Below are positions 1 to 64,000 of a stretch of 64,000 nt of DNA, piece by piece. Source of the stretch: an uncultured Pelagibacteraceae bacterium (GTDB lineage: Bacteria; Pseudomonadota; Alphaproteobacteria; Pelagibacterales; Pelagibacteraceae); contig CACIRC010000002.1 of the NCBI GenBank assembly GCA_902588895.1, positions 62,001 to 126,000 on the forward strand, written 5' to 3'. A model generated the notes under the pieces. It searched no databases. It was not told the DNA's origin and saw only the letters and a list, made by a program, of their open reading frames with translations. Both the position numbers and the translations under genes were made by a program. The stretch's first letter is position 1. Each line of letters starts with the position of its first letter.

Positions 1-1
1 A

Positions 2-166
2 GTTTATTCTCGAGATCAAATACTAGAGAGTGTTTGGCCAAATAATGTAAATGTTGAGAGCAGAACTATAGATGTTCACATTAGAAGATTGAGACAATCA
101 GTTAACTTAAAAAATAAAAAAGAATTAATTAGAACAGTTAGATCTTCTGGTTATTCACTTATTTAA
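2..166 (+). CDS. C-terminal fragment of OmpR/PhoB-family response regulator (DNA-binding domain), truncated by window start
   Basis: Own translation: VYSRDQILESVWPNNVNVESRTIDVHIRRLRQSVNLKNKKELIRTVRSSGYSLI*, typical winged-helix C-terminus. Confidence 0.85.
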   Translation, partial: VYSRDQILESVWPNNVNVESRTIDVHIRRLRQSVNLKNKKELIRTVRSSGYSLI

Positions 167-811
167 GAAAATCTTTTTCACCAAATACACAGCAATCAAC
201 ATACCAATTAATTCAGCAACTATATAAAAAGGAGTGTTTAAATAACTTATTCCAGTAAAAGACTCTGTGAATGTTCTTGCTATTGCTACAGCAGGATTTG
301 CAAAAGATGTTGATGAAGTAAACCAATAACCAGCTGTAATATATAACCCAACAGATGCAGCTACAGTAATTTTACCTGACTTCATAGATCCAAAAATAAT
401 GATTATTAGTCCTAATGTTGCAATAATTTCTGATACAAAAATATAGATCCCATCTCTTGATTTTGTTGATAATTCAAAAATCTGATGTTCAAAAAAGAAA
501 TTTGCTAAAGCTACACCTAGTAAACATCCAAGGATCTGAGCACAAATATAAAAGGGTAGAAGGTGTTTTTTTAACTTTCCAGTAATTGTCATAGCAATAC
601 TTACAAATGGATTGAAATGAGCCCCAGACACATCAGCAAATACTGTTATTAAAACAAACAATCCAGCTCCAGTTGCTATAGTATTTGCAATTAGCATTAC
701 CGCTGTATCATTGGTAAGATTTTCTGCCATTAAACCTGACCCAACTATGATCATTACTAGAAAGCAACTTCCAATAAATTCTGAAAGAAAATATTTATTT
801 TTATTTTTCAT
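155..811 (-). CDS. MIP/aquaporin family channel (AqpS-like)
   Basis: Two NPA-type motifs (AHFNPFVS, SFANPAVAIART), multiple TM segments, adjacent to arsC. Confidence 0.85.
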   Translation of the reverse strand: MKNKNKYFLSEFIGSCFLVMIIVGSGLMAENLTNDTAVMLIANTIATGAGLFVLITVFADVSGAHFNPFVSIAMTITGKLKKHLLPFYICAQILGCLLGVALANFFFEHQIFELSTKSRDGIYIFVSEIIATLGLIIIIFGSMKSGKITVAASVGLYITAGYWFTSSTSFANPAVAIARTFTESFTGISYLNTPFYIVAELIGMLIAVYLVKKIFLNK

Positions 812-1232
812 CTAGCCAATCTTTAATTTTATTGCTTATAATATTGAAAGTGTTTCTAATGATTATTTGCTTTTCTTCGTCATTAGCATTTTGAAGTTTA
901 GTTACTGGATCGTCTATATCCCAGTGTATAATTTGATTTTTATCAGGCCAAATAGGACATACCTCATTATTTGCGTTATTGCATACCGTTATTATATGAT
1001 CCATCTTTATTTCATTATTGATAAACTCTTCAAAGTTTTTAGAACTATAATTAGTTAGATCATAATTTTTATTTTTCTCTAAAAAACTTCTAACATCAAT
1101 ATTGATTTCTCCAGATGGGTTACTACCAGCACTAAAAGCTTTTAATTTATTTGAGTATTCGTTATTAATAATACTCTCAGCAATAATGCTTCTTGCTGAA
1201 TTTCCTGTGCATACAAATAAAATATTTTTCAT
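801..1232 (-). CDS. arsC: Arsenate reductase, low-MW phosphatase type
   Basis: N-terminal P-loop MKNILFVCTGNSARSIIAES; overlaps the aquaporin gene. Confidence 0.85.
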   Translation of the reverse strand: MKNILFVCTGNSARSIIAESIINNEYSNKLKAFSAGSNPSGEINIDVRSFLEKNKNYDLTNYSSKNFEEFINNEIKMDHIITVCNNANNEVCPIWPDKNQIIHWDIDDPVTKLQNANDEEKQIIIRNTFNIISNKIKDWLDEK

Positions 1233-1456
1233 TAAAAAATAATTTTATAAATACCAATTACAAATAATGGAATTTGTAATCCAAAATTTGTTAAAATAGC
1301 CTTATCCTTTAATAAGAAACCCGAAATTGTCCATCCAACAACTCCAAGTCCATGAAAATAAATATTCAGTGGGTAAATATTAAGATTTGTAAGTAAAATA
1401 CCAGTTAACACTAAGAGTGTACTGATCCACTTTAGATATTTTTTTAAAAATGACAT
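1232..1456 (-). CDS. Small membrane protein, unknown
   Basis: 74 aa with hydrophobic helices, abuts arsC. Confidence 0.5.
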   Translation of the reverse strand: MSFLKKYLKWISTLLVLTGILLTNLNIYPLNIYFHGLGVVGWTISGFLLKDKAILTNFGLQIPLFVIGIYKIIF

Positions 1457-1512
1457 TCAAAATTTATATGAATGTTTTGTTAAAGATTTATTACAATAAA
1501 CTTTAATGTGAT

Positions 1513-2394
1513 TTAATTTTTTTGAAGCTCATAGATAGAAACATAATGTTTCTTCTTAGGCAGTGGGATTATGGTAGGAACTTTAGTCAATCTTGGTTTT
1601 ATTGATTTATTTCCTACAATTATATTTTTGTCATAATTTTCCAAATCAACCTCAGGATGAGGGTTTCCGTCATTGATTAATGGCCACGCATCACAAGCTC
1701 TATATCCAAATAAAATTAAGGGTCTTGAGTTATTCATTTGATTGTGTCCAGATCCATGAACTGATCTACAATGAAAAAATACTACTGTTCCTGCTGTCCC
1801 AGTTATAGAAACACTATCTTTAGTTCCTATTTTATTTTTCTTAGTGTCTATTTTTCCAACAAAATAATTTTCTTTGCTGTGGTGGCTGTACAATTTCTTT
1901 TTGTGTGAATTTTTTATTATTTTAAGTGGCCCATTTTTTTCATAGCAATCATCTAAATATATACCAACTGTAATTAAATCATCGTTTGTATGAGGGTAAA
2001 AAGCCCAATCTTGGTGCCATCCAATTTCACTACCTTTTTTCTTATTTGGAAGCTTAAAATTTAATTTACCCAGATGAAATCTCACTGTTCCACCTAATAA
2101 TTTTTTAGCTATAGATATAATTCTTTTATCTCTAGATAATTCATAGAAAACTTTATGTCTGTTTTGAGGATTGTTTAATCTTAGAATTTCTTTATTTTTT
2201 GATGAGCTTGAATTGTATACAAAATGGTAATTATCATAGGACTGAGTTCCATTTGTGCCATTACCTTTTTCTCTCTTTTTTTCTTTTGAAATTACTTCAT
2301 TAACAATTTTATTTATTTTATTTATCTTTGTTTGAGAAATTAGATTTTCTTTAACAAGAAAGCCATTTTTTTTAAATAAATTTAAATCATTCAT
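1513..2394 (-). CDS. Phytanoyl-CoA dioxygenase (PhyH) family protein
   Basis: IGWHQDWAFYPHTNDDLITVGIYLDD ... VFFHCRSVHGSGHN Fe/2OG oxygenase motifs. Confidence 0.8.
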   Translation of the reverse strand: MNDLNLFKKNGFLVKENLISQTKINKINKIVNEVISKEKKREKGNGTNGTQSYDNYHFVYNSSSSKNKEILRLNNPQNRHKVFYELSRDKRIISIAKKLLGGTVRFHLGKLNFKLPNKKKGSEIGWHQDWAFYPHTNDDLITVGIYLDDCYEKNGPLKIIKNSHKKKLYSHHSKENYFVGKIDTKKNKIGTKDSVSITGTAGTVVFFHCRSVHGSGHNQMNNSRPLILFGYRACDAWPLINDGNPHPEVDLENYDKNIIVGNKSIKPRLTKVPTIIPLPKKKHYVSIYELQKN

Positions 2395-2527
2395 AAAGCT
2401 AGGTTATGAAAGAAAATAAATCTTCTTAGAAAAAATTACAATATTTATTGTGCTATAAAAATATAAGCGAATGGTATTTGTTAATCCGAGAATTTAAAAA
2501 AATTCCCGGATTAAACCTAATTTTTAA

Positions 2528-3616
2528 TTAACAACCTTTGAAGGATGCAGACATATTTCTAATTAAATTGAAATATAAGTCTTTTCCTGGATCTAATGTT
2601 GCACCTAGAGGATCTAGAACACCAGTTTTAATCTTCATATCTTTTGCTACTGCATTGATAATATCAGGATTAAACTGAGGTTCTGAGAATACACAAGCCA
2701 CTTTATCATGCTCGATAATTTCTCTAATTTCAGCAAGTTGTTCAGCTCCAGGCATAACATCTGTATTAACAGTAAATGCACCTAATACTTTCACGTTAAA
2801 TCTTTCCTCAAAATATTGATAAGCGTCATGAAATACAATTGAAGAAACACTATTGTTTAAATCTGTCATTACATCAATTGTAAGTTTATCGATTTCTTGT
2901 AAAGCTTTAGCTAAATTACTTTTATATTTAGCTTCATTTTTAGGATCATTTTCAATTAAATGTTCTGCCATTTCATTTAACATAGCTTTTGAATTAATTG
3001 GGTCCAACCAAATGTGTGGATCAAATTCACCATGCGCATGTCCGTCATGATCGTCATGTCCATGGTCGTCATGATCATCCTCTTTTTTACCATGGTCATC
3101 ATGATCATGGTCATCTTCTTTTTTTCCATGATCATCATGGTCGTGATCATCTTCCTTTTTACCGTGGTCATCATGTCCATGATCGTCGTGATCATCTTCT
3201 TTTTTACCATGATCGTCATGTCCGTGATCGTCATGATCATGTTCGTCAAAAATATTTCTTTCTCTAAATTTTAATACCTGTAATCCTTTAGTTTCCATTA
3301 ATTCAATTTTTTCTGCTTTCTTAGCAATTGAACTCAATGGTTTTTCTAAAAAACTCTCTAAATCTTCACCAACCCAGAATATTAGATCTGCATTTTGAAG
3401 CATTTTTGCGTGTGAAGGTTTCATTGCAAATCCGTGTGGAGAAGCATATCCATCAACTATTAAATCAGGTTTAGCAATACCATCCATTAAGTAACTAGCT
3501 AATGAATGAATTGGTTTAATAGAAGCAACTACTTTTATTTCAGCATTTGCTGGTGTAAAGAATGTTAGAATTGATAATATTGAGAATATAAGTGGTATTT
3601 TTTTAATATTTTTCAT
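2528..3616 (-). CDS. znuA: Zinc ABC transporter substrate-binding protein with long His/Asp-rich loop
   Basis: IKPIHSLASYLMDGI; tandem HDDHGHDDHGKKEDD repeats; divergent from znuCB-zur. Confidence 0.92.
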   Translation of the reverse strand: MKNIKKIPLIFSILSILTFFTPANAEIKVVASIKPIHSLASYLMDGIAKPDLIVDGYASPHGFAMKPSHAKMLQNADLIFWVGEDLESFLEKPLSSIAKKAEKIELMETKGLQVLKFRERNIFDEHDHDDHGHDDHGKKEDDHDDHGHDDHGKKEDDHDHDDHGKKEDDHDHDDHGKKEDDHDDHGHDDHDGHAHGEFDPHIWLDPINSKAMLNEMAEHLIENDPKNEAKYKSNLAKALQEIDKLTIDVMTDLNNSVSSIVFHDAYQYFEERFNVKVLGAFTVNTDVMPGAEQLAEIREIIEHDKVACVFSEPQFNPDIINAVAKDMKIKTGVLDPLGATLDPGKDLYFNLIRNMSASFKGC

Positions 3617-3636
3617 AATAAGTAATTTTATTGGTT

Positions 3637-3667
3637 GTTATAATATAACGTTATGTAATAATATAAC
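3637..3667. promoter_or_regulatory. Two putative Zur boxes in the znuA/znuC divergent region
   Basis: GTTATAATATAAC (3637-3649, perfect palindrome) and GTAATAATATAAC (3655-3667, one mismatch), 18 bp centre to centre. Confidence 0.7.
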
Positions 3668-3687
3668 ATTTATAAGTCAAGCAATAT

Positions 3688-4434
3688 ATGAGCTCAGAAA
3701 ATAGTACATTAGTAAAATTAAATAACGCTGGTTTTAAACAAAATGATAAATGGCTAGTGGAAGGTGTTTCTTTAACAGTTGAAAAAGGAAAAATCGTTAC
3801 CCTTATTGGACCTAATGGTTCAGGAAAAAGTACTACCGCAAAAATTGCATTAGGAATTTACAAAAACATAGAAGGAAGTGTTGAGAAATACACAAATAAA
3901 GTTGGATATGTTCCTCAAAAAATATCTATTGATTGGACTTTACCGTTAAGAGTTTATGATTTTATGCTTCTAACAGAAAATATTAAAGAAGAGGCAATTG
4001 ATGAAGCACTTACATTAACAGGGGTTATCCATCTTAAGAATAAAAATCTAGGAAATTTATCAGGCGGTGAATTTCAAAGAGTTTTAATTGCAAGAGCTAT
4101 TTCAAAAAAACCTGAATTATTGGTTCTTGATGAACCTGTTCAAGGAGTTGATTACACTGGTGAGATTGCTTTGTATGAATTAATAAAAAGAATTTCTGAT
4201 ACACTAAATTGTGGAATTCTATTAATCTCACATGATCTACATACTGTTATGACCGCAACTGATCATGTTGTTTGTTTAAATGGTCACGTATGCTGCTCTG
4301 GATCACCAATGGATGTTGCTAAAAACAATGAATATAAAACCTTATTTGGTGAACAAGCATCTCAAATTCTTTCTGTATATGAACATAAACATGATCACGT
4401 TCATTCAGATAAAGGTGAAATAAAGAAAAACTAA
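3688..4434 (+). CDS. znuC: Zinc ABC transporter ATP-binding protein
   Basis: Walker A GPNGSGKST, LSGGEFQRV; His-rich C-terminus. Confidence 0.92.
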   Translation: MSSENSTLVKLNNAGFKQNDKWLVEGVSLTVEKGKIVTLIGPNGSGKSTTAKIALGIYKNIEGSVEKYTNKVGYVPQKISIDWTLPLRVYDFMLLTENIKEEAIDEALTLTGVIHLKNKNLGNLSGGEFQRVLIARAISKKPELLVLDEPVQGVDYTGEIALYELIKRISDTLNCGILLISHDLHTVMTATDHVVCLNGHVCCSGSPMDVAKNNEYKTLFGEQASQILSVYEHKHDHVHSDKGEIKKN

Positions 4435-4435
4435 T

Positions 4436-5239
4436 ATGTTTGATGATTTTTTTATAAGAGCACTAATTGCAGGTTTAGGAATAGCTTTAGTAACTGGACC
4501 TCTTGGTTGTTTTGTTGTTTGGAGAAGATTATCTTACTTTGGCGATACATTAGCTCACTCAGCTTTACTTGGTGTAACTTTGGCTTACTCGTTTGAATTA
4601 AACATTGCTCTTTCCGTATTTATTATTTCATCTCTAATTGCATTGATTTTAATTCAATTACAGAAGAAAACTAATTTACCTGGTGATGCTTTGCTTGGTT
4701 TATTAGCTCATTCTTCATTAGCAGTTGGATTAGTAGTAATTGGATTTCTAACCTTTATTCGTTTTGATATTATGGGGCTTTTATTTGGTGATATATTAGC
4801 TGTAACAACTGATGATTTATTAATCATATGGACTGGTGGAGTATTAATATTATTAGTTTTAAAATTGATTTGGAAACCATTGTTTGCGTCTACTGTTAAT
4901 TATGAATTGGCTGAGGCAGAAGGTTTAAACCCTGATAGAGCAAAAGCAATTTTTACAATTTTGATGGCTGCTGTAATTGCAATATCAATTAAAATGGTAG
5001 GGTTGTTACTAATTACAGGTATGCTTATTATTCCAGCTGCGATGGCTAGAAATATTTCTGATAGCCCTCAAAAGATGGTGTTATTTTCAATAATTGGTGG
5101 ATTATTGTCAGTATTATTAGGACTATTTTCATCTTTAGAATTTAATACATCATCAGGTCCATCAATAATAGCTGCCTCTTTAGTATTGTTCATACTATCT
5201 TTATTTAAAATAAAACAATCGATTAAATTGAAAAACTGA
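4436..5239 (+). CDS. znuB: Zinc ABC transporter permease
   Basis: ABC-3 family membrane protein following znuC. Confidence 0.92.
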   Translation: MFDDFFIRALIAGLGIALVTGPLGCFVVWRRLSYFGDTLAHSALLGVTLAYSFELNIALSVFIISSLIALILIQLQKKTNLPGDALLGLLAHSSLAVGLVVIGFLTFIRFDIMGLLFGDILAVTTDDLLIIWTGGVLILLVLKLIWKPLFASTVNYELAEAEGLNPDRAKAIFTILMAAVIAISIKMVGLLLITGMLIIPAAMARNISDSPQKMVLFSIIGGLLSVLLGLFSSLEFNTSSGPSIIAASLVLFILSLFKIKQSIKLKN

Positions 5240-5262
5240 TAACTAATTGATAAGAATTTAAA

Positions 5263-5661
5263 ATGCAAAAAGAACATAGCCTTTCAAAAAACCAAAAAAT
5301 TATTTTTGACTTAATTGATAAATCTGGTGAGCCTATGAAAGCTTATTCAATTCTTTTTAATGTTCAAAAAAAAGGAATTAAAGCACCACTACAAGTTTAC
5401 AGAGCTTTAGATAAGTTAGTTGAAATTGGAAAAATTCATAAGATAGAAAGTAGAAATGCCTTTATTGCTTGCCAAAATTCTAGTTGTCAAATATCAAAAG
5501 CGACAGCATTTTCAATTTGTGAAAGCTGCGAAAATGTATCTGAAATAAGTAATTCAAAACTTTCAAAATATTTATCTAATTTTTCAGATGACTCTGGAAT
5601 GAAATACAGCAAATATAATTTAGAATTTTTTGGTTTATGTAAAAAATGTAAATCAAAATAA
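5263..5661 (+). CDS. zur: Fur-family zinc regulator
   Basis: Fur-like HTH, CxxC pairs, operon with znuCB. Confidence 0.85.
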   Translation: MQKEHSLSKNQKIIFDLIDKSGEPMKAYSILFNVQKKGIKAPLQVYRALDKLVEIGKIHKIESRNAFIACQNSSCQISKATAFSICESCENVSEISNSKLSKYLSNFSDDSGMKYSKYNLEFFGLCKKCKSK

Positions 5662-6659
5662 TGAGCACTGTTCCATTAACTTTAGACGAAATATTTGAAT
5701 TAGCCAAAAACACACTTTTGGCAAATGGATGTGATGATGAAACAGCATCAATACTATCAGACTTGATTAGAAATGCTGAACGAGATGGCTCTGTATCACA
5801 TGGTCTATTTAGATTACCAGCATATGTAACAGGTCTTAAAGGTGGAAAGATAAATGGAAAAGGTAAACCTGAAGTAAAAAAAATATCTCCATCAGTAATT
5901 AAAGTTGAAGGAAATAATTGTTTAGCGCCTGTTGTTTTAAATAAAGGATTGCCAGAATTAGCAAAAACTGCAAAAGAAAATGGTGTTGCGGTATTAGCAA
6001 TAAACAATTCACATCATATGGCTGCTATGTGGCCTGAAACAGAAAAATTAGCAGAGGAAGGTTTAGTTGCATTTGCTTGTACATCTTACAAGCCTGCTGT
6101 AGCTCCTGCTGGTGCCATAAAACCATTATTTGGAACAAACCCAATTTCGTTTGCTTGGCCTCGTCCAGGTAAAACACCAGTTGTTTATGATATGGCAACA
6201 GCTTCAATGGCAATGGGAGAAGTTCAGGTTGCTAAAAGAGAAGGGCACAAAGTTCCACTTGGAACTGGTTTAACTAAAGATGGAAAAGAAACAACTGATC
6301 CAGGTGAAATTGCTGATGGTGGTGTTTTATTACCTTTTGGTGGTTACAAGGGATCTGCAATTGCAATGATGGTAGAATTAATGGCAGGAGCATTAGTTGG
6401 AGATAATTTTAGTTTTGAAACAGCTGCCAAAGATAATAATGATGGCGGTCCTCCAAGTGGCGGTGAATTCATACTAGCCATTAACCCAGATAAAACTTCA
6501 GGTACTAATTGGCAAAAACATGCTGAGGAATTTTTTGAAAAAATGAAATCAATGGGTGAAGTAAGATTACCTGGAGAAAGACGTCATAAGAATAGAACGG
6601 ACAAAGGTCCAAGAAATATTAATGAAGAATTAGTAAATAAAATTAAATCTTTAAGCTAA
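5661..6659 (+). CDS. Ldh family oxidoreductase (malate/lactate dehydrogenase type 2)
   Basis: SHGLFRLPAYV; NNSHHMAAMWPETEKLAEEGL; GTNPISFAWP. Confidence 0.85.
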   Translation: MSTVPLTLDEIFELAKNTLLANGCDDETASILSDLIRNAERDGSVSHGLFRLPAYVTGLKGGKINGKGKPEVKKISPSVIKVEGNNCLAPVVLNKGLPELAKTAKENGVAVLAINNSHHMAAMWPETEKLAEEGLVAFACTSYKPAVAPAGAIKPLFGTNPISFAWPRPGKTPVVYDMATASMAMGEVQVAKREGHKVPLGTGLTKDGKETTDPGEIADGGVLLPFGGYKGSAIAMMVELMAGALVGDNFSFETAAKDNNDGGPPSGGEFILAINPDKTSGTNWQKHAEEFFEKMKSMGEVRLPGERRHKNRTDKGPRNINEELVNKIKSLS

Positions 6660-7427
6660 ATTAATCTCAATTGGTGTGTGATCAGAAGGCTTTTCTCTAC
6701 CACGTGGATCTTTATTAATATTAATATCTTTAACTTGATCAATTATAGAATTTGAAACTAAAAAATGATCAATCCTCATGCCATTATTTTTTTGCCATGC
6801 ACCTCTCATATAATCCCAAAATGTATATCCTTCTTTATCTTCATAAAAATGTCTGTAAACATCATTAAAACCAAGATTAATCATTTCTCTAAATTTTTTT
6901 CTTATTTCAAGTCGGTATAATGCGTCGTCTTCAAAACTTTTAACATTATAAACATCTTCTGCTGAAGGGATAATGTTGAAATCACCAGCTAAAATAATAT
7001 TTGAATTTTTTTTAGATAAAGTTTTTAACTGTTTTATTAATTGATCAAGCCAATCTTTTTTATAATCATATTTTTCAGTATCTACAGGATTACCATTAGG
7101 GGTGTAAATATTTATTAATTGTATATTTTTTTTCTTATGTTCAAATTCAGCTGAAATTATTCTTGATTGTTTTAACTTATCCTTAATTAAATCTGTTTTG
7201 ACATTTTTTAATTTATTTTTAGATATAATTGCTACACCATTGTAACTTTTTTGACCAAATACATGACTTTCATAGTCCATTGATGAAAAATCATCATACG
7301 GAAAATTAACATCTTCAGTTTTGATTTCCTGCATCATTAAAATATCAGGTTTATATTTTAATAAATAGCTTTTGATATTTTCGATTCTTGCTCTTACCGA
7401 GTTTACATTCCAAGATGAAATGAGCAT
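6651..7427 (-). CDS. xth: Exodeoxyribonuclease III
   Basis: SWNVNSVRARI, LMMQEIKTED, LAGDFNI, SDHTPI; start re-assigned to MLISSWN (TAATG overlap with erpA). Confidence 0.92.
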   Translation of the reverse strand: MLISSWNVNSVRARIENIKSYLLKYKPDILMMQEIKTEDVNFPYDDFSSMDYESHVFGQKSYNGVAIISKNKLKNVKTDLIKDKLKQSRIISAEFEHKKKNIQLINIYTPNGNPVDTEKYDYKKDWLDQLIKQLKTLSKKNSNIILAGDFNIIPSAEDVYNVKSFEDDALYRLEIRKKFREMINLGFNDVYRHFYEDKEGYTFWDYMRGAWQKNNGMRIDHFLVSNSIIDQVKDININKDPRGREKPSDHTPIEINLA

Positions 7428-7744
7428 TAAAGTGAGAAAGACACTCCACAACCACATGAAGATTTGGTTTGTGGATTAGAAATTTTGAATTGTTCACCTA
7501 TAAGTTCAGACACATAATCAACCTCAGATCCTTTAAGCAAATCAGCTGAAGTTTTATCAATTAAAATATTTTGATAATTTAAATCATCATCTTGTTTTGA
7601 TTTATCAAATGTAAATTCATATTGAAAACCAGAACATCCACCACCTTTGATAGCGATTCTGAAGAATGATCCTTTGTCTTTTTTTGATAACAAATTATCT
7701 ATTTGTTTTAACGCTTTATCCGTAAATTTAATTTCTTTAATCAT
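7427..7744 (-). CDS. erpA: Iron-sulfur cluster insertion protein (HesB/IscA family)
   Basis: GGCSGFQY ... SSCGCGVSFSL. Confidence 0.88.
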   Translation of the reverse strand: MIKEIKFTDKALKQIDNLLSKKDKGSFFRIAIKGGGCSGFQYEFTFDKSKQDDDLNYQNILIDKTSADLLKGSEVDYVSELIGEQFKISNPQTKSSCGCGVSFSL

Positions 7745-7794
7745 GTCTGAACACTGATATTACTAATATAATACTTAATTATTTAAATTAAAGG

Positions 7795-8913
7795 ATGAAA
7801 AAAGACACTTTGTTAGGCGTATTTAAAAGTAAAGGCAGACTTAATAAAGAAGCTAATTCAAAATACAGATCTCCTTTTCAACGTGACAGAGATCGGATAA
7901 TACACAGCGCATCATTTAGAAGATTAAAGCATAAAACCCAAGTATTTGTTAACACAGAAGGGGATCATTTTAGAACAAGGATTACTCATTCAATTGAAGT
8001 TGCACAAATAGCAAGATCAATTGCAAAATATTTAAAATTAAATGAAGATTTAGCTGAAACCTTAAGTCTTGCTCATGATTTAGGTCATACTCCATTTGGC
8101 CATGCAGGAGAGGATGCTTTAGATGAATGTATGCAAAACTATGGAGGTTTTGATCACAATCTTCAGACATTAAGAATAGTAATGTTTTTAGAGAATAAAT
8201 ATTTTAAATTTGCTGGATTAAATTTAACTCTTGAAACTTTAGAAGGGCTTTTAAAACATAACGGACCCGTAGATGATCTAAGCATGATCAATAAACTAAT
8301 TGGTTTAAAAGTTTTCAAAAATAAAATTAACTTTAATACCTATCCATCATTAGAAGCTCAAATATCAGCTATATCAGATGATATTGCATATAATAATCAT
8401 GATATACAGGATGGAATTAAAGCAAACCTATTTAAACTTGAGGAATTAGTTGAATTAGATTTTTTCAAAAATATTTATCAAAAATATAAAAATAAAATTA
8501 ATAAAAAAAATTATAAAATTGTTATTTACCAAATCATAAGAGACTCAATAGATATTATGATAAGAGATTTACTAAGAAATACAGAAAAAAATATTAAAAA
8601 ATTTAAAATCAAGTCATTAAAAGATGTATCAAAATCAAATCAATTAATAGTTTCTTTTTCAGGTAAAATAGAAAATTCAGAACAAGAAATTAGATCATTT
8701 TTAAGACATAGAATGTATGACAATAAATCGGTACTTAATAAGAATCAAAGAGGTAAAATGATAATTAAGAAATTATTTAAAATAATTAAATCAAATCCTA
8801 GAAAATTTCTTACTAAAGAGCAATTGACTAAAGACAAATATAGAGCTATTTCAGATTTTATATCTGGTATGACAGACAGATACGCAATTAACCTTTATAA
8901 CGATAATAAATGA
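7795..8913 (+). CDS. dgt: Deoxyguanosinetriphosphate triphosphohydrolase-like (HD)
   Basis: RDRDRIIHSASFRRLKHKTQVF, AHDLGHTPFGHAGE. Confidence 0.92.
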   Translation: MKKDTLLGVFKSKGRLNKEANSKYRSPFQRDRDRIIHSASFRRLKHKTQVFVNTEGDHFRTRITHSIEVAQIARSIAKYLKLNEDLAETLSLAHDLGHTPFGHAGEDALDECMQNYGGFDHNLQTLRIVMFLENKYFKFAGLNLTLETLEGLLKHNGPVDDLSMINKLIGLKVFKNKINFNTYPSLEAQISAISDDIAYNNHDIQDGIKANLFKLEELVELDFFKNIYQKYKNKINKKNYKIVIYQIIRDSIDIMIRDLLRNTEKNIKKFKIKSLKDVSKSNQLIVSFSGKIENSEQEIRSFLRHRMYDNKSVLNKNQRGKMIIKKLFKIIKSNPRKFLTKEQLTKDKYRAISDFISGMTDRYAINLYNDNK

Positions 8914-10643
8914 ATATTTTTGAATTATATTTGGATAAAATTAAATCTATTATTGTTGAACTTAGTAAAAAAAATCAACTTATCGTTCCAGAAAGTTTCA
9001 ATGGTATTAATGCGGAAATACCGCCTCCAAAATTTGATTGTGATATTTCAACTAATGTTGCAATGGTTTTATCCAAACTAAATAAAACCTCACCAATAGA
9101 ATTGGCAGAAAAACTTGCATCTGAAATCAAAAATAACGATGATCAAATAGACAATATATCTGTTGCTAAACCTGGTTTCATAAACATTAAATTTAAACCA
9201 TCTTTTTGGTCAAACTTTATTAAAGAAATTATTGATAAAGCTGAAAAATTTGGAATTAACGAGAAAGAGAAAAAAAATAATTACTTAGTTGAATTCGTAT
9301 CAGCCAACCCAACAGGACCTTTGCATGTTGGTCACTGTAGAGGAGCTATTTTAGGTGATGTCATATCTAATGTGTTAATATTTAATAAGCATAAAGTTAC
9401 AAAAGAGTATTATGTAAATGATTATGGCAATCAAATTATTAATTTTACAAAATCTGTATATTTTAGAATTAGAGAAGTAAAGTTTAATGAAACTTTTCCA
9501 CAAGATAATCCTGATTTGTATCCAGGTGATTACCTTGTTGATTTTGCAAAAAATATAGTTTCAGAAAATTCAGATCTAAATTTTGATAATTATGATGCAA
9601 TAAGCGATAAGCTAACAGCTTTATCAATAGAACAGGCGCTACTTTTAATTAAAAAGAACCTTAAGAGTTTAGGTATTAACCATGATAATTTTGTTAGTGA
9701 AAAAAGCATCGTTTTAAACAACGAAGTAGAGAGTGTAATTAAATTTTTAGAAAAAAATAAATTTGTATACAAAGGAAAAATTAAAGCCCCAGCAGGAGAG
9801 GACAGTAAAAACTGGGTGGAGCGAGAACAGTTGCTTTTTAAATCTACAGATTTTGGTGACGATAAAGATAGAGCATTACAAAAGTCTGACGGAGCCTGGA
9901 CTTATTTTGCAAGTGATGTTGCTTATCATAAAAACAAAGTTGATCGTAAATTTGATTATTTAATAAATATTCTTGGAGCAGACCATGCTGGCTATATCAA
10001 AAGAATTTCATCTTCAGTTGAAGCTTTATCAGGAAAAAAAGATAAATTGATTTGTAAAATTAGTCAGCTTGTAAAATTAATTAAAGATAACAAACCATTT
10101 AAGATGTCTAAAAGAAAAGGTGACTACATTACGGTTGATGATTTAATTGAAGAAGTTGGAAAAGATGCAACTAGGTTTATCATGCTCAACAGAAGTAGTG
10201 ATGTGGAATTAGATTTTGATTTTGATGCTGTAAAAGAAAAATCTAAAGATAATCCGTTATATTATGTTCAATATTGTTATGCTAGAATTTCATCTGTCTT
10301 TAGACATATTGGTAAAGATTTAAATTCAAATATTGAATTAGATGATTTTAGTTTTGAATATTCAAATGATGAGATCAAAATTTTAAAAAGGATTTCAGAA
10401 TGGCCTAAATGTATTGATGCAGCTAGTTCAAAATTAGAGCCACATAGAATACCTGTTTATTTATATGATCTTGCTTCAGAATTTCACTCATATTGGAATC
10501 TTGGTAAACAAAACCCAGAAAAAAGATTTATTAATGATCAAAAAACAGTTTCACCAGATAAGTTAATTTTTTTAAAAGCAATATCTAATGTTATAAAATC
10601 TGGAATGGATATAGTTGGTGTTGATACACCAGATAAAATGTAA
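8910..10643 (+). CDS. argS: Arginyl-tRNA synthetase
   Basis: SANPTGPLHVGHCRGAILGD; KMSKRKGDY. Confidence 0.97.
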   Translation: MNIFELYLDKIKSIIVELSKKNQLIVPESFNGINAEIPPPKFDCDISTNVAMVLSKLNKTSPIELAEKLASEIKNNDDQIDNISVAKPGFINIKFKPSFWSNFIKEIIDKAEKFGINEKEKKNNYLVEFVSANPTGPLHVGHCRGAILGDVISNVLIFNKHKVTKEYYVNDYGNQIINFTKSVYFRIREVKFNETFPQDNPDLYPGDYLVDFAKNIVSENSDLNFDNYDAISDKLTALSIEQALLLIKKNLKSLGINHDNFVSEKSIVLNNEVESVIKFLEKNKFVYKGKIKAPAGEDSKNWVEREQLLFKSTDFGDDKDRALQKSDGAWTYFASDVAYHKNKVDRKFDYLINILGADHAGYIKRISSSVEALSGKKDKLICKISQLVKLIKDNKPFKMSKRKGDYITVDDLIEEVGKDATRFIMLNRSSDVELDFDFDAVKEKSKDNPLYYVQYCYARISSVFRHIGKDLNSNIELDDFSFEYSNDEIKILKRISEWPKCIDAASSKLEPHRIPVYLYDLASEFHSYWNLGKQNPEKRFINDQKTVSPDKLIFLKAISNVIKSGMDIVGVDTPDKM

Positions 10644-10903
10644 TGCTAAAAGAAATTAAGTATTTAATCTTTATTGTTGTAATTATTTTATTTATTTTTT
10701 TTACCGGTAAATATTACTTTTCAGATGAAAATAAGAAGAAATCATACAGATCTTACAAAAATAACGATGAAAAAATTAAATTATATTCAAAAAATTTACC
10801 TGTTTTGGAAAACGACACACAAAATGTAATAGAATACGTTAATCAAACAAACAAAAAAAAGAAAAAAAAGTTTAATTTTTGGAAACTTTTAGAGAATGAT
10901 TAA
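10643..10903 (+). CDS. Small single-TM protein, unknown
   Basis: N-terminal TM, in operon between argS and nagZ. Confidence 0.55.
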   Translation: MLKEIKYLIFIVVIILFIFFTGKYYFSDENKKKSYRSYKNNDEKIKLYSKNLPVLENDTQNVIEYVNQTNKKKKKKFNFWKLLEND

Positions 10904-11846
10904 GAATAGAAGAGCATTTATTGTAGGTTTGAAATCATTAACATTATCAAAGAAAGAAATAATTTTTTTGAAGAAATATAGACCGTGGGGTATTATTTTA
11001 TTTTCAAGAAACATTAGTTCAATTGAACAAACTAAAAAATTAACTAATAAAATAAAAAAGATATTTAAAGACAAAAAATACCCAATACTAATTGATCAAG
11101 AAGGTGGTCGAGTAAATCGATTAAGTAAAATTATTTCATTTGACAATTTAACTTCTGAATATTTTGGTAATTTATATAAAAAAGATAAGAAAAAATTTAA
11201 TATTATTTATAAATTATTTATCGATAAGACTTCGTATTTACTTAGATCAATTGGTGTAAATATAAATATCGCTCCCGTTTTAGATCTTCGAGCTAAAGGA
11301 GCAAGCAATGTTATTGGTGATAGATCTTTTTCAAAAAAAAAAAAAATTATCTCTAAAATCGGAGATATTTGTATTAATTATTTTCATCAAAATTCAATTG
11401 GTACTGTGATTAAACATATTCCAGGACATGGATTAGCGAAGGTGGATAGCCATAAATTTACTCCTGTAGTTACAAAACAATTAAATTATTTGATAAAAAA
11501 TGATTTTTTTCCTTTCAAGAAAAAACATAGTTATTTTGCAATTACCGCACATGTAATCTACAGAAGTATTGATAAACTTAATACAGCTACTCACTCAAAA
11601 AAAATTATAAATTTAATTAGAAATAAAATAGGATTTAATAACATTTTGATTTCAGATGATTTATCAATGAAAAGTTTAAAAGATGATTTAAAAACCAATG
11701 TAATCAAAACATTTAGCGCAGGTTGTAATCTAGCTCTCCATTGCAATGGCAAATTGTCTGAAATGAAGGTGGTTGGTAATAATTCACCAAAGGTTAGTAA
11801 TTTTATTATAAAAAAAACAAAGTTATTTTATAAAATTTTAAGCTAA
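10896..11846 (+). CDS. nagZ: Beta-N-acetylhexosaminidase (GH3)
   Basis: LIDQEGGRVNRL, KHIPGHGLAKVDSH. Confidence 0.9.
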   Translation: MIKNRRAFIVGLKSLTLSKKEIIFLKKYRPWGIILFSRNISSIEQTKKLTNKIKKIFKDKKYPILIDQEGGRVNRLSKIISFDNLTSEYFGNLYKKDKKKFNIIYKLFIDKTSYLLRSIGVNINIAPVLDLRAKGASNVIGDRSFSKKKKIISKIGDICINYFHQNSIGTVIKHIPGHGLAKVDSHKFTPVVTKQLNYLIKNDFFPFKKKHSYFAITAHVIYRSIDKLNTATHSKKIINLIRNKIGFNNILISDDLSMKSLKDDLKTNVIKTFSAGCNLALHCNGKLSEMKVVGNNSPKVSNFIIKKTKLFYKILS

Positions 11847-11855
11847 TATAAAAAA

Positions 11856-12599
11856 ATGACTATTTCTGATTCTACATTATTTAATGTTAATATAAATAAT
11901 TATAATGGCCCACTAGATGTACTTTTAGATTTAGCTAAATCTCAAAAGGTAGATCTTGAAGAGATATCAATTACAAAGTTAGCGGATCAATTTCATGATT
12001 ATATTACAAAAGAAAAAAATTTAAATTTAGAAATTGCTTCTGAATATTTATTGATGGCAACTTGGTTAGCATATTTAAAATCTAAATTGTTACTTCCAGG
12101 AACACCAGAAGAAGAATTTAAAGTTCAAGAAGTCGCTGAAAAATTAAAATTACAACTCAAAAAATTAGAGTTAATTAGATTGCTCTCAGAACAAATGCTC
12201 AAAAGAAAAAGATTAGGAAGAGAGATTCGATCAAGAGGAATGAAGGGAAATATAAGATCTATTTATAGCACTGAGTATAATTTAAGTTTATTTGAACTTC
12301 TTAAGTCATATTCAACAATTATTATGACCAAGGACTTTCAAAAAATGAACATTCCCAAATTACCAGTATTTACTGCTGAGGATGGAATTAAAACAATAAG
12401 AGAATTTTTTGGTAAGTTGATTGATTGGAAAAAATTAGATGATTTAATTCCTAAAAATTTTAAAAGTAGTTCAAAATATAAACGTACTGGAAAAGCAGGA
12501 ATATTTGCTGGTTCTTTAGAATTGGTTAAAGAGGGAAATCTAACCATGAAACAGGATAAGTTGTTTGATGATATTTATGTGAAGGAAAATAATGATTAA
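11856..12599 (+). CDS. scpA: Segregation and condensation protein A
   Basis: YNGPLDVLLDLAKSQKVDLEEISI. Confidence 0.92.
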   Translation: MTISDSTLFNVNINNYNGPLDVLLDLAKSQKVDLEEISITKLADQFHDYITKEKNLNLEIASEYLLMATWLAYLKSKLLLPGTPEEEFKVQEVAEKLKLQLKKLELIRLLSEQMLKRKRLGREIRSRGMKGNIRSIYSTEYNLSLFELLKSYSTIIMTKDFQKMNIPKLPVFTAEDGIKTIREFFGKLIDWKKLDDLIPKNFKSSSKYKRTGKAGIFAGSLELVKEGNLTMKQDKLFDDIYVKENND

Positions 12600-13293
12600 A
12601 AAAGAAAAAATTACAAAAGATAATATTGTTAAATTTCCATCTAAGTTATCTGATTTAGAAAAAGAAATTGAAGCAGTTATTTTTGCTGCTGCTGAACCAT
12701 TAGATGTTGATACAATTGAAAGTAAAGTTACTAAAAAAGGTAGCGTCTCTAAATCATTAGAAAAGTTGCAACAAGAATATTCTAAACGTGGAATTAATCT
12801 GGTTTGTATAAAAGAAAAGTGGTCCTTCAGAACTTCTCCTAACTTGTCAAACATTATGTCACAAGAAAGAACGGTTGAAAAAAAACTTTCTAGAGCAGCC
12901 GTGGAGACTTTAGCTATAATCGTTTATCACCAACCTGTTACTAGAGCAGAGATTGAGGAGATAAGAGGTGTTGCATTTGGAACGAATACACTTGAGATAT
13001 TGATGGAACTCAATTGGGTGAAACCAGGTGGTCGTAAAGATGTACCAGGTAGACCAATTCAATATATAACAACTGACGAATTTTTAAGTCATTTTAATCT
13101 CCAAAAATTATCTGATTTACCAACAATTGATGAATTGGGTGCAGCTGGTTTAATTGATAGCTCTAGCATTGATAATGCAATTTTTGGAACAGGAAAATTC
13201 TATAAAGAAAAACAAGAAGAAAAAAAAGAGGATATTTATTCTAATATTGATGAGATGTTAAATAGTACTCTTGATACAGAAGAGAAAGATTAA
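12592..13293 (+). CDS. scpB: Segregation and condensation protein B
   Basis: LAIIVYHQPVTRAEIEEIRGV. Confidence 0.92.
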   Translation: MIKKEKITKDNIVKFPSKLSDLEKEIEAVIFAAAEPLDVDTIESKVTKKGSVSKSLEKLQQEYSKRGINLVCIKEKWSFRTSPNLSNIMSQERTVEKKLSRAAVETLAIIVYHQPVTRAEIEEIRGVAFGTNTLEILMELNWVKPGGRKDVPGRPIQYITTDEFLSHFNLQKLSDLPTIDELGAAGLIDSSSIDNAIFGTGKFYKEKQEEKKEDIYSNIDEMLNSTLDTEEKD

Positions 13294-13340
13294 CAAAAAA
13301 GTAACTTTTAAATTAATCATAAAAAGGTTATAAGTTTTTT

Positions 13341-13541
13341 ATGAGCATAGGAATTTGGCAAATTGCAATCGTAGTTATATTAGTAGTCTTATTATTTGGA
13401 CGAGGTAAAATTTCTAGTCTGATGGGTGATGTAGCTAAGGGAATTAAAAGTTTTAAAAAAGGAATGGCGTCAGATGTTACTGACGATACAGAGCCAAAAA
13501 ATATTTCCGACGAAAATAAAGACTCAGAAAACAAAGATTAA
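13341..13541 (+). CDS. tatA: Twin-arginine translocase TatA
   Basis: [24 protein letters not shown]. Confidence 0.9.
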
Positions 13542-13546
13542 ATCAC

Positions 13547-13768
13547 ATGCCTACTATTGGTTGGTTTGAGATATTAATTGTTGTTGGTATTGCTATTGTT
13601 GTTCTTGGCCCAAAAGATTTTCCAATCATGTTAAAGAAAGCTGGTTCTTGGATAGGAACAGCTAAAAGATATGTAAGCAACATTCAAAATGAAGTTTCTA
13701 ATTTAGAAATTGATGATGAAAAAATTGATAATGAAATAAAAAAAGAAACTAAAAAAGATGAGCAATGA
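13547..13768 (+). CDS. tatB: Twin-arginine translocase TatB
   Basis: GWFEILIVVGIAIVVLGPKDFP, between tatA and tatC. Confidence 0.9.
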   Translation: MPTIGWFEILIVVGIAIVVLGPKDFPIMLKKAGSWIGTAKRYVSNIQNEVSNLEIDDEKIDNEIKKETKKDEQ

Positions 13769-14528
13769 AGAAAATGAAGGTGGATTTGTTAGCCATCTAA
13801 CAGAACTAAGAAAAAGATTAATACATAGTTTTGTATTTCTAATAATCTTTTTTGTAATTTGTTATATATTTGCAGAACACATCTACGGTTTTTTAGTTGA
13901 TCCATTTGCTCAAGCTGTAAAAGATGATGGATCTGATCGAAGGCTTATTTTTACAGCCTTACAAGAAACTTTTTTAACGTATATTAAAGTATCCTTTTTC
14001 ACCGCTTTTTTTGTAACTTGTCCATTTATTCTAATGCAAATATGGAAATTTATTGCACCGGGTTTATATAAACATGAAAAGGTTGCGATACTCCCTTATC
14101 TTGTATTAACACCCATACTTTTCTTTTTAGGCGGCATGCTTGTCTACTATTTGATAATGCCTCTAGCTATCAAGTTTTTTTTATCTTTTGAAAGTACAGG
14201 GATGTCTACAAGTCTTCCAATTCAATTAGAGGCTAAGGTAAATGAATATTTATCACTTGTAATGAAGTTAATTTTTGCATTTGGAATAAGTTTTCAACTA
14301 CCTATAGTCTTAAGTTTATTAGCAAGAATAGGTGTAGTTGATAGTCAATTTCTAAAAGAAAGAAGGAAGTATGTTGTGGTAATTATATTTGCTGCTGCTG
14401 CATTACTAACACCACCAGATCCAATTACTCAAATAGGTTTAGCCATTCCTTTATTAATTTTATATGAATTATCAATATTTTCAGTAAAATTTATAGAAAA
14501 CAAAAATTTAGAAAAGACCGATGCATAA
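13758..14528 (+). CDS. tatC: Twin-arginine translocase TatC
   Basis: SHLTELRKRLIHS, six TM. Confidence 0.95.
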   Translation: MSNEENEGGFVSHLTELRKRLIHSFVFLIIFFVICYIFAEHIYGFLVDPFAQAVKDDGSDRRLIFTALQETFLTYIKVSFFTAFFVTCPFILMQIWKFIAPGLYKHEKVAILPYLVLTPILFFLGGMLVYYLIMPLAIKFFLSFESTGMSTSLPIQLEAKVNEYLSLVMKLIFAFGISFQLPIVLSLLARIGVVDSQFLKERRKYVVVIIFAAAALLTPPDPITQIGLAIPLLILYELSIFSVKFIENKNLEKTDA

Positions 14529-15780
14529 TTTAAAAGAAATCAGAAAAGACTTTTCAAAATTTGAAAAAGATCTTGAAAAACGTTCAGTTAAAATTGATTT
14601 TAATAATTTAAAAAAACTTGATGAGTTAAATAGAGATTTAATTCAAAAGAAAGAAAATTTAGAAAAAGAAAAAAAAGATATTTCAAAATCTAAAGATGAA
14701 AGTTTATTTAAAAAATCTAAAGAGCTATCTATAGAATTAGAGAAGATTTCTGAGCAACAAAAAAGTACTAAAACTGAATTAGATAATATTTTATCAAATA
14801 TACCAAATATACCTCACCAAGATGTTCCAAAAGGTAAAGATGAAAATGATAATGTGGAAGTTTTAAAAGCTGGAAAAGTTCCTGTATTTGATTTTAAAGC
14901 CAAATCTCATTATGAGCTAGGTGAGAAATTAGGAATGCTTGATTTTGATCTTGCAACAAAAACAACTGGATCAAGATTTGTTTTTGTTAAAAAGGACCTA
15001 GCATTACTGGAACGAGCTTTATCCAACTTTATGCTAGATACTCATATAGTCCAAAACGGCTATCAAGAAATCTCACCCCCATTGATAGCTTCTGAAAATA
15101 CGATGTATGGAACTGGTCAATTACCAAAATTTGAAAATGATCAATTTGAGATAAAATTTGATGAAGGATCTGATAGAAAATTTTTAATTCCAACAGCTGA
15201 AGTAATATTAACTAATATTGTCAAAGATAAAATTGTTGATCAAAAAGAATTACCTATGAGATTTGTTGCCTCAACCCCGTGTTTTAGAAAAGAAGCTGGT
15301 AGTTATGGAAAAGATACAAAAGGAATGATTAGGCAACATCAATTTTATAAAGTTGAGATGGTAAGTATTGTTGAAAAAGAAAATTGTCTTGATGAACTAG
15401 AGCGAATGACTAATTGTGCAACAGATATATTAGATAAGTTAGAGTTGCCTTATAGAAAAATAATTTTATGCTCTGGTGATATGGGTTTCAGTGCTGAAAA
15501 AACATACGATATTGAAGTGTGGTTACCATCAGAAAACCAATATCGTGAAATATCATCATGCTCTTCTTGCTCAACATTTCAAGCACAAAGAATGAAATCA
15601 AGATATAAAAATCAAAATAAAGAAACTGTTTTTGTTGGAACATTAAATGGTAGCGGTTTAGCTGTGGGCAGAACTTTAATTGCTGTGCTAGAAAACTATC
15701 AACAAAAAGATGGTTCGATTATTGTTCCTAAGGTGCTGCGACCGTATATGAATAATTTGGAATTGATTTCAGCTAAATAA
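14521..15780 (+). CDS. serS: Seryl-tRNA synthetase
   Basis: Class II motifs, TPCFRKEAGSYGKDTKGMIRQHQF. Confidence 0.96.
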   Translation: MHNLKEIRKDFSKFEKDLEKRSVKIDFNNLKKLDELNRDLIQKKENLEKEKKDISKSKDESLFKKSKELSIELEKISEQQKSTKTELDNILSNIPNIPHQDVPKGKDENDNVEVLKAGKVPVFDFKAKSHYELGEKLGMLDFDLATKTTGSRFVFVKKDLALLERALSNFMLDTHIVQNGYQEISPPLIASENTMYGTGQLPKFENDQFEIKFDEGSDRKFLIPTAEVILTNIVKDKIVDQKELPMRFVASTPCFRKEAGSYGKDTKGMIRQHQFYKVEMVSIVEKENCLDELERMTNCATDILDKLELPYRKIILCSGDMGFSAEKTYDIEVWLPSENQYREISSCSSCSTFQAQRMKSRYKNQNKETVFVGTLNGSGLAVGRTLIAVLENYQQKDGSIIVPKVLRPYMNNLELISAK

Positions 15781-15835
15781 AGTTGTTTTAATTACATAGA
15801 TAGTATAAGTATTCACATAATTTATAAGGAGATTT

Positions 15836-16129
15836 ATGGAAGGCTCAGGAATAGGACAATTTATACCGTTAATTTTAATATTTGTTATTTTTTATTTTTT
15901 CTTAATCAGACCACAGCAAAAAAAAGTTAAAGAACACAAAGCAATGGTTGAAAGTCTTAAGAGAGGTGACAAGGTTGTTACTTCTGGCGGAATTACAGGT
16001 ACTGTAGAGAGACTTATAGACAATGATAAAGTTGAAGTAGAAATTGCTGACAATGTAAAAGTTGAGATAGTTAAATCAACTGGTATTCAAAGTCTTGTTA
16101 ATACAAATACACAAGAAGTTAAAAAATAA
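15836..16129 (+). CDS. yajC: Preprotein translocase subunit YajC
   Basis: FFLIRPQQKKVKEHKAM...GDKVVTSGGITGTV. Confidence 0.92.
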   Translation: MEGSGIGQFIPLILIFVIFYFFLIRPQQKKVKEHKAMVESLKRGDKVVTSGGITGTVERLIDNDKVEVEIADNVKVEIVKSTGIQSLVNTNTQEVKK

Positions 16130-16143
16130 TTATTTTTAGTTAA

Positions 16144-17697
16144 GTGCTTTATTTCTCTAAGTTAAGAATTTTATTTATAACTCTTTTTTCAGTTTTATTT
16201 ATTTTAATTGCTTCATCAAATCTTTTTAAATTTGATGATAATTTTTTTGATAAAAAAATTAATCTAGGATTAGACCTTCAGGGTGGATCATATCTATTAC
16301 TCGAAATTGATAATGAACCTGTAATTGAACAAAAATTACAAAACCTAACAACAACAATTAGAAATTACTTCAAAGAAAAAAATATTAAAATCAACAATAT
16401 AAAAATAGATAATCAAAATATTTTTTTTAATGTAACAGATAATGATAAGCAATCTGTTTTAGATGTTTTCCAAGACGAAAATAGTGACCTTAACCCTTAT
16501 TACCCAAGATTTAAATCACATCAGTTAGAAATTGAAGATACAGGTTTAAATTTTAAAGTTAATTTTTCAAGACAAGGTTTAATTAAACTTAAAACTTCTT
16601 CTCAAGATCAAGCTATAGAAATAGTTAGAAGGAGAGTAGATGAGGTTGGAACTAATGAGCCAAACATACTTAAAAGAGGAAACAACCGAATTTTAGTAGA
16701 GCTTCCTGGATTAGATGATCCAATGAGAATAAAATCATTACTTGGTAAAACTGCAAACCTTACTTTTCGATTTGTAACAAATGACGACAATGACCGTTTT
16801 GGAGTTGAAAAGTTAAAATTCGAAAATGGTCTAGAAGAAGCCACAGTTAGTAAAAGAATTATAATAAGTGGTGAAAATTTACTTGATGCTCAACCAAAAA
16901 TGGACACACAAGCTAACCAAACAATTGTTTCATTTACTCTAGATAGAGTAGGTGCAAAAAGGTTTGGTAAGGCAACTTCAACTGGTATTGGAAAGCAATT
17001 AGCAATTGTTTTAGATGGTAAAATTATTAGTGCGCCTGTAGTTAGAGATACCATTGCCAGTGGATCTGGTCAGATAAGTGGTGGCTTTACTTTTCAAACA
17101 GCAACCGATCTAGCTTTATTGTTAAGATCAGGAGCATTACCAGCACCTTTAGAAATAATTGAAGAAAGAACAGTGGGACCAGATCTTGGACAAGACTCAA
17201 TTAATGCAGGAATGATTGCTTTAGCAATAGGTTTTATGTTGGTAATAATTTTTATGTTCGTAAAATATAAAATTTTTGGATTAATTACCAATGTAACACT
17301 AATAGTTAATTTGTTTATTCTTTTGGGTGTTTTAACTTTATTTGAAGCTACTTTAACATTACCTGGTATTGCAGGGATTATCCTAACTGTAGGTATGGCA
17401 GTTGATGCAAATGTTTTAATTTTTGAGAGAATTAAAGAGGAACTAAAAGATGAGACTAATAACATTTTAGCTTTTGATGGTGGTTATACCAAATCAAGAA
17501 CAGCAATTTTAGATGCCAATATTACTACATTATTAGCTGCAATTATTTTATTTTTTATGGGTTCAGGTCCAGTTAAAGGTTTTGCTGTAACCTTAGGAGT
17601 TGGAATATTTACAACACTATTTTCAGTCTATTTCATAGCAAGATTGTTCACTAGTATTTATGTATCAAGAAATAAAGATAAGGAAAAATTAATCTAA
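16144..17697 (+). CDS. secD: Protein translocase subunit SecD
   Basis: LGLDLQGGSYLLLEI; upstream of secF; probable non-ATG start upstream of or near the ORF start. Confidence 0.95.
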   Translation: MLYFSKLRILFITLFSVLFILIASSNLFKFDDNFFDKKINLGLDLQGGSYLLLEIDNEPVIEQKLQNLTTTIRNYFKEKNIKINNIKIDNQNIFFNVTDNDKQSVLDVFQDENSDLNPYYPRFKSHQLEIEDTGLNFKVNFSRQGLIKLKTSSQDQAIEIVRRRVDEVGTNEPNILKRGNNRILVELPGLDDPMRIKSLLGKTANLTFRFVTNDDNDRFGVEKLKFENGLEEATVSKRIIISGENLLDAQPKMDTQANQTIVSFTLDRVGAKRFGKATSTGIGKQLAIVLDGKIISAPVVRDTIASGSGQISGGFTFQTATDLALLLRSGALPAPLEIIEERTVGPDLGQDSINAGMIALAIGFMLVIIFMFVKYKIFGLITNVTLIVNLFILLGVLTLFEATLTLPGIAGIILTVGMAVDANVLIFERIKEELKDETNNILAFDGGYTKSRTAILDANITTLLAAIILFFMGSGPVKGFAVTLGVGIFTTLFSVYFIARLFTSIYVSRNKDKEKLI

Positions 17698-18590
17698 TGA
17701 TTGCTTTTAATAAATATTATAACCACTTTAATTTACTTTCATCAGTTTTAATTCTTGTTTCATTATTACTGTTAATATTTAAAGGGCTTAATTTCGGTAT
17801 AGACTTTAAAGGTGGTACATTAATTGAATTAAGAGCTTCAGATTCAAAAATAAATGTTAGTTCATTAAGAGATAGATTTAATCAAATGGACTTAGGAGAT
17901 GTTTCAGTTAAGAAATTTGGTAATGATACTGATTTTTTAGTAAAATTTGAAAATAAAGACAACAAAAAGAACATTATTGAGGAAATTAAAGCTAATTTAG
18001 ATAAATCTTTTGGAAACAATTATGATTTTAGAAGAGTTGAAAATGTTGGTCCAAAAGTTAGTGCCGAATTATTAAAATCAGGGGTAATAGCAATATCTTT
18101 GTCTTTAGCATTAATGTTGATTTACATTTGGATTAGATTTGAATGGCAGTTTAGTCTAGGTGCAATTTTAGCTTTGTTCCATGACGTAATTGTAACTCTA
18201 GGAGTTTTTTCTCTATTTAGTTTAGAAATTAATTTATCAATTATAGCAGCGGTGTTAACAATAGTTGGATATTCAATGAATGATACAGTAGTTATTTTTG
18301 ACCGTGTGCGTGAAAATTTAAGAAAATATTCAGATATAAAAATTTTTGAATTAACTAATATTTCAATCAATGAAACGTTATCAAGAACTATTATAACATC
18401 TGCAACTACTTTACTTGCTTTATTAGCGATCTATTTTTTTGGTGGAGAAATATTAAAAGGATTTTCACTTGCAATGATACTCGGTGTTGTTTTTGGAACT
18501 TATTCCTCAATTTATATAGCTAATACTGTTTTGGTTAGACTAAGAGTTTCACAAAAAACTGTTCTTAGAGAAGAAGAGGATAAAAAATAA
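17697..18590 (+). CDS. secF: Protein translocase subunit SecF
   Basis: GLNFGIDFKGGTLIEL, TVVIFDRVREN. Confidence 0.95.
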   Translation: MIAFNKYYNHFNLLSSVLILVSLLLLIFKGLNFGIDFKGGTLIELRASDSKINVSSLRDRFNQMDLGDVSVKKFGNDTDFLVKFENKDNKKNIIEEIKANLDKSFGNNYDFRRVENVGPKVSAELLKSGVIAISLSLALMLIYIWIRFEWQFSLGAILALFHDVIVTLGVFSLFSLEINLSIIAAVLTIVGYSMNDTVVIFDRVRENLRKYSDIKIFELTNISINETLSRTIITSATTLLALLAIYFFGGEILKGFSLAMILGVVFGTYSSIYIANTVLVRLRVSQKTVLREEEDKK

Positions 18591-18591
18591 T

Positions 18592-19194
18592 TTAATATAA
18601 ATTCTGAGCTATTACCATTGTAAGTAACATTGGTAATGATAACAAAGTATTTGTTCTTGAGAATAGCATTGCAGTTTTAGCTGATTTAGCTTTAATTTCT
18701 GGATCACTCTCAACTATTCCTAAAGCTCTTTTTTGATTTGGCCAAATTACAAACCATACATTAAATGCCATTATAATTCCTAGCCACATTCCAATCCCAA
18801 TTGCAGTGTGCTTAGCTACACCTGAACCAAGACTTAAAGTCATTGCATCATGAAGATATCCATTAAGATAAGCAAGAATTAAACCTGAAAGGACAGTTAA
18901 CGCTGCAGCCCATCTAAAATAAAATAATGCTGCAGGGGCAATTACTTTGCCAATGGCTGGTTTTTGTTCATCTGGAATTTTTCCCATGTTTGGAATTTGA
19001 ACAAAATTGAAATACCACAATAATCCAATCCACATAATTGCAACAATCACATGTATATATCTAAACAACCAGCTCCAGAATAATGTATCAATAGCTATCC
19101 CATCGTTTAAATAAAATAATCCTAAAAACAATATTATTGCTAACGCAAGTGATGTGTGAATTGTTTTTGATAATGATGACAATAAATTACTCAT
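18592..19194 (-). CDS. PuuD-like (urate hydroxylase family) membrane protein
   Basis: RYIHVIVAIMWIGLLWYFNFVQIP, NVWFVIWPNQKR. Confidence 0.7.
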   Translation of the reverse strand: MSNLLSSLSKTIHTSLALAIILFLGLFYLNDGIAIDTLFWSWLFRYIHVIVAIMWIGLLWYFNFVQIPNMGKIPDEQKPAIGKVIAPAALFYFRWAAALTVLSGLILAYLNGYLHDAMTLSLGSGVAKHTAIGIGMWLGIIMAFNVWFVIWPNQKRALGIVESDPEIKAKSAKTAMLFSRTNTLLSLPMLLTMVIAQNLY

Positions 19195-19244
19195 GATTCT
19201 GTATAACTATACACTAATTTTTTGATATTTTTAAGTTGTTAAAT

Positions 19245-22097
19245 CTAAGCTAATAGAGGTTTTAAAAATTGACCGGTATAACTATCCTTAACTTTGCATA
19301 CTTCTTCAGGTTTTCCTTCGGCGACAATATTTCCACCTTTTACACCACCCTCAGGACCCATATCCACAATGTAATCTGCTGTTTTAATTACATCTAAATT
19401 ATGTTCAATGACAACTACTGTGTTCCCAAGTTTTACAAATGTATGAAGTATTTCTAAAAGTTTTTTAATATCATGTTGATGCAAACCTGTTGTTGGTTCA
19501 TCTAAAATATACATAGTTCTTCCTGTTGATCTTTTTGAAAGTTCTTTCGCAAGCTTAATTCGTTGCGCCTCACCTCCTGATAGTGTAGTTGCTTGTTGAC
19601 CAATTTTTATATATCCCAATCCAACTTTTTTAAGAGTTAACAATTTTGTTTTTATATTAGATATATTTTCAAAATACTCACACCCCTCATCAACAGACAT
19701 ATCTAAAACATCAGCAATACTTTTACCTTTAAATTTAATTTCTAAAGTTTCTCTATTGTACCTAGTACCCTTACATTCATCACACTGTATATAAACATCA
19801 GGTAAAAAATGCATTTCATATGTAATTACACCATCACCCTCACATGCCTCACATCTACCTCCTTTAACATTGAAAGAAAATCTTCCTGGTTTATACCCTC
19901 TTGTTTTGGACTCTGGCAGGCTTGTAAACCAATCTCTAATGGGTCCAAAGGCCCCTGTATATGTTGCTGGATTTGATCTAGGGGTTCTTCCAATAGGAGA
20001 TTGGTCAATATCAATTATTTTATCAATTAATTCTACGCCCTTATAACCTTTAAATGATTTAGGTGCTTTTCTTGCTTTATTATTTAAAGTTAAATTTAAA
20101 GCATGAAACAATGTTTGTAATATTAAGGTAGATTTTCCACTTCCAGAAACACCAGTAACACAGGTGAATGTTCCAGTTGGAATTTTAAGATTTACATTAT
20201 TTAAATTATTTCCACTTGCACCATTGATTTCTACAAATCTTCCATTTTTAGCTAAACGTCGTGATTTTGGAATTTCAATTGTTTTTTTATTTGCAAGATA
20301 TTGACCTGTAATACTATTTTTATCTTTTTTAATCTCATCATATGATCCTTGAGCTGTTATCTCGCCGCCATTACTTCCAGCTTCAGGTCCTAGATCAATA
20401 ATATGATCTGCATTTTCCATTGTCTCAGTGTCATGCTCTACAACAATAACAGTGTTACCTAGATCTCGTAATCTTTTTAGTGCATTAATCAGTTTAACGT
20501 TATCTTTTTGGTGTAATCCGATTGAAGGTTCATCCAAAACATATAAAACACCAGTTAATCCAGATCCAATCTGTGAAGCCAACCTTATTCTTTGAGCTTC
20601 ACCACCTGACAAAGTTCCAGACTCTCTAGACAATGTTAAATAATCTAGACCAACATTTAAAAGAAAATTTAATCTTTCATTGATTTCTTTTAGAACATGT
20701 TCAGCTATTTTAAATTGTCTTTTATCAAGGTTATTTTCTAAATTTTTAAACCATTCTGCTGCATCTAAAATAGATTTTTTTGTTACTTCACTAATATTAA
20801 GATCATTTATTTTTACACATAATGCTTCTTCTTTTAATCTATCACCATTACAGGCTTCACAGGCAGTGTCAGATTGATATTCAGCTATTGCTTCTCTTTT
20901 CCATTCGCTATCAGACTCTAAAAATCTTCGTTCAAGATTATTAATTACACCTTCAAAGGTTTTTTTATAAGAATATTTCTCGTATCCATCGTCATAATTA
21001 AATTTAATTTCATCTTCGTCTGAACCATAAAGAATAATATCTTTTATTTTTTTAGGTAATTTTTTCCATTTTTCATCTAAAGAAAAACCATAATGTTTAG
21101 CTAAAGATGCTAAAGTTTGAGCATAATATAATGTGGTTGATTTTGACCAAGGTTCTATTGCTCCATCTGCTAAGCTTTTTCTTTCATCAGGAACAACTAA
21201 ATTTGGATCAACATTTAACTTCATACCAATTCCTTCACACTCTTCACAAGCTCCATAGGGACTGTTAAATGAAAAAAGTCTTGGCTCAATTTCCTCAATT
21301 GTAAAACCACTCTCAGGGCATGCAAACTTTGTAGAGTAAATTAATTTTTCAATTTTTCTAAATTTTTGAGGAAGTGTTTCATCTTCATATTCTACAAAAA
21401 CTAAACCGTTAGCTAAATTTACCGCCGTTTCAATGCTTTCAGCTAATCTGTTGCCAAGTTTTGAATTTAAAACTATTCTATCTACTAAGACTGAAATATC
21501 ATGTTTAAGTTTTTTATCTAGATTAGGTGATTTTTCTATATCATATAGAACATTATCAATTTTAATTTTTCTAAACCCTCTTCTCTTGTAGCTTAAAATA
21601 TCTTTTTTATATTCACCTTTACGACCTCTTACTACTGGAGCGTAAATATATATTGTTGATTTTTTTGGTAATTTTTTAACTAAATCTACTATTTGTGTAA
21701 TTGTTTGAGAAGTTATTGGTTTACCTGTAAATGGTGAGTAGGGGATACCTGCTCTAGCGTATAACACTCTCATGTAATCATAAATTTCAGTTACAGTTGC
21801 AACAGTTGATCTTGGGTTTTTTGAGGTATTTTTTTGCTCTATTGCAATAGCTGGACTTAACCCTTCAATTAAATCAACATTTGGTTTTTTCATTTTATCT
21901 AAAAATTGACGTGCATAAGCAGACAAACTTTCCACATAACGTCTTTGACCTTCTGCATAGATAGTATCGAAAGCCAATGATGATTTTCCCGATCCTGATA
22001 GACCCGTTATGACCACAAATTTGTCTTTTGGAATCTCTACAGTAACATTCTTCAAATTATGTTCTTTAGCGCCCTTAATAACTATCTTTTTCATCAT
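19245..22097 (-). CDS. uvrA: Excinuclease ABC subunit A
   Basis: [28 protein letters not shown]; two ABC domains. Confidence 0.97.
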
Positions 22098-22185
22098 AAT
22101 TTTAGTTGCTTTAAATTAATAAAATTAATATTCAGAAGAATTGTGATATAATTCTAATTAACTAATTTAACAAATATTAAATATT

Positions 22186-22635
22186 ATGGCTGGAAGTTTA
22201 AATAAAGTATTATTAATTGGTCGTTTGGGCGCAGATCCTGAAATTAAGCAAATGGTTAATGGCAAAAGTGTTGCTAGATTAAGCCTTGCAACGAGTCAAT
22301 CCTGGAAAGATAAAAACACAGGTGAAAGAAAAGAAAAAACCGAGTGGCACCGTGTAGTTGTATTTAATGAAGGTTTAGTAAATGTCGTTCAACAATATTT
22401 AAAAAAAGGTGCTCAAGTTTATGTCGAAGGACAACTAACAACAAGAAAATGGAAAGATGAACAATCAGGGCAAGATAAATACTCCACTGAAATAGTTATA
22501 CAAGGATACAATTCTTCACTTACAATGTTGGGTGGAGGTAACTCTGGTGGTGGAATTCAAAATGACACAACTCAACAAAATAACGTTGAGGATTCTTCAC
22601 AAGTGTCAGATATGGATGATGAAATTCCATTTTAA
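22186..22635 (+). CDS. ssb: Single-stranded DNA-binding protein
   Basis: OB fold; C-terminal acidic tip DMDDEIPF. Confidence 0.95.
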
Positions 22636-22640
22636 TTTCT

Positions 22641-25220
22641 ATGAAAAATACTGAAGAGTTTAAAGATAAAAATATAAAATTAATCTCAATGCATGATGAG
22701 ATGAGTTCATCATATCTTTCTTATGCAATGAGCGTAATTGTAAGTCGTGCTCTTCCTGATGTAAGAGATGGATTAAAACCAGTTCATAGAAGAATTTTAT
22801 ATGCAATGTACAAAGGTGGATACGATTGGTCTAAACAATTTAGAAAATCTGCAAGAATAGTTGGAGACGTTATTGGTAAATATCACCCGCATGGTGATCA
22901 ATCTGTTTATGATGCTTTAGTTAGAATGGTGCAAGATTTCTCCATGAGTTTACCGTTAATTCAAGGCCAAGGAAATTTTGGTTCAATAGATGGCGATCCT
23001 GCTGCAGCAATGAGATATACCGAAACACGTTTGTCGAAAGTTTCTCAATTTCTGATTGATGATATTGAAAAAAATACAATTACTTTCAAAAGCAATTACG
23101 ATGAAACTGAGAAAGAACCTAGTGTTTTACCAGCACAGTATCCAAATTTATTAGTAAATGGAGCCGGTGGTATCGCTGTTGGAATGGCAACAAGTATACC
23201 TCCTCACAATTTAGGTGAAATTATTGATGGTACTTTGGCCTTAATAGATAATAAAGATATTAAAATTAGAGAGTTAATGAAACATATACCTGGTCCAGAT
23301 TTTCCAACTGGCGGTGTAATTATAGGTAAAGATATAATTAAACAAGGATATAACAACGGTAGAGGGTCCTTTAAGATAAGGGGTGAAATCTCAATTGAAC
23401 AACAAAAAAATGGTCGTGAAAGACTGGTAATAACTTCAATACCGTATCAAGTTAACAAATCTGTTTTAAACGAAAGGATTGCTCAGTTAGTAAGAGAAAA
23501 AAAGATAGAAGGTATAAGAGATATTCGTGACGAATCAAACAGAGAAGGTATTAGAGTAGCAATAGATTTAAGAAACGGTGTAGAACCAGAAACTATAAAG
23601 AGACAATTATATAAAAACACTCAAATAGAAAGTTCGTTTGGCTTTAATACTTTAGCTATTGTTGAGGGAAAACCTCAAACTTGTACTTTAAAAGATTTTT
23701 TATCTAATTTTTTAACTTTTAGAGAAGATGTAGTTATTAAGAAAACTAAATTTGATCTTCAAAAAGCTGAGGAACGAGCACATATATTAATCGGATTATC
23801 AGTGTCAGTTGAAAATCTAGATAAAATAATAAAAATTATTCGATCATCCAAAACACCTGATGATGCAAAAATATCAATTCTAAAAACTAAATGGAAAATA
23901 AATAAATCACAAAAATTAATTTCTTTAGTAGAGGGAAAAAAGGGTAAAAACAATTATTCTTTATCTGAGCCACAAGTTGTAGCTATTTTAGAATTAAGAC
24001 TTCAAAAATTAACTGCATTAGGAATAAATGAAATCGAGATCGAAATTAAAAAATTAGCTGAATTAATCACTAAATATAAAAAGATTATTTCTTCAAAAAA
24101 AGAACTTTTAAAAGTAATCAGTGAGGAATTAAAAAATATTAAAGAGAAATTTGCTATTCCTAGAAGAACTAAAATTATAGATGCTGTTTTAAATTACGAT
24201 ATTGAGGAAACTATCCAAAAACAATCAGTAATAATTACTGTTACACTACAAGGATATATAAAAAGAGGTTCCTTAGATGGAGTAAAAAAACAAAAAAGAG
24301 GTGGTAAGGGAAAATCAGGCATAACAACTAGAGATCAAGACTCAGTTGTTCAAACATTATCTGTAAATACTCATACTTCAGTTCTCTTCTTTTCTACTGA
24401 GGGTTTAGTTTACAAGATTAAAGCATGGAAAATTCCAGAGGGCTCATCATCGTCTAAAGGTAAGTCTTTATTTAATATTTTACCCTTAAAGAGTCACCAA
24501 GCAATAAGCTCAATTATGCCAATGCCTGAAGATGAAACAGACTTGAAAAATTATCAAATTATATTTGCTACTGCTCAAGGAAAAGTAAGAAAAAATAGTT
24601 TAGAAGATTTTTCATCAATCAACGCATCTGGAAAAATTGCAATGAAATTGGATAACAATGATAAAATTGTAGGTGTTAAAATTTGTAAAGATGATCAAGA
24701 TGTAATTTTAAGCACTAAATTTGGAAAATGTATTAGATTTGAAGCTAAAAAACTAAGAGTTTTTAAAGGCAGATCTTCTAAAGGAATTAAAGGAATAGAA
24801 TTAGCATCAAATGATCAAATAGTATCTTTATCAGTTATTGATAACGATAAAATTAATAAAAACGGAAAAAAATCAAAAGATGAAAAATCTGAATTAAAAG
24901 CACGAGAGAAATTTGTTTTATCAATAAGTGAGAATGGTTATGGTAAAAAGACCTCACATGCAGATTACAGAGTTACTAACAGAGGTGGAAAAGGCATTAT
25001 AGGAATAGTAAATTCACCAAGAAATGGAAATATTACTTCATCCTTCCCTGTTTTTGAAGGCGATGAAATTTTAATTTCTACGAACAAAGGTAGGGTTATA
25101 AGAGTTGCTGTTAAAGAAATTAGAACTGCAGGCAGAAATACCCAAGGTGTTAGAATAATTAAGTTATCTGGAGATGAAAAAGTTGTTTCAGCTATTAAAA
25201 TTGATGATAATTTAATTTAA
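22641..25220 (+). CDS. gyrA: DNA gyrase subunit A
   Basis: [40 protein letters not shown]. Confidence 0.93.
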
Positions 25221-25714
25221 TGAGTAAAATTGCAATTTATCCTGGAACATTTGATCCAATCACATTCGGACATATAGATGTAATAAAAAAATCATTAAAA
25301 CTATTCGATAAAGTAGTTGTAGGAGTTTCTGATGAAAGTAATAAAAATTATTTATTCAGCTCTGATGAAAGAATAGAAATAGTTAATAAAGCTTTATTTA
25401 AAGATCTAAAGTTAAATAGGAAAAAAATAAAAGTAGTATCATTTGGCTCTTTAACCACTGATTTATGTAAAAAATACAAATCAAACATTATTTTAAGAGG
25501 ATTGAGAGCTGTATCTGATTTTGAATATGAATTTCAATTGGCCGGTATGAATAGAAAATTGAATCAAAATATTGAAACAATTTTTTTAATGTCTGATATA
25601 GAAAATCAAATTATTTCATCTAAATTTGTAAAAGAGATTGTTAAATTAAAAGGTGATATTAAAAAATTTACCACCAAAAGTACGATCAAATCTTTAAAAG
25701 AGAAATATGAATAA
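25220..25714 (+). CDS. coaD: Phosphopantetheine adenylyltransferase
   Basis: YPGTFDPITFGHIDVI. Confidence 0.95.
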   Translation: MSKIAIYPGTFDPITFGHIDVIKKSLKLFDKVVVGVSDESNKNYLFSSDERIEIVNKALFKDLKLNRKKIKVVSFGSLTTDLCKKYKSNIILRGLRAVSDFEYEFQLAGMNRKLNQNIETIFLMSDIENQIISSKFVKEIVKLKGDIKKFTTKSTIKSLKEKYE

Positions 25715-26267
25715 AATTTTTATTAAAATACTTATTTTGTTTTTTTTTATTACAAATCAATCAATAGCTAAGGAGAATATAATGATGTTAAAATTAAAAG
25801 ATGGTGACGTTAAAATTGAATTGTTTGAGGATGTTGCGCCAAATCATGTTAAAAGAATTAAGGAATTAGCAAATAGTGGTAAATATGATAACGTTGTTTT
25901 TCACAGAGTTATTGATGGATTTATGGCTCAAACAGGTGATGTAAAATTTGGAAATTCAGAATCAAAAGATTTTGATCTTAGAAGAGCTGGTATGGGTGGA
26001 TCAGATTTTCCTGATTTAGAGCAAGAATTCAATAGTTTGCCACATGATAGAGGAACTTTATCAATGGCTAGATCTCAAGACCCAAATAGTGCAAATAGTC
26101 AATTTTTTATTTGTTTTCAACCAGCTCCATTTTTGGATCGACAATATACAGTCTTTGGAAAAGTGATTGAGGGTATGGAATTTGTAGATAAAATAAAAAG
26201 AGGTGATCAAAACAATAACGGAGCTGTAACTGATCCTGATAAGATTATTAGTTTCAAATCCCAATAA
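25707..26267 (+). CDS. Peptidyl-prolyl cis-trans isomerase, cyclophilin type, signal peptide
   Basis: VVFHRVIDGFMAQTGD, ANSQFFICF. Confidence 0.92.
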   Translation: MNKIFIKILILFFFITNQSIAKENIMMLKLKDGDVKIELFEDVAPNHVKRIKELANSGKYDNVVFHRVIDGFMAQTGDVKFGNSESKDFDLRRAGMGGSDFPDLEQEFNSLPHDRGTLSMARSQDPNSANSQFFICFQPAPFLDRQYTVFGKVIEGMEFVDKIKRGDQNNNGAVTDPDKIISFKSQ

Positions 26268-26275
26268 ATTTTTTA

Positions 26276-27388
26276 ATGGCATTAAAAAAATTTGCCTTTA
26301 ACGTTTTAAAAAAAGATAAATTTGCTAGATGTGGTTTAATTGAGACACATCGTGGAAATATACAAACTCCAGCGTTTATGCCTGTTGGAACTCAAGCTAC
26401 TGTAAAAGCTTGTACGATAGATGATATAAAAAAAACTGGATCAGAAATAATACTTTCAAACACATATCATTTAATGATACGCCCAGGTGTTGAAAGAATT
26501 AAATCTGCTGGTGGTCTCCATGAATTTATGAATTGTGATTTACCTATTTTAACTGATTCTGGTGGATTTCAAGTTATGTCTTTGTCAAAATTAAATAAAA
26601 TTGATAGAGAGAAGGGCGCTATATTTAATTCTCATGTTGATGGAAAAAAATTTTATTTAAGCCCAGAAGAAAGCATTAGAATACAATTAGGTTTAAATTC
26701 TGATATCGTAATGATTATGGATGAATGTCCAAAAAAAACAGATGATTATCAACTAATAAAAAAATCCATGGATCTTTCTCTCTATTGGGCTGAAAGATCA
26801 AAAAAAGCATTTGGCAACAATCCTCATAAAGCTTTATTTGGTATTGTTCAGGGTGGTTTGTTCAAAGATCTGAGGCTCATATCGTTAAGAGAACTTATGA
26901 AAATTGGTTTTGATGGATATGCGATTGGTGGTTTAGCAGTTGGTGAGACTCAGAAAGAAATGTTTTCAACCTTAGATGATATTAAAGAATTTTTACCAAC
27001 TGAAAAACCTCATTATTTGATGGGTGTTGGAACGCCATCTGATATATTGGGCGCAGTAAAAAGAGGTGTCGATATGTTTGATTGTGTTCTACCAACAAGA
27101 TCTGGAAGAACAGGTTTGGCTTTTACTTGGCAAGGGAGAATCAATATCAAAAATAATAAATATCAAACTGATAATACGCCCCTAGACCCTGATTGTGACA
27201 ATTTAAATTTGAATAGGTATTCAAAAAACTATTTAAATCACTTATTTAATACAAATGAAATTTTAGCATCTATGCTGCTTAGTCTTCATAATATTAATTT
27301 TTATCAAGAATTAATGGCTTCAATTAGAAATAATATTAATGAAGGCACTTTCGATCAATTTCATGATAAATACATTGATAAGTTGTAA
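26276..27388 (+). CDS. tgt: Queuine tRNA-ribosyltransferase
   Basis: LTDSGGFQVMSL, FGIVQGG. Confidence 0.96.
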   Translation: MALKKFAFNVLKKDKFARCGLIETHRGNIQTPAFMPVGTQATVKACTIDDIKKTGSEIILSNTYHLMIRPGVERIKSAGGLHEFMNCDLPILTDSGGFQVMSLSKLNKIDREKGAIFNSHVDGKKFYLSPEESIRIQLGLNSDIVMIMDECPKKTDDYQLIKKSMDLSLYWAERSKKAFGNNPHKALFGIVQGGLFKDLRLISLRELMKIGFDGYAIGGLAVGETQKEMFSTLDDIKEFLPTEKPHYLMGVGTPSDILGAVKRGVDMFDCVLPTRSGRTGLAFTWQGRINIKNNKYQTDNTPLDPDCDNLNLNRYSKNYLNHLFNTNEILASMLLSLHNINFYQELMASIRNNINEGTFDQFHDKYIDKL

Positions 27389-27473
27389 CAGCTATAGTTT
27401 TTTTGGTTCAAATTGACATTTGAAAAAATAGAATAATTCTGTATATAACAAATATTCAATTTGAATAATTTGG

Positions 27474-27549
<76 letters not shown>

Positions 27550-27558
27550 TTAATTGAA

Positions 27559-28386
27559 TTAGCTAATATCTAATGGAGGATAATCTAAAATAACTCCATT
27601 CATTTTTTCATTTAAATCTTTTATTCTATTATTTGATGAAGGATGAGTACTCATGAATTCCGGTGGTTCCTTACCCTTATTAAGTTCTCTCATTCTTTCC
27701 CAAATCTTAACTGTTTCACGAATGTCATATCCTGATAGAGATGAAAAAATCATTCCTAAATAATCTGCTTCACTTTCTTGTTGTCTGTTAAAAGGATTTA
27801 ATAAGCCTATTTGAGTTATTAAACCCACAGTATTCATCCCTGTAGTTCTATTTACTTGAGATAGTTTTCCACCACTAAAAATGTCAATTAATTGAGCGCT
27901 TGTATTAACAAGAGTTGCTCTGCTTGCTCTTTCAACAGAATGTTTTGCAACGGCGTGAGCTATTTCATGTCCCATCACAGCAGCTAATCCATCAGTATTT
28001 TTAGTTGCCTCTAGTATACCTGTATAAACCGCTATCTTGCCTCCAGGCATGCACCACGCGTTTCTCACTTTTTTTCTATCAATTAATATATATTCCCATT
28101 CAAAATTTAGAGTAGGGTCTTCTAACCCAGCTCTATAAAAATATTCCGAAATTGAGTTTTCCATTTTTTTTCCAATTTCTTTGATTTCATTTAGGGTTTT
28201 TGTGTCATCACTCATTTTTTCTTTTTCTTTTATTTTTTCATAAATTGCAGCTGCCTGAGCATTTAGTTTTGCCTCAGAAACAATTTTTAATTGTTTTCTG
28301 TCAGTTATAGGTGCAGTGGTACAAGAAGATAGTAATAAACTTCCACATCCACAACTCATATAAGATAAGAATTTTCTTCTATTCAT
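27559..28386 (-). CDS. M48-family metallopeptidase, lipoprotein
   Basis: LLLSSC lipobox; VMGHEIAHAVAKHS; ESEADYLG. Confidence 0.88.
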   Translation of the reverse strand: MNRRKFLSYMSCGCGSLLLSSCTTAPITDRKQLKIVSEAKLNAQAAAIYEKIKEKEKMSDDTKTLNEIKEIGKKMENSISEYFYRAGLEDPTLNFEWEYILIDRKKVRNAWCMPGGKIAVYTGILEATKNTDGLAAVMGHEIAHAVAKHSVERASRATLVNTSAQLIDIFSGGKLSQVNRTTGMNTVGLITQIGLLNPFNRQQESEADYLGMIFSSLSGYDIRETVKIWERMRELNKGKEPPEFMSTHPSSNNRIKDLNEKMNGVILDYPPLDIS

Positions 28387-28498
28387 AACTATAAAATTTG
28401 ATAATACTAGTTTAACATGAATCTTAATAATAAAATATTAATAGTATTATTTATTATTTCAATATTGTTTGTAATTTACGCAAGTTACAGTTAATTTT

Positions 28499-29116
28499 AT
28501 GGCAAAAAAAAGTACAAAAAAATCTTTATCTTTAACTCTTAGAAACTATTTTATTACTGGTGTTGTTGTTTTAATACCAATAGGTTTCACCCTATATTTA
28601 ACTAAAATTTTAATAGGAATATCTTCAAATCTAATTCCAAAAAATATTAATCCAAATAGTTATTTACCTTTCAATATTCCTGGCGCTGAAATTGTAATTT
28701 CAATTTTTCTTATTACTATTGTTGGTGGCCTGTCTTTATCATTTTTAGGAAGAAGAATTCTAAAATTAATTGACGATTTATTTAAAAGAATTCCTTTTTT
28801 AAGAACTGTTTATTCAGCAATTGTTCAAATGACTGAAACTTTTTCAAAAAAAGATGATGGTAAAAAGAGTGTTGTTTTAATTGAATATCCCAGAAAAGGA
28901 GTTTGGGCAGTGGGATTTGCAACAAAAGAAAATAAAGGAGAGATGGCAGAAAAAACAGGAAAAAATTTAATTAATGTTTTTGTTCCAACAACACCAAATC
29001 CAACCAGTGGTTTTTTATTAATGTTCCCAGTTGAGGATGTTATATATTTAAACATGTCTTTCGAAGAGGCTTCTAAATTCATAGTATCAGCAGGCACTTC
29101 AACTAAAAAATCTTAG
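28499..29116 (+). CDS. DUF502 family membrane protein
   Basis: FITGVVVLIPIGFTLYL; RKGVWAVGFAT; FVPTTPNPTSGFLL. Confidence 0.85.
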   Translation: MAKKSTKKSLSLTLRNYFITGVVVLIPIGFTLYLTKILIGISSNLIPKNINPNSYLPFNIPGAEIVISIFLITIVGGLSLSFLGRRILKLIDDLFKRIPFLRTVYSAIVQMTETFSKKDDGKKSVVLIEYPRKGVWAVGFATKENKGEMAEKTGKNLINVFVPTTPNPTSGFLLMFPVEDVIYLNMSFEEASKFIVSAGTSTKKS

Positions 29117-31164
29117 GCAATATCATTAATTATATCAGCTCTATCGTACAATTTTATCAAAGGTTTGAATTTACTTATATCTTCATTTGATTTTTCTATT
29201 CTTCTCATTTCCTTTTCAGCTAATAAGAAAAGATCACTATTCTGAATTGGATCTGCTAACTTAAAATTTTTTACACCACTTTGTTTAAACCCCAAAATAT
29301 CCCCAAAACCTCGTAATTTCATATCTTCTTCAGATATTAAGAAACCATCATTAGTGTCTTTTAAAATTTTTATTCTTTTTTTTGCATTTTCGCTTAGATT
29401 TGATTTAAACATTAATATGCATGTAGAGTCTTTATCTCCACGGCCAACTCTACCCCTTAATTGATGAAGTTGAGATAAACCAAATTTATTAGCATTTTCA
29501 ATTACAATCGTATTTGCATTTGGAAAATCTATCCCAACCTCAATAATCGTTGTAGAAACCAAAATCTTAAATTTATTATTTAAAAAATTGTTTAGTATTT
29601 CATTTTTTTCATCTACATCAGTTTTTCCATGAAGCAAACAAACTTGATTTGGAAACTTGCTTTCTAAAAATTTATATTTTTTTACAGCTGATGAGTGATC
29701 CAATTTTTTAGATTCTTCAATTAATGGACAAACCCAAAAAATTTGATTTCCTAAGTTAATTTCTTTTTTTATAAATTTTAAAACATCTTCAATTTTAATC
29801 TCTAATTTACTATATGTTTTAATTGGTTTTCTATTTTTAGGTTTTTCTCTAATTATTGAAATATCCATATCACCATAAATTGTCATTGTTAGAGTTCTGG
29901 GTATAGGTGTTGCTGTCATTAATAATACATCACAATTTGATCCACCTTTGTCTGACAATTTTTTTCTTTGATTCACTCCAAACTTATGTTGTTCATCTAT
30001 AATTATTAATCCTAATTTTTTGAAAATTACTTTTTTTTGAAAAATAGCGTGTGTACCAAAAATAATATCAATTTTATTATTTTCTAATCTTTGAAGTATT
30101 TCTTTTTTTACCTTGTATTCTGATTTTCCAGAAATTAGAGCTATATTTATATTTTTAGGAAATAATTTTTTTGCCAGATTAAAATGTTGTCTTGCAAGAA
30201 TTTCTGTAGGAGCCATAAAAGCAACCTGGAAACCAGAATTTATACTATTTATTGCTGCTAAAAGAGACACTATTGTTTTTCCACTACCAACGTCTCCTTG
30301 CAAAAGTCTAAACATTTTAGTTGGTGAACTTAAGTCTTTGTTTATTTCGTTAAGTGATTTTTGTTGATCATCGGTAAGAGAAAAATCCAATTTATCAATT
30401 ATAGAATTTTGTTTATTTAAATTAATAATTTTATTTTTTTTTTTTATTTTTCTAATTTTTTTTCTTATTTCAGAATTAACAAGAAATGTTGAAAATATTT
30501 CATCAAAAGCAAGTCTTTGATAGAAATTTGATTTATAATTTCCAATATTTTCAGGTTTGTGCAGTTCTTTAATTGAGCTATTCCAACTTATATTTTTAAA
30601 TTTAGATAAAATACTTTTAGAGTGCCATTCATTAAAAACTGGTAAATTATTGATTATTTGATTTAAGATTTTATTATATATTTTTTCAGAAATACCCTCA
30701 GTTAATGAGTATTTATTATGAGTTTGCTTGATTAAATAAGAATCCTCAGAAACATATTTTGGATTTGTAATTTGGTATTTATTCCTAAAATGACCTATTT
30801 TACCACTAACAGTAATTTCTTTTCCTAATGGAAGTATTTTTTTTATGTATCCTTCATAACTATTAAAAAAAATAAAATCTATTTCACCAGTTTCATCACT
30901 ACACAAAACTCTATTTGGTAATTTCCTTATCCGCGGGAAGTTATACTTTTGAGGAATTATAGTTACTGTTTGTATTTTACCAATTTTTAAATCTTTTATT
31001 TTTGATGACAAGCTTCTATCTGTATAAGATTTTGGAAGTTTCCATAGTAAATCAAATAAATTATTAATATTTTTCTTCTTTAATAAATTTTTTGTTTTAG
31101 TTCCTACACCTTTTAAAGAACTTAAATCTGACAATAAATATTCATAATTTGTTTTATTATTCAT
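29113..31164 (-). CDS. recG: ATP-dependent DNA helicase RecG
   Basis: LLQGDVGSGKTIVSLLA, DEQHKFGV, LRGRVGRG. Confidence 0.96.
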   Translation of the reverse strand: MNNKTNYEYLLSDLSSLKGVGTKTKNLLKKKNINNLFDLLWKLPKSYTDRSLSSKIKDLKIGKIQTVTIIPQKYNFPRIRKLPNRVLCSDETGEIDFIFFNSYEGYIKKILPLGKEITVSGKIGHFRNKYQITNPKYVSEDSYLIKQTHNKYSLTEGISEKIYNKILNQIINNLPVFNEWHSKSILSKFKNISWNSSIKELHKPENIGNYKSNFYQRLAFDEIFSTFLVNSEIRKKIRKIKKKNKIINLNKQNSIIDKLDFSLTDDQQKSLNEINKDLSSPTKMFRLLQGDVGSGKTIVSLLAAINSINSGFQVAFMAPTEILARQHFNLAKKLFPKNINIALISGKSEYKVKKEILQRLENNKIDIIFGTHAIFQKKVIFKKLGLIIIDEQHKFGVNQRKKLSDKGGSNCDVLLMTATPIPRTLTMTIYGDMDISIIREKPKNRKPIKTYSKLEIKIEDVLKFIKKEINLGNQIFWVCPLIEESKKLDHSSAVKKYKFLESKFPNQVCLLHGKTDVDEKNEILNNFLNNKFKILVSTTIIEVGIDFPNANTIVIENANKFGLSQLHQLRGRVGRGDKDSTCILMFKSNLSENAKKRIKILKDTNDGFLISEEDMKLRGFGDILGFKQSGVKNFKLADPIQNSDLFLLAEKEMRRIEKSNEDISKFKPLIKLYDRADIINDIA

Positions 31165-31189
31165 TAACTACTAATATATTCTAATTATT

Positions 31190-31453
31190 ATGATCAATAT
31201 AGATGAATTAAAAAAAAAAATTATTTACCGATCTAATTATAGAGGCACAAAAGAAATGGATAATCTTTTAGGTGCATTTACAAAAAAATATATAAATAAT
31301 TTAAATGAGAATGATCTTCTTGATTTAGAAAAACTACTGAATATAGATGACACTAATTTGTATAATTTTTACAATGGTTTTAAAACCGATTTTGAATTTG
31401 AAAATAATAATATCAATTTCTTATATAAAAATTTTAACTATGCACAAAAATGA
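31190..31453 (+). CDS. sdhE: SdhE-like FAD assembly factor
   Basis: IYRSNYRGTKEMDNLLGAF motif; 87 aa. Confidence 0.85.
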   Translation: MINIDELKKKIIYRSNYRGTKEMDNLLGAFTKKYINNLNENDLLDLEKLLNIDDTNLYNFYNGFKTDFEFENNNINFLYKNFNYAQK

Positions 31454-31543
31454 TGGCGGAGAGACTGGGATTCGAACCCAGGAAAGAGTTGCCCCTTTGC
31501 CGGTTTTCAAGACCGGTGCTTTCAACCACTCAGCCATCTCTCC
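31454..31543 (-). tRNA. tRNA-Ser(TGA)
   Basis: Reverse complement GGAGAGATGGCTGAGTGGTTGAAAGCACCGGTCTTGAAAACCGGCAAAGGGGCAACTCTTTCCTGGGTTCGAATCCCAGTCTCTCCGCCA. Confidence 0.96.
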
Positions 31544-31552
31544 GTGAGCAAG
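31505..31552. repeat. att1: left boundary of element A (inside tRNA-Ser)
   Basis: tttcaagaccggtgctttcaaccactcagccatctctccgtgagcaag; repeated at 40511 and 55213. Confidence 0.95.
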
Positions 31553-31581
31553 TAAATACAAGGCTTATTGAATCTTTTCAA
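31553..31581 (-). promoter_or_regulatory. Putative sigma70 promoter in element A driving tRNA-Ser
   Basis: Reverse strand TTGAAA-N17-TATTTA ending about 9 bp upstream of the tRNA 5' end. Confidence 0.55.
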
Positions 31582-31619
31582 CTTAAAAGACACATTAAAA
31601 AAAAATTTTTTTATTGCTT

Positions 31620-31641
31620 GTCTCAAGTTTGTCTCAAGTTT
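31620..31641. repeat. Putative integrase arm-type sites, element A left end
   Basis: gtctcaagttt gtctcaagttt, perfect tandem 11-mer, starts 68 bp after the end of att1. Confidence 0.7.
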
Positions 31642-32011
31642 TGACATTATTATTCTTATTTTTATTAGTTTTATCTAGATTAAAACAATAGGATTTTAAT
31701 ACACACAACTGATCGTTTTACGCCGTTTTAGACTCTTTGTATGTTGGATGTAATGTTCTAATTATGGACTCACTCACGGCTGTTGCCGTTCGTTCGTCCG
31801 GTTCCTCCAAAGGAGGCTCATTTAAAACTCAAAATAGACGCTTCTATGGAGTCGTAATGACCATATATTATTAGATGTATCTTACAGATAGACCTTTAGT
31901 GTTTGATCTAGACATTTATAGGGGTCCAGATTGATTTCACTTTCTGAAACATTTTAGAATCTTTTTTAGGTTTTTTTTGTTATTGATTGAAACAGAAAGG
32001 ACAAAAATTTT

Positions 32012-32200
32012 TTGAAAAATTTATATCAAACGGAAACAAGAATTAAGCCCATTGATGAGTGCTTTATTGATTATTGTATCTATTGTGAGAAACACAAGAA
32101 GATAGCCAGGAAGGACTTTTGCCTGGAGAAGATAAGATCAGGAAATATCTGTAAGGATTGTTTGAGCCTACTTGTTAAACAAACCGGATCTTCGCAATAG
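32012..32200 (+). CDS. Small Cys-rich putative zinc-binding protein
   Basis: CFIDYCIYCEKHKK...CLEKIRSGNICKDC. Confidence 0.5.
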   Translation: MKNLYQTETRIKPIDECFIDYCIYCEKHKKIARKDFCLEKIRSGNICKDCLSLLVKQTGSSQ

Positions 32201-32740
32201 ATCTTTAACAACTTCTCTTTCAGCTTTATTCATACGGAGAAAGGTTTCGCCAAGTTTATTTAATTGGCTATCCAGGTCTATATCTTTGATAGGAATATCT
32301 TCTTTGACCTTTGGTTTTACAGGACCTCCGGCGTCGTATTTGAGTCTTTGAAAGTAATCTTTATCTTTGGATTTTAACCAGTCTAGGAAGGATGTATCAG
32401 GTTTAGCTTCTTTTTTAAATTCTTCCATAAGCGTATCAAGGATATCGTTCATAGCGTCAAACTCTAACTTCTCTTTATCGACTGCTAATAAGATCTCTTT
32501 AGTAGCTTCATTATCTCCTCTGCCAGGAATTGGTTTTTCTATGTTGTTTGGTGTTCTCATAATTTTGTAGCCTGGAAGATTAAATTCTATTTTGGCAAAC
32601 AGGAACAACTTCCTCCAGGCGTTGATTGATATATAGTTTATAATCTTGGTAAGGCAATTTTTTTGTACTCCTACATTTTCATATAGCTGTGGTGCCTGGA
32701 CTGAATAATCAGGCGACAAGAAACTCTGACAAATTCCCAT
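32168..32740 (-). CDS. Unknown element A protein (true start may be MRTPNN at 32560)
   Basis: ORF in the leftward gene set; contains AGGPVKPKVKE, shared with the 36822-37511 product. Confidence 0.55.
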   Translation of the reverse strand: MGICQSFLSPDYSVQAPQLYENVGVQKNCLTKIINYISINAWRKLFLFAKIEFNLPGYKIMRTPNNIEKPIPGRGDNEATKEILLAVDKEKLEFDAMNDILDTLMEEFKKEAKPDTSFLDWLKSKDKDYFQRLKYDAGGPVKPKVKEDIPIKDIDLDSQLNKLGETFLRMNKAEREVVKDLLRRSGLFNK

Positions 32741-33059
32741 AGGATTTTGACTATTCGACCACGGATCAGGCTAGGCAAATATTCTGATACCACTATGGTA
32801 TTTCTTGCTAAATGCCCGGATTGAGACTCGCCTAAAACTTTATGAAACAGCAAAGACGCCGTTTTTATTAAGTTAAGTATCGTACACAAGGTACACAAGT
32901 ATAATTTTCTTGCCTAGACTGAATTGTTTTTAATTATTGTTGTATATAGGGCTTCGCCTAGACTGACTAACCTGAATAAGCTGATATGAAAGTTCTTTGT
33001 CCGTCCTGGATATTTAGGGGTTCAGGATAACAATAGGAAACAGGGTAGGAGATTAGGCA

Positions 33060-33374
33060 TTAGTACATTTGAAAAGGTCTAATTCGTTTCGCTTTACAAT
33101 GTTTGCAATCACATAAGTAAGGTTCAACCATATCTTTTGGATCTGGAAAGTATGTATTAGGTGCTTCTGATCTTAATACCCACTTATTACCAACTCTCAC
33201 ACACTCCTCGCCAAAGGCATTAACCTTTATTTTCCGTCCGGAATAATCTCTAGGTCTAGACGCTCGTTCCATTATTGCATTTAGGCGTTTAAATGCTTTG
33301 TCTTGTCGTTTCTTCTCTCTTTGGATCTTGTTCCACTCCTTATTGTACTTCCGGAATATGCTCTTTGAGTCCAT
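33060..33374 (-). CDS. Unknown element A protein with C-terminal CDCKHCK motif
   Basis: 104 aa ORF, contiguous with leftward cluster. Confidence 0.6.
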   Translation of the reverse strand: MDSKSIFRKYNKEWNKIQREKKRQDKAFKRLNAIMERASRPRDYSGRKIKVNAFGEECVRVGNKWVLRSEAPNTYFPDPKDMVEPYLCDCKHCKAKRIRPFQMY

Positions 33375-33721
33375 TAATCTGATTTCTCCAATAAACTAAA
33401 TAAATGATCTATGTCTATTATAGCCAAAGGCGTCTCTCTGTTCATCTTGATAACAAGCAAAGGTTCTAATTTGCCGTGGTTTTGGCATTGTTTAAAATGT
33501 TTGTAGATCGTCTTATATTCCTCTCTGTTCTTACACTCAACATCATAAGGAAATAATTTTCTAGCTGTTAGACTCAATAACTTAATATCAGATCCAGGTT
33601 CACTATCTCTGGCTGATCTAATATCCTTCTTCTTCAAGTAGGGAAATAAATCTATTATCTTTTGTAAGACAACATTTTGTAGATACTTGCCTTTAGCTTT
33701 GAGACTTTTTGCTGATCGCAT
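33374..33721 (-). CDS. Putative PD-(D/E)xK-like nuclease/resolvase
   Basis: SEPGSDIKLLSLTARKLFPYDVECKNRE resembles D...(D/E)xK core. Confidence 0.45.
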   Translation of the reverse strand: MRSAKSLKAKGKYLQNVVLQKIIDLFPYLKKKDIRSARDSEPGSDIKLLSLTARKLFPYDVECKNREEYKTIYKHFKQCQNHGKLEPLLVIKMNRETPLAIIDIDHLFSLLEKSD

Positions 33722-33914
33722 TTGTACCTTCTTTACTAGGTCTTTGATCTCGCATTGTTTGATGTCTCATAAAACTAAACTCATCCGGATATGCTTTAAT
33801 CATTTTATTAACCGGACCTTCTATTACACCTAACATCTTTGGAATCTTTATACCTTTAACTTCTGTAATGATTGTCTTGGTATAAAACTTTAGACCATAT
33901 TTTTTATAATCCAT
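33693..33914 (-). CDS. Unknown small element A protein
   Basis: 73 aa ORF abutting the primase-helicase gene. Confidence 0.5.
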   Translation of the reverse strand: MDYKKYGLKFYTKTIITEVKGIKIPKMLGVIEGPVNKMIKAYPDEFSFMRHQTMRDQRPSKEGTNAISKKSQS

Positions 33915-36169
33915 TATATTATTCCTCCTTTCTCTAGATCCTCTGGCACAACAGGGAAATATAATTCATCAACCAATTCCTGTGGTTTCTTGCCAAAGTG
34001 TTTATCTAAATCTCTAATTAAATACAGCGTTGGTTTAGTAATCTTTTTATCTATTGAGACTCTGCATTGTCCTAAAGATCTTCCACCTATTTGTTCAAGC
34101 GCCATAGCAACATCATTAATTCTTCCGTTCCTCAACATTCCTTTGGATCGGAGGATGTTATATAATTCAGTAGATCCAATTATTATTTGCTTCTCTCTAA
34201 ATGGATATTCTTGTTCTTCAAATAATTGTCTTACTATTTTGGTTAATGGGTGTTCTCCACCTTTACTCATTTGTGATCTAAATGGTGTATCAGGTGCAAC
34301 TCCTTTTGGTTTAAAGTCCTCTGATATTTGTCTCTCCTTTAAACTATTAAGAATAGCTTTAGCGCCTCCTTCATCTAACCAGGTATGATAATCAGAATAG
34401 AATTGATCATTCATTCTTGGCTGTTCTGATATATAAACCCAATATCTAACTTCATTTGGAGGTAGTGATAGGGCGTCTTTGTGGTTCGTAAATAATAAAT
34501 AATTCGTACAGGATTTGACTATCTTATAATCAACATACAACGCTCTAGAAGATATATTCTCCTCTGTAATAATTCTTTTTAAATTATTCAATAATGCTGT
34601 CTTCTCATCAAACTTTCCGGCTGATTGCATTTCATCTATCAATACAATTTGGCTATTAGTTAAATATCCTTTTGATTTATCTAGTGCCTGACCAACATCT
34701 ATTTCTTTGGCATTGTGAGAACCAAACATTAATTTAATCGCTCTCCAGATTGAACCTTTTCCGACCTGGAATTGTGTAGATACAAGAATACAGGCGTGTC
34801 TTATTTTTTCTCCAGGATGTTGGACCATATAAGCCAACCAATCTAGAAAGTGTTCTTTGTATTTTGTGCTGTCATTAAAATAATGATCTAACAACATATC
34901 CCATAATGTTATGTCTCCAATTTCTGGAATAATATCTCCAGGTATATATGAATTTAGATATAGCTTTTTTTCTATTTCAATCAGTCTTTGTTTAGGATCA
35001 TAACTCTTTGGATCATACACCCAATCCTCAACAACAATCCTTCTGGCGCTGTGCATAATGAATTGACTAGCTGATTTCTCTTTGAACAATCTAGCATAAG
35101 TAAAATTAATAGCTGATTTGTCATATTCTTCGTTAGTAGTTAAATCAAAAAATTTATCTCTCTGCTTAATATAGATAACATTCTTTAGTAATTCTGCTCT
35201 GGCTATTTCTGGATCTTCTATTTTAAATTTTAATCTAGCTCGTTCTATCTTCTTTTCATAATAGCTTTCATCTGCGCCGGTATCTTTGAGTCTTAATAAC
35301 ATTGTCATTATTTCCTCATCTGTCTTCATAGATACAATCATCTTGGCAACATACAGAGTAATCATATCATCAAAGTATGAGTCATCATCTAGGCTCATCT
35401 TTTCATCTACAATCTGTCTATAAATATCTTTTGGAGATAGCTTTTGTGTACCTGGATCTAGTATAGATCCTTCGTTGTCTTCTTCTATTTCCTGTTCAAC
35501 TTTATCCTGTACATCTTCTTCAAGGTCCTCCGGATCATAATTAACAAAGTGTGCCGTTGATTTAGAAGCGTTTTTGCAATTAGTTATAAATTGCTCTGGT
35601 GTAATACTAACAACTTTATCTCTATAAACTATCAATGCTGTTGGAGATGTTTCTTGATTTAGATTGTAAGATCTATACGGAAGTGTAATTCCATTTCCGT
35701 AATCTCCAGGCTCAACACTATCTTGTTTAGGAAATATTTCTGTCTTTGAGGATAGCTTTAATTGTTTTCTACAATACCTCAACCAACCTCTCATCCTTCT
35801 TGCTAGTACAGGCGCATTTGCAAAAGAATAAAAATGTAATCCTCCAGATTTACTTTCACAAGCAATCAGGTCAAACTCTCTAGCTTTGATTATTAGATCT
35901 ACTTTGTTTTTTACATCCAGGTCATAGGTATCAACATCTATTGCACCCCAATAACAATATTCTGAATCTATAATAGGGGAAGGTGTTAAGCCTCCGGCTG
36001 TCTTAAAATGATTATAATAATTCTGTAATTTCAGATCTCCTGTAATAGCTGTATATGTGAATTTTACTTTACCATTACTGCCTTTTTGATTGATAGGTAA
36101 AGCCTGATATCCTTTTGTAGCTTTGAATATATCCGGAAACTTATCTATTACTTCATCACTCGCTCTCAA
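33914..36169 (-). CDS. AEP-type primase / SF3-like helicase replication protein
   Basis: YYWGAIDVDTYD and SGGLHFYSF (AEP-like), QVGKGSIWRAIKLMFG (Walker A-like), QIVLIDEMQ (Walker B). Confidence 0.75.
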   Translation of the reverse strand: MRASDEVIDKFPDIFKATKGYQALPINQKGSNGKVKFTYTAITGDLKLQNYYNHFKTAGGLTPSPIIDSEYCYWGAIDVDTYDLDVKNKVDLIIKAREFDLIACESKSGGLHFYSFANAPVLARRMRGWLRYCRKQLKLSSKTEIFPKQDSVEPGDYGNGITLPYRSYNLNQETSPTALIVYRDKVVSITPEQFITNCKNASKSTAHFVNYDPEDLEEDVQDKVEQEIEEDNEGSILDPGTQKLSPKDIYRQIVDEKMSLDDDSYFDDMITLYVAKMIVSMKTDEEIMTMLLRLKDTGADESYYEKKIERARLKFKIEDPEIARAELLKNVIYIKQRDKFFDLTTNEEYDKSAINFTYARLFKEKSASQFIMHSARRIVVEDWVYDPKSYDPKQRLIEIEKKLYLNSYIPGDIIPEIGDITLWDMLLDHYFNDSTKYKEHFLDWLAYMVQHPGEKIRHACILVSTQFQVGKGSIWRAIKLMFGSHNAKEIDVGQALDKSKGYLTNSQIVLIDEMQSAGKFDEKTALLNNLKRIITEENISSRALYVDYKIVKSCTNYLLFTNHKDALSLPPNEVRYWVYISEQPRMNDQFYSDYHTWLDEGGAKAILNSLKERQISEDFKPKGVAPDTPFRSQMSKGGEHPLTKIVRQLFEEQEYPFREKQIIIGSTELYNILRSKGMLRNGRINDVAMALEQIGGRSLGQCRVSIDKKITKPTLYLIRDLDKHFGKKPQELVDELYFPVVPEDLEKGGII

Positions 36170-36413
36170 TGTCTTCCTCCTCTGTGAAATCTATATTTTT
36201 TAGCTTTTTAATTTTATCTGGTAAGCCGTCTGGTACCTCAACTGACAAATCTAAACTGCCGTCAGTAGAGCTATCAACTTTAACATCCAGGTCTTGCATA
36301 TCCTCAATGTGTATTATTTCTTCGTTCAATCTTTTCAATACATCATCAAGATCAACGCAATCATCATAGAGGTGTGTTATTCTATGACACTTAAACAATC
36401 TTTTTATAACCAT
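36156..36413 (-). CDS. Unknown acidic small protein
   Basis: 85 aa ORF overlapping neighbours in the operon. Confidence 0.5.
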   Translation of the reverse strand: MVIKRLFKCHRITHLYDDCVDLDDVLKRLNEEIIHIEDMQDLDVKVDSSTDGSLDLSVEVPDGLPDKIKKLKNIDFTEEEDIESE

Positions 36414-36585
36414 TTATAACTCCTTGTTTTTTTGGATTAGCCAGGCGATCGCTTACAAGTGCTTCAATAGTTTTAGAAATACTTATCTGAATTCCTGGCG
36501 TTATTGTTTTTGATAACCTATCTAATTTGGAATAGGTCTCGTGTTTTAATGAAACATTTCTGTATTTATTAAAATCTGTCATCAT
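36391..36585 (-). CDS. Putative ribbon-helix-helix regulator
   Basis: NVSLKHETYSKLDRLSKT...ISISKTIEALVSDRL. Confidence 0.5.
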   Translation of the reverse strand: MMTDFNKYRNVSLKHETYSKLDRLSKTITPGIQISISKTIEALVSDRLANPKKQGVINGYKKIV

Positions 36586-36822
36586 TTAATTATCAAATCT
36601 ATTTGGATCAAAGAATTCTTGGATGTCTTTCGTTCTTTGAGATTTTATTACATCCTGGAGTTCATAAATTTTAGAAGTGAGTTTTGTTATCTTCTCATTC
36701 TTTAAACCTATTTCAGTCCAGAGTTCAGCTATATGTGTTGTTTGCTTACCGGCAACATCTGTCAATCTATCGTTTGAAGATATTAGAGTTTCCAATAAAT
36801 ATTTTAATTCATACTTATTCAT
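36586..36822 (-). CDS. Small coiled-coil protein
   Basis: 78 aa, predicted heptads, contiguous operon. Confidence 0.45.
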   Translation of the reverse strand: MNKYELKYLLETLISSNDRLTDVAGKQTTHIAELWTEIGLKNEKITKLTSKIYELQDVIKSQRTKDIQEFFDPNRFDN

Positions 36823-37511
36823 TATTCAGGTCTCAATATTTTAGGAATACCACCAACGCCATATTCTTTGTCGTATGCTTCTTGTTCTCTTTTGAGTCTT
36901 GCGTCAGCTTTCTCTTTGATTATTTGGTCCAGGCTCTTTTCAGGAACCTGGACTTTAGGTGGTGTGGTGTTGGTTATAGAAGAAGGTATATTTACTTCTG
37001 GTAATTTAATTTGTTGTACAGGATGTCTTCCAATAATTTTTAGTTCTTTATCAGATAAAAACTTCTTTCCATTTCTTTTATATTCTTCATTAAGAGTTTG
37101 TCTTATCTCCTTCATCTGTTCTTTATCTCCTTTGGATGTCTCCAGGATTAGATCCCAAGTATTTAATTTCTGTCTTTGGTCTCTATCACTTGGATAAGTA
37201 GAAGGATCATTGTTATCAAAAGGTTTAGGTCTTTTTCCGTAATTCTCCTCGTCTATGATGTAAGGATTATTATAGTGTGGTGGTGGTTTATCATTTGGCT
37301 TTCCGTCATATTGATAAGTCATTCTTTGAATTCGTTCATTTAAGTTTTCTTTTCTTACAACAGGCTTCACAGGACCACCTGATTGAGCTTTAATTATCGT
37401 TTTAGTTTTTGGTGGTACAGCGTTTGGCTTTCTTACCGGTTTTCTTTTTGTCTCCGGTAGTTTCATATCCATATCTATAAGATTTCCTTCATTGTCGTAT
37501 GTGTATGCCAT
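36822..37511 (-). CDS. Unknown Pro/Lys-rich element A protein
   Basis: 229 aa; contains QSGGPVKPVVRKE. Confidence 0.6.
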   Translation of the reverse strand: MAYTYDNEGNLIDMDMKLPETKRKPVRKPNAVPPKTKTIIKAQSGGPVKPVVRKENLNERIQRMTYQYDGKPNDKPPPHYNNPYIIDEENYGKRPKPFDNNDPSTYPSDRDQRQKLNTWDLILETSKGDKEQMKEIRQTLNEEYKRNGKKFLSDKELKIIGRHPVQQIKLPEVNIPSSITNTTPPKVQVPEKSLDQIIKEKADARLKREQEAYDKEYGVGGIPKILRPE

Positions 37512-37742
37512 TTATTCATCCTCCTTGAAAAATATGACCTGACATTCATCACACAATCCAGAGATATAATATTCGTCAGCGTCTATTTGATTTTTGTATG
37601 TTTTTGGATCTGTGATTTTATTGCAATTAGTACAGAAACTTTTGGCAATAGTTTTCTGAATATATCCGTGTAAATTAGCCAAAGCGTTTGGCTTCTCTTG
37701 GTCTATATCATTTACTAATACTGAAATCTGTTTGTTAATCAT
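37512..37742 (-). CDS. Small zinc-ribbon-like protein
   Basis: FCTNCNK...GLCDECQ. Confidence 0.5.
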   Translation of the reverse strand: MINKQISVLVNDIDQEKPNALANLHGYIQKTIAKSFCTNCNKITDPKTYKNQIDADEYYISGLCDECQVIFFKEDE

Positions 37743-38098
37743 ATTGTTTTACTAGGGACCGATTTTGAGTAGGGGAGATTAATTAAAAACTCCCCTGATA
37801 CATCCCTAGATTTACCTCCTTTTGGGGGTGTAATTTTTCTAGGTTTTCTGTTGTGAAATTTATTTGTTTGTGTAGCCGGTTCTAATCGTGTTTCGATTAA
37901 CCAAGTGTGAAAAGGAATTGGATCAATAACATAATAATTAGATCCTTTGACTTTTAGTAATCCTGGTATTTCAATTCCTGTATCTCTCCAGGCTTTGAAA
38001 GTTCTTAACTTTAAACCAAAATGCCTACACGCTTCTTCTATTAGGAAATACTTTTGTGGATATAGAATTTTTGTTGTTTCGTTTGCCATATCCGACAC
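37739..38098 (-). CDS. AlpA/excisionase-like helix-turn-helix protein
   Basis: YFLIEEACRHFGLKLRTFKAWRDTGIEIPGLLKVKGSNYYVI. Confidence 0.6.
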   Translation of the reverse strand: MSDMANETTKILYPQKYFLIEEACRHFGLKLRTFKAWRDTGIEIPGLLKVKGSNYYVIDPIPFHTWLIETRLEPATQTNKFHNRKPRKITPPKGGKSRDVSGEFLINLPYSKSVPSKTI

Positions 38099-38164
38099 AT
38101 AAGAAACAAGGCTCTGATAATCAATTCATTGTGTATCCGAATAATGCCTTAATGTATCCGAATA

Positions 38165-38674
38165 TTAAATCACGCCTCTAGCTTTTAAATCATCTACATA
38201 TTTCTGGTGTATTTCAATAAGTCTTAAAATAACTTTGTATGCTTTGTCAGAGTATCCTGTATTTGTTTGTCCAGGTTCTCTAGGATCCGGAATAGACTCA
38301 ATTTGCTGTTTGATTGTTTGATAATCTTCAATAATTGAAACTAGATCGCTCTCCTTAAAAAACTCTCCTGTCTCTGGTTCAACATAATCGTATCCACACT
38401 CAACCATATATTTTTTAGTGTCTTCTGGATCGTGCATAGATCTATCTTGATAATCTCTTAAAATATCTTTGTGGTTTTGTTTGATATCCTCAATACCTTT
38501 TTCCCAAGACTTAACTAGATTTGCAAACTTTGGTCCTTCTAGGAATTTGTATATAGCCTGTCTTCGTGTGATTGGTTTATTCTGTCTTTCAACTTCATCA
38601 ACTAAAACATAACATTGTTCAGCTAACCACCAATGAAATTTAGGTCTTCCTCGACCTTTGTTCTTGTTTGCCAT
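38165..38674 (-). CDS. Unknown element A protein
   Basis: 169 aa ORF adjacent to integrase. Confidence 0.6.
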   Translation of the reverse strand: MANKNKGRGRPKFHWWLAEQCYVLVDEVERQNKPITRRQAIYKFLEGPKFANLVKSWEKGIEDIKQNHKDILRDYQDRSMHDPEDTKKYMVECGYDYVEPETGEFFKESDLVSIIEDYQTIKQQIESIPDPREPGQTNTGYSDKAYKVILRLIEIHQKYVDDLKARGVI

Positions 38675-38691
38675 TCAAGGCATATAACATA

Positions 38692-40368
38692 TTACGCTGA
38701 CTTTTTCTTTGGAAATTTATAGATCTTCGCAACAATACCTTCGTTCTTCATAATCTCTGGTATCATTCCTTTGTCGTAATGTATGTCTATCGTCTTCTCT
38801 TGGTCGTGGTGTGAGATATACTTCATTTGTTTATTTGTTAATCCGGCGTCTTTTCCTAAAGTGACTAATGTCTTTCTTGCCATTCTAACAACGCCGTCTA
38901 TCTTTAAATCTTGTCTCAATGTATTCCAACAGCCTTTAGTGGATCGTAGTCTAGTTAAATGAGATCTTATATATCCGGACTCTTGATTATTTAATCGCTG
39001 ACTATCAATTCGTGTAGGACTAGGAAATAACCAAGGCACAAGTCTATATTGTTCATAGCCAGGTCTTTTGTAGATTGCTCTTATTTGGTCCAATAAATCT
39101 TTTACCGGTTCAGTAATAAATTTAATCTTACCTTTGTTTCTTCTCTTTGTAGTGCCTTTTCTGAATTGTATTTCTCCATAGATGTTTTCAATAGATCCGT
39201 CATCCTCCTGTACTTGGACCGGTGTATTATAAAATTTAATATCTTTTTTCTTTAGTTTAAAAACTTCTTCTTGTCTTTGTCCTAGTAAGAACACCATTTT
39301 AATATTCTCACTAGCAAACGGATAAGTCTCTGATAGTTCATCCAACTTATCAAATATCTTATTTAATTCTTCTACTGAAAATGCTTTGTCATTGTATTTA
39401 GAGTTAATCGCTTTCTCTGAATATTCTGTTGGTCTTTTAATCATCACGGCTAGAGTAGGATCTAGACCTGGACTTTCTCCTAAATAACCTTGGTACGAGG
39501 CAAAGTTCCAAAGTGTTTTAATAGCTGTTAAGCAATTCTTTTTATAAGAATAACTAGGTTTATCTTTTAGATATTTATTTATTCTACCGGTGTTTAATTC
39601 ATCTATAAATGTTTTACCAAGATCATTGTCATAGATAGCTGTCTCTCTGTTTAAGTTCTTTTTTGGATCTAGAATTATACCTTTACCTGACGGATACCAT
39701 TGAAACAATTCATCCCAACTTTCAGGCGCCGGTTTTCGTTTAGCATAATTAGGTCTAAATGTTATTCTTCCATTACCACTTTCATTGTCAGAGTAGGAGA
39801 GGAACCTGGATCTTTTGTTATAACCTATAAGAAATCTAGATTGTTCACGAATAGATTTAGCGCAAAGTGTACCTTCTGCTTTGATCTTTGGCATATTAGC
39901 TTTCATCAATTCAACAATAACTTCATTAATTGTCTTACGCTCTGCCTGGATATACTCCTCTGATTTGATTAATCTTTCTTTATCTGCTTTTTCTTTACGC
40001 TCTGTTTCATTTGGATTTTTAACCCAATGACCTTTGTCGTTAGTGTGGGATCTTATTATTGGATGTAGCTTATCTTCAACATCATTCACTCCCCAAGAAC
40101 CAGGCACAAACTTACCAACAGAATAATAATCATTCTTGCTGTTGAACCAGAAGGACAGCCAGAAATACTTTGATCCTGTATCTCTGTGGATACAAAGTTT
40201 TAATCCTTTTAAGATTGATCTCTTTGGTACATCAAAAGGAATTAATATTTTTCTTCTTCCTTTTGTCTCTCCGGCTTTGTTAATGTAAGTCCATTCCAAC
40301 TCATTTGTCTTAACAGCCTCAATGCTCTTATTATCAAATTTAATATGTCTCAAGTTTCCTTTTTTCAT
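38692..40368 (-). CDS. int: Tyrosine recombinase/integrase
   Basis: VFLLGQRQEEVFKLKKKDI (Arg I), ARKTLVTLGKDAGL (Arg II region), ISHHDQEKTIDIHYDK (H...Y); adjacent to att2. Confidence 0.88.
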   Translation of the reverse strand: MKKGNLRHIKFDNKSIEAVKTNELEWTYINKAGETKGRRKILIPFDVPKRSILKGLKLCIHRDTGSKYFWLSFWFNSKNDYYSVGKFVPGSWGVNDVEDKLHPIIRSHTNDKGHWVKNPNETERKEKADKERLIKSEEYIQAERKTINEVIVELMKANMPKIKAEGTLCAKSIREQSRFLIGYNKRSRFLSYSDNESGNGRITFRPNYAKRKPAPESWDELFQWYPSGKGIILDPKKNLNRETAIYDNDLGKTFIDELNTGRINKYLKDKPSYSYKKNCLTAIKTLWNFASYQGYLGESPGLDPTLAVMIKRPTEYSEKAINSKYNDKAFSVEELNKIFDKLDELSETYPFASENIKMVFLLGQRQEEVFKLKKKDIKFYNTPVQVQEDDGSIENIYGEIQFRKGTTKRRNKGKIKFITEPVKDLLDQIRAIYKRPGYEQYRLVPWLFPSPTRIDSQRLNNQESGYIRSHLTRLRSTKGCWNTLRQDLKIDGVVRMARKTLVTLGKDAGLTNKQMKYISHHDQEKTIDIHYDKGMIPEIMKNEGIVAKIYKFPKKKSA

Positions 40369-40394
40369 TCTGTCTCAAGTTTGCTACCAAGTTT
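40347..40394. repeat. Putative integrase arm-type sites, element A right end
   Basis: gtctcaagttt at 40347-40357 and 40372-40382, variant gctaccaagttt at 40383-40394. Confidence 0.65.
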
Positions 40395-40510
40395 GTGTGG
40401 ACCTGGTATCATTCGTAAATAAGCCTGATTAAACTTTAAATCAATATCTAGTTAATCTTTGACTTGTTTTGTATGTTAAACGATTTGGAGGTAAAAGTGA
40501 ATCCTAGGTA

Positions 40511-40558
40511 TTTCAAGACCGGTGCTTTCAACCGCTCAGCCATCTCTCCGTGAGCAAG
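40511..40558. repeat. att2: junction of elements A and B
   Basis: 48-bp repeat with one mismatch to att1 (accGctcagc). Confidence 0.95.
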
Positions 40559-40625
40559 GTTTTATAAGTATAATTGTAAAATTCAACAAAAAAACAGAGC
40601 TGTTTTTTTTATAAATTTTAATGTC

Positions 40626-40647
40626 GCTTCAAGTTTACTTCAAGTTG
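40626..40647. repeat. Putative arm-type sites, element B left end
   Basis: gcttcaagttt acttcaagttg, tandem 11-mers, starts 68 bp after the end of att2. Confidence 0.65.
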
Positions 40648-40685
40648 TCCTATAAAATCCTATAATCATTTGGTAAAGTATTACT

Positions 40686-43277
40686 ATGAAGCGTCTACTA
40701 GCATATCTGTTCATCGTTCTTGGTTTAGGGTTAATGTTTAATGTTAATGCTAATTCATCAAAGTATTCTTATGACAAAAATTTTATATGTTTTCAAGATG
40801 TTGGTAATGGCACAGTATTTGTTGGAACAAGTAAATCTGGTTGGGCTACAGAAGTAAATAATATAGAAAATTTATGTTCAATATTTGTATATGAGGACAA
40901 ACATCCAAAAAAATATAAAGAGATCACAGATAAATGGCCTTATCTTCTTAAAATAAACTTAGGTAATCATAAAACACCTGTCGCTGAACAATATTTAAAA
41001 TGGTGGAAACTAAGAGATAAGAAATTTTTAAAAATAAGTCATGGTAAGATATTATTAAAGGAAAAAACTAAAATTGTTAAAAATGAACCGAGCATAAAGA
41101 AAAAAATTGTTAAAAAAAGTAGTAACGATTGGAGAAAAAATTTAGCTGTTGAAGGGACAGTCTCCGAAAAGAAAAAAACTCTTCCAAAAAAAAATTTAAA
41201 TAAAAATTTAAGTTTAAATGATTATACATTTTATGCCTTTGAGTATCCGAACTCTAATACTTTAAGTAGAATTTATGGAACAAGAACATATAACAATTCT
41301 GAAGCAATTTTACTTTTAGAAAATGGAGATTGTAAATTCGGATCAAGTTTAGATAAATTAATTGAAAACACAAAATATGAAACAAGTTTTGATTTGAAAT
41401 GTAGCTATAGAGTGTTCAATAATAATATTCTTGCCAGAGTCCAAGACAGAATAAATATTTCTATATATCCAAAAGAAATGAAAGTGAGAGGAATTAATTC
41501 TATAGGCAAAACTATAAGTAGAGTTACAGATCAAAATGAGACTTTATATCTCGCAAAAACTTATAAAGCTTCAAAATTAATTGCTCAAATAGGGGGTACT
41601 GAGAGTAAAACTAAAATTGCTAAGAATAAAACTAGTCAAACAAAAAAGATTGCAAGGAATAATAAAACAATAAATTATTCTGACGGTTCAAAATATATTG
41701 GTGAAACTCAAAATGGCAAACGTCATGGCCAAGGTATATTTAAGTGGTCTAATGGAGATGAATATGAGGGAAATTTTAAAAATGGTAAATTAGTTGGTCA
41801 GGGCACTTTTGTTTTTGCTGATAGTGGAAATAAGTACGTAGGAAATTTTAAAGATAATAAATTCAATGGGTCAGGTTATTTTGTTTTTGCTGATACAGGT
41901 GATGTAGTAGTTGGTATTTATAAAAATGGAAAAATAATTGATGGTGATGCTGAAGTATATGATTCATCTGGAAAATATTCAAAAACATACGTTTATGGAA
42001 ATTCTACTGTTATAAAACAAAAGAATGAATGGTTAAAAAAAAGAAAAAAAACTCTTGCTGAAGCTTTAGAAGAAAATAACTTAAAATTTGAAGATACAGA
42101 AACAGTCATTGTCAAAAAAGAACAAAAGAATAAAGAAAGTAAAAATAAAAAAGTAGCTAAAGTTTCTGAGGAAAATCAAAAAGAAATTAAGATTAAAACT
42201 AAGGAATTAGATACAGAAGGACCAAAAATATTAATTGCTGAAACCATTACAGTTGATGACAGTAGTTATAGCTTAAAAGGAAAGGTTTCTGATGCAGGTT
42301 CAGATAAAATTTATTTAAAAATTGATGGACAAGATATTCCTTTGAAAAAAGGTAGTTTTAAGGTCGAACGTTATAGTCCTAATGATGAAGAAATTAAAAT
42401 TGTTGCGATTGATAAGTGGGGCAATGAATCAACTAAAATGATAAAAGTCATAGTTGATATTAAAGAAGAAACTGTTGTTGAAAAATTAGAACCACTAAAT
42501 CCATCCACTATTAGAGCCAAAAATTCAGGTGAGAAAGTTGCTCTTATTATAGGTATCGAAAATTATATTGAAGCCCCAATAACAAAATTTGCAAACCTTG
42601 ATGCTAAATATTTTTCAGACTATGCCAGAAAAGTTTTTGGAGTTAAGAAACAAAATATTAACTTATTAGTTGACGAAAATGCTACATTTGTAAAAACAAA
42701 TAAAGCTTTAACACTCTGGTTGAAATCAAAAATTAAAGCCAATCAAACAGATCTCATTATTTTCTTTGCTGGTCATGGATTGGCTTCAAGTAATGGAAAA
42801 GAACTTTATCTTCTTCCACAAGATAGTGATCCAGATTTATTAGATATAACCGCTTTATCTCGAACAAAATTATTTCAAACAATACTTGAATTAAATCCGA
42901 AGACTGTAACTATGTTTTTAGATGCTTGTTATAGTGGTGTTTCAAGAGATGAGGAAATGCTTCTTGCATCAGCTAGACCGATACGAATTTTAACTAAGGA
43001 ACAAGATGGTATACCAAATAATTTTACTATCTTTACTGCATCTCAAAATGATCAAATTTCATCTGGATTAGAAGAAGCAAAGCACGGAATATTTTCATAT
43101 TATTTAATGAAAGGTTTAGAAGGGAAGGCTGATAGCAATCAAGACAAAAAAATCACTAATGGTGAGTTGTTAGCTTATATGGATGAGAATGTATCTCAGA
43201 AGGCAGCAGAACAGGGTAGAGAGCAAAATCCATCTTTAGCTGGTGATCCAGATAAGGTTTTAATTAGTTATAAATAA
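40686..43277 (+). CDS. Exported caspase-like (C14) protease with MORN repeats and Ig-like module (caspase 1)
   Basis: Signal peptide; YIGETQNGKRHGQGIFKWSNGDEYEGNFKNGKLVGQG; VALIIGIENY...FFAGHG...FLDACYSG; DSNQDKKITNGE. Confidence 0.88.
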   Translation: MKRLLAYLFIVLGLGLMFNVNANSSKYSYDKNFICFQDVGNGTVFVGTSKSGWATEVNNIENLCSIFVYEDKHPKKYKEITDKWPYLLKINLGNHKTPVAEQYLKWWKLRDKKFLKISHGKILLKEKTKIVKNEPSIKKKIVKKSSNDWRKNLAVEGTVSEKKKTLPKKNLNKNLSLNDYTFYAFEYPNSNTLSRIYGTRTYNNSEAILLLENGDCKFGSSLDKLIENTKYETSFDLKCSYRVFNNNILARVQDRINISIYPKEMKVRGINSIGKTISRVTDQNETLYLAKTYKASKLIAQIGGTESKTKIAKNKTSQTKKIARNNKTINYSDGSKYIGETQNGKRHGQGIFKWSNGDEYEGNFKNGKLVGQGTFVFADSGNKYVGNFKDNKFNGSGYFVFADTGDVVVGIYKNGKIIDGDAEVYDSSGKYSKTYVYGNSTVIKQKNEWLKKRKKTLAEALEENNLKFEDTETVIVKKEQKNKESKNKKVAKVSEENQKEIKIKTKELDTEGPKILIAETITVDDSSYSLKGKVSDAGSDKIYLKIDGQDIPLKKGSFKVERYSPNDEEIKIVAIDKWGNESTKMIKVIVDIKEETVVEKLEPLNPSTIRAKNSGEKVALIIGIENYIEAPITKFANLDAKYFSDYARKVFGVKKQNINLLVDENATFVKTNKALTLWLKSKIKANQTDLIIFFAGHGLASSNGKELYLLPQDSDPDLLDITALSRTKLFQTILELNPKTVTMFLDACYSGVSRDEEMLLASARPIRILTKEQDGIPNNFTIFTASQNDQISSGLEEAKHGIFSYYLMKGLEGKADSNQDKKITNGELLAYMDENVSQKAAEQGREQNPSLAGDPDKVLISYK

Positions 43278-43852
43278 TGAAAAAATTTTTAGTATTACTT
43301 CTTTTAAGTTTTTTAGTTTTAATACCTAAGTCTTTTTCTAAAAACTATGGTGAAGGTCAATTAATACTAAACGATAGTATTATTAAATATTTCCATGAAT
43401 ATTTAAAAGGCAAAGGGAACAAAAAACCAATGATATTCACTATTTCTATTGATGGTAGTTATGCAACATATTGGTATTGCCCAGCTTCTCAATGCTCAGG
43501 CAACGATCCAGTTCAATTTATAAGAGCTTGCGAAAGAGATGCGGGAATTGAATGTAAAATTTTTGCAAAAGGAAGATATATAAAATGGAAGAATGGTATT
43601 AATAAAGGAAAAGGGAAAGAGTCAAAAATTAATTCAAAACAAAGTTTTAGCGAACTTAAAGCACGATTAACAGAACTAGGTTTTGTAAATGACGGAGTTT
43701 CAAAAACTACAAAATCTTACTCAATCGATAATTCAGAATCAAAAAAAAAGGAACCTGTTAAAACAGCAAAAACTGTTAAAAAAGGTGACTTAAATGGTTT
43801 TATGAATGCTCTAGAAAAAGCAAAAAAATGCTGGATTAACAATAGATGCTGA
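43277..43852 (+). CDS. Exported N-terminal part of caspase 2; frame-disrupted at A7 tract
   Basis: MKKFLVLLLLSFLVLIPKSFS signal; +1 frame continues open from 43830 into the 44112-45476 ORF. Confidence 0.7.
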   Translation: MKKFLVLLLLSFLVLIPKSFSKNYGEGQLILNDSIIKYFHEYLKGKGNKKPMIFTISIDGSYATYWYCPASQCSGNDPVQFIRACERDAGIECKIFAKGRYIKWKNGINKGKGKESKINSKQSFSELKARLTELGFVNDGVSKTTKSYSIDNSESKKKEPVKTAKTVKKGDLNGFMNALEKAKKCWINNRC

Positions 43853-44111
43853 TACTACTGCTAAACAATTTGGTTATAAAAATTTTGATGAATTCTTTAT
43901 TCATTATAAATCTGAATATGAAATTGGAGACTTATCTGTTGAAGACGCAAAGGAATTTTTACTAGGAGCAGATAATACGGTTGATATTGTAGAGTCTCAA
44001 GAAAACTTAGATAAATTACACAATCTTATAATTAATGACAAATATTTTAGAAAAAGAACTAGCTATTTTAAAAAAAAATATAATGATAAACTAAAACTTT
44101 TAGTAGTTTAC

Positions 44112-45476
44112 ATGAACTATGAAAAGGAAATGTCGAAAATTACTAAAAACCCAAATCTTAAAAAAGTTGGTAGATTTGATTTTAGGTTTCGCTTTGGTGG
44201 ATCGTTAAGTGGCATGAAGCCTTATGCCTTTGAAGACTGTGAAAAAAGTAGAAAAAAATATAAATTATCAGGAGGAGAATGTATTATTGTTGAAAGCAGA
44301 ATAGGTGATAAATTCACAAATCTTCTTGAGCCAAGACTTAAAGATAAAAATAAGGAAAAGACCTTAGTTACTCAGAAAAAAATAAAAATTAATAAGAAAT
44401 CTCTTGATAAAGATCCTCCTATTATTGTTATTAAAGATACTTTTAATGTTAAAAGCTCAAACTTTGAGATAAGTGGCAAAGTTAGTGATGAAGGGTCTAA
44501 ACTCGTCTACGTTAAGGTAGCAGGACAAGATATTCCTGTTAACAATGGAAAATTTAAAATTAAAAAATATAGCCCTTCAGATACTGAAATTAAGATCACA
44601 GCTATTGATGAATGGGGTAATGAGGCAACTAAAATAGTTAAAATTATCATTAAAGAAGATCAAAATACAGCTAAGTTACTAGAGCCTTTAAATCCGTTAG
44701 CATTAAAAACAAAAGCTAATGAAAATAAATTAGCTCTAGTTATTGGAATTGAAAATTATTCAGACCTAGTAAAAGCTACTTATGCAAATAATGATGCACA
44801 ATATTTTAAAGAATACGCAAAGAATTCTTTAGGTGTTAAAAAGGAAAATATTAAACTTTTAACAGATGAAAAAGCAACATTTATTGGAATAAATAAAGTT
44901 TTAAAAAAATGGTTAAAATCAAAAATTATTCCAAATAAGACTGAACTAGTAATTTTTTATGCAGGTCATGGTTTAGCAACTCAAGATGGAGATAAGCAAG
45001 ATCTTTATTTGTTACCACAAGATGGTGATGCTGACTTATTATCAATATCTTCTATTTCTAGGAATAGCTTTTTTGAGGAAATAAATAATTTAAATCCTAA
45101 ATCGGTGACTATATTTTTTGATGCTTGCTATAGTGGAACTTCAAGAGATAACAAATCTTTATTAGCTAGCTCTAGACCAATAAAAATTTTAAAAGAAACT
45201 GACAATAATATTCCAGAAAATTTCACAATCTTTAGTGCTTCGCAACTCAATCAAATATCTTCAGGTTTAAAAAATGGTGAGCATGGTATTTTTAGTTATT
45301 ATCTAATGAAAGGTATGGAAGGTACGGCTGATATTAATAAAGATAAAAAAATTACCAATAATGAATTATTAAAATATTTAGATTTAAACGTTTCTAAGAG
45401 TGCTGCGGAATGGGGGCGAGAGCAAAATCCATCTCTTGCAGGAGATCCAGATAAGGTTTTGATAAGCTATAGATAA
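44112..45476 (+). CDS. Caspase-like (C14) protease, caspase 2; ORF extends open upstream to 43830
   Basis: LALVIGIENY...FYAGHG...FFDACYSG; DINKDKKITNNE. Confidence 0.85.
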   Translation: MNYEKEMSKITKNPNLKKVGRFDFRFRFGGSLSGMKPYAFEDCEKSRKKYKLSGGECIIVESRIGDKFTNLLEPRLKDKNKEKTLVTQKKIKINKKSLDKDPPIIVIKDTFNVKSSNFEISGKVSDEGSKLVYVKVAGQDIPVNNGKFKIKKYSPSDTEIKITAIDEWGNEATKIVKIIIKEDQNTAKLLEPLNPLALKTKANENKLALVIGIENYSDLVKATYANNDAQYFKEYAKNSLGVKKENIKLLTDEKATFIGINKVLKKWLKSKIIPNKTELVIFYAGHGLATQDGDKQDLYLLPQDGDADLLSISSISRNSFFEEINNLNPKSVTIFFDACYSGTSRDNKSLLASSRPIKILKETDNNIPENFTIFSASQLNQISSGLKNGEHGIFSYYLMKGMEGTADINKDKKITNNELLKYLDLNVSKSAAEWGREQNPSLAGDPDKVLISYR

Positions 45477-45823
45477 TGAAAAAAATCTGTAAGATAGTAG
45501 CTAATATTCTAATAATTAGCTTGCTTTCAGGATGTATTACTCCTGAGGAAAAAGCTCAACTCAAATTAGAGCAGCAAAGAAAAATAATCGAAGCAGATAA
45601 CAATAAATGTATAGGTTATGGTTTTACTAAAGGCACTGATCAATTCTCAAACTGTATGATGCAACTAGACATTTCAAGAAAAGAGGAAGCAGCTTTAAAA
45701 AAAATACTAAGGTGTGAAAGAGCTAAACAAAGACAAGAAAATAAAAAAGGACCTAGTGCTAGTGGCTGGGGTGCAGTGTTGGAGGGTGCTCTTGATGGCT
45801 TAGAAGTTTCTGATTGTGATTAA
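45476..45823 (+). CDS. Small putative lipoprotein
   Basis: ILIISLLSGC lipobox; overlaps caspase 2 stop. Confidence 0.65.
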   Translation: MKKICKIVANILIISLLSGCITPEEKAQLKLEQQRKIIEADNNKCIGYGFTKGTDQFSNCMMQLDISRKEEAALKKILRCERAKQRQENKKGPSASGWGAVLEGALDGLEVSDCD

Positions 45824-45827
45824 AAAA

Positions 45828-47090
45828 TTAAGCTCCACTAAATTCAGCTACATATTGCTCAAGCTCTTTAAAAGCATCAGTATTTTTTAATTTATTAACT
45901 TCTGCTTTAACACTTAAACTATTATCTATTTCAGCAATAAAGTTTTTATACGCAAGACTTACTGGGAACTCTATAACAACAAAAGTTCTATATTTACCAT
46001 CTGCTATTGCTGCCATCTTTGTTTTGAAAATTTTGTAACCTCTAATAGTTGCATCTTTTACAACTACATTAGAAATTCTTTGCATTTCAGTTTTTAAAGT
46101 TAGATCTGCATCAACACCTGCTTCTTTAATAACTAAATTTGTTTTGCTACTAATTCGGTTTTGCATTTGTGTAGATAATTTAATTAGAGCATTTTCAACA
46201 GCTCTTTGTTCTGAATTATCTAAATCTGCTGAAATAGCACTTCCTCTTGCGTACATAATTGTTTCAGAGCTTGCAGGCATTGAAACATACCAATCAGGAA
46301 TTTCAGCATTAATTTTTAATTCTTCTGCTTCTTTAAGTTTTTTTACTTCTTCAACTTGTTTTCTAAGGGCCGCTATATATTCATCTTCAGTGGTAAACTC
46401 ATATTCTGACATTGGAGTTTCACCCATAAATAAAATTTCTTTTTTTACTTTTTCAATAGCATCTAATCTTGTTTGTTTTCTTTCTTCTGCTTTTCTTTCC
46501 TCTTCTTCTTTTTTTTCTGCTTCAGCTTTTTCAGCTTTTCTTTTTTCTTTAATATCTTTTATTTGTTTTTTAAGAGCTTTTATATCTTCATCAGAGTCAA
46601 TATCGCTAGTATCAATTATTGGTTCTTCACCCAAAGCTGCAAGCTCATCTTTAAGCATTTCAACAGCAACTGCAATTTTTGCCTCTCTTTGTTTTTTCTC
46701 TTCTGCAGCTTTTTTCTTAGCTTTAACATCTTCAATTTGTTTTCTTAAAGCAATAATTTGTTCATCAGCTTCAATTTCTTTATTTTCTTTGCTTTCAACA
46801 GTTTCCCCTAAATCTTCTAATTCTTTATTAAGTTCAGCTTTTAATGCTTCGACTTTTTTTAATTTTTCTAATTGTAATTTTAATTCATCTATCCATTTTT
46901 GAAGAGAAGATAATAAATGCTTTCTTTTAACTGGTGTACCACCTAAATCAGTAATTTCTTTTTTTAACTCTTTTATTATTTCTTTTTTTGAAAGGTGATT
47001 GTCAGCATACGAGTAATTTAAACTTGAAGTACTTAATATAAATACTGAAAAAATTACTATAAGTAATTTTGATATTTTTTTTGATATCAT
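45828..47090 (-). CDS. Exported coiled-coil repeat protein with LPP20-like C-terminal domain
   Basis: Signal peptide; repeated LKxEL..LGE.P...ALRKQI/VE.VK units; SEQRAVENALIKLSTQM. Confidence 0.6.
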   Translation of the reverse strand: MISKKISKLLIVIFSVFILSTSSLNYSYADNHLSKKEIIKELKKEITDLGGTPVKRKHLLSSLQKWIDELKLQLEKLKKVEALKAELNKELEDLGETVESKENKEIEADEQIIALRKQIEDVKAKKKAAEEKKQREAKIAVAVEMLKDELAALGEEPIIDTSDIDSDEDIKALKKQIKDIKEKRKAEKAEAEKKEEEERKAEERKQTRLDAIEKVKKEILFMGETPMSEYEFTTEDEYIAALRKQVEEVKKLKEAEELKINAEIPDWYVSMPASSETIMYARGSAISADLDNSEQRAVENALIKLSTQMQNRISSKTNLVIKEAGVDADLTLKTEMQRISNVVVKDATIRGYKIFKTKMAAIADGKYRTFVVIEFPVSLAYKNFIAEIDNSLSVKAEVNKLKNTDAFKELEQYVAEFSGA

Positions 47091-47875
47091 TTAATTAACA
47101 TATAACCAGAATAATGATTTTCCATCAAGATGTTTGTTTTTGTAAATTCTCTTTTTAAACTCTCAATTTGTGAATAACTTTTCAGCCAATTAATATCTTT
47201 TTCTGAAGCTACAAATATTAAATATTCATCTACTTTATTTTCCTTTATTTCTTCAGGAAAATAGGTCTCGTATTTTAATACCAACTGTCCTTCAATTAAA
47301 TTATTTATATTTTTGTTATATTCTTTATTTGGAAATATTTTGGTAATTATATTAAATTTCTTACCTCCATATGGAAGCCATTGAAAAATAGTCATATACA
47401 TTTTTTTTGATGTATTTATTTCAATTTCCATGTTTTCACCTGATCGAAATATCTCTTGATTAAGTTTTACATCAAATTGAAACGTAGGATCCAAGTTTTT
47501 TTTTACTGGTTCAACATTTGCCCTGATAGTTACTTCACAGAAAAATATTCCATCACTACCAAGCTCTTCTCCATAATTTGGTTTACCTAATCTTTTTGAA
47601 AAAGTGATTACTCCATTAAGTTCGAATAACGATAATTGATTTCTTTCACACTCAAATTCACCATCAACCTCAGAACAATTGGACACAACATCAGATGATA
47701 TAGTTTGGCCAATTGATTTTATTATTGCATTTTTTTTAGCTTTTTGTTCAGCAATTTTACAAGATTGATTTGGTGAAATATTACCTACATGTCTGTGTTT
47801 ACCTTTTTCGGTAACTATTTCTGCTTTTAAAGGAGTTATTATCAATAAAAAAATTAAAATTAATTTCTTAATCAT
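47087..47875 (-). CDS. Exported DUF4384-like protein
   Basis: IFRSGENMEIEINTSKKMYMTIFQWLPYGGKKFNIITKIFPN. Confidence 0.6.
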   Translation of the reverse strand: MIKKLILIFLLIITPLKAEIVTEKGKHRHVGNISPNQSCKIAEQKAKKNAIIKSIGQTISSDVVSNCSEVDGEFECERNQLSLFELNGVITFSKRLGKPNYGEELGSDGIFFCEVTIRANVEPVKKNLDPTFQFDVKLNQEIFRSGENMEIEINTSKKMYMTIFQWLPYGGKKFNIITKIFPNKEYNKNINNLIEGQLVLKYETYFPEEIKENKVDEYLIFVASEKDINWLKSYSQIESLKREFTKTNILMENHYSGYMLIK

Positions 47876-49410
47876 TAATTTTCATCAAGTAATACAACTA
47901 CCAAGGCTATACTTGGAAGCATTTTTTCATATAATTTTGCTTTATTAAATTTTGCTGACTTAACAGGAACACTTTCTTTATGTTCAAAAACTTTTTTAAT
48001 CATATTGCTTTTAATTGCATATCCCATGTCTGTTGGAATTTGACCCATTTCATCTAACCATTTTTTTTTATCTAAAGCCGCAAAACTTACACCTACTAAT
48101 TTTCCATTTAGATTAAATAATGGACCTCCACTGTTTCCAGAATTAATTGCTGCTGTTGTTAAAAAAATTCCCATTTCGTCATCAAATACTTTACTTATAA
48201 TTCCTTGAGTAATTGTTGGTTGTTCAAATGTAATTCCTATACCAGGATAGCCTATGCTTATAACATCATCACCAGCCTTAGGTATTTCAAAACTTTTAGA
48301 ATCTATAGAGAAATTTTTAGGGTAGGGTGAAGCAAGTTCTAATATGGCTAAGTCATAATCTTTTGAAAAAGCCGCAACACTAGCATTAGTAACTTTACCA
48401 GTTCCATTTCTTACAGCTATTTTTTTAGCACCCTCGATTACATGATGATTAGTAATTACATATTTTCCATCACCAACAATAAAACCACTACCATGTCCAT
48501 TTGGCGCAAAAGCAAACTCCTCATAGATTGGTGTTACTTTATTTTCGTCATAATTTGAAATTTCTTCCTCTTCATATTCTTTTTGTTTCTCTTTTTCTTT
48601 TTTTTTAATTTTTATAGGTTTGTCAAAATAATTTGGATTTACTGACAATATCCATGCTTTAGCTTGCTTTTGTTTTTTTTTATTACGATTAAACTCATGA
48701 TATTTATAAACAATTATTTTATACTCTATTGCTTTATCTTTATTTCCATTAAATAAATGAAGACTAGCTAATTGGTTTAATACTTTAATATTTTTTGGAT
48801 CTCTTTTTATAAATTCTTCTAATATTTGTATTGCTTGGGTTACATCATCAAAAGCGTTGTAATAGTCAGAAATAGCTAATGCAACTTCAGCATCTTTTCT
48901 GTTATCGTATAATTCATTTAAAATTTTAATGCCTTCTTCTCCATCACCAATTCTAGTTTTAGCAATTGCTAATATAATTTTTGGTCTAATTTTATTTGAA
49001 TTTATTTTAATTGATTGTTCGGCAAATTTGATTGCTTCATTAATTTTTCCTTGAGCTAATCTAACCTCTGCTAATCCAATAAATGTTAAAGCTTCAATAT
49101 TTTCATCTGATGTAAAAAAGTTTTTTTGGTAAAATTCTTCAGCTTTTTCGATTTGATTAATTTTTAAATAAATATCACCAAATAAAAGATCAATATTTTC
49201 TTGTTGTATCTCACTACTAATATTTATTTTTTTTAATTTTTTAATTGCTTCTTGTAAATTATCTCTATTTATCTCGCTTCTAATTTCACGTAAATTTTCA
49301 TTAAATGATAATGCAAATGCAGATTGTATATAAGAGACTAAAATTAATATAAATATAACTATTTTTTTTTTAATTTTCATAAGACTTGATAATATTAATA
49401 AAACTCTCAA
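47875..49410 (-). CDS. Exported TPR - trypsin-like serine protease
   Basis: TPR-like helices; GSGFIVGDGKYVITNHHVI, KDYDLAIL, SGNSGGPLFN catalytic triad. Confidence 0.88.
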   Translation of the reverse strand: MRVLLILSSLMKIKKKIVIFILILVSYIQSAFALSFNENLREIRSEINRDNLQEAIKKLKKINISSEIQQENIDLLFGDIYLKINQIEKAEEFYQKNFFTSDENIEALTFIGLAEVRLAQGKINEAIKFAEQSIKINSNKIRPKIILAIAKTRIGDGEEGIKILNELYDNRKDAEVALAISDYYNAFDDVTQAIQILEEFIKRDPKNIKVLNQLASLHLFNGNKDKAIEYKIIVYKYHEFNRNKKKQKQAKAWILSVNPNYFDKPIKIKKKEKEKQKEYEEEEISNYDENKVTPIYEEFAFAPNGHGSGFIVGDGKYVITNHHVIEGAKKIAVRNGTGKVTNASVAAFSKDYDLAILELASPYPKNFSIDSKSFEIPKAGDDVISIGYPGIGITFEQPTITQGIISKVFDDEMGIFLTTAAINSGNSGGPLFNLNGKLVGVSFAALDKKKWLDEMGQIPTDMGYAIKSNMIKKVFEHKESVPVKSAKFNKAKLYEKMLPSIALVVVLLDEN

Positions 49411-49480
49411 TTTAAGTCTAAATAAAAATGAATAAATTATAATTTAATTATTAATTTTTGTTATTAAATAAAGGTTTTTT

Positions 49481-50857
49481 TTGATATGTTTTTATTATTT
49501 TAATATGTTTGCACAAATTAAAATTCTTATATTTTTATTAATTATATCGTTATTTTTTACATCATTTTACGCCAATTCTGACGAGATAAAAAAAATCAAT
49601 GAAGATTTAAAAAATATTAAAAATCTTTATCAGCAAGGTGTATTAGATGATGATGCTTATAACTCAGCTAAAAATAGATTAGAACTTAAAAAACAAAAAT
49701 TAATTGATAACAAAAAAAAAGTAAAAAAATCAAACACAGATAGCGAGACTTTAGATAAACAAATTGAGGTACTAGAAAAACTTTATAAAGACGGAACACT
49801 TTCGGAAGAAGAATTCTTAAAAACAAAAAAGTTTTTAACAGACAAAGAGGAGTCAGGTCAAAATATTGATTTTAAGGATATTAAAACAAAACCTTATGCT
49901 CAATATACTTTAAATATAAAAAAAACAGTTGGTAATAAAAATTGGGAAAAAGCTGAAATAATTTTTAAAAATTATAGAATTTATACCCATAGACCAGGAG
50001 GAATTAAAGTTGTAAGAATTTCAGATCAAAAACCACTTGTTAGAATTACAGATAATTACAAAATTAAATATTTTGACAATAGCAAAGATGTTATTCGCAT
50101 AGAGAAAACACAATATAGACCTGCAAATTTGAGTGAGGCTATTGGAGGTCTTGATAAGGAAATTGAAAGCAAAGTAAAAGAAATCTCAGAGATACTTAAA
50201 AATCCTTTCAAAAAAAGAAATAAAACTTTATTTGATCCTGAAACTCATAAATTAGAATTATTTATTGAGGATCAAAGAATACTTCATTATGTAGGAAGAT
50301 ATGTAAGACAACACAAGGCTTTCTTTTACCAAGTTTTAACAGATAAGGCAGAACCATTTCACTATTATATAAGAATCGATGGTAAAGCTGCAATTGCCCT
50401 TAATATGAAATTTTTTAATGCAAAAATTGATAAAGCAGTAAGGAAAGTTAAAAAAGAATTAGCAATAGAATACAACATCAGTGAAGAAGAAATACAAAAA
50501 ATCATAGATGAAAAAGTTGGTGAGGAAACTAATAGAGCTATAGAGGAACAAATGCAAAGTGCAATTAATGATAGTGTTAAAGAAGCTATAAAGCAAACTA
50601 TTGGACAAGAACTTTCTAATATGCTTGTATCTGCAGTAGAACAGGCTACAGGTGAGGCAATAGACTCTGCTATTGAACAAGAGTTAGCTGATGCTATAGA
50701 TCAAGAAATTGCAAGAGCTGTTGCAATGGGTATTGATGAAGCTGCTGTTACAGCTGGCTGGGAAGCATATTTTGAAGTGCTAGCACAGGGAGGTACTTAT
50801 GAAGAAGCTAATGCCGCTGCTTACGAAGCATGTGGTTCAGCTTGTGATAATTATTAA
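49481..50857 (+). CDS. Exported protein with two SHOCT-like motifs and C-terminal helical repeats
   Basis: IKNLYQQGVLDDDAYNSAKNRL and LEKLYKDGTLSEEEFLKTKKFL; AIEEQM..AINDSV..AI.. repeats. Confidence 0.65.
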   Translation: MICFYYFNMFAQIKILIFLLIISLFFTSFYANSDEIKKINEDLKNIKNLYQQGVLDDDAYNSAKNRLELKKQKLIDNKKKVKKSNTDSETLDKQIEVLEKLYKDGTLSEEEFLKTKKFLTDKEESGQNIDFKDIKTKPYAQYTLNIKKTVGNKNWEKAEIIFKNYRIYTHRPGGIKVVRISDQKPLVRITDNYKIKYFDNSKDVIRIEKTQYRPANLSEAIGGLDKEIESKVKEISEILKNPFKKRNKTLFDPETHKLELFIEDQRILHYVGRYVRQHKAFFYQVLTDKAEPFHYYIRIDGKAAIALNMKFFNAKIDKAVRKVKKELAIEYNISEEEIQKIIDEKVGEETNRAIEEQMQSAINDSVKEAIKQTIGQELSNMLVSAVEQATGEAIDSAIEQELADAIDQEIARAVAMGIDEAAVTAGWEAYFEVLAQGGTYEEANAAAYEACGSACDNY

Positions 50858-50863
50858 ATTAAA

Positions 50864-52543
50864 ATGAAAAAAAATTTATTATATTTATTTGTATTTATTT
50901 TCCTAAAACTAAATTTTGTAGCGTATGCTTCATATCAGACTGAAAAAACTTTAATTAATAACAATGTTATAGAAAAAAATTTAAATTGTAATGATCTAGT
51001 TAGATTGTTAGGAGGATTAAATAAAATTGAACTCTTGTGGTTAGGAAATTTAAAACAAGAAAAGTTTCAATATGCTTTAATAAATTCTTCAGAAAAATCT
51101 AATCAAAAAATATTTTATCTTTGTGAAAATTCTAAAGATAAAAAAATAACATCAAAAGACACGATGCAGGTTCTAAGCGAAAGGAATATATTAAAGATTT
51201 ATTATAATTCTTATGACTTATTCACTGATATTTTTTCCATTACATCCAAAGAAAGCAGAAATTATATTATGTCAACATTGAATTTAAGATATTTTAATAT
51301 TTCAAAAAATGACTTGAATAGGGCGTATATTGAGGGTCTGATGAAATTAAATGAAAAATTAAACCCAACAAAAGAAAAAAAATTAGCTGAAAACAAAAAA
51401 TTAAAAAAAATTGATAATAAAACAAAAGAAAAAGTTGAAAATAAAGAAAAATTTGTTCCAGAAAAAACTACTGATAAAGATCCACCAAAAATAATAATAG
51501 CTCAAAATTTAACTTCTAATAGCTATAGCTATAAATTAACTGGTGTAGTTAAAGACGATACTTCGAAAAACCTATATGTAGAAATTGATGGTATGATCCA
51601 GCAAGCTAAAAATGGCAGATTTAGCTTTGATAGGTTTAGTGTAATAGATGAAAAAGTATCTATAATAGCTATTGATGAATGGGGCAACAAATCAAAGCCT
51701 AAGATAGTAAATGTTAAAATTGATATTAAAGAAAAAAAAATAGTAAAAGAATTTGAAAAATTAAATCCATTAAAAATAAACACAAATAATTTAAATTCTA
51801 ATAAGGTAGCTTTGATAATAGGTATTGAAAATTACTCTTCAAACCCAAAAGCAACTTATGCTAATTTTGATGCAAAATATTTTTATCAATATGCCGTAAA
51901 TATATTTGGTGTTAAAAATGAAAATATAAAGTTATTAGTTGATGAAGATGCTAATTTAGTCTCTTCGTTAGGTGCTTTAAATAAGTGGTTACCTAGTAAA
52001 ATAAAAGAAAATCATACTGAATTAATAATTTATTTTGCTGGACATGGTTTATCAGATCCTAGCGGTAAAGAGTTGTATTTAATTCCGCAAGATGGAGATA
52101 GTGATCTTTTAGAACGAACGGCAATTTCTCGTAATGAAATTTTTGATATCGTAAAAAAATTAAAACCAAAAAAAGTTATTGTTTTTTTTGATACATGTTA
52201 CAGTGGTATTTCAAGAGATGAAGAAACATTGATGGCTGATGCTCGTCCATTAAGAATTATTGCAAATGAGCAGGATGTACCTAAAAATTTTACAATATTT
52301 TCAGCCTCACAACTTGATCAAATTTCATCTGGATTAAAAGAGGTTAAACATGGAATATTTTCGTATTATTTAATGAAAGGTTTGGAAGGTAATGCTGATA
52401 TTAATAAAGATAAAAAAATTACCAATGGTGAGTTGTTGGCTTATATGGACGAAAATGTTTCTCAAAAGGCCTCAGAACTTGGTAGAGAACAAAATCCATC
52501 TTTAGCCGGTAATCCTGATAAGGTTTTAATTAGTTATAGATGA
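50864..52543 (+). CDS. Exported caspase-like (C14) protease, caspase 3
   Basis: VALIIGIENY...YFAGHG...FFDTCYSG; DINKDKKITNGE. Confidence 0.88.
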   Translation: MKKNLLYLFVFIFLKLNFVAYASYQTEKTLINNNVIEKNLNCNDLVRLLGGLNKIELLWLGNLKQEKFQYALINSSEKSNQKIFYLCENSKDKKITSKDTMQVLSERNILKIYYNSYDLFTDIFSITSKESRNYIMSTLNLRYFNISKNDLNRAYIEGLMKLNEKLNPTKEKKLAENKKLKKIDNKTKEKVENKEKFVPEKTTDKDPPKIIIAQNLTSNSYSYKLTGVVKDDTSKNLYVEIDGMIQQAKNGRFSFDRFSVIDEKVSIIAIDEWGNKSKPKIVNVKIDIKEKKIVKEFEKLNPLKINTNNLNSNKVALIIGIENYSSNPKATYANFDAKYFYQYAVNIFGVKNENIKLLVDEDANLVSSLGALNKWLPSKIKENHTELIIYFAGHGLSDPSGKELYLIPQDGDSDLLERTAISRNEIFDIVKKLKPKKVIVFFDTCYSGISRDEETLMADARPLRIIANEQDVPKNFTIFSASQLDQISSGLKEVKHGIFSYYLMKGLEGNADINKDKKITNGELLAYMDENVSQKASELGREQNPSLAGNPDKVLISYR

Positions 52544-55065
52544 ATAAATTTAAATTAATAAAAATAATAATTATTTTTATATTCTTTTTATTTTACTCAA
52601 AATTACTCTTTGCTGAGAATCTTTATATAAATTCGTCAGAGCTTTCGCATTTAGAAAAAATTAAAAATATTAAAAATAAAAAAAAACAAAAACCAAGAAA
52701 AGATGGTGTTACATACGTTGGACAAAAAAAATTAATATTACAAAATGGTTATGGAATAATGAGATTTGTAGATGGAGGAATTTTTGCAGGATATTTTCAT
52801 AATGGTAATCTGAGAGATGGAGCGTGGATAATTAATGGAGACGTAAGTTATGAAACATACGAATATATAGAAAAAAATAAACCAAAAAAAGATTCGAATG
52901 GTCTACCAATAATAAATAAAACTACATTCAGACCAGCTAAAGAGTTTGAAATTGATTACATTAAAGAAAATGTTTTTTTAAAAAATAAAATTAAATATGA
53001 AGAATATTTAAAGATAACAGGTAAAGACAAACTTATAGCAAAGAAAAAAGTAGAGAAATCCGAGAAGACTGTAAAAAAATCTAATGAAGACGATCAGTAT
53101 TACAAATACTCAAAAACTGGTTTTAATATTTTTAGTGGAAATCTAGATGATGGTACAAATCAACCTTATTTAGTTAGAGCCTACTACGAAGATGATTGTA
53201 TTAAGCATGGTACAGTTGTTTATATGAATAATGATCAAAAACCAAAACAAGAAATAATTGGTATTTTTGCAAATTGTCAAGTTTCAGACTCAGATTCAAA
53301 AATCTCAAATGTGTTTTTTGATGAAAATGGTAAAATATTAGAAATTACACTTCATAAAAAAGATGTGTCTCATATTTATGGTGTAAGAAGGTTAATTGGT
53401 GTTGAAGTAGAAAATACACCTAATAAAACAGGTGTTAGAATTCGTGGTTTTCAAAAAAATTTACCTGCTATTGACAGTAGTTTAGAAGAAAATGATCTTC
53501 TACTCAGAGTAAATGGAATTGACATAAAAAATACACGTCAATTTATACAGTTAATAAAAGAATCTGAAATTAACAAAAAAATAAGTTTTGATTATATAGC
53601 TAGCAAAAATATTAATGATAATCTTAGTTTTGATAAAACAAAAATTAAAACGTTAAGTCTTACGCCAAAACAAATTAAATCGAAAATTGAGTTAAGATTA
53701 ACATATATTCCCAAAGATGATGTTTATCATGAATATATTTTTGACCATACAAGTCAAAAATCTTCAAATATTTTAGATTTAATTGAATTAAAAAAAGACT
53801 CTAATGAATGGATAAGCAGACAATCTACTTTAAAGAAAGAATTTAATGAATTATATGATTATTTTAGATCTATTAGAAAAGTAAGAAATAATAAAATACC
53901 ACTCTTTGATTATAGTCAGCTTTATATAGTTAGTAATAAAAAGACAAATAATAATATTGCAAAAGAAACTCAAGAAGAATTTAAACCAGATGGTCTTGAT
54001 GATAAAGATCCACCAATTATTAAAGTTGCAAATACTTTTACCTTTGAAAACAGTAGTTATTCAATAAAAGGCGAGGTTAAAGATAATAAATCAGATTTAA
54101 TTTATATAGAAGTGGATGGAATTCTATCAGAGGCAATAAATGGTACATTTGAAATAGATAGATTTAGTCCTGTTGATGAGGAAATTAAAATTGTAGCCAT
54201 TGATAAATGGGGCAATAGGTCTGAACCAACCATCATCAATGTTAAAATTAAAAAGAAAAAAAAATTAGCTAAAAAACTAGATAAACTTAATCCATTAGTT
54301 AATAAAATTAACGAAATCGAAGGCAGAGTTGCTTTGATAATAGGTATAGAAAATTATCAAAAAAACCCAAAGGCAAGTTATGCTAATTTAGATGCTGAAT
54401 TTTTCTATGAATATTCAAAAAATGTTTTTGGTGTTAAAGATGAAAATATAAAATTACTTGTAAATGATCAAGCAAGTTTAATTGAAACTCTAGGTGCATT
54501 AAATAAATGGTTACCTGGTAAAATAAAAAAAAATAAAACAGAATTAATAGTTTATTTTGCTGGACATGGGTTGGCTTCTTCAGATGGTGAAGAACTATAT
54601 ATTCTACCACAAGATGGTGATAGTGATTTATTAGCAAGAACTGGAATATCAAGAACTGAGCTTCATGAAACTATAATTAAATACTCACCAAAAAATGTAA
54701 CAATATTTTTGGACACTTGTTACAGTGGAGTTTCTAGAGACGAACAAACTTTACTTGCATCTGCTAGACCAGTAAGAATAATTGCTAATAATAAAAGTAC
54801 ACCTAAAAATTTTACAATATTTTCAGCCTCACAACTTGATCAAATTTCATCTGGATTAAAAGAGGCCAAACATGGAATATTTTCGTATTATTTAATGAAA
54901 GGGTTGGAAGGTAAAGCAGATCTAAATAATGATAATAAAATTACAAATGGAGAACTCCTTGCTTATATGGATGAAAATGTATCACAAAAAGCAGCAGAGC
55001 TTGGTAGACAGCAAAATCCTTCTCTAGCTGGTGATCCTGATAAAGTTTTAATTAATTATAGATAA
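52540..55065 (+). CDS. Exported caspase-like (C14) protease with MORN-like and PDZ-like regions, caspase 4
   Basis: VALIIGIENY...YFAGHG...FLDTCYSG; DLNNDNKITNGE; SSLEENDLLLRVNGIDIKNTRQF. Confidence 0.87.
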   Translation: MNKFKLIKIIIIFIFFLFYSKLLFAENLYINSSELSHLEKIKNIKNKKKQKPRKDGVTYVGQKKLILQNGYGIMRFVDGGIFAGYFHNGNLRDGAWIINGDVSYETYEYIEKNKPKKDSNGLPIINKTTFRPAKEFEIDYIKENVFLKNKIKYEEYLKITGKDKLIAKKKVEKSEKTVKKSNEDDQYYKYSKTGFNIFSGNLDDGTNQPYLVRAYYEDDCIKHGTVVYMNNDQKPKQEIIGIFANCQVSDSDSKISNVFFDENGKILEITLHKKDVSHIYGVRRLIGVEVENTPNKTGVRIRGFQKNLPAIDSSLEENDLLLRVNGIDIKNTRQFIQLIKESEINKKISFDYIASKNINDNLSFDKTKIKTLSLTPKQIKSKIELRLTYIPKDDVYHEYIFDHTSQKSSNILDLIELKKDSNEWISRQSTLKKEFNELYDYFRSIRKVRNNKIPLFDYSQLYIVSNKKTNNNIAKETQEEFKPDGLDDKDPPIIKVANTFTFENSSYSIKGEVKDNKSDLIYIEVDGILSEAINGTFEIDRFSPVDEEIKIVAIDKWGNRSEPTIINVKIKKKKKLAKKLDKLNPLVNKINEIEGRVALIIGIENYQKNPKASYANLDAEFFYEYSKNVFGVKDENIKLLVNDQASLIETLGALNKWLPGKIKKNKTELIVYFAGHGLASSDGEELYILPQDGDSDLLARTGISRTELHETIIKYSPKNVTIFLDTCYSGVSRDEQTLLASARPVRIIANNKSTPKNFTIFSASQLDQISSGLKEAKHGIFSYYLMKGLEGKADLNNDNKITNGELLAYMDENVSQKAAELGRQQNPSLAGDPDKVLINYR

Positions 55066-55076
55066 ATATAATTCTT

Positions 55077-55098
55077 GGTACAAGTTTGGTACGAGTTT
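55077..55098. repeat. Putative arm-type sites, element B right end
   Basis: ggtacaagttt ggtacgagttt, tandem 11-mers. Confidence 0.65.
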
Positions 55099-55212
55099 TG
55101 TAGCTTAGGCTAGTCAAGAATGATGTGTTTTTCATAAAAGATAAATTTCAAAAATGAGAATTGTCTTGATTAGTATGTGAATCGTCTTTAAGTGAATAGG
55201 GTAAGCTTTGTA

Positions 55213-55260
55213 TTTCAAGACCAGTGCTTTCAACCACTCAGCCATCTCTCCGTGAGCAAG
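55213..55260. repeat. att3: right boundary of element B
   Basis: 48-bp repeat with one mismatch to att1 (ccAgtgc). Confidence 0.95.
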
Positions 55261-55337
55261 GTTTTATAATTATAATTATTTAATTCAACCATAAAATAGT
55301 CTAATAAACTTATTAATTACAAGCATCATGCTTTCCT

Positions 55338-56216
55338 ATGAATAAAGAATTTAACAAAGGCTTATTACTTGCTGGGTTTGGATCTTTTTGGTGGGGATTT
55401 TTTGGTGTAATTTATTTTAAATATATCGCTTATATTGGGTATATTGAATTAGTAGTTCATAGATGTTTGTGGACAGCTTTTACTTTAATTCTGACTACTT
55501 TTTTTTTCTCTAAATGGAATGTTTTTTTTAAAATTGTAAAAAATAAATCAAATTTATTTTATTTATTTATCTCAGGATTTTTAATTTTTATAAATTGGGG
55601 TGTATGGATATATGCTATAGCAACAAATAGAATTATAGATGCAAGTTTTGGGTATTTTATAATGCCCATTTTAAGCGTAATGCTAGGTTATCTCTTTTTT
55701 AAAGAAAAACTTAATAAAAAAAGAATCTTTTCAATTTTCTTAGTTATTCTATCAATTCTTTTTTTAATAATAGTAAGCATTAAATCATTGCCTTGGGTTG
55801 GTTTAATTGTTGCTTTAAGTTGGGGGTTCTACAATCTTGTTAGAAAAAAAATTAACGTTGAAACTGATATAGGACTTCTTATCGAGAGTTTATTTATATT
55901 ACCATTTGCACTATTAGCTTTTTATTTGATAGCAAGCAAAGGATATAATGATTTTCAATTATCTGATCCATCGATGATGATATTTATTTATCTTGCTGGA
56001 CCTATGACTGTCATACCTTTATTTTTATATGTTAGGGGAGTTGAACTCTGTGGTTTAGGGCCGACAGGCATGATATTTTATATAACTCCCACTTTTCAGT
56101 TTTTATTAGGGTACTTTTATTACAACGAGCCTTTCTCAATAACAAAATTAGTTAGTTTTATTTTTATTTGGATTGCTGTAATTATATATATGAAGGATTT
56201 ACATGAAACTAATTAA
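55338..56216 (+). CDS. rarD: EamA/RarD family transporter
   Basis: Multi-TM; WGFFGVIYFKYIAYIGYIELVVHRCLWT. Confidence 0.85.
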   Translation: MNKEFNKGLLLAGFGSFWWGFFGVIYFKYIAYIGYIELVVHRCLWTAFTLILTTFFFSKWNVFFKIVKNKSNLFYLFISGFLIFINWGVWIYAIATNRIIDASFGYFIMPILSVMLGYLFFKEKLNKKRIFSIFLVILSILFLIIVSIKSLPWVGLIVALSWGFYNLVRKKINVETDIGLLIESLFILPFALLAFYLIASKGYNDFQLSDPSMMIFIYLAGPMTVIPLFLYVRGVELCGLGPTGMIFYITPTFQFLLGYFYYNEPFSITKLVSFIFIWIAVIIYMKDLHETN

Positions 56217-57204
56217 TTTTTTTTTATTTTTTATTTTTATTTCTATTAAATTTTCATTTGCTGATATCAATAAAGAATTTGAAAATTGGAAATTAAATTT
56301 TAAAAAAATAGCTTTAGAAAACAATATTTCAGAAAAAACATTTGATATAGTTATGTCTGATACTAAATTTTTATCAGATGTAATAAAATACGATAGGTAT
56401 CAACCTGAATTTTACGAGGATACTAAAACTTATATTTCAAAAAGAACATCCTCAAAAAAAGTCTTGTTAGGAAAAAAATTCTATGAAAAAAATTCAACGT
56501 TAATCAATAACGTTGAAAACGAATTTAATATAGAGAGAGAGTTACTATTAGCTCTAATGGGAATAGAGACTAATTTTGGAACTTATGTTGGTAAAATGGA
56601 TATTTTATCCTCTTTGGCAACCCTAAGTTTTGACAAAAGAAGATCAGAATTTTTTACAAATGAATTATTAATTCTTTTGAGATTAATTGAAAATGAACAA
56701 ATAGATTATAAAACGTTATATGGATCTTGGGCAGGTGCTTTTGGTTTTTTTCAATTTATGCCATCAACAATGAAAAATTATGCAATTGACCATGATGGCA
56801 ACGGATATATAGATTTAAAAAATAATAATGATGCTTATGCTTCAGCATCAAACTATTTAAATCAAATTGGTTGGAAAAGTGAGAATCCTTGCTTTTATAG
56901 AATTGATTTATCAGAGAATATACCAAGTAAATATTTGAACATTTCTGCAAAAAAACTTCATGATAAAAAAAAATTAAAATATTTTAGAAAATTTATTAAA
57001 AATAATGATCAAATAGATAACAAGTATAACGCTTTAAAAGTAGCCATCATAACTCCAGATAAAGATATCATACCTGATGCCGAAACTTTAAATCCAGCTT
57101 ATATCGTGTTTGATAACTATGAGATAATATTAAAATGGAATAGATCATTGCGATTTGCTTTAGCCGTTTGTACATTAAAAGATAAATTTAAAAATGAACT
57201 TTAA
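56203..57204 (+). CDS. Lytic murein transglycosylase (MltB-like)
   Basis: LLALMGIETNFGTYVG; GSWAGAFGFFQFMPSTM. Confidence 0.9.
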   Translation: MKLINFFLFFIFISIKFSFADINKEFENWKLNFKKIALENNISEKTFDIVMSDTKFLSDVIKYDRYQPEFYEDTKTYISKRTSSKKVLLGKKFYEKNSTLINNVENEFNIERELLLALMGIETNFGTYVGKMDILSSLATLSFDKRRSEFFTNELLILLRLIENEQIDYKTLYGSWAGAFGFFQFMPSTMKNYAIDHDGNGYIDLKNNNDAYASASNYLNQIGWKSENPCFYRIDLSENIPSKYLNISAKKLHDKKKLKYFRKFIKNNDQIDNKYNALKVAIITPDKDIIPDAETLNPAYIVFDNYEIILKWNRSLRFALAVCTLKDKFKNEL

Positions 57205-57955
57205 AAAAATAATATTAATTCTTTCTATACTTTTTTTATCTGCATGTAATCAATTTGATCAAAATGATAAAAACTTAGTTTATATTAGTGATCAAAAGTA
57301 TAGTAATACTGGATTTGCTTTAATTTATGATGATGAATTAAAAAAAGAAAAAAAAATATCTAAAAAAATTGATAATAGATCTCTTTTAATTTTTCATAAT
57401 AAAATTAAAAAAAATTCATTTGTTAAAATTACCAATCCAGTTAATGATAAATCAATTATAGCAGAAGTAATCTCTAATAATGTTACATTCTCATCTTTTT
57501 ACAACTCTGTAATTACGCAACGAATTGCTGAGGAGTTATCACTTAACCCTAAAGAGCCTTATATTGATCTTGTTTTAATCTCAAAAAGTTCAACATTTGT
57601 AGCTAAAAAAGCAAAGACTTTTGAAGAAGAGAAAAGTGTAGCCGAAAAAGCTCCTGTTGATGGAATTACGATAGATAATCTTGGTAAAGAAAAAGAAGAA
57701 GAAGTCCAAATAAAAAAACATAAATTTTTATATTCAATAAAGATTGCAGATTTTTATTACAGAGACTCTGCAGAAAATATGGTTGATAGAATAAAAGATG
57801 AGACAAATATAAAAAAATCTGTAATTAAGAAATTATCAAAAACTAAATATAGGGTATTATTGGGTCCATTTAATGATATAAAAAAACTGGAAAAATCATT
57901 TAATGAAATTAGAGTATTAAATTTTGAAAATATAGAAATATTAAAAGATGTTTAA
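57194..57955 (+). CDS. RlpA-like lipoprotein with SPOR domain
   Basis: LSAC lipobox; C-terminal YSIKIADFYYRDSAENMVDRI...YRVLLGPF. Confidence 0.7.
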   Translation: MNFKKIILILSILFLSACNQFDQNDKNLVYISDQKYSNTGFALIYDDELKKEKKISKKIDNRSLLIFHNKIKKNSFVKITNPVNDKSIIAEVISNNVTFSSFYNSVITQRIAEELSLNPKEPYIDLVLISKSSTFVAKKAKTFEEEKSVAEKAPVDGITIDNLGKEKEEEVQIKKHKFLYSIKIADFYYRDSAENMVDRIKDETNIKKSVIKKLSKTKYRVLLGPFNDIKKLEKSFNEIRVLNFENIEILKDV

Positions 57956-59099
57956 AATATTATTAACTGTAATTTTTTTTAGCTTTTCATTAATAAATAC
58001 CTCAAATGCAAATTTTGATGTAAAAGCAAGAACTGCAATATTGCAGGATTATCATTCGGGTGAAATTCTTTATGAAAAAGAACCTGATATTTCTATTTAT
58101 CCAGCATCTATGACAAAAATCATGACGGCAATTATAGCTTTTGATTTAATAAAGTCAGGGGATCTTAACTTAGATGAAAAATTTATAATATCTGAAAGAG
58201 CTTGGAGATTATCCACTTCTGGATATTCATCAATGTTCATAATGGTCGGTGATGAGGTGTCTGTTGAAAATTTATTAAGAGGCATAATTGTTGCTTCTGG
58301 TAATGATGCATGTATAGCTTTAGCGGAAGGTATAGCAGGCACTGAAGAAGAATTTGCTATTTTAATGACAGCGAAAGCAAAAGAATTAGGAATGGATAAT
58401 ACAAATTTTTCAAATTCATCAGGTATTAATGATCCTGAAAATTATTCAACAGTTAGAGATATTTTAAAAATGTCTAGATATTTAATTAAAGAACATCCTG
58501 AGTTTTATAAGATGTTTGCAGAAAAGGAGTTTACTTGGGACAGAACAGGAGGTGATCCTATAACACAAGGAAATAGAAATCCTTTACTTTATAAAAATTT
58601 TGGAGCTGATGGAATAAAAACTGGATATTTGGCTGTCGAAAAATATTCTTTAGCTTCATCAATTGATAGGAAGGGTAGAAGATTAATTGCAGTTGGAAGC
58701 GGTTTTAATTCAAAAAATTCTAGATCTAGGGAAAGTACAAAATTACTTACATTTGGTCTTACTAATTATGATCTTGTTGAAATTGCTAAAGCTAATAAAC
58801 CTTTTCACAAAATTGACGTATGGCTTGGAAAAGAAAATACCGTGGAAGCATATACAAATAAAGATATTTATAAAACAATCAAAAAAGCAAAAAAAAAACT
58901 TTTAAAAGTTGTTGTGAAGTATGATGGTCCGGTTGAAGCACCAATCAAAAAGGATCAAAAAATAGCTACACTACGAGTTGTTTATGATCAAGAACTAGTC
59001 GGAGAGTATGATTTGCTTTCATCGAAAGAAATTAAAAAAGTTAATTTTTTAACAAGATTAATAAAATCAATAAATTATTTAATTTGGGGTGATGTCTAA
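57948..59099 (+). CDS. D-alanyl-D-alanine carboxypeptidase
   Basis: YPASMTKIMTAIIAFD, ASGNDACIALAEG, DGIKTGYL. Confidence 0.93.
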   Translation: MFKILLTVIFFSFSLINTSNANFDVKARTAILQDYHSGEILYEKEPDISIYPASMTKIMTAIIAFDLIKSGDLNLDEKFIISERAWRLSTSGYSSMFIMVGDEVSVENLLRGIIVASGNDACIALAEGIAGTEEEFAILMTAKAKELGMDNTNFSNSSGINDPENYSTVRDILKMSRYLIKEHPEFYKMFAEKEFTWDRTGGDPITQGNRNPLLYKNFGADGIKTGYLAVEKYSLASSIDRKGRRLIAVGSGFNSKNSRSRESTKLLTFGLTNYDLVEIAKANKPFHKIDVWLGKENTVEAYTNKDIYKTIKKAKKKLLKVVVKYDGPVEAPIKKDQKIATLRVVYDQELVGEYDLLSSKEIKKVNFLTRLIKSINYLIWGDV

Positions 59100-59706
59100 A
59101 AAACCCATCATTGTTTTTGAGGGTATAGAGGGCAGTGGTAAAAGTCACCATATTAATAAAGTATCTAAATATTTAGATAACAAAAAAATTAATTATATAA
59201 AAATAAGAGAACCAGGTGGAAGTTTTAACTCTGAAAAAATAAGAAGATTAATTTTAAATAAAAAATCTAATTTTAATATACATACTGATTTACTTTTATA
59301 TTTGGCAGCACGTAGTGAAAACATTAGTCTTATAAAAAAATCTTACAAAAAAAAAATTATTTTAATTGATAGATTTGTAGACTCAACTATTGCATATCAG
59401 CATTATGGTATGGGTGTTGATTTAAAAATTATAAATATCATGAATAGATTTTTATTAAAAAAAATCAAAGTCAACTTTACTTTTCTTAATATTGTTAATA
59501 AAAAAAATCTATTTCAAAGATTAAAAAATAGAAAATCCTTAAATAGATATGATCAGTTTAATATGAATTTTTATAATAAAGTTCAAAAAGGTTTTTTAAA
59601 ACTAGCTAAATTGAATAGAAAATCATACAAAATAATCGATTCAAATTTAGATATAAAAAAAAATGAAGATTTAATTATAAATCAACTCAAAAAATTAATT
59701 AAATGA
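59089..59706 (+). CDS. tmk: Thymidylate kinase
   Basis: VFEGIEGSGKSHHI, REPGGS, LIDRFVDSTIAYQ. Confidence 0.93.
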   Translation: MMSKKPIIVFEGIEGSGKSHHINKVSKYLDNKKINYIKIREPGGSFNSEKIRRLILNKKSNFNIHTDLLLYLAARSENISLIKKSYKKKIILIDRFVDSTIAYQHYGMGVDLKIINIMNRFLLKKIKVNFTFLNIVNKKNLFQRLKNRKSLNRYDQFNMNFYNKVQKGFLKLAKLNRKSYKIIDSNLDIKKNEDLIINQLKKLIK

Positions 59707-60632
59707 ATTTAAATCCCGCAACTCAAATAAATTTATTTGAGCACAAAGAAATTTTTAATAAATTATACAAATTATATAAAAACGATACTTTGCCTAATAA
59801 AATTCTTTTATCTGGTGAAAAAGGAATTGGAAAATCAACATTAGCATATCATTTAATTAATTTTGTATTATCAGAAAATGAAGAACACTCTTATGATTAT
59901 GAAAATAATAGAATTAATTCTAATAATAAGTCATACAAACTTATACAAAATAAATCTAACCCAAATTTTTACTTAATTGATGTCGTAGAAGATAAAAAAA
60001 ATATTGATATAAATCAAATTAGAGAATTGATAATAAATCTAAACAAATCCTCATTTAATAAAAAAAAAAGATTTGTTCTAATTGATAATATTGAATTATT
60101 AAACTTAAATTCAATTAATGCTTTGTTAAAAACTTTGGAAGAACCTAATGAAAATATAAATTTTATTTTAATTAATAACAATAAAAGAGTGTTACCAACT
60201 CTTAAATCCAGATGTTTGAATTTTAAAGTTTATTTAACAAAAGATCAGTCTATTAGAATTTTTAATCAATTAATAAATGATGATATAAATACTATTATCA
60301 ATAATAAGTTATTTGATTATTATGCTACCCCTGGAAAATTATTTAAATTAATTAAGTTGTCCGAAGAATATAACTTAGATCTTGTTAATTTTGATTTAAA
60401 CACAACTCTAAAGACTATAATAAAAGATAAAATTTATAAAAAGGATAAATCAATAATTGAAATTATTTATTCTTTTATTGAACTTTATTTTAGAAACAAT
60501 ATATCTAGTGAAAATATTAGTTTACTAAAGTCATACCATTATTTTTTAGAAAAAATTAATAATACTAAAATTTATAATTTAGATGAGGAAACATTGTTTA
60601 TGGAATTTGAGGATAAAATATTAAATGGATAA
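59703..60632 (+). CDS. holB: DNA polymerase III delta' subunit
   Basis: LLSGEKGIGKSTLAYH; NALLKTLEEPNENINFIL. Confidence 0.88.
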   Translation: MNLNPATQINLFEHKEIFNKLYKLYKNDTLPNKILLSGEKGIGKSTLAYHLINFVLSENEEHSYDYENNRINSNNKSYKLIQNKSNPNFYLIDVVEDKKNIDINQIRELIINLNKSSFNKKKRFVLIDNIELLNLNSINALLKTLEEPNENINFILINNNKRVLPTLKSRCLNFKVYLTKDQSIRIFNQLINDDINTIINNKLFDYYATPGKLFKLIKLSEEYNLDLVNFDLNTTLKTIIKDKIYKKDKSIIEIIYSFIELYFRNNISSENISLLKSYHYFLEKINNTKIYNLDEETLFMEFEDKILNG

Positions 60633-62166
60633 AACTTTTTATATTACTACGCCGATATACTACCCATCAGCAAGCCCACATATGGGTCATGCATATTCAA
60701 GTATTATCGCAGATTTTTTTGCAAGATTTAAAATAATTGATGATTATCAGGTTCATTTTCTTACAGGTACGGACGAGCATGGTTTAAAAATTCAAAGATC
60801 TGCAGAAAAAGCAGGGAAGGAACCTCAAATATTTTGTGATCAAATTAGTCAAACATTTAGAGATCTTTCAGATACTTTGAATTTATCAAATACTGATTTT
60901 ATAAGAACTACGGAGTCTAGACATAAAAAAACAGTTCAGCATCTTTGGAATGAACTTGAAAAAAACGATGATATATACCTATCAAATTATTCTGGATGGT
61001 ATTCAGTATCAGATGAAGCTTTTTATAACGAAGACGAAATTGAAGAAGTAGATGGAAAAAAAATTGCTATACACTCAAAATCCCCTGTTGAATGGATTGA
61101 AGAAGAATCCTACTTTTTTAGACTTTCAAAGTGGGAAAAACCGTTATTAGATTATTATGAAGCTAATCCAGATTTTATTTCTCCACAATCTAGAAAAAAT
61201 GAAGTTATTAGTTTTGTAAAAAGTGGTCTTAAAGATCTTTCTGTAAGTAGAAAAAGTTTTTCATGGGGTATACCTGTTCCAAATAATAAGAACCATGTGA
61301 TATATGTTTGGCTTGATGCATTAACAAATTATTTAAGTGCATTAAATTACCCTAATACAGATGATGATTTGTTTAAAAAATTTTGGCCAGCTTCAATACA
61401 TTTAATTGGAAAAGATATATTAAGATTCCATGCTGTTTATTGGCCTGCTTTTTTATTGGCAGCAAAAATTGATTTACCAAAGAAAGTTTATGGGCATGGA
61501 TGGATATTATCAGGTGAAGAAAAAATGTCTAAATCTAAAGGAAATATACTTGATCCACTTAAAATAATTAAAGAGTATGGTTTAGATCCTTTAAGATACT
61601 ATTTAATTAAAGAAGTTTCTTTTGGTAATGATGGGAATATATCTCAAGAAAGACTAGAAGATTGTATAAATAGTGATTTAGCTAACAATTATGGAAATTT
61701 ATGTCAGCGTGTAACTGCTTTTGCAATAAAAAATTGTGATGGAAAAATTCCATTAGAGGTAAAATTTTATGATGAGGATTTATTAATACTAAATAAATAT
61801 AAAGATAATTTAGATAATATTAGGTTGCAAATCGATAATCAAAATATTAATTTTTACATTGATTATATTGTAAATTCACTTTTTGAAGCTAACAAATATT
61901 TTAATGATCAAGAACCTTGGAAAAAGAAAAATAATATAATTAGATTAAATACTATTGTTTACACAACTTTAGAAATTGTAAGAAAAATAAGTTTTTTATT
62001 GTATCCAATTATTCCTGATGCCTCTCAAAAGGCATTAAAGATTTTTGATATTGAAGAAAAAGATATAAAATTAGATACAGTTACAAATAATAATTATTTA
62101 AAAAAAGGTAATAATATAAATAAAATAGATATACTTTTTAAAAAAATAGAAAAAAACAATGATTGA
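60625..62166 (+). CDS. metG: Methionyl-tRNA synthetase
   Basis: TTPIYYPSASPHMGHAYSSI; KMSKSKGN. Confidence 0.96.
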   Translation: MDKTFYITTPIYYPSASPHMGHAYSSIIADFFARFKIIDDYQVHFLTGTDEHGLKIQRSAEKAGKEPQIFCDQISQTFRDLSDTLNLSNTDFIRTTESRHKKTVQHLWNELEKNDDIYLSNYSGWYSVSDEAFYNEDEIEEVDGKKIAIHSKSPVEWIEEESYFFRLSKWEKPLLDYYEANPDFISPQSRKNEVISFVKSGLKDLSVSRKSFSWGIPVPNNKNHVIYVWLDALTNYLSALNYPNTDDDLFKKFWPASIHLIGKDILRFHAVYWPAFLLAAKIDLPKKVYGHGWILSGEEKMSKSKGNILDPLKIIKEYGLDPLRYYLIKEVSFGNDGNISQERLEDCINSDLANNYGNLCQRVTAFAIKNCDGKIPLEVKFYDEDLLILNKYKDNLDNIRLQIDNQNINFYIDYIVNSLFEANKYFNDQEPWKKKNNIIRLNTIVYTTLEIVRKISFLLYPIIPDASQKALKIFDIEEKDIKLDTVTNNNYLKKGNNINKIDILFKKIEKNND

Positions 62167-62920
62167 TTCACACTGTCATCTAGATCACGAACCATTACTG
62201 AGCGATCTATCTAACGTAATACAAAGATCGAAAAAAGCAGGTATAGAAAAATTATTAACTATCTCAACTTCATTTGAAAGTTTTTCTAGAGTAAAAGAAT
62301 TAGTTAATAAAGATGAGATGATTTATGGTACTATTGGTATTCACCCTCATGAATGTTCCACAAATATTATTACTTCGAAACAGATCGTAGAAAGTCTGAA
62401 TGAAAATTCAAAAATTATTGGAATTGGAGAAACCGGGTTAGATTTTTATTATAATAATAGCGAAAAAAACAAACAGATAGAAAGTTTTGAAGAACATATA
62501 GATGCATCCATAAAAACCAATATTCCATTAATTATTCATTCAAGAGATGCAGAAAAAGAAACTTTTGAGATTTTAAATCAATATAAAAATGAAGACCTTA
62601 AAATTTTGATGCATTGTTTTACAGGATCAAAAGAATTCTCAAAGAAACTTATGACTTTAAATTCATTCTTTTCAGCTAGCGGTATTATTACTTTTAAAAA
62701 CTCATTGGATTTACAAGATACTTTCAAATCTATTTCAATGGATAATATCTTAATTGAAACCGATAGTCCTTTTCTAGCACCTGTTCCTAAAAGAGGAAAA
62801 AAAAATGAACCATCATTTATTGATTTTACTGCTGCTAAATTAGCTCAGATTAAAAATCTATCCAAAGAAAAGCTTATTAAAAAAACTACAGATAACTTTA
62901 ATAAACTTTTTTTTAATTAA
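62159..62920 (+). CDS. tatD: TatD family hydrolase
   Basis: MIDSHCHLD, GIHPHE, IGETGLDFYY. Confidence 0.93.
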   Translation: MIDSHCHLDHEPLLSDLSNVIQRSKKAGIEKLLTISTSFESFSRVKELVNKDEMIYGTIGIHPHECSTNIITSKQIVESLNENSKIIGIGETGLDFYYNNSEKNKQIESFEEHIDASIKTNIPLIIHSRDAEKETFEILNQYKNEDLKILMHCFTGSKEFSKKLMTLNSFFSASGIITFKNSLDLQDTFKSISMDNILIETDSPFLAPVPKRGKKNEPSFIDFTAAKLAQIKNLSKEKLIKKTTDNFNKLFFN

Positions 62921-62924
62921 ATTA

Positions 62925-63695
62925 ATGAAATTTATTATTTTAGGATGTGGTAGTTCAATGGGTGTACCAAGACCAGATGGTTTCTTTGGAAATTGTGATC
63001 CTAATAATAAAAAAAATTATAGAACAAGATGTTCTGCTTTAATTAAGACAAGTGATGAAAATATATTAATAGATACTTCTCCTGATTTAAGAAACCAACT
63101 ATTAAGGCATAAAATTAAAAAAATTAATAAAGTTCTATATTCACATATGCATGGAGATCAAACACACGGTATTAATGATTTAAGAGCTTTTTTTATTAGT
63201 GGAAAAAAACCTATTGATATTTTTGCAGATAATCCAACATCTAAATATTTAAAAAATAGTTTCTCTTATTGCTTTAATAAATTTTCTCGAGAATACCCAG
63301 CAACTCTAAAATTAAATAAATTGAACGATAAACTTTTCACCATTAACAAAAATAAAAAAATTAAAATAAAATCTATTACAGTAGAGCATGGTAAGGTTAA
63401 ATCTAATTGTTTCATAATAGATAATAAAATTGCATATATTAGTGATGTCAGTAAGATATATAATAAGGACTTTAGATATTTCAAAAATTTGAAATATTTA
63501 ATTATTGATTGTTTGTGGTATAGATTTCATCCTTCTCATTTTAATTTAGAGAAATCTTTAGAAATTATTAAATTATTTAAACCCAAAAATTCGATCTTAA
63601 CAAATTTACATACTGATTTAGATTATAAAAAATTAAAAGAAATTTTACCAAGAAACGTTATTCCAGCTTATGATGGATTGACTATAAACTTATAA
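62925..63695 (+). CDS. MBL-fold metallohydrolase (PhnP-like)
   Basis: LGCGSSMGVPRPD, YSHMHGDQTHGINDLR. Confidence 0.87.
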   Translation: MKFIILGCGSSMGVPRPDGFFGNCDPNNKKNYRTRCSALIKTSDENILIDTSPDLRNQLLRHKIKKINKVLYSHMHGDQTHGINDLRAFFISGKKPIDIFADNPTSKYLKNSFSYCFNKFSREYPATLKLNKLNDKLFTINKNKKIKIKSITVEHGKVKSNCFIIDNKIAYISDVSKIYNKDFRYFKNLKYLIIDCLWYRFHPSHFNLEKSLEIIKLFKPKNSILTNLHTDLDYKKLKEILPRNVIPAYDGLTINL

Positions 63696-64000
63696 GATAT
63701 TTTCGATAGCTTTAATTATTTTTTTTGACATAGGTTTTGTCATAGATGCAAACGTATCTTCTACTTTGCCTTCTTTATTAATTAAAATTTTATGAAAATT
63801 CCATTTTGGAACAGCTGATTTACCATGATTTTTTTTTGCCCATTTAAAAATTTCGTGAGCATTTTTACCCTTAACGTCTGTTATAGTTGTAAGAGGAAAG
63901 TTAATATTAAAGTTTACTTCACAAAATTTTTTAACATCTGCATTATTATTTTTTTCTTGATTAAACGAATTTGATGGAACACCTAGAACGATTAAACCTT
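63690..64000 (-). CDS. Glutathione peroxidase, C-terminal part (runs off window)
   Basis: Own translation: VLIVLGVPSNSFNQEKNNNADVKKFCEVNFNINFPLTTITDVKG...VPKWNFHKILINKEGKV. Confidence 0.85.
   Translation of the reverse strand, partial: GLIVLGVPSNSFNQEKNNNADVKKFCEVNFNINFPLTTITDVKGKNAHEIFKWAKKNHGKSAVPKWNFHKILINKEGKVEDTFASMTKPMSKKIIKAIENIL

Follow-up and report, generated by a model that had tools for sequence, protein, structure and literature searches.

The question raised by this locus is whether a cluster of caspase-fold proteases, set around a trypsin-like protease and predicted to be exported almost throughout, forms one system, and what such a system would do. The window, i.e., the whole stretch of 64,000 nucleotides under analysis, belongs to a genome of 1.15 Mb (79.6% complete, 36 contigs) whose relatives are Pelagibacteraceae (SAR11). 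SAR11 bacteria are among the most abundant in the sea, and their genomes are streamlined and their defences poorly known. Positions 40511-55251 of the window are an island with copies of nucleotides 1-39 of tRNA-Ser(TGA) at both ends, and genes A to J span 40686-55065 of it; all the genes named in the initial annotation are present (Table 1). The evidence assembled below suggests a real and conserved protease module, apparently exported, whose caspases have exchangeable front ends and which may represent an undescribed envelope alarm or defence system.

Table 1. Features of the island and of its integration target in the window (nt, nucleotides; trio, genes G, F and E; L numbers denote loci).
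Feature	Position	Strand	Basis
tRNA-Ser(TGA), integration target	31454..31543	-	ARAGORN, Rfam; nt 1-39 = 31505-31543
tRNA-Ser nt 1-39 copy, left boundary of the island	40511..40549	-	consensus match 39/39; repeat with 31505 and 55213
Gene A: signal peptide, MORN repeats, Ig-like domain, caspase; 863 aa	40686..43277	+	Pfam C14 55.8 bits
Gene B: exported, 191 aa; probably N-terminal part of caspase C, with a frame change between	43277..43852	+	homologues; L137 ORF
Gene C: Ig-like domain and caspase, 454 aa as called	44112..45476	+	Pfam C14 67 bits
Gene D: small lipoprotein, lipobox LLSGC	45476..45823	+	homologues beside the trio in L018, L036, L051, L053
Gene E: exported LPP20-domain protein, coiled-coil repeats	45828..47090	-	Pfam LPP20; alignment A4
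Gene F: exported DUF4384-like protein, conserved cysteines	47087..47875	-	alignment A6; model pLDDT 80
Gene G: exported TPR and trypsin-fold protease, HtrA-like, no PDZ	47875..49410	-	Trypsin_2; alignment A2
Gene H: exported SHOCT-domain protein, divergent from G	49481..50857	+	SHOCT; homologues beside the trio in several Pelagibacteraceae
Gene I: exported N-terminal domain, Ig-like domain, caspase; 559 aa	50864..52543	+	C14 58.2 bits
Gene J: exported PDZ-containing N-terminus, Ig-like domain, caspase; 841 aa	52540..55065	+	C14 54.8 bits
tRNA-Ser nt 1-39 copy, right boundary of the island	55213..55251	-	repeat; relatives have an empty site

Four of the island proteins match Peptidase_C14 far over the Pfam cut-off of 21.4 bits (54.8-67 bits), and all four contain the GHG and D[AT]CYSG motifs, a DPPI...WGN-type Ig-like stretch and the LNP linker, just as had been read from the sequence at the outset. 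The AlphaFold2 model of gene I (mean pLDDT 84.8) retrieves MALT1, metacaspases and the bacterial GSU0716 in Foldseek, with E about 1e-11 to 1e-9 and TM-scores up to 0.71 depending on the target, and this model supports the proposed caspase fold for the Ig-caspases. Their common layout consists of an export signal, a variable N-terminal region, a linker enriched in Lys and Arg, the Ig-like domain (matched by Glucodextran_B and Big_6 in one homologue) and the conserved caspase domain. The variable region of gene A contains MORN repeats (54.2 bits, cut-off 22.5), and that of gene J a PDZ-like domain (PDZ_2, 26.1 bits, cut-off 27).

Gene C, however, lacks a signal peptide. The frame in which it is read stays open as far back as position 43815 and overlaps the end of gene B, and another genome (L137) has a single ORF in which the counterparts of the last part of B and the first part of the C frame adjoin without a break; B and C are therefore probably one exported caspase gene divided by a frame change. 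This split would account for the missing signal peptide on C, and it may be real or a single-cell assembly error. The caspase domain of C also sits on an unusually long tree branch (0.6), which fits relaxed constraint without proving it. The initial picture of four exported caspases is thus only partly retained: nearly all the members appear exported, but C lacks a signal peptide, and while there are four C14 domains, one is probably frame-split, the number varies between genomes, and a fifth caspase is located on another contig of the host genome. This fifth one (contig 6, L020:9258-11612) is fused to a PotD-like binding protein and is flanked by tRNA-Leu 5' halves; its PotD part is 64% identical to the separate PotD-like gene of the host. 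Binding-protein fusions resembling it are seen at L037, L041 and L066.

We turn to the proteins encoded between the caspases. The TPR-trypsin, LPP20 and SHOCT assignments made earlier, like that of the MORN repeats, pass their Pfam cut-offs: gene G matches Trypsin_2 at 92.7 bits (cut-off 27.6) with an intact H/D/S triad, gene E belongs to the LPP20 family at 31.8 bits (cut-off 25.9), and gene H matches SHOCT at 32.8 bits (cut-off 27). The trypsin triad is invariant in four aligned members and kept in nearly all others. Gene F, the most specific marker of the system, scores 19.6 bits with the DUF4384 profile against a cut-off of 27, and one of its homologues 31.8 bits. Its model (pLDDT 80.3) has an Ig-like sandwich at the C-terminus, and a fold search with this model gives weak Ig-like matches only (TM-scores near 0.3) and no informative relative. 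Three cysteines of F (C39, C67, C76) are invariant in the alignment and C113 is nearly so, a conservation as would be expected in an oxidising compartment.

The next question is whether the module acts outside the cytoplasm. Export was scored using a simple and crude rule of hydrophobicity and lipobox rather than SignalP, and under this rule 95 of 103 complete caspase N-termini are scored as exported (82 signal-peptide-like, 13 lipobox-like). Taken with the cysteines of F, the fusions to SBP_bac_8, SBP_bac_5, OpuAC and SurA_N domains, and an ECF sigma/anti-sigma pair beside one of the operons (L106), these scores are the basis on which we infer export. The enzymes themselves appear to be maintained: the strict His and Cys motifs are found in 108 of 119 caspases, and with five more that have both residues in near-motifs (DACFTG, DNCYSG) the dyad is kept in 113; of the remaining six, some are truncated at the end of a contig (L037, L095) and the others are weak outliers (L065, L072, L078, L082).

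Metacaspases and paracaspases cut after Lys or Arg and have the same DxC motif; cleavage after these residues is accordingly predicted for the Ig-caspases as well. In the 60 residues before the Ig-like domain K+R make up 22%, compared with 16% further upstream and 12.5% within the Ig-caspase part; the linker exceeds the upstream region in 67 of 78 members, which are related to each other so that the significance is overstated. Since DxC-type caspases cut after Lys or Arg, the basic linker is a plausible site for auto- or cross-cleavage. The same specificity for gene G, i.e., cleaving after Lys or Arg in the manner of trypsin, was considered and rejected: six positions ahead of the catalytic Ser, different members have A, K or D. 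With this S1-pocket residue so variable, cleavage of the basic linker by the trypsin is not directly predicted.

While the enzymatic halves are conserved, the front ends are not. The Ig-caspase halves have a mean column identity of 54-63%, whereas the 87 N-terminal parts have 6% and are not alignable. In pairs such as L046_4380/L051_11095, L039_8825/L051_8339, L081_1066/L091_9212 and L055_4233/L050_7869, and in two genes that lie side by side (L102_1234/L102_3090), the C-terminal halves are 90-95% identical with no detectable similarity between the N-terminal parts. Many of the swapped SAR11 pairs have similar signal peptides as well (52-80%), and a similar signal peptide together with a near-identical C-terminal half indicates that the middle part is exchanged between two conserved flanks. 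Homologous N-terminal parts, too, are less alike than the C-terminal halves that follow them (63% and 90% for gene J and L046_7172). Pfam recognises MORN repeats in 16 of the N-terminal parts, PDZ in 5, TPR/Sel1 in several, SurA_N and WG repeats in one each, and four binding proteins of the ABC-transporter type (SBP_bac_8 twice, SBP_bac_5 and OpuAC once each).

Does the gene set exist as a unit elsewhere? With profiles of the caspase, the trypsin, F and E as queries, the trio of G, F and E is found together with Ig-caspases in many Pelagibacteraceae as well as in SAR116, a further alphaproteobacterium (L064/L106) and Comamonadaceae (L081, L093), and the recurrence at tRNA-Ser in related genomes, which the initial annotation had proposed to look for, is among these findings. 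The order G-F-E is conserved across loci, and the trypsin-DUF4384-LPP20 trio is the constant part of the system. A failure of structure prediction to give a caspase fold, or homologues scattered without co-occurrence, had been named as evidence against such a system; the predicted fold is that of a caspase, and the genes do co-occur. F is present at E < 1e-80 in five of the family's 397 genomes, and an Ig-caspase at E < 1e-130 in those five and no others; six more have C14 proteins with E around 1e-10 on a different branch. In genomes first known from loci without the full trio, F is located elsewhere, in spite of the incomplete assemblies, in 7 of 12 for Pelagibacteraceae loci and in 6 of 13 other genomes. 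In the class, 2 of 385 genomes have a strong F (L106, L107). In the L106 operon a GNA1162-like TPR lipoprotein separates F from E, and at L107 the trypsin and LPP20 genes are split, the trio is degraded, and no caspase is present within the 16 kb read; L061 and L063 hold trio remnants with no adjoining trypsin. The caspase and trypsin profiles find no relatives in viral contigs, phage records give no match, and the plasmids have no F match and distant caspases only (24-33% identity). An ECF sigma factor and a zinc-finger anti-sigma factor adjoin the caspase-trypsin operon of an alphaproteobacterial MAG (L106:16711-18197). The caspases on a contig filed under Crocinitomicaceae (Bacteroidota, L047) are almost the same as those at the Pelagibacteraceae locus L042, which probably reflects a binning error.

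We next consider the boundaries of the island. In relatives the site is empty, and tRNA-Ser is followed immediately by the DMT-type transporter gene that lies downstream here. No integrase is found in 40511-55251, in agreement with the integrase-less element first described, and the island could be moved in trans by an integrase that uses the same site. A separate element with integrase (PHROG match, E 6.5e-15) and primase is located between tRNA-Ser and position 40511. It was considered as a part of the system and dropped: the caspase genes of L039, L046 and L063 follow tRNA-Ser directly. This element (31544-40510, at the same tRNA-Ser) has a divergent integrase, a primase with TOTE-type AEP and DUF5906, and a RusA-like resolvase; no capsid gene is seen in it and it is possibly a phage satellite. 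An Rfam search of 31-57 kb matches the tRNA alone.

Caspase genes also occur singly. The lone caspase genes are cassettes at tRNA-Ser and tRNA-Leu, with two in tandem at L039 and others at tRNA-Leu(TAA) in L041, L043, L045, L054 and the host genome, and each is bordered by copies of tRNA nt 1-39 that are exact or nearly so. The tRNA-Leu copy occurs two or three times in many of the genomes in the genus. Fourteen tRNA-Leu arrays, picked for having repeats, contain a very mixed cargo, and restriction or modification genes are in 4 of the 14. The caspases are thus tied to a site that also holds defence genes but is not reserved for them. Tandem arrays of small cassettes are common in the genus at tRNA-Leu(TAA) (L020, L041, L043, L045, L054, L061, L136-L149); the borders of these cassettes are exact copies of nt 1-39 and no integrase is seen inside them. 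One cassette interval (L140:1043-6349) has ten tandem ORFs, each beginning with a prepilin-like FTLIELLVVVAIIGILAAVG sequence. Another tRNA-Leu cassette, which has no caspase, contains a trypsin-like protein with a B-like segment beside a D-like lipoprotein (L137:1507-3359).

We now compare the island with described systems. PADLOC reports no described system on it, only general matches to caspase and trypsin domains and weak ones to coiled coils, NCBIfam has no equivalog for the set, and no earlier description of the gene set was found in the open-access literature; one may exist elsewhere. The prokaryotic metacaspases and orthocaspases surveyed by Asplund-Samuelsson et al. (2012, PMC3501461) share the C14 domain, the His-Cys dyad and many domain fusions, and the available part of that survey mentions N-terminal helices that are in some cases probable signal peptides and suggests extracellular roles; it describes neither a fixed operon of TPR-trypsin, DUF4384-like and LPP20 genes, nor N-terminal exchange, nor tRNA-bounded caspase cassettes, all of which are present here. 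The conflict systems of Kaur et al. (2020, PMC7159879; 2021, PMC8195603), including those with EACC1, share the caspase-trypsin pairing, the combination of constant and highly variable parts and a predicted proteolytic activation. They are centred on NTPases, EADs or EACC1 and nucleotide signalling, whereas the island has no NTPase or EACC1, nearly all its proteins are apparently exported and the variable part precedes the caspase. No EACC1 partner gene and no STAND, MoxR or GTPase partner is found among the ten island proteins, which agrees with the initial view that this is not an NTPase-caspase system, and the NCBIfam model of the EACC1-associated caspase (NF047832) gives 59.9-70.8 bits against a cut-off of 140.

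The closest solved fold is that of the MALT1 paracaspase (Foldseek E 2.8e-11; identity 14-18% over the listed fold matches). MALT1 has Ig domains beside its paracaspase domain and prefers a basic P1 residue; it is a eukaryotic cytosolic signalling protein, whereas the island caspases are bacterial and predicted to be exported. Gene G shares with HtrA/DegP, its best NCBIfam match, the trypsin-fold domain and a periplasmic location (predicted for G), but has N-terminal TPRs and no PDZ domain; it falls outside HtrA/Do (TIGR02037, 100.2 bits against a cut-off of 416.2), the protease part alone matching. Repeats of tRNA fragments are known from the additive islands of Methylophilaceae (PMC10872708), and such additive flexible genomic islands and tycheposons likewise have cargo at tRNA genes, repeated tRNA pieces and streamlined planktonic hosts. 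The repeat here, by comparison, is the tRNA 5' half (nt 1-39), with one to few genes per cassette, and the caspase cassettes have no integrase.

What might such a module do? Its anatomy is well supported; for its function, we infer a periplasmic protease cascade with exchangeable sensors, probably for envelope-stage defence or regulated death, and put this reading at somewhat under one in two (about 0.45). The N-terminal regions would sense, or serve as bait for, envelope disturbance, with phage entry or lysis proteins, a foreign effector, lost envelope integrity or a bound ligand as candidate triggers. The sensor would keep its caspase inactive until the basic linker is cut by the trypsin and/or a neighbouring caspase; the released Ig-caspase would then cleave envelope proteins, and the infected cell would die or arrest. 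The LPP20 and DUF4384-like proteins may form an envelope-anchored platform that restrains the trypsin and the caspases. For phage defence in particular the evidence is indirect, consisting of the rapidly swapped N-termini, the rarity and the tRNA hotspot shared with restriction-modification cassettes. No known defence gene is recognised within the island and no immunity protein or inhibitor for the system.

The strongest rival is a module for envelope homeostasis or nutrient response, in which the N-termini (binding-protein, PDZ, TPR and MORN) read a nutrient or stress state and the proteases remodel or clear envelope proteins with no killing. The four fusions to ABC-transporter binding proteins, the ECF sigma/anti-sigma pair and the GNA1162-like and LPP20 lipoproteins adjoining the L106 module, and an HtrA-like trypsin that has no PDZ all fit it, and indeed the links to binding proteins and ECF sigma suit nutrient or envelope-stress sensing equally well. 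Such a module would hardly be expected, however, to be rare and patchy (5 of 397 family genomes), mobile at tRNA sites and swapped in its N-termini, all unlike housekeeping, and we regard this reading as rather doubtful. From the fast N-terminal exchange, the rarity and the mobility, a role in conflict is favoured over housekeeping at about even odds. A bolder form of the defence reading is a periplasmic, NTPase-free, inflammasome-like immunity, in which the exchangeable bait or sensor domains of exported caspases would have been taken from envelope proteins of the same cell (binding proteins, SurA-like, PDZ), and the caspases would spread between genomes as single-gene tRNA cassettes and sense an attack before or at entry; we consider it unlikely as a whole.

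The exported caspases might instead be weapons against neighbour cells or their surface, akin to polymorphic toxins with exchangeable delivery parts. The conserved C-terminal enzyme, the variable N-terminal part and the orphan copies in the genomes do recall polymorphic toxins, and fratricide has been proposed for extracellular bacterial metacaspases in the survey cited above (PMC3501461). No secretion system, adhesin, pre-toxin domain or immunity gene is recognised, however, and the SBP and SurA-like parts normally remain periplasmic, which leaves antagonism quite improbable. That the caspases are mobile cargo of little or no host function, spread by their position between tRNA attachment sites in a partly decaying island, is suggested by the diverse single-gene cassettes at tRNA-Leu, the B/C frame split, the trio remnants with no trypsin beside them (L061, L063) and the degraded trio of L107, but is very improbable given that the catalytic residues and the gene order are kept in distant lineages.

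If the cascade with exchangeable sensors is the right reading, bacterial caspase systems also act outside the cytoplasm, with neither NTPases nor nucleotide signals, and such systems operate in SAR11. A DUF4384-like protein with trypsin and LPP20 neighbours can serve others as a search marker, and the swapped N-termini provide a list of candidate sensed targets. Multi-copy small exported proteins with the motif IRDFQIEGMSIGDSLL flank the caspase loci at L019:1744-4295 and 12136-15440 and at L055:6930-8474.
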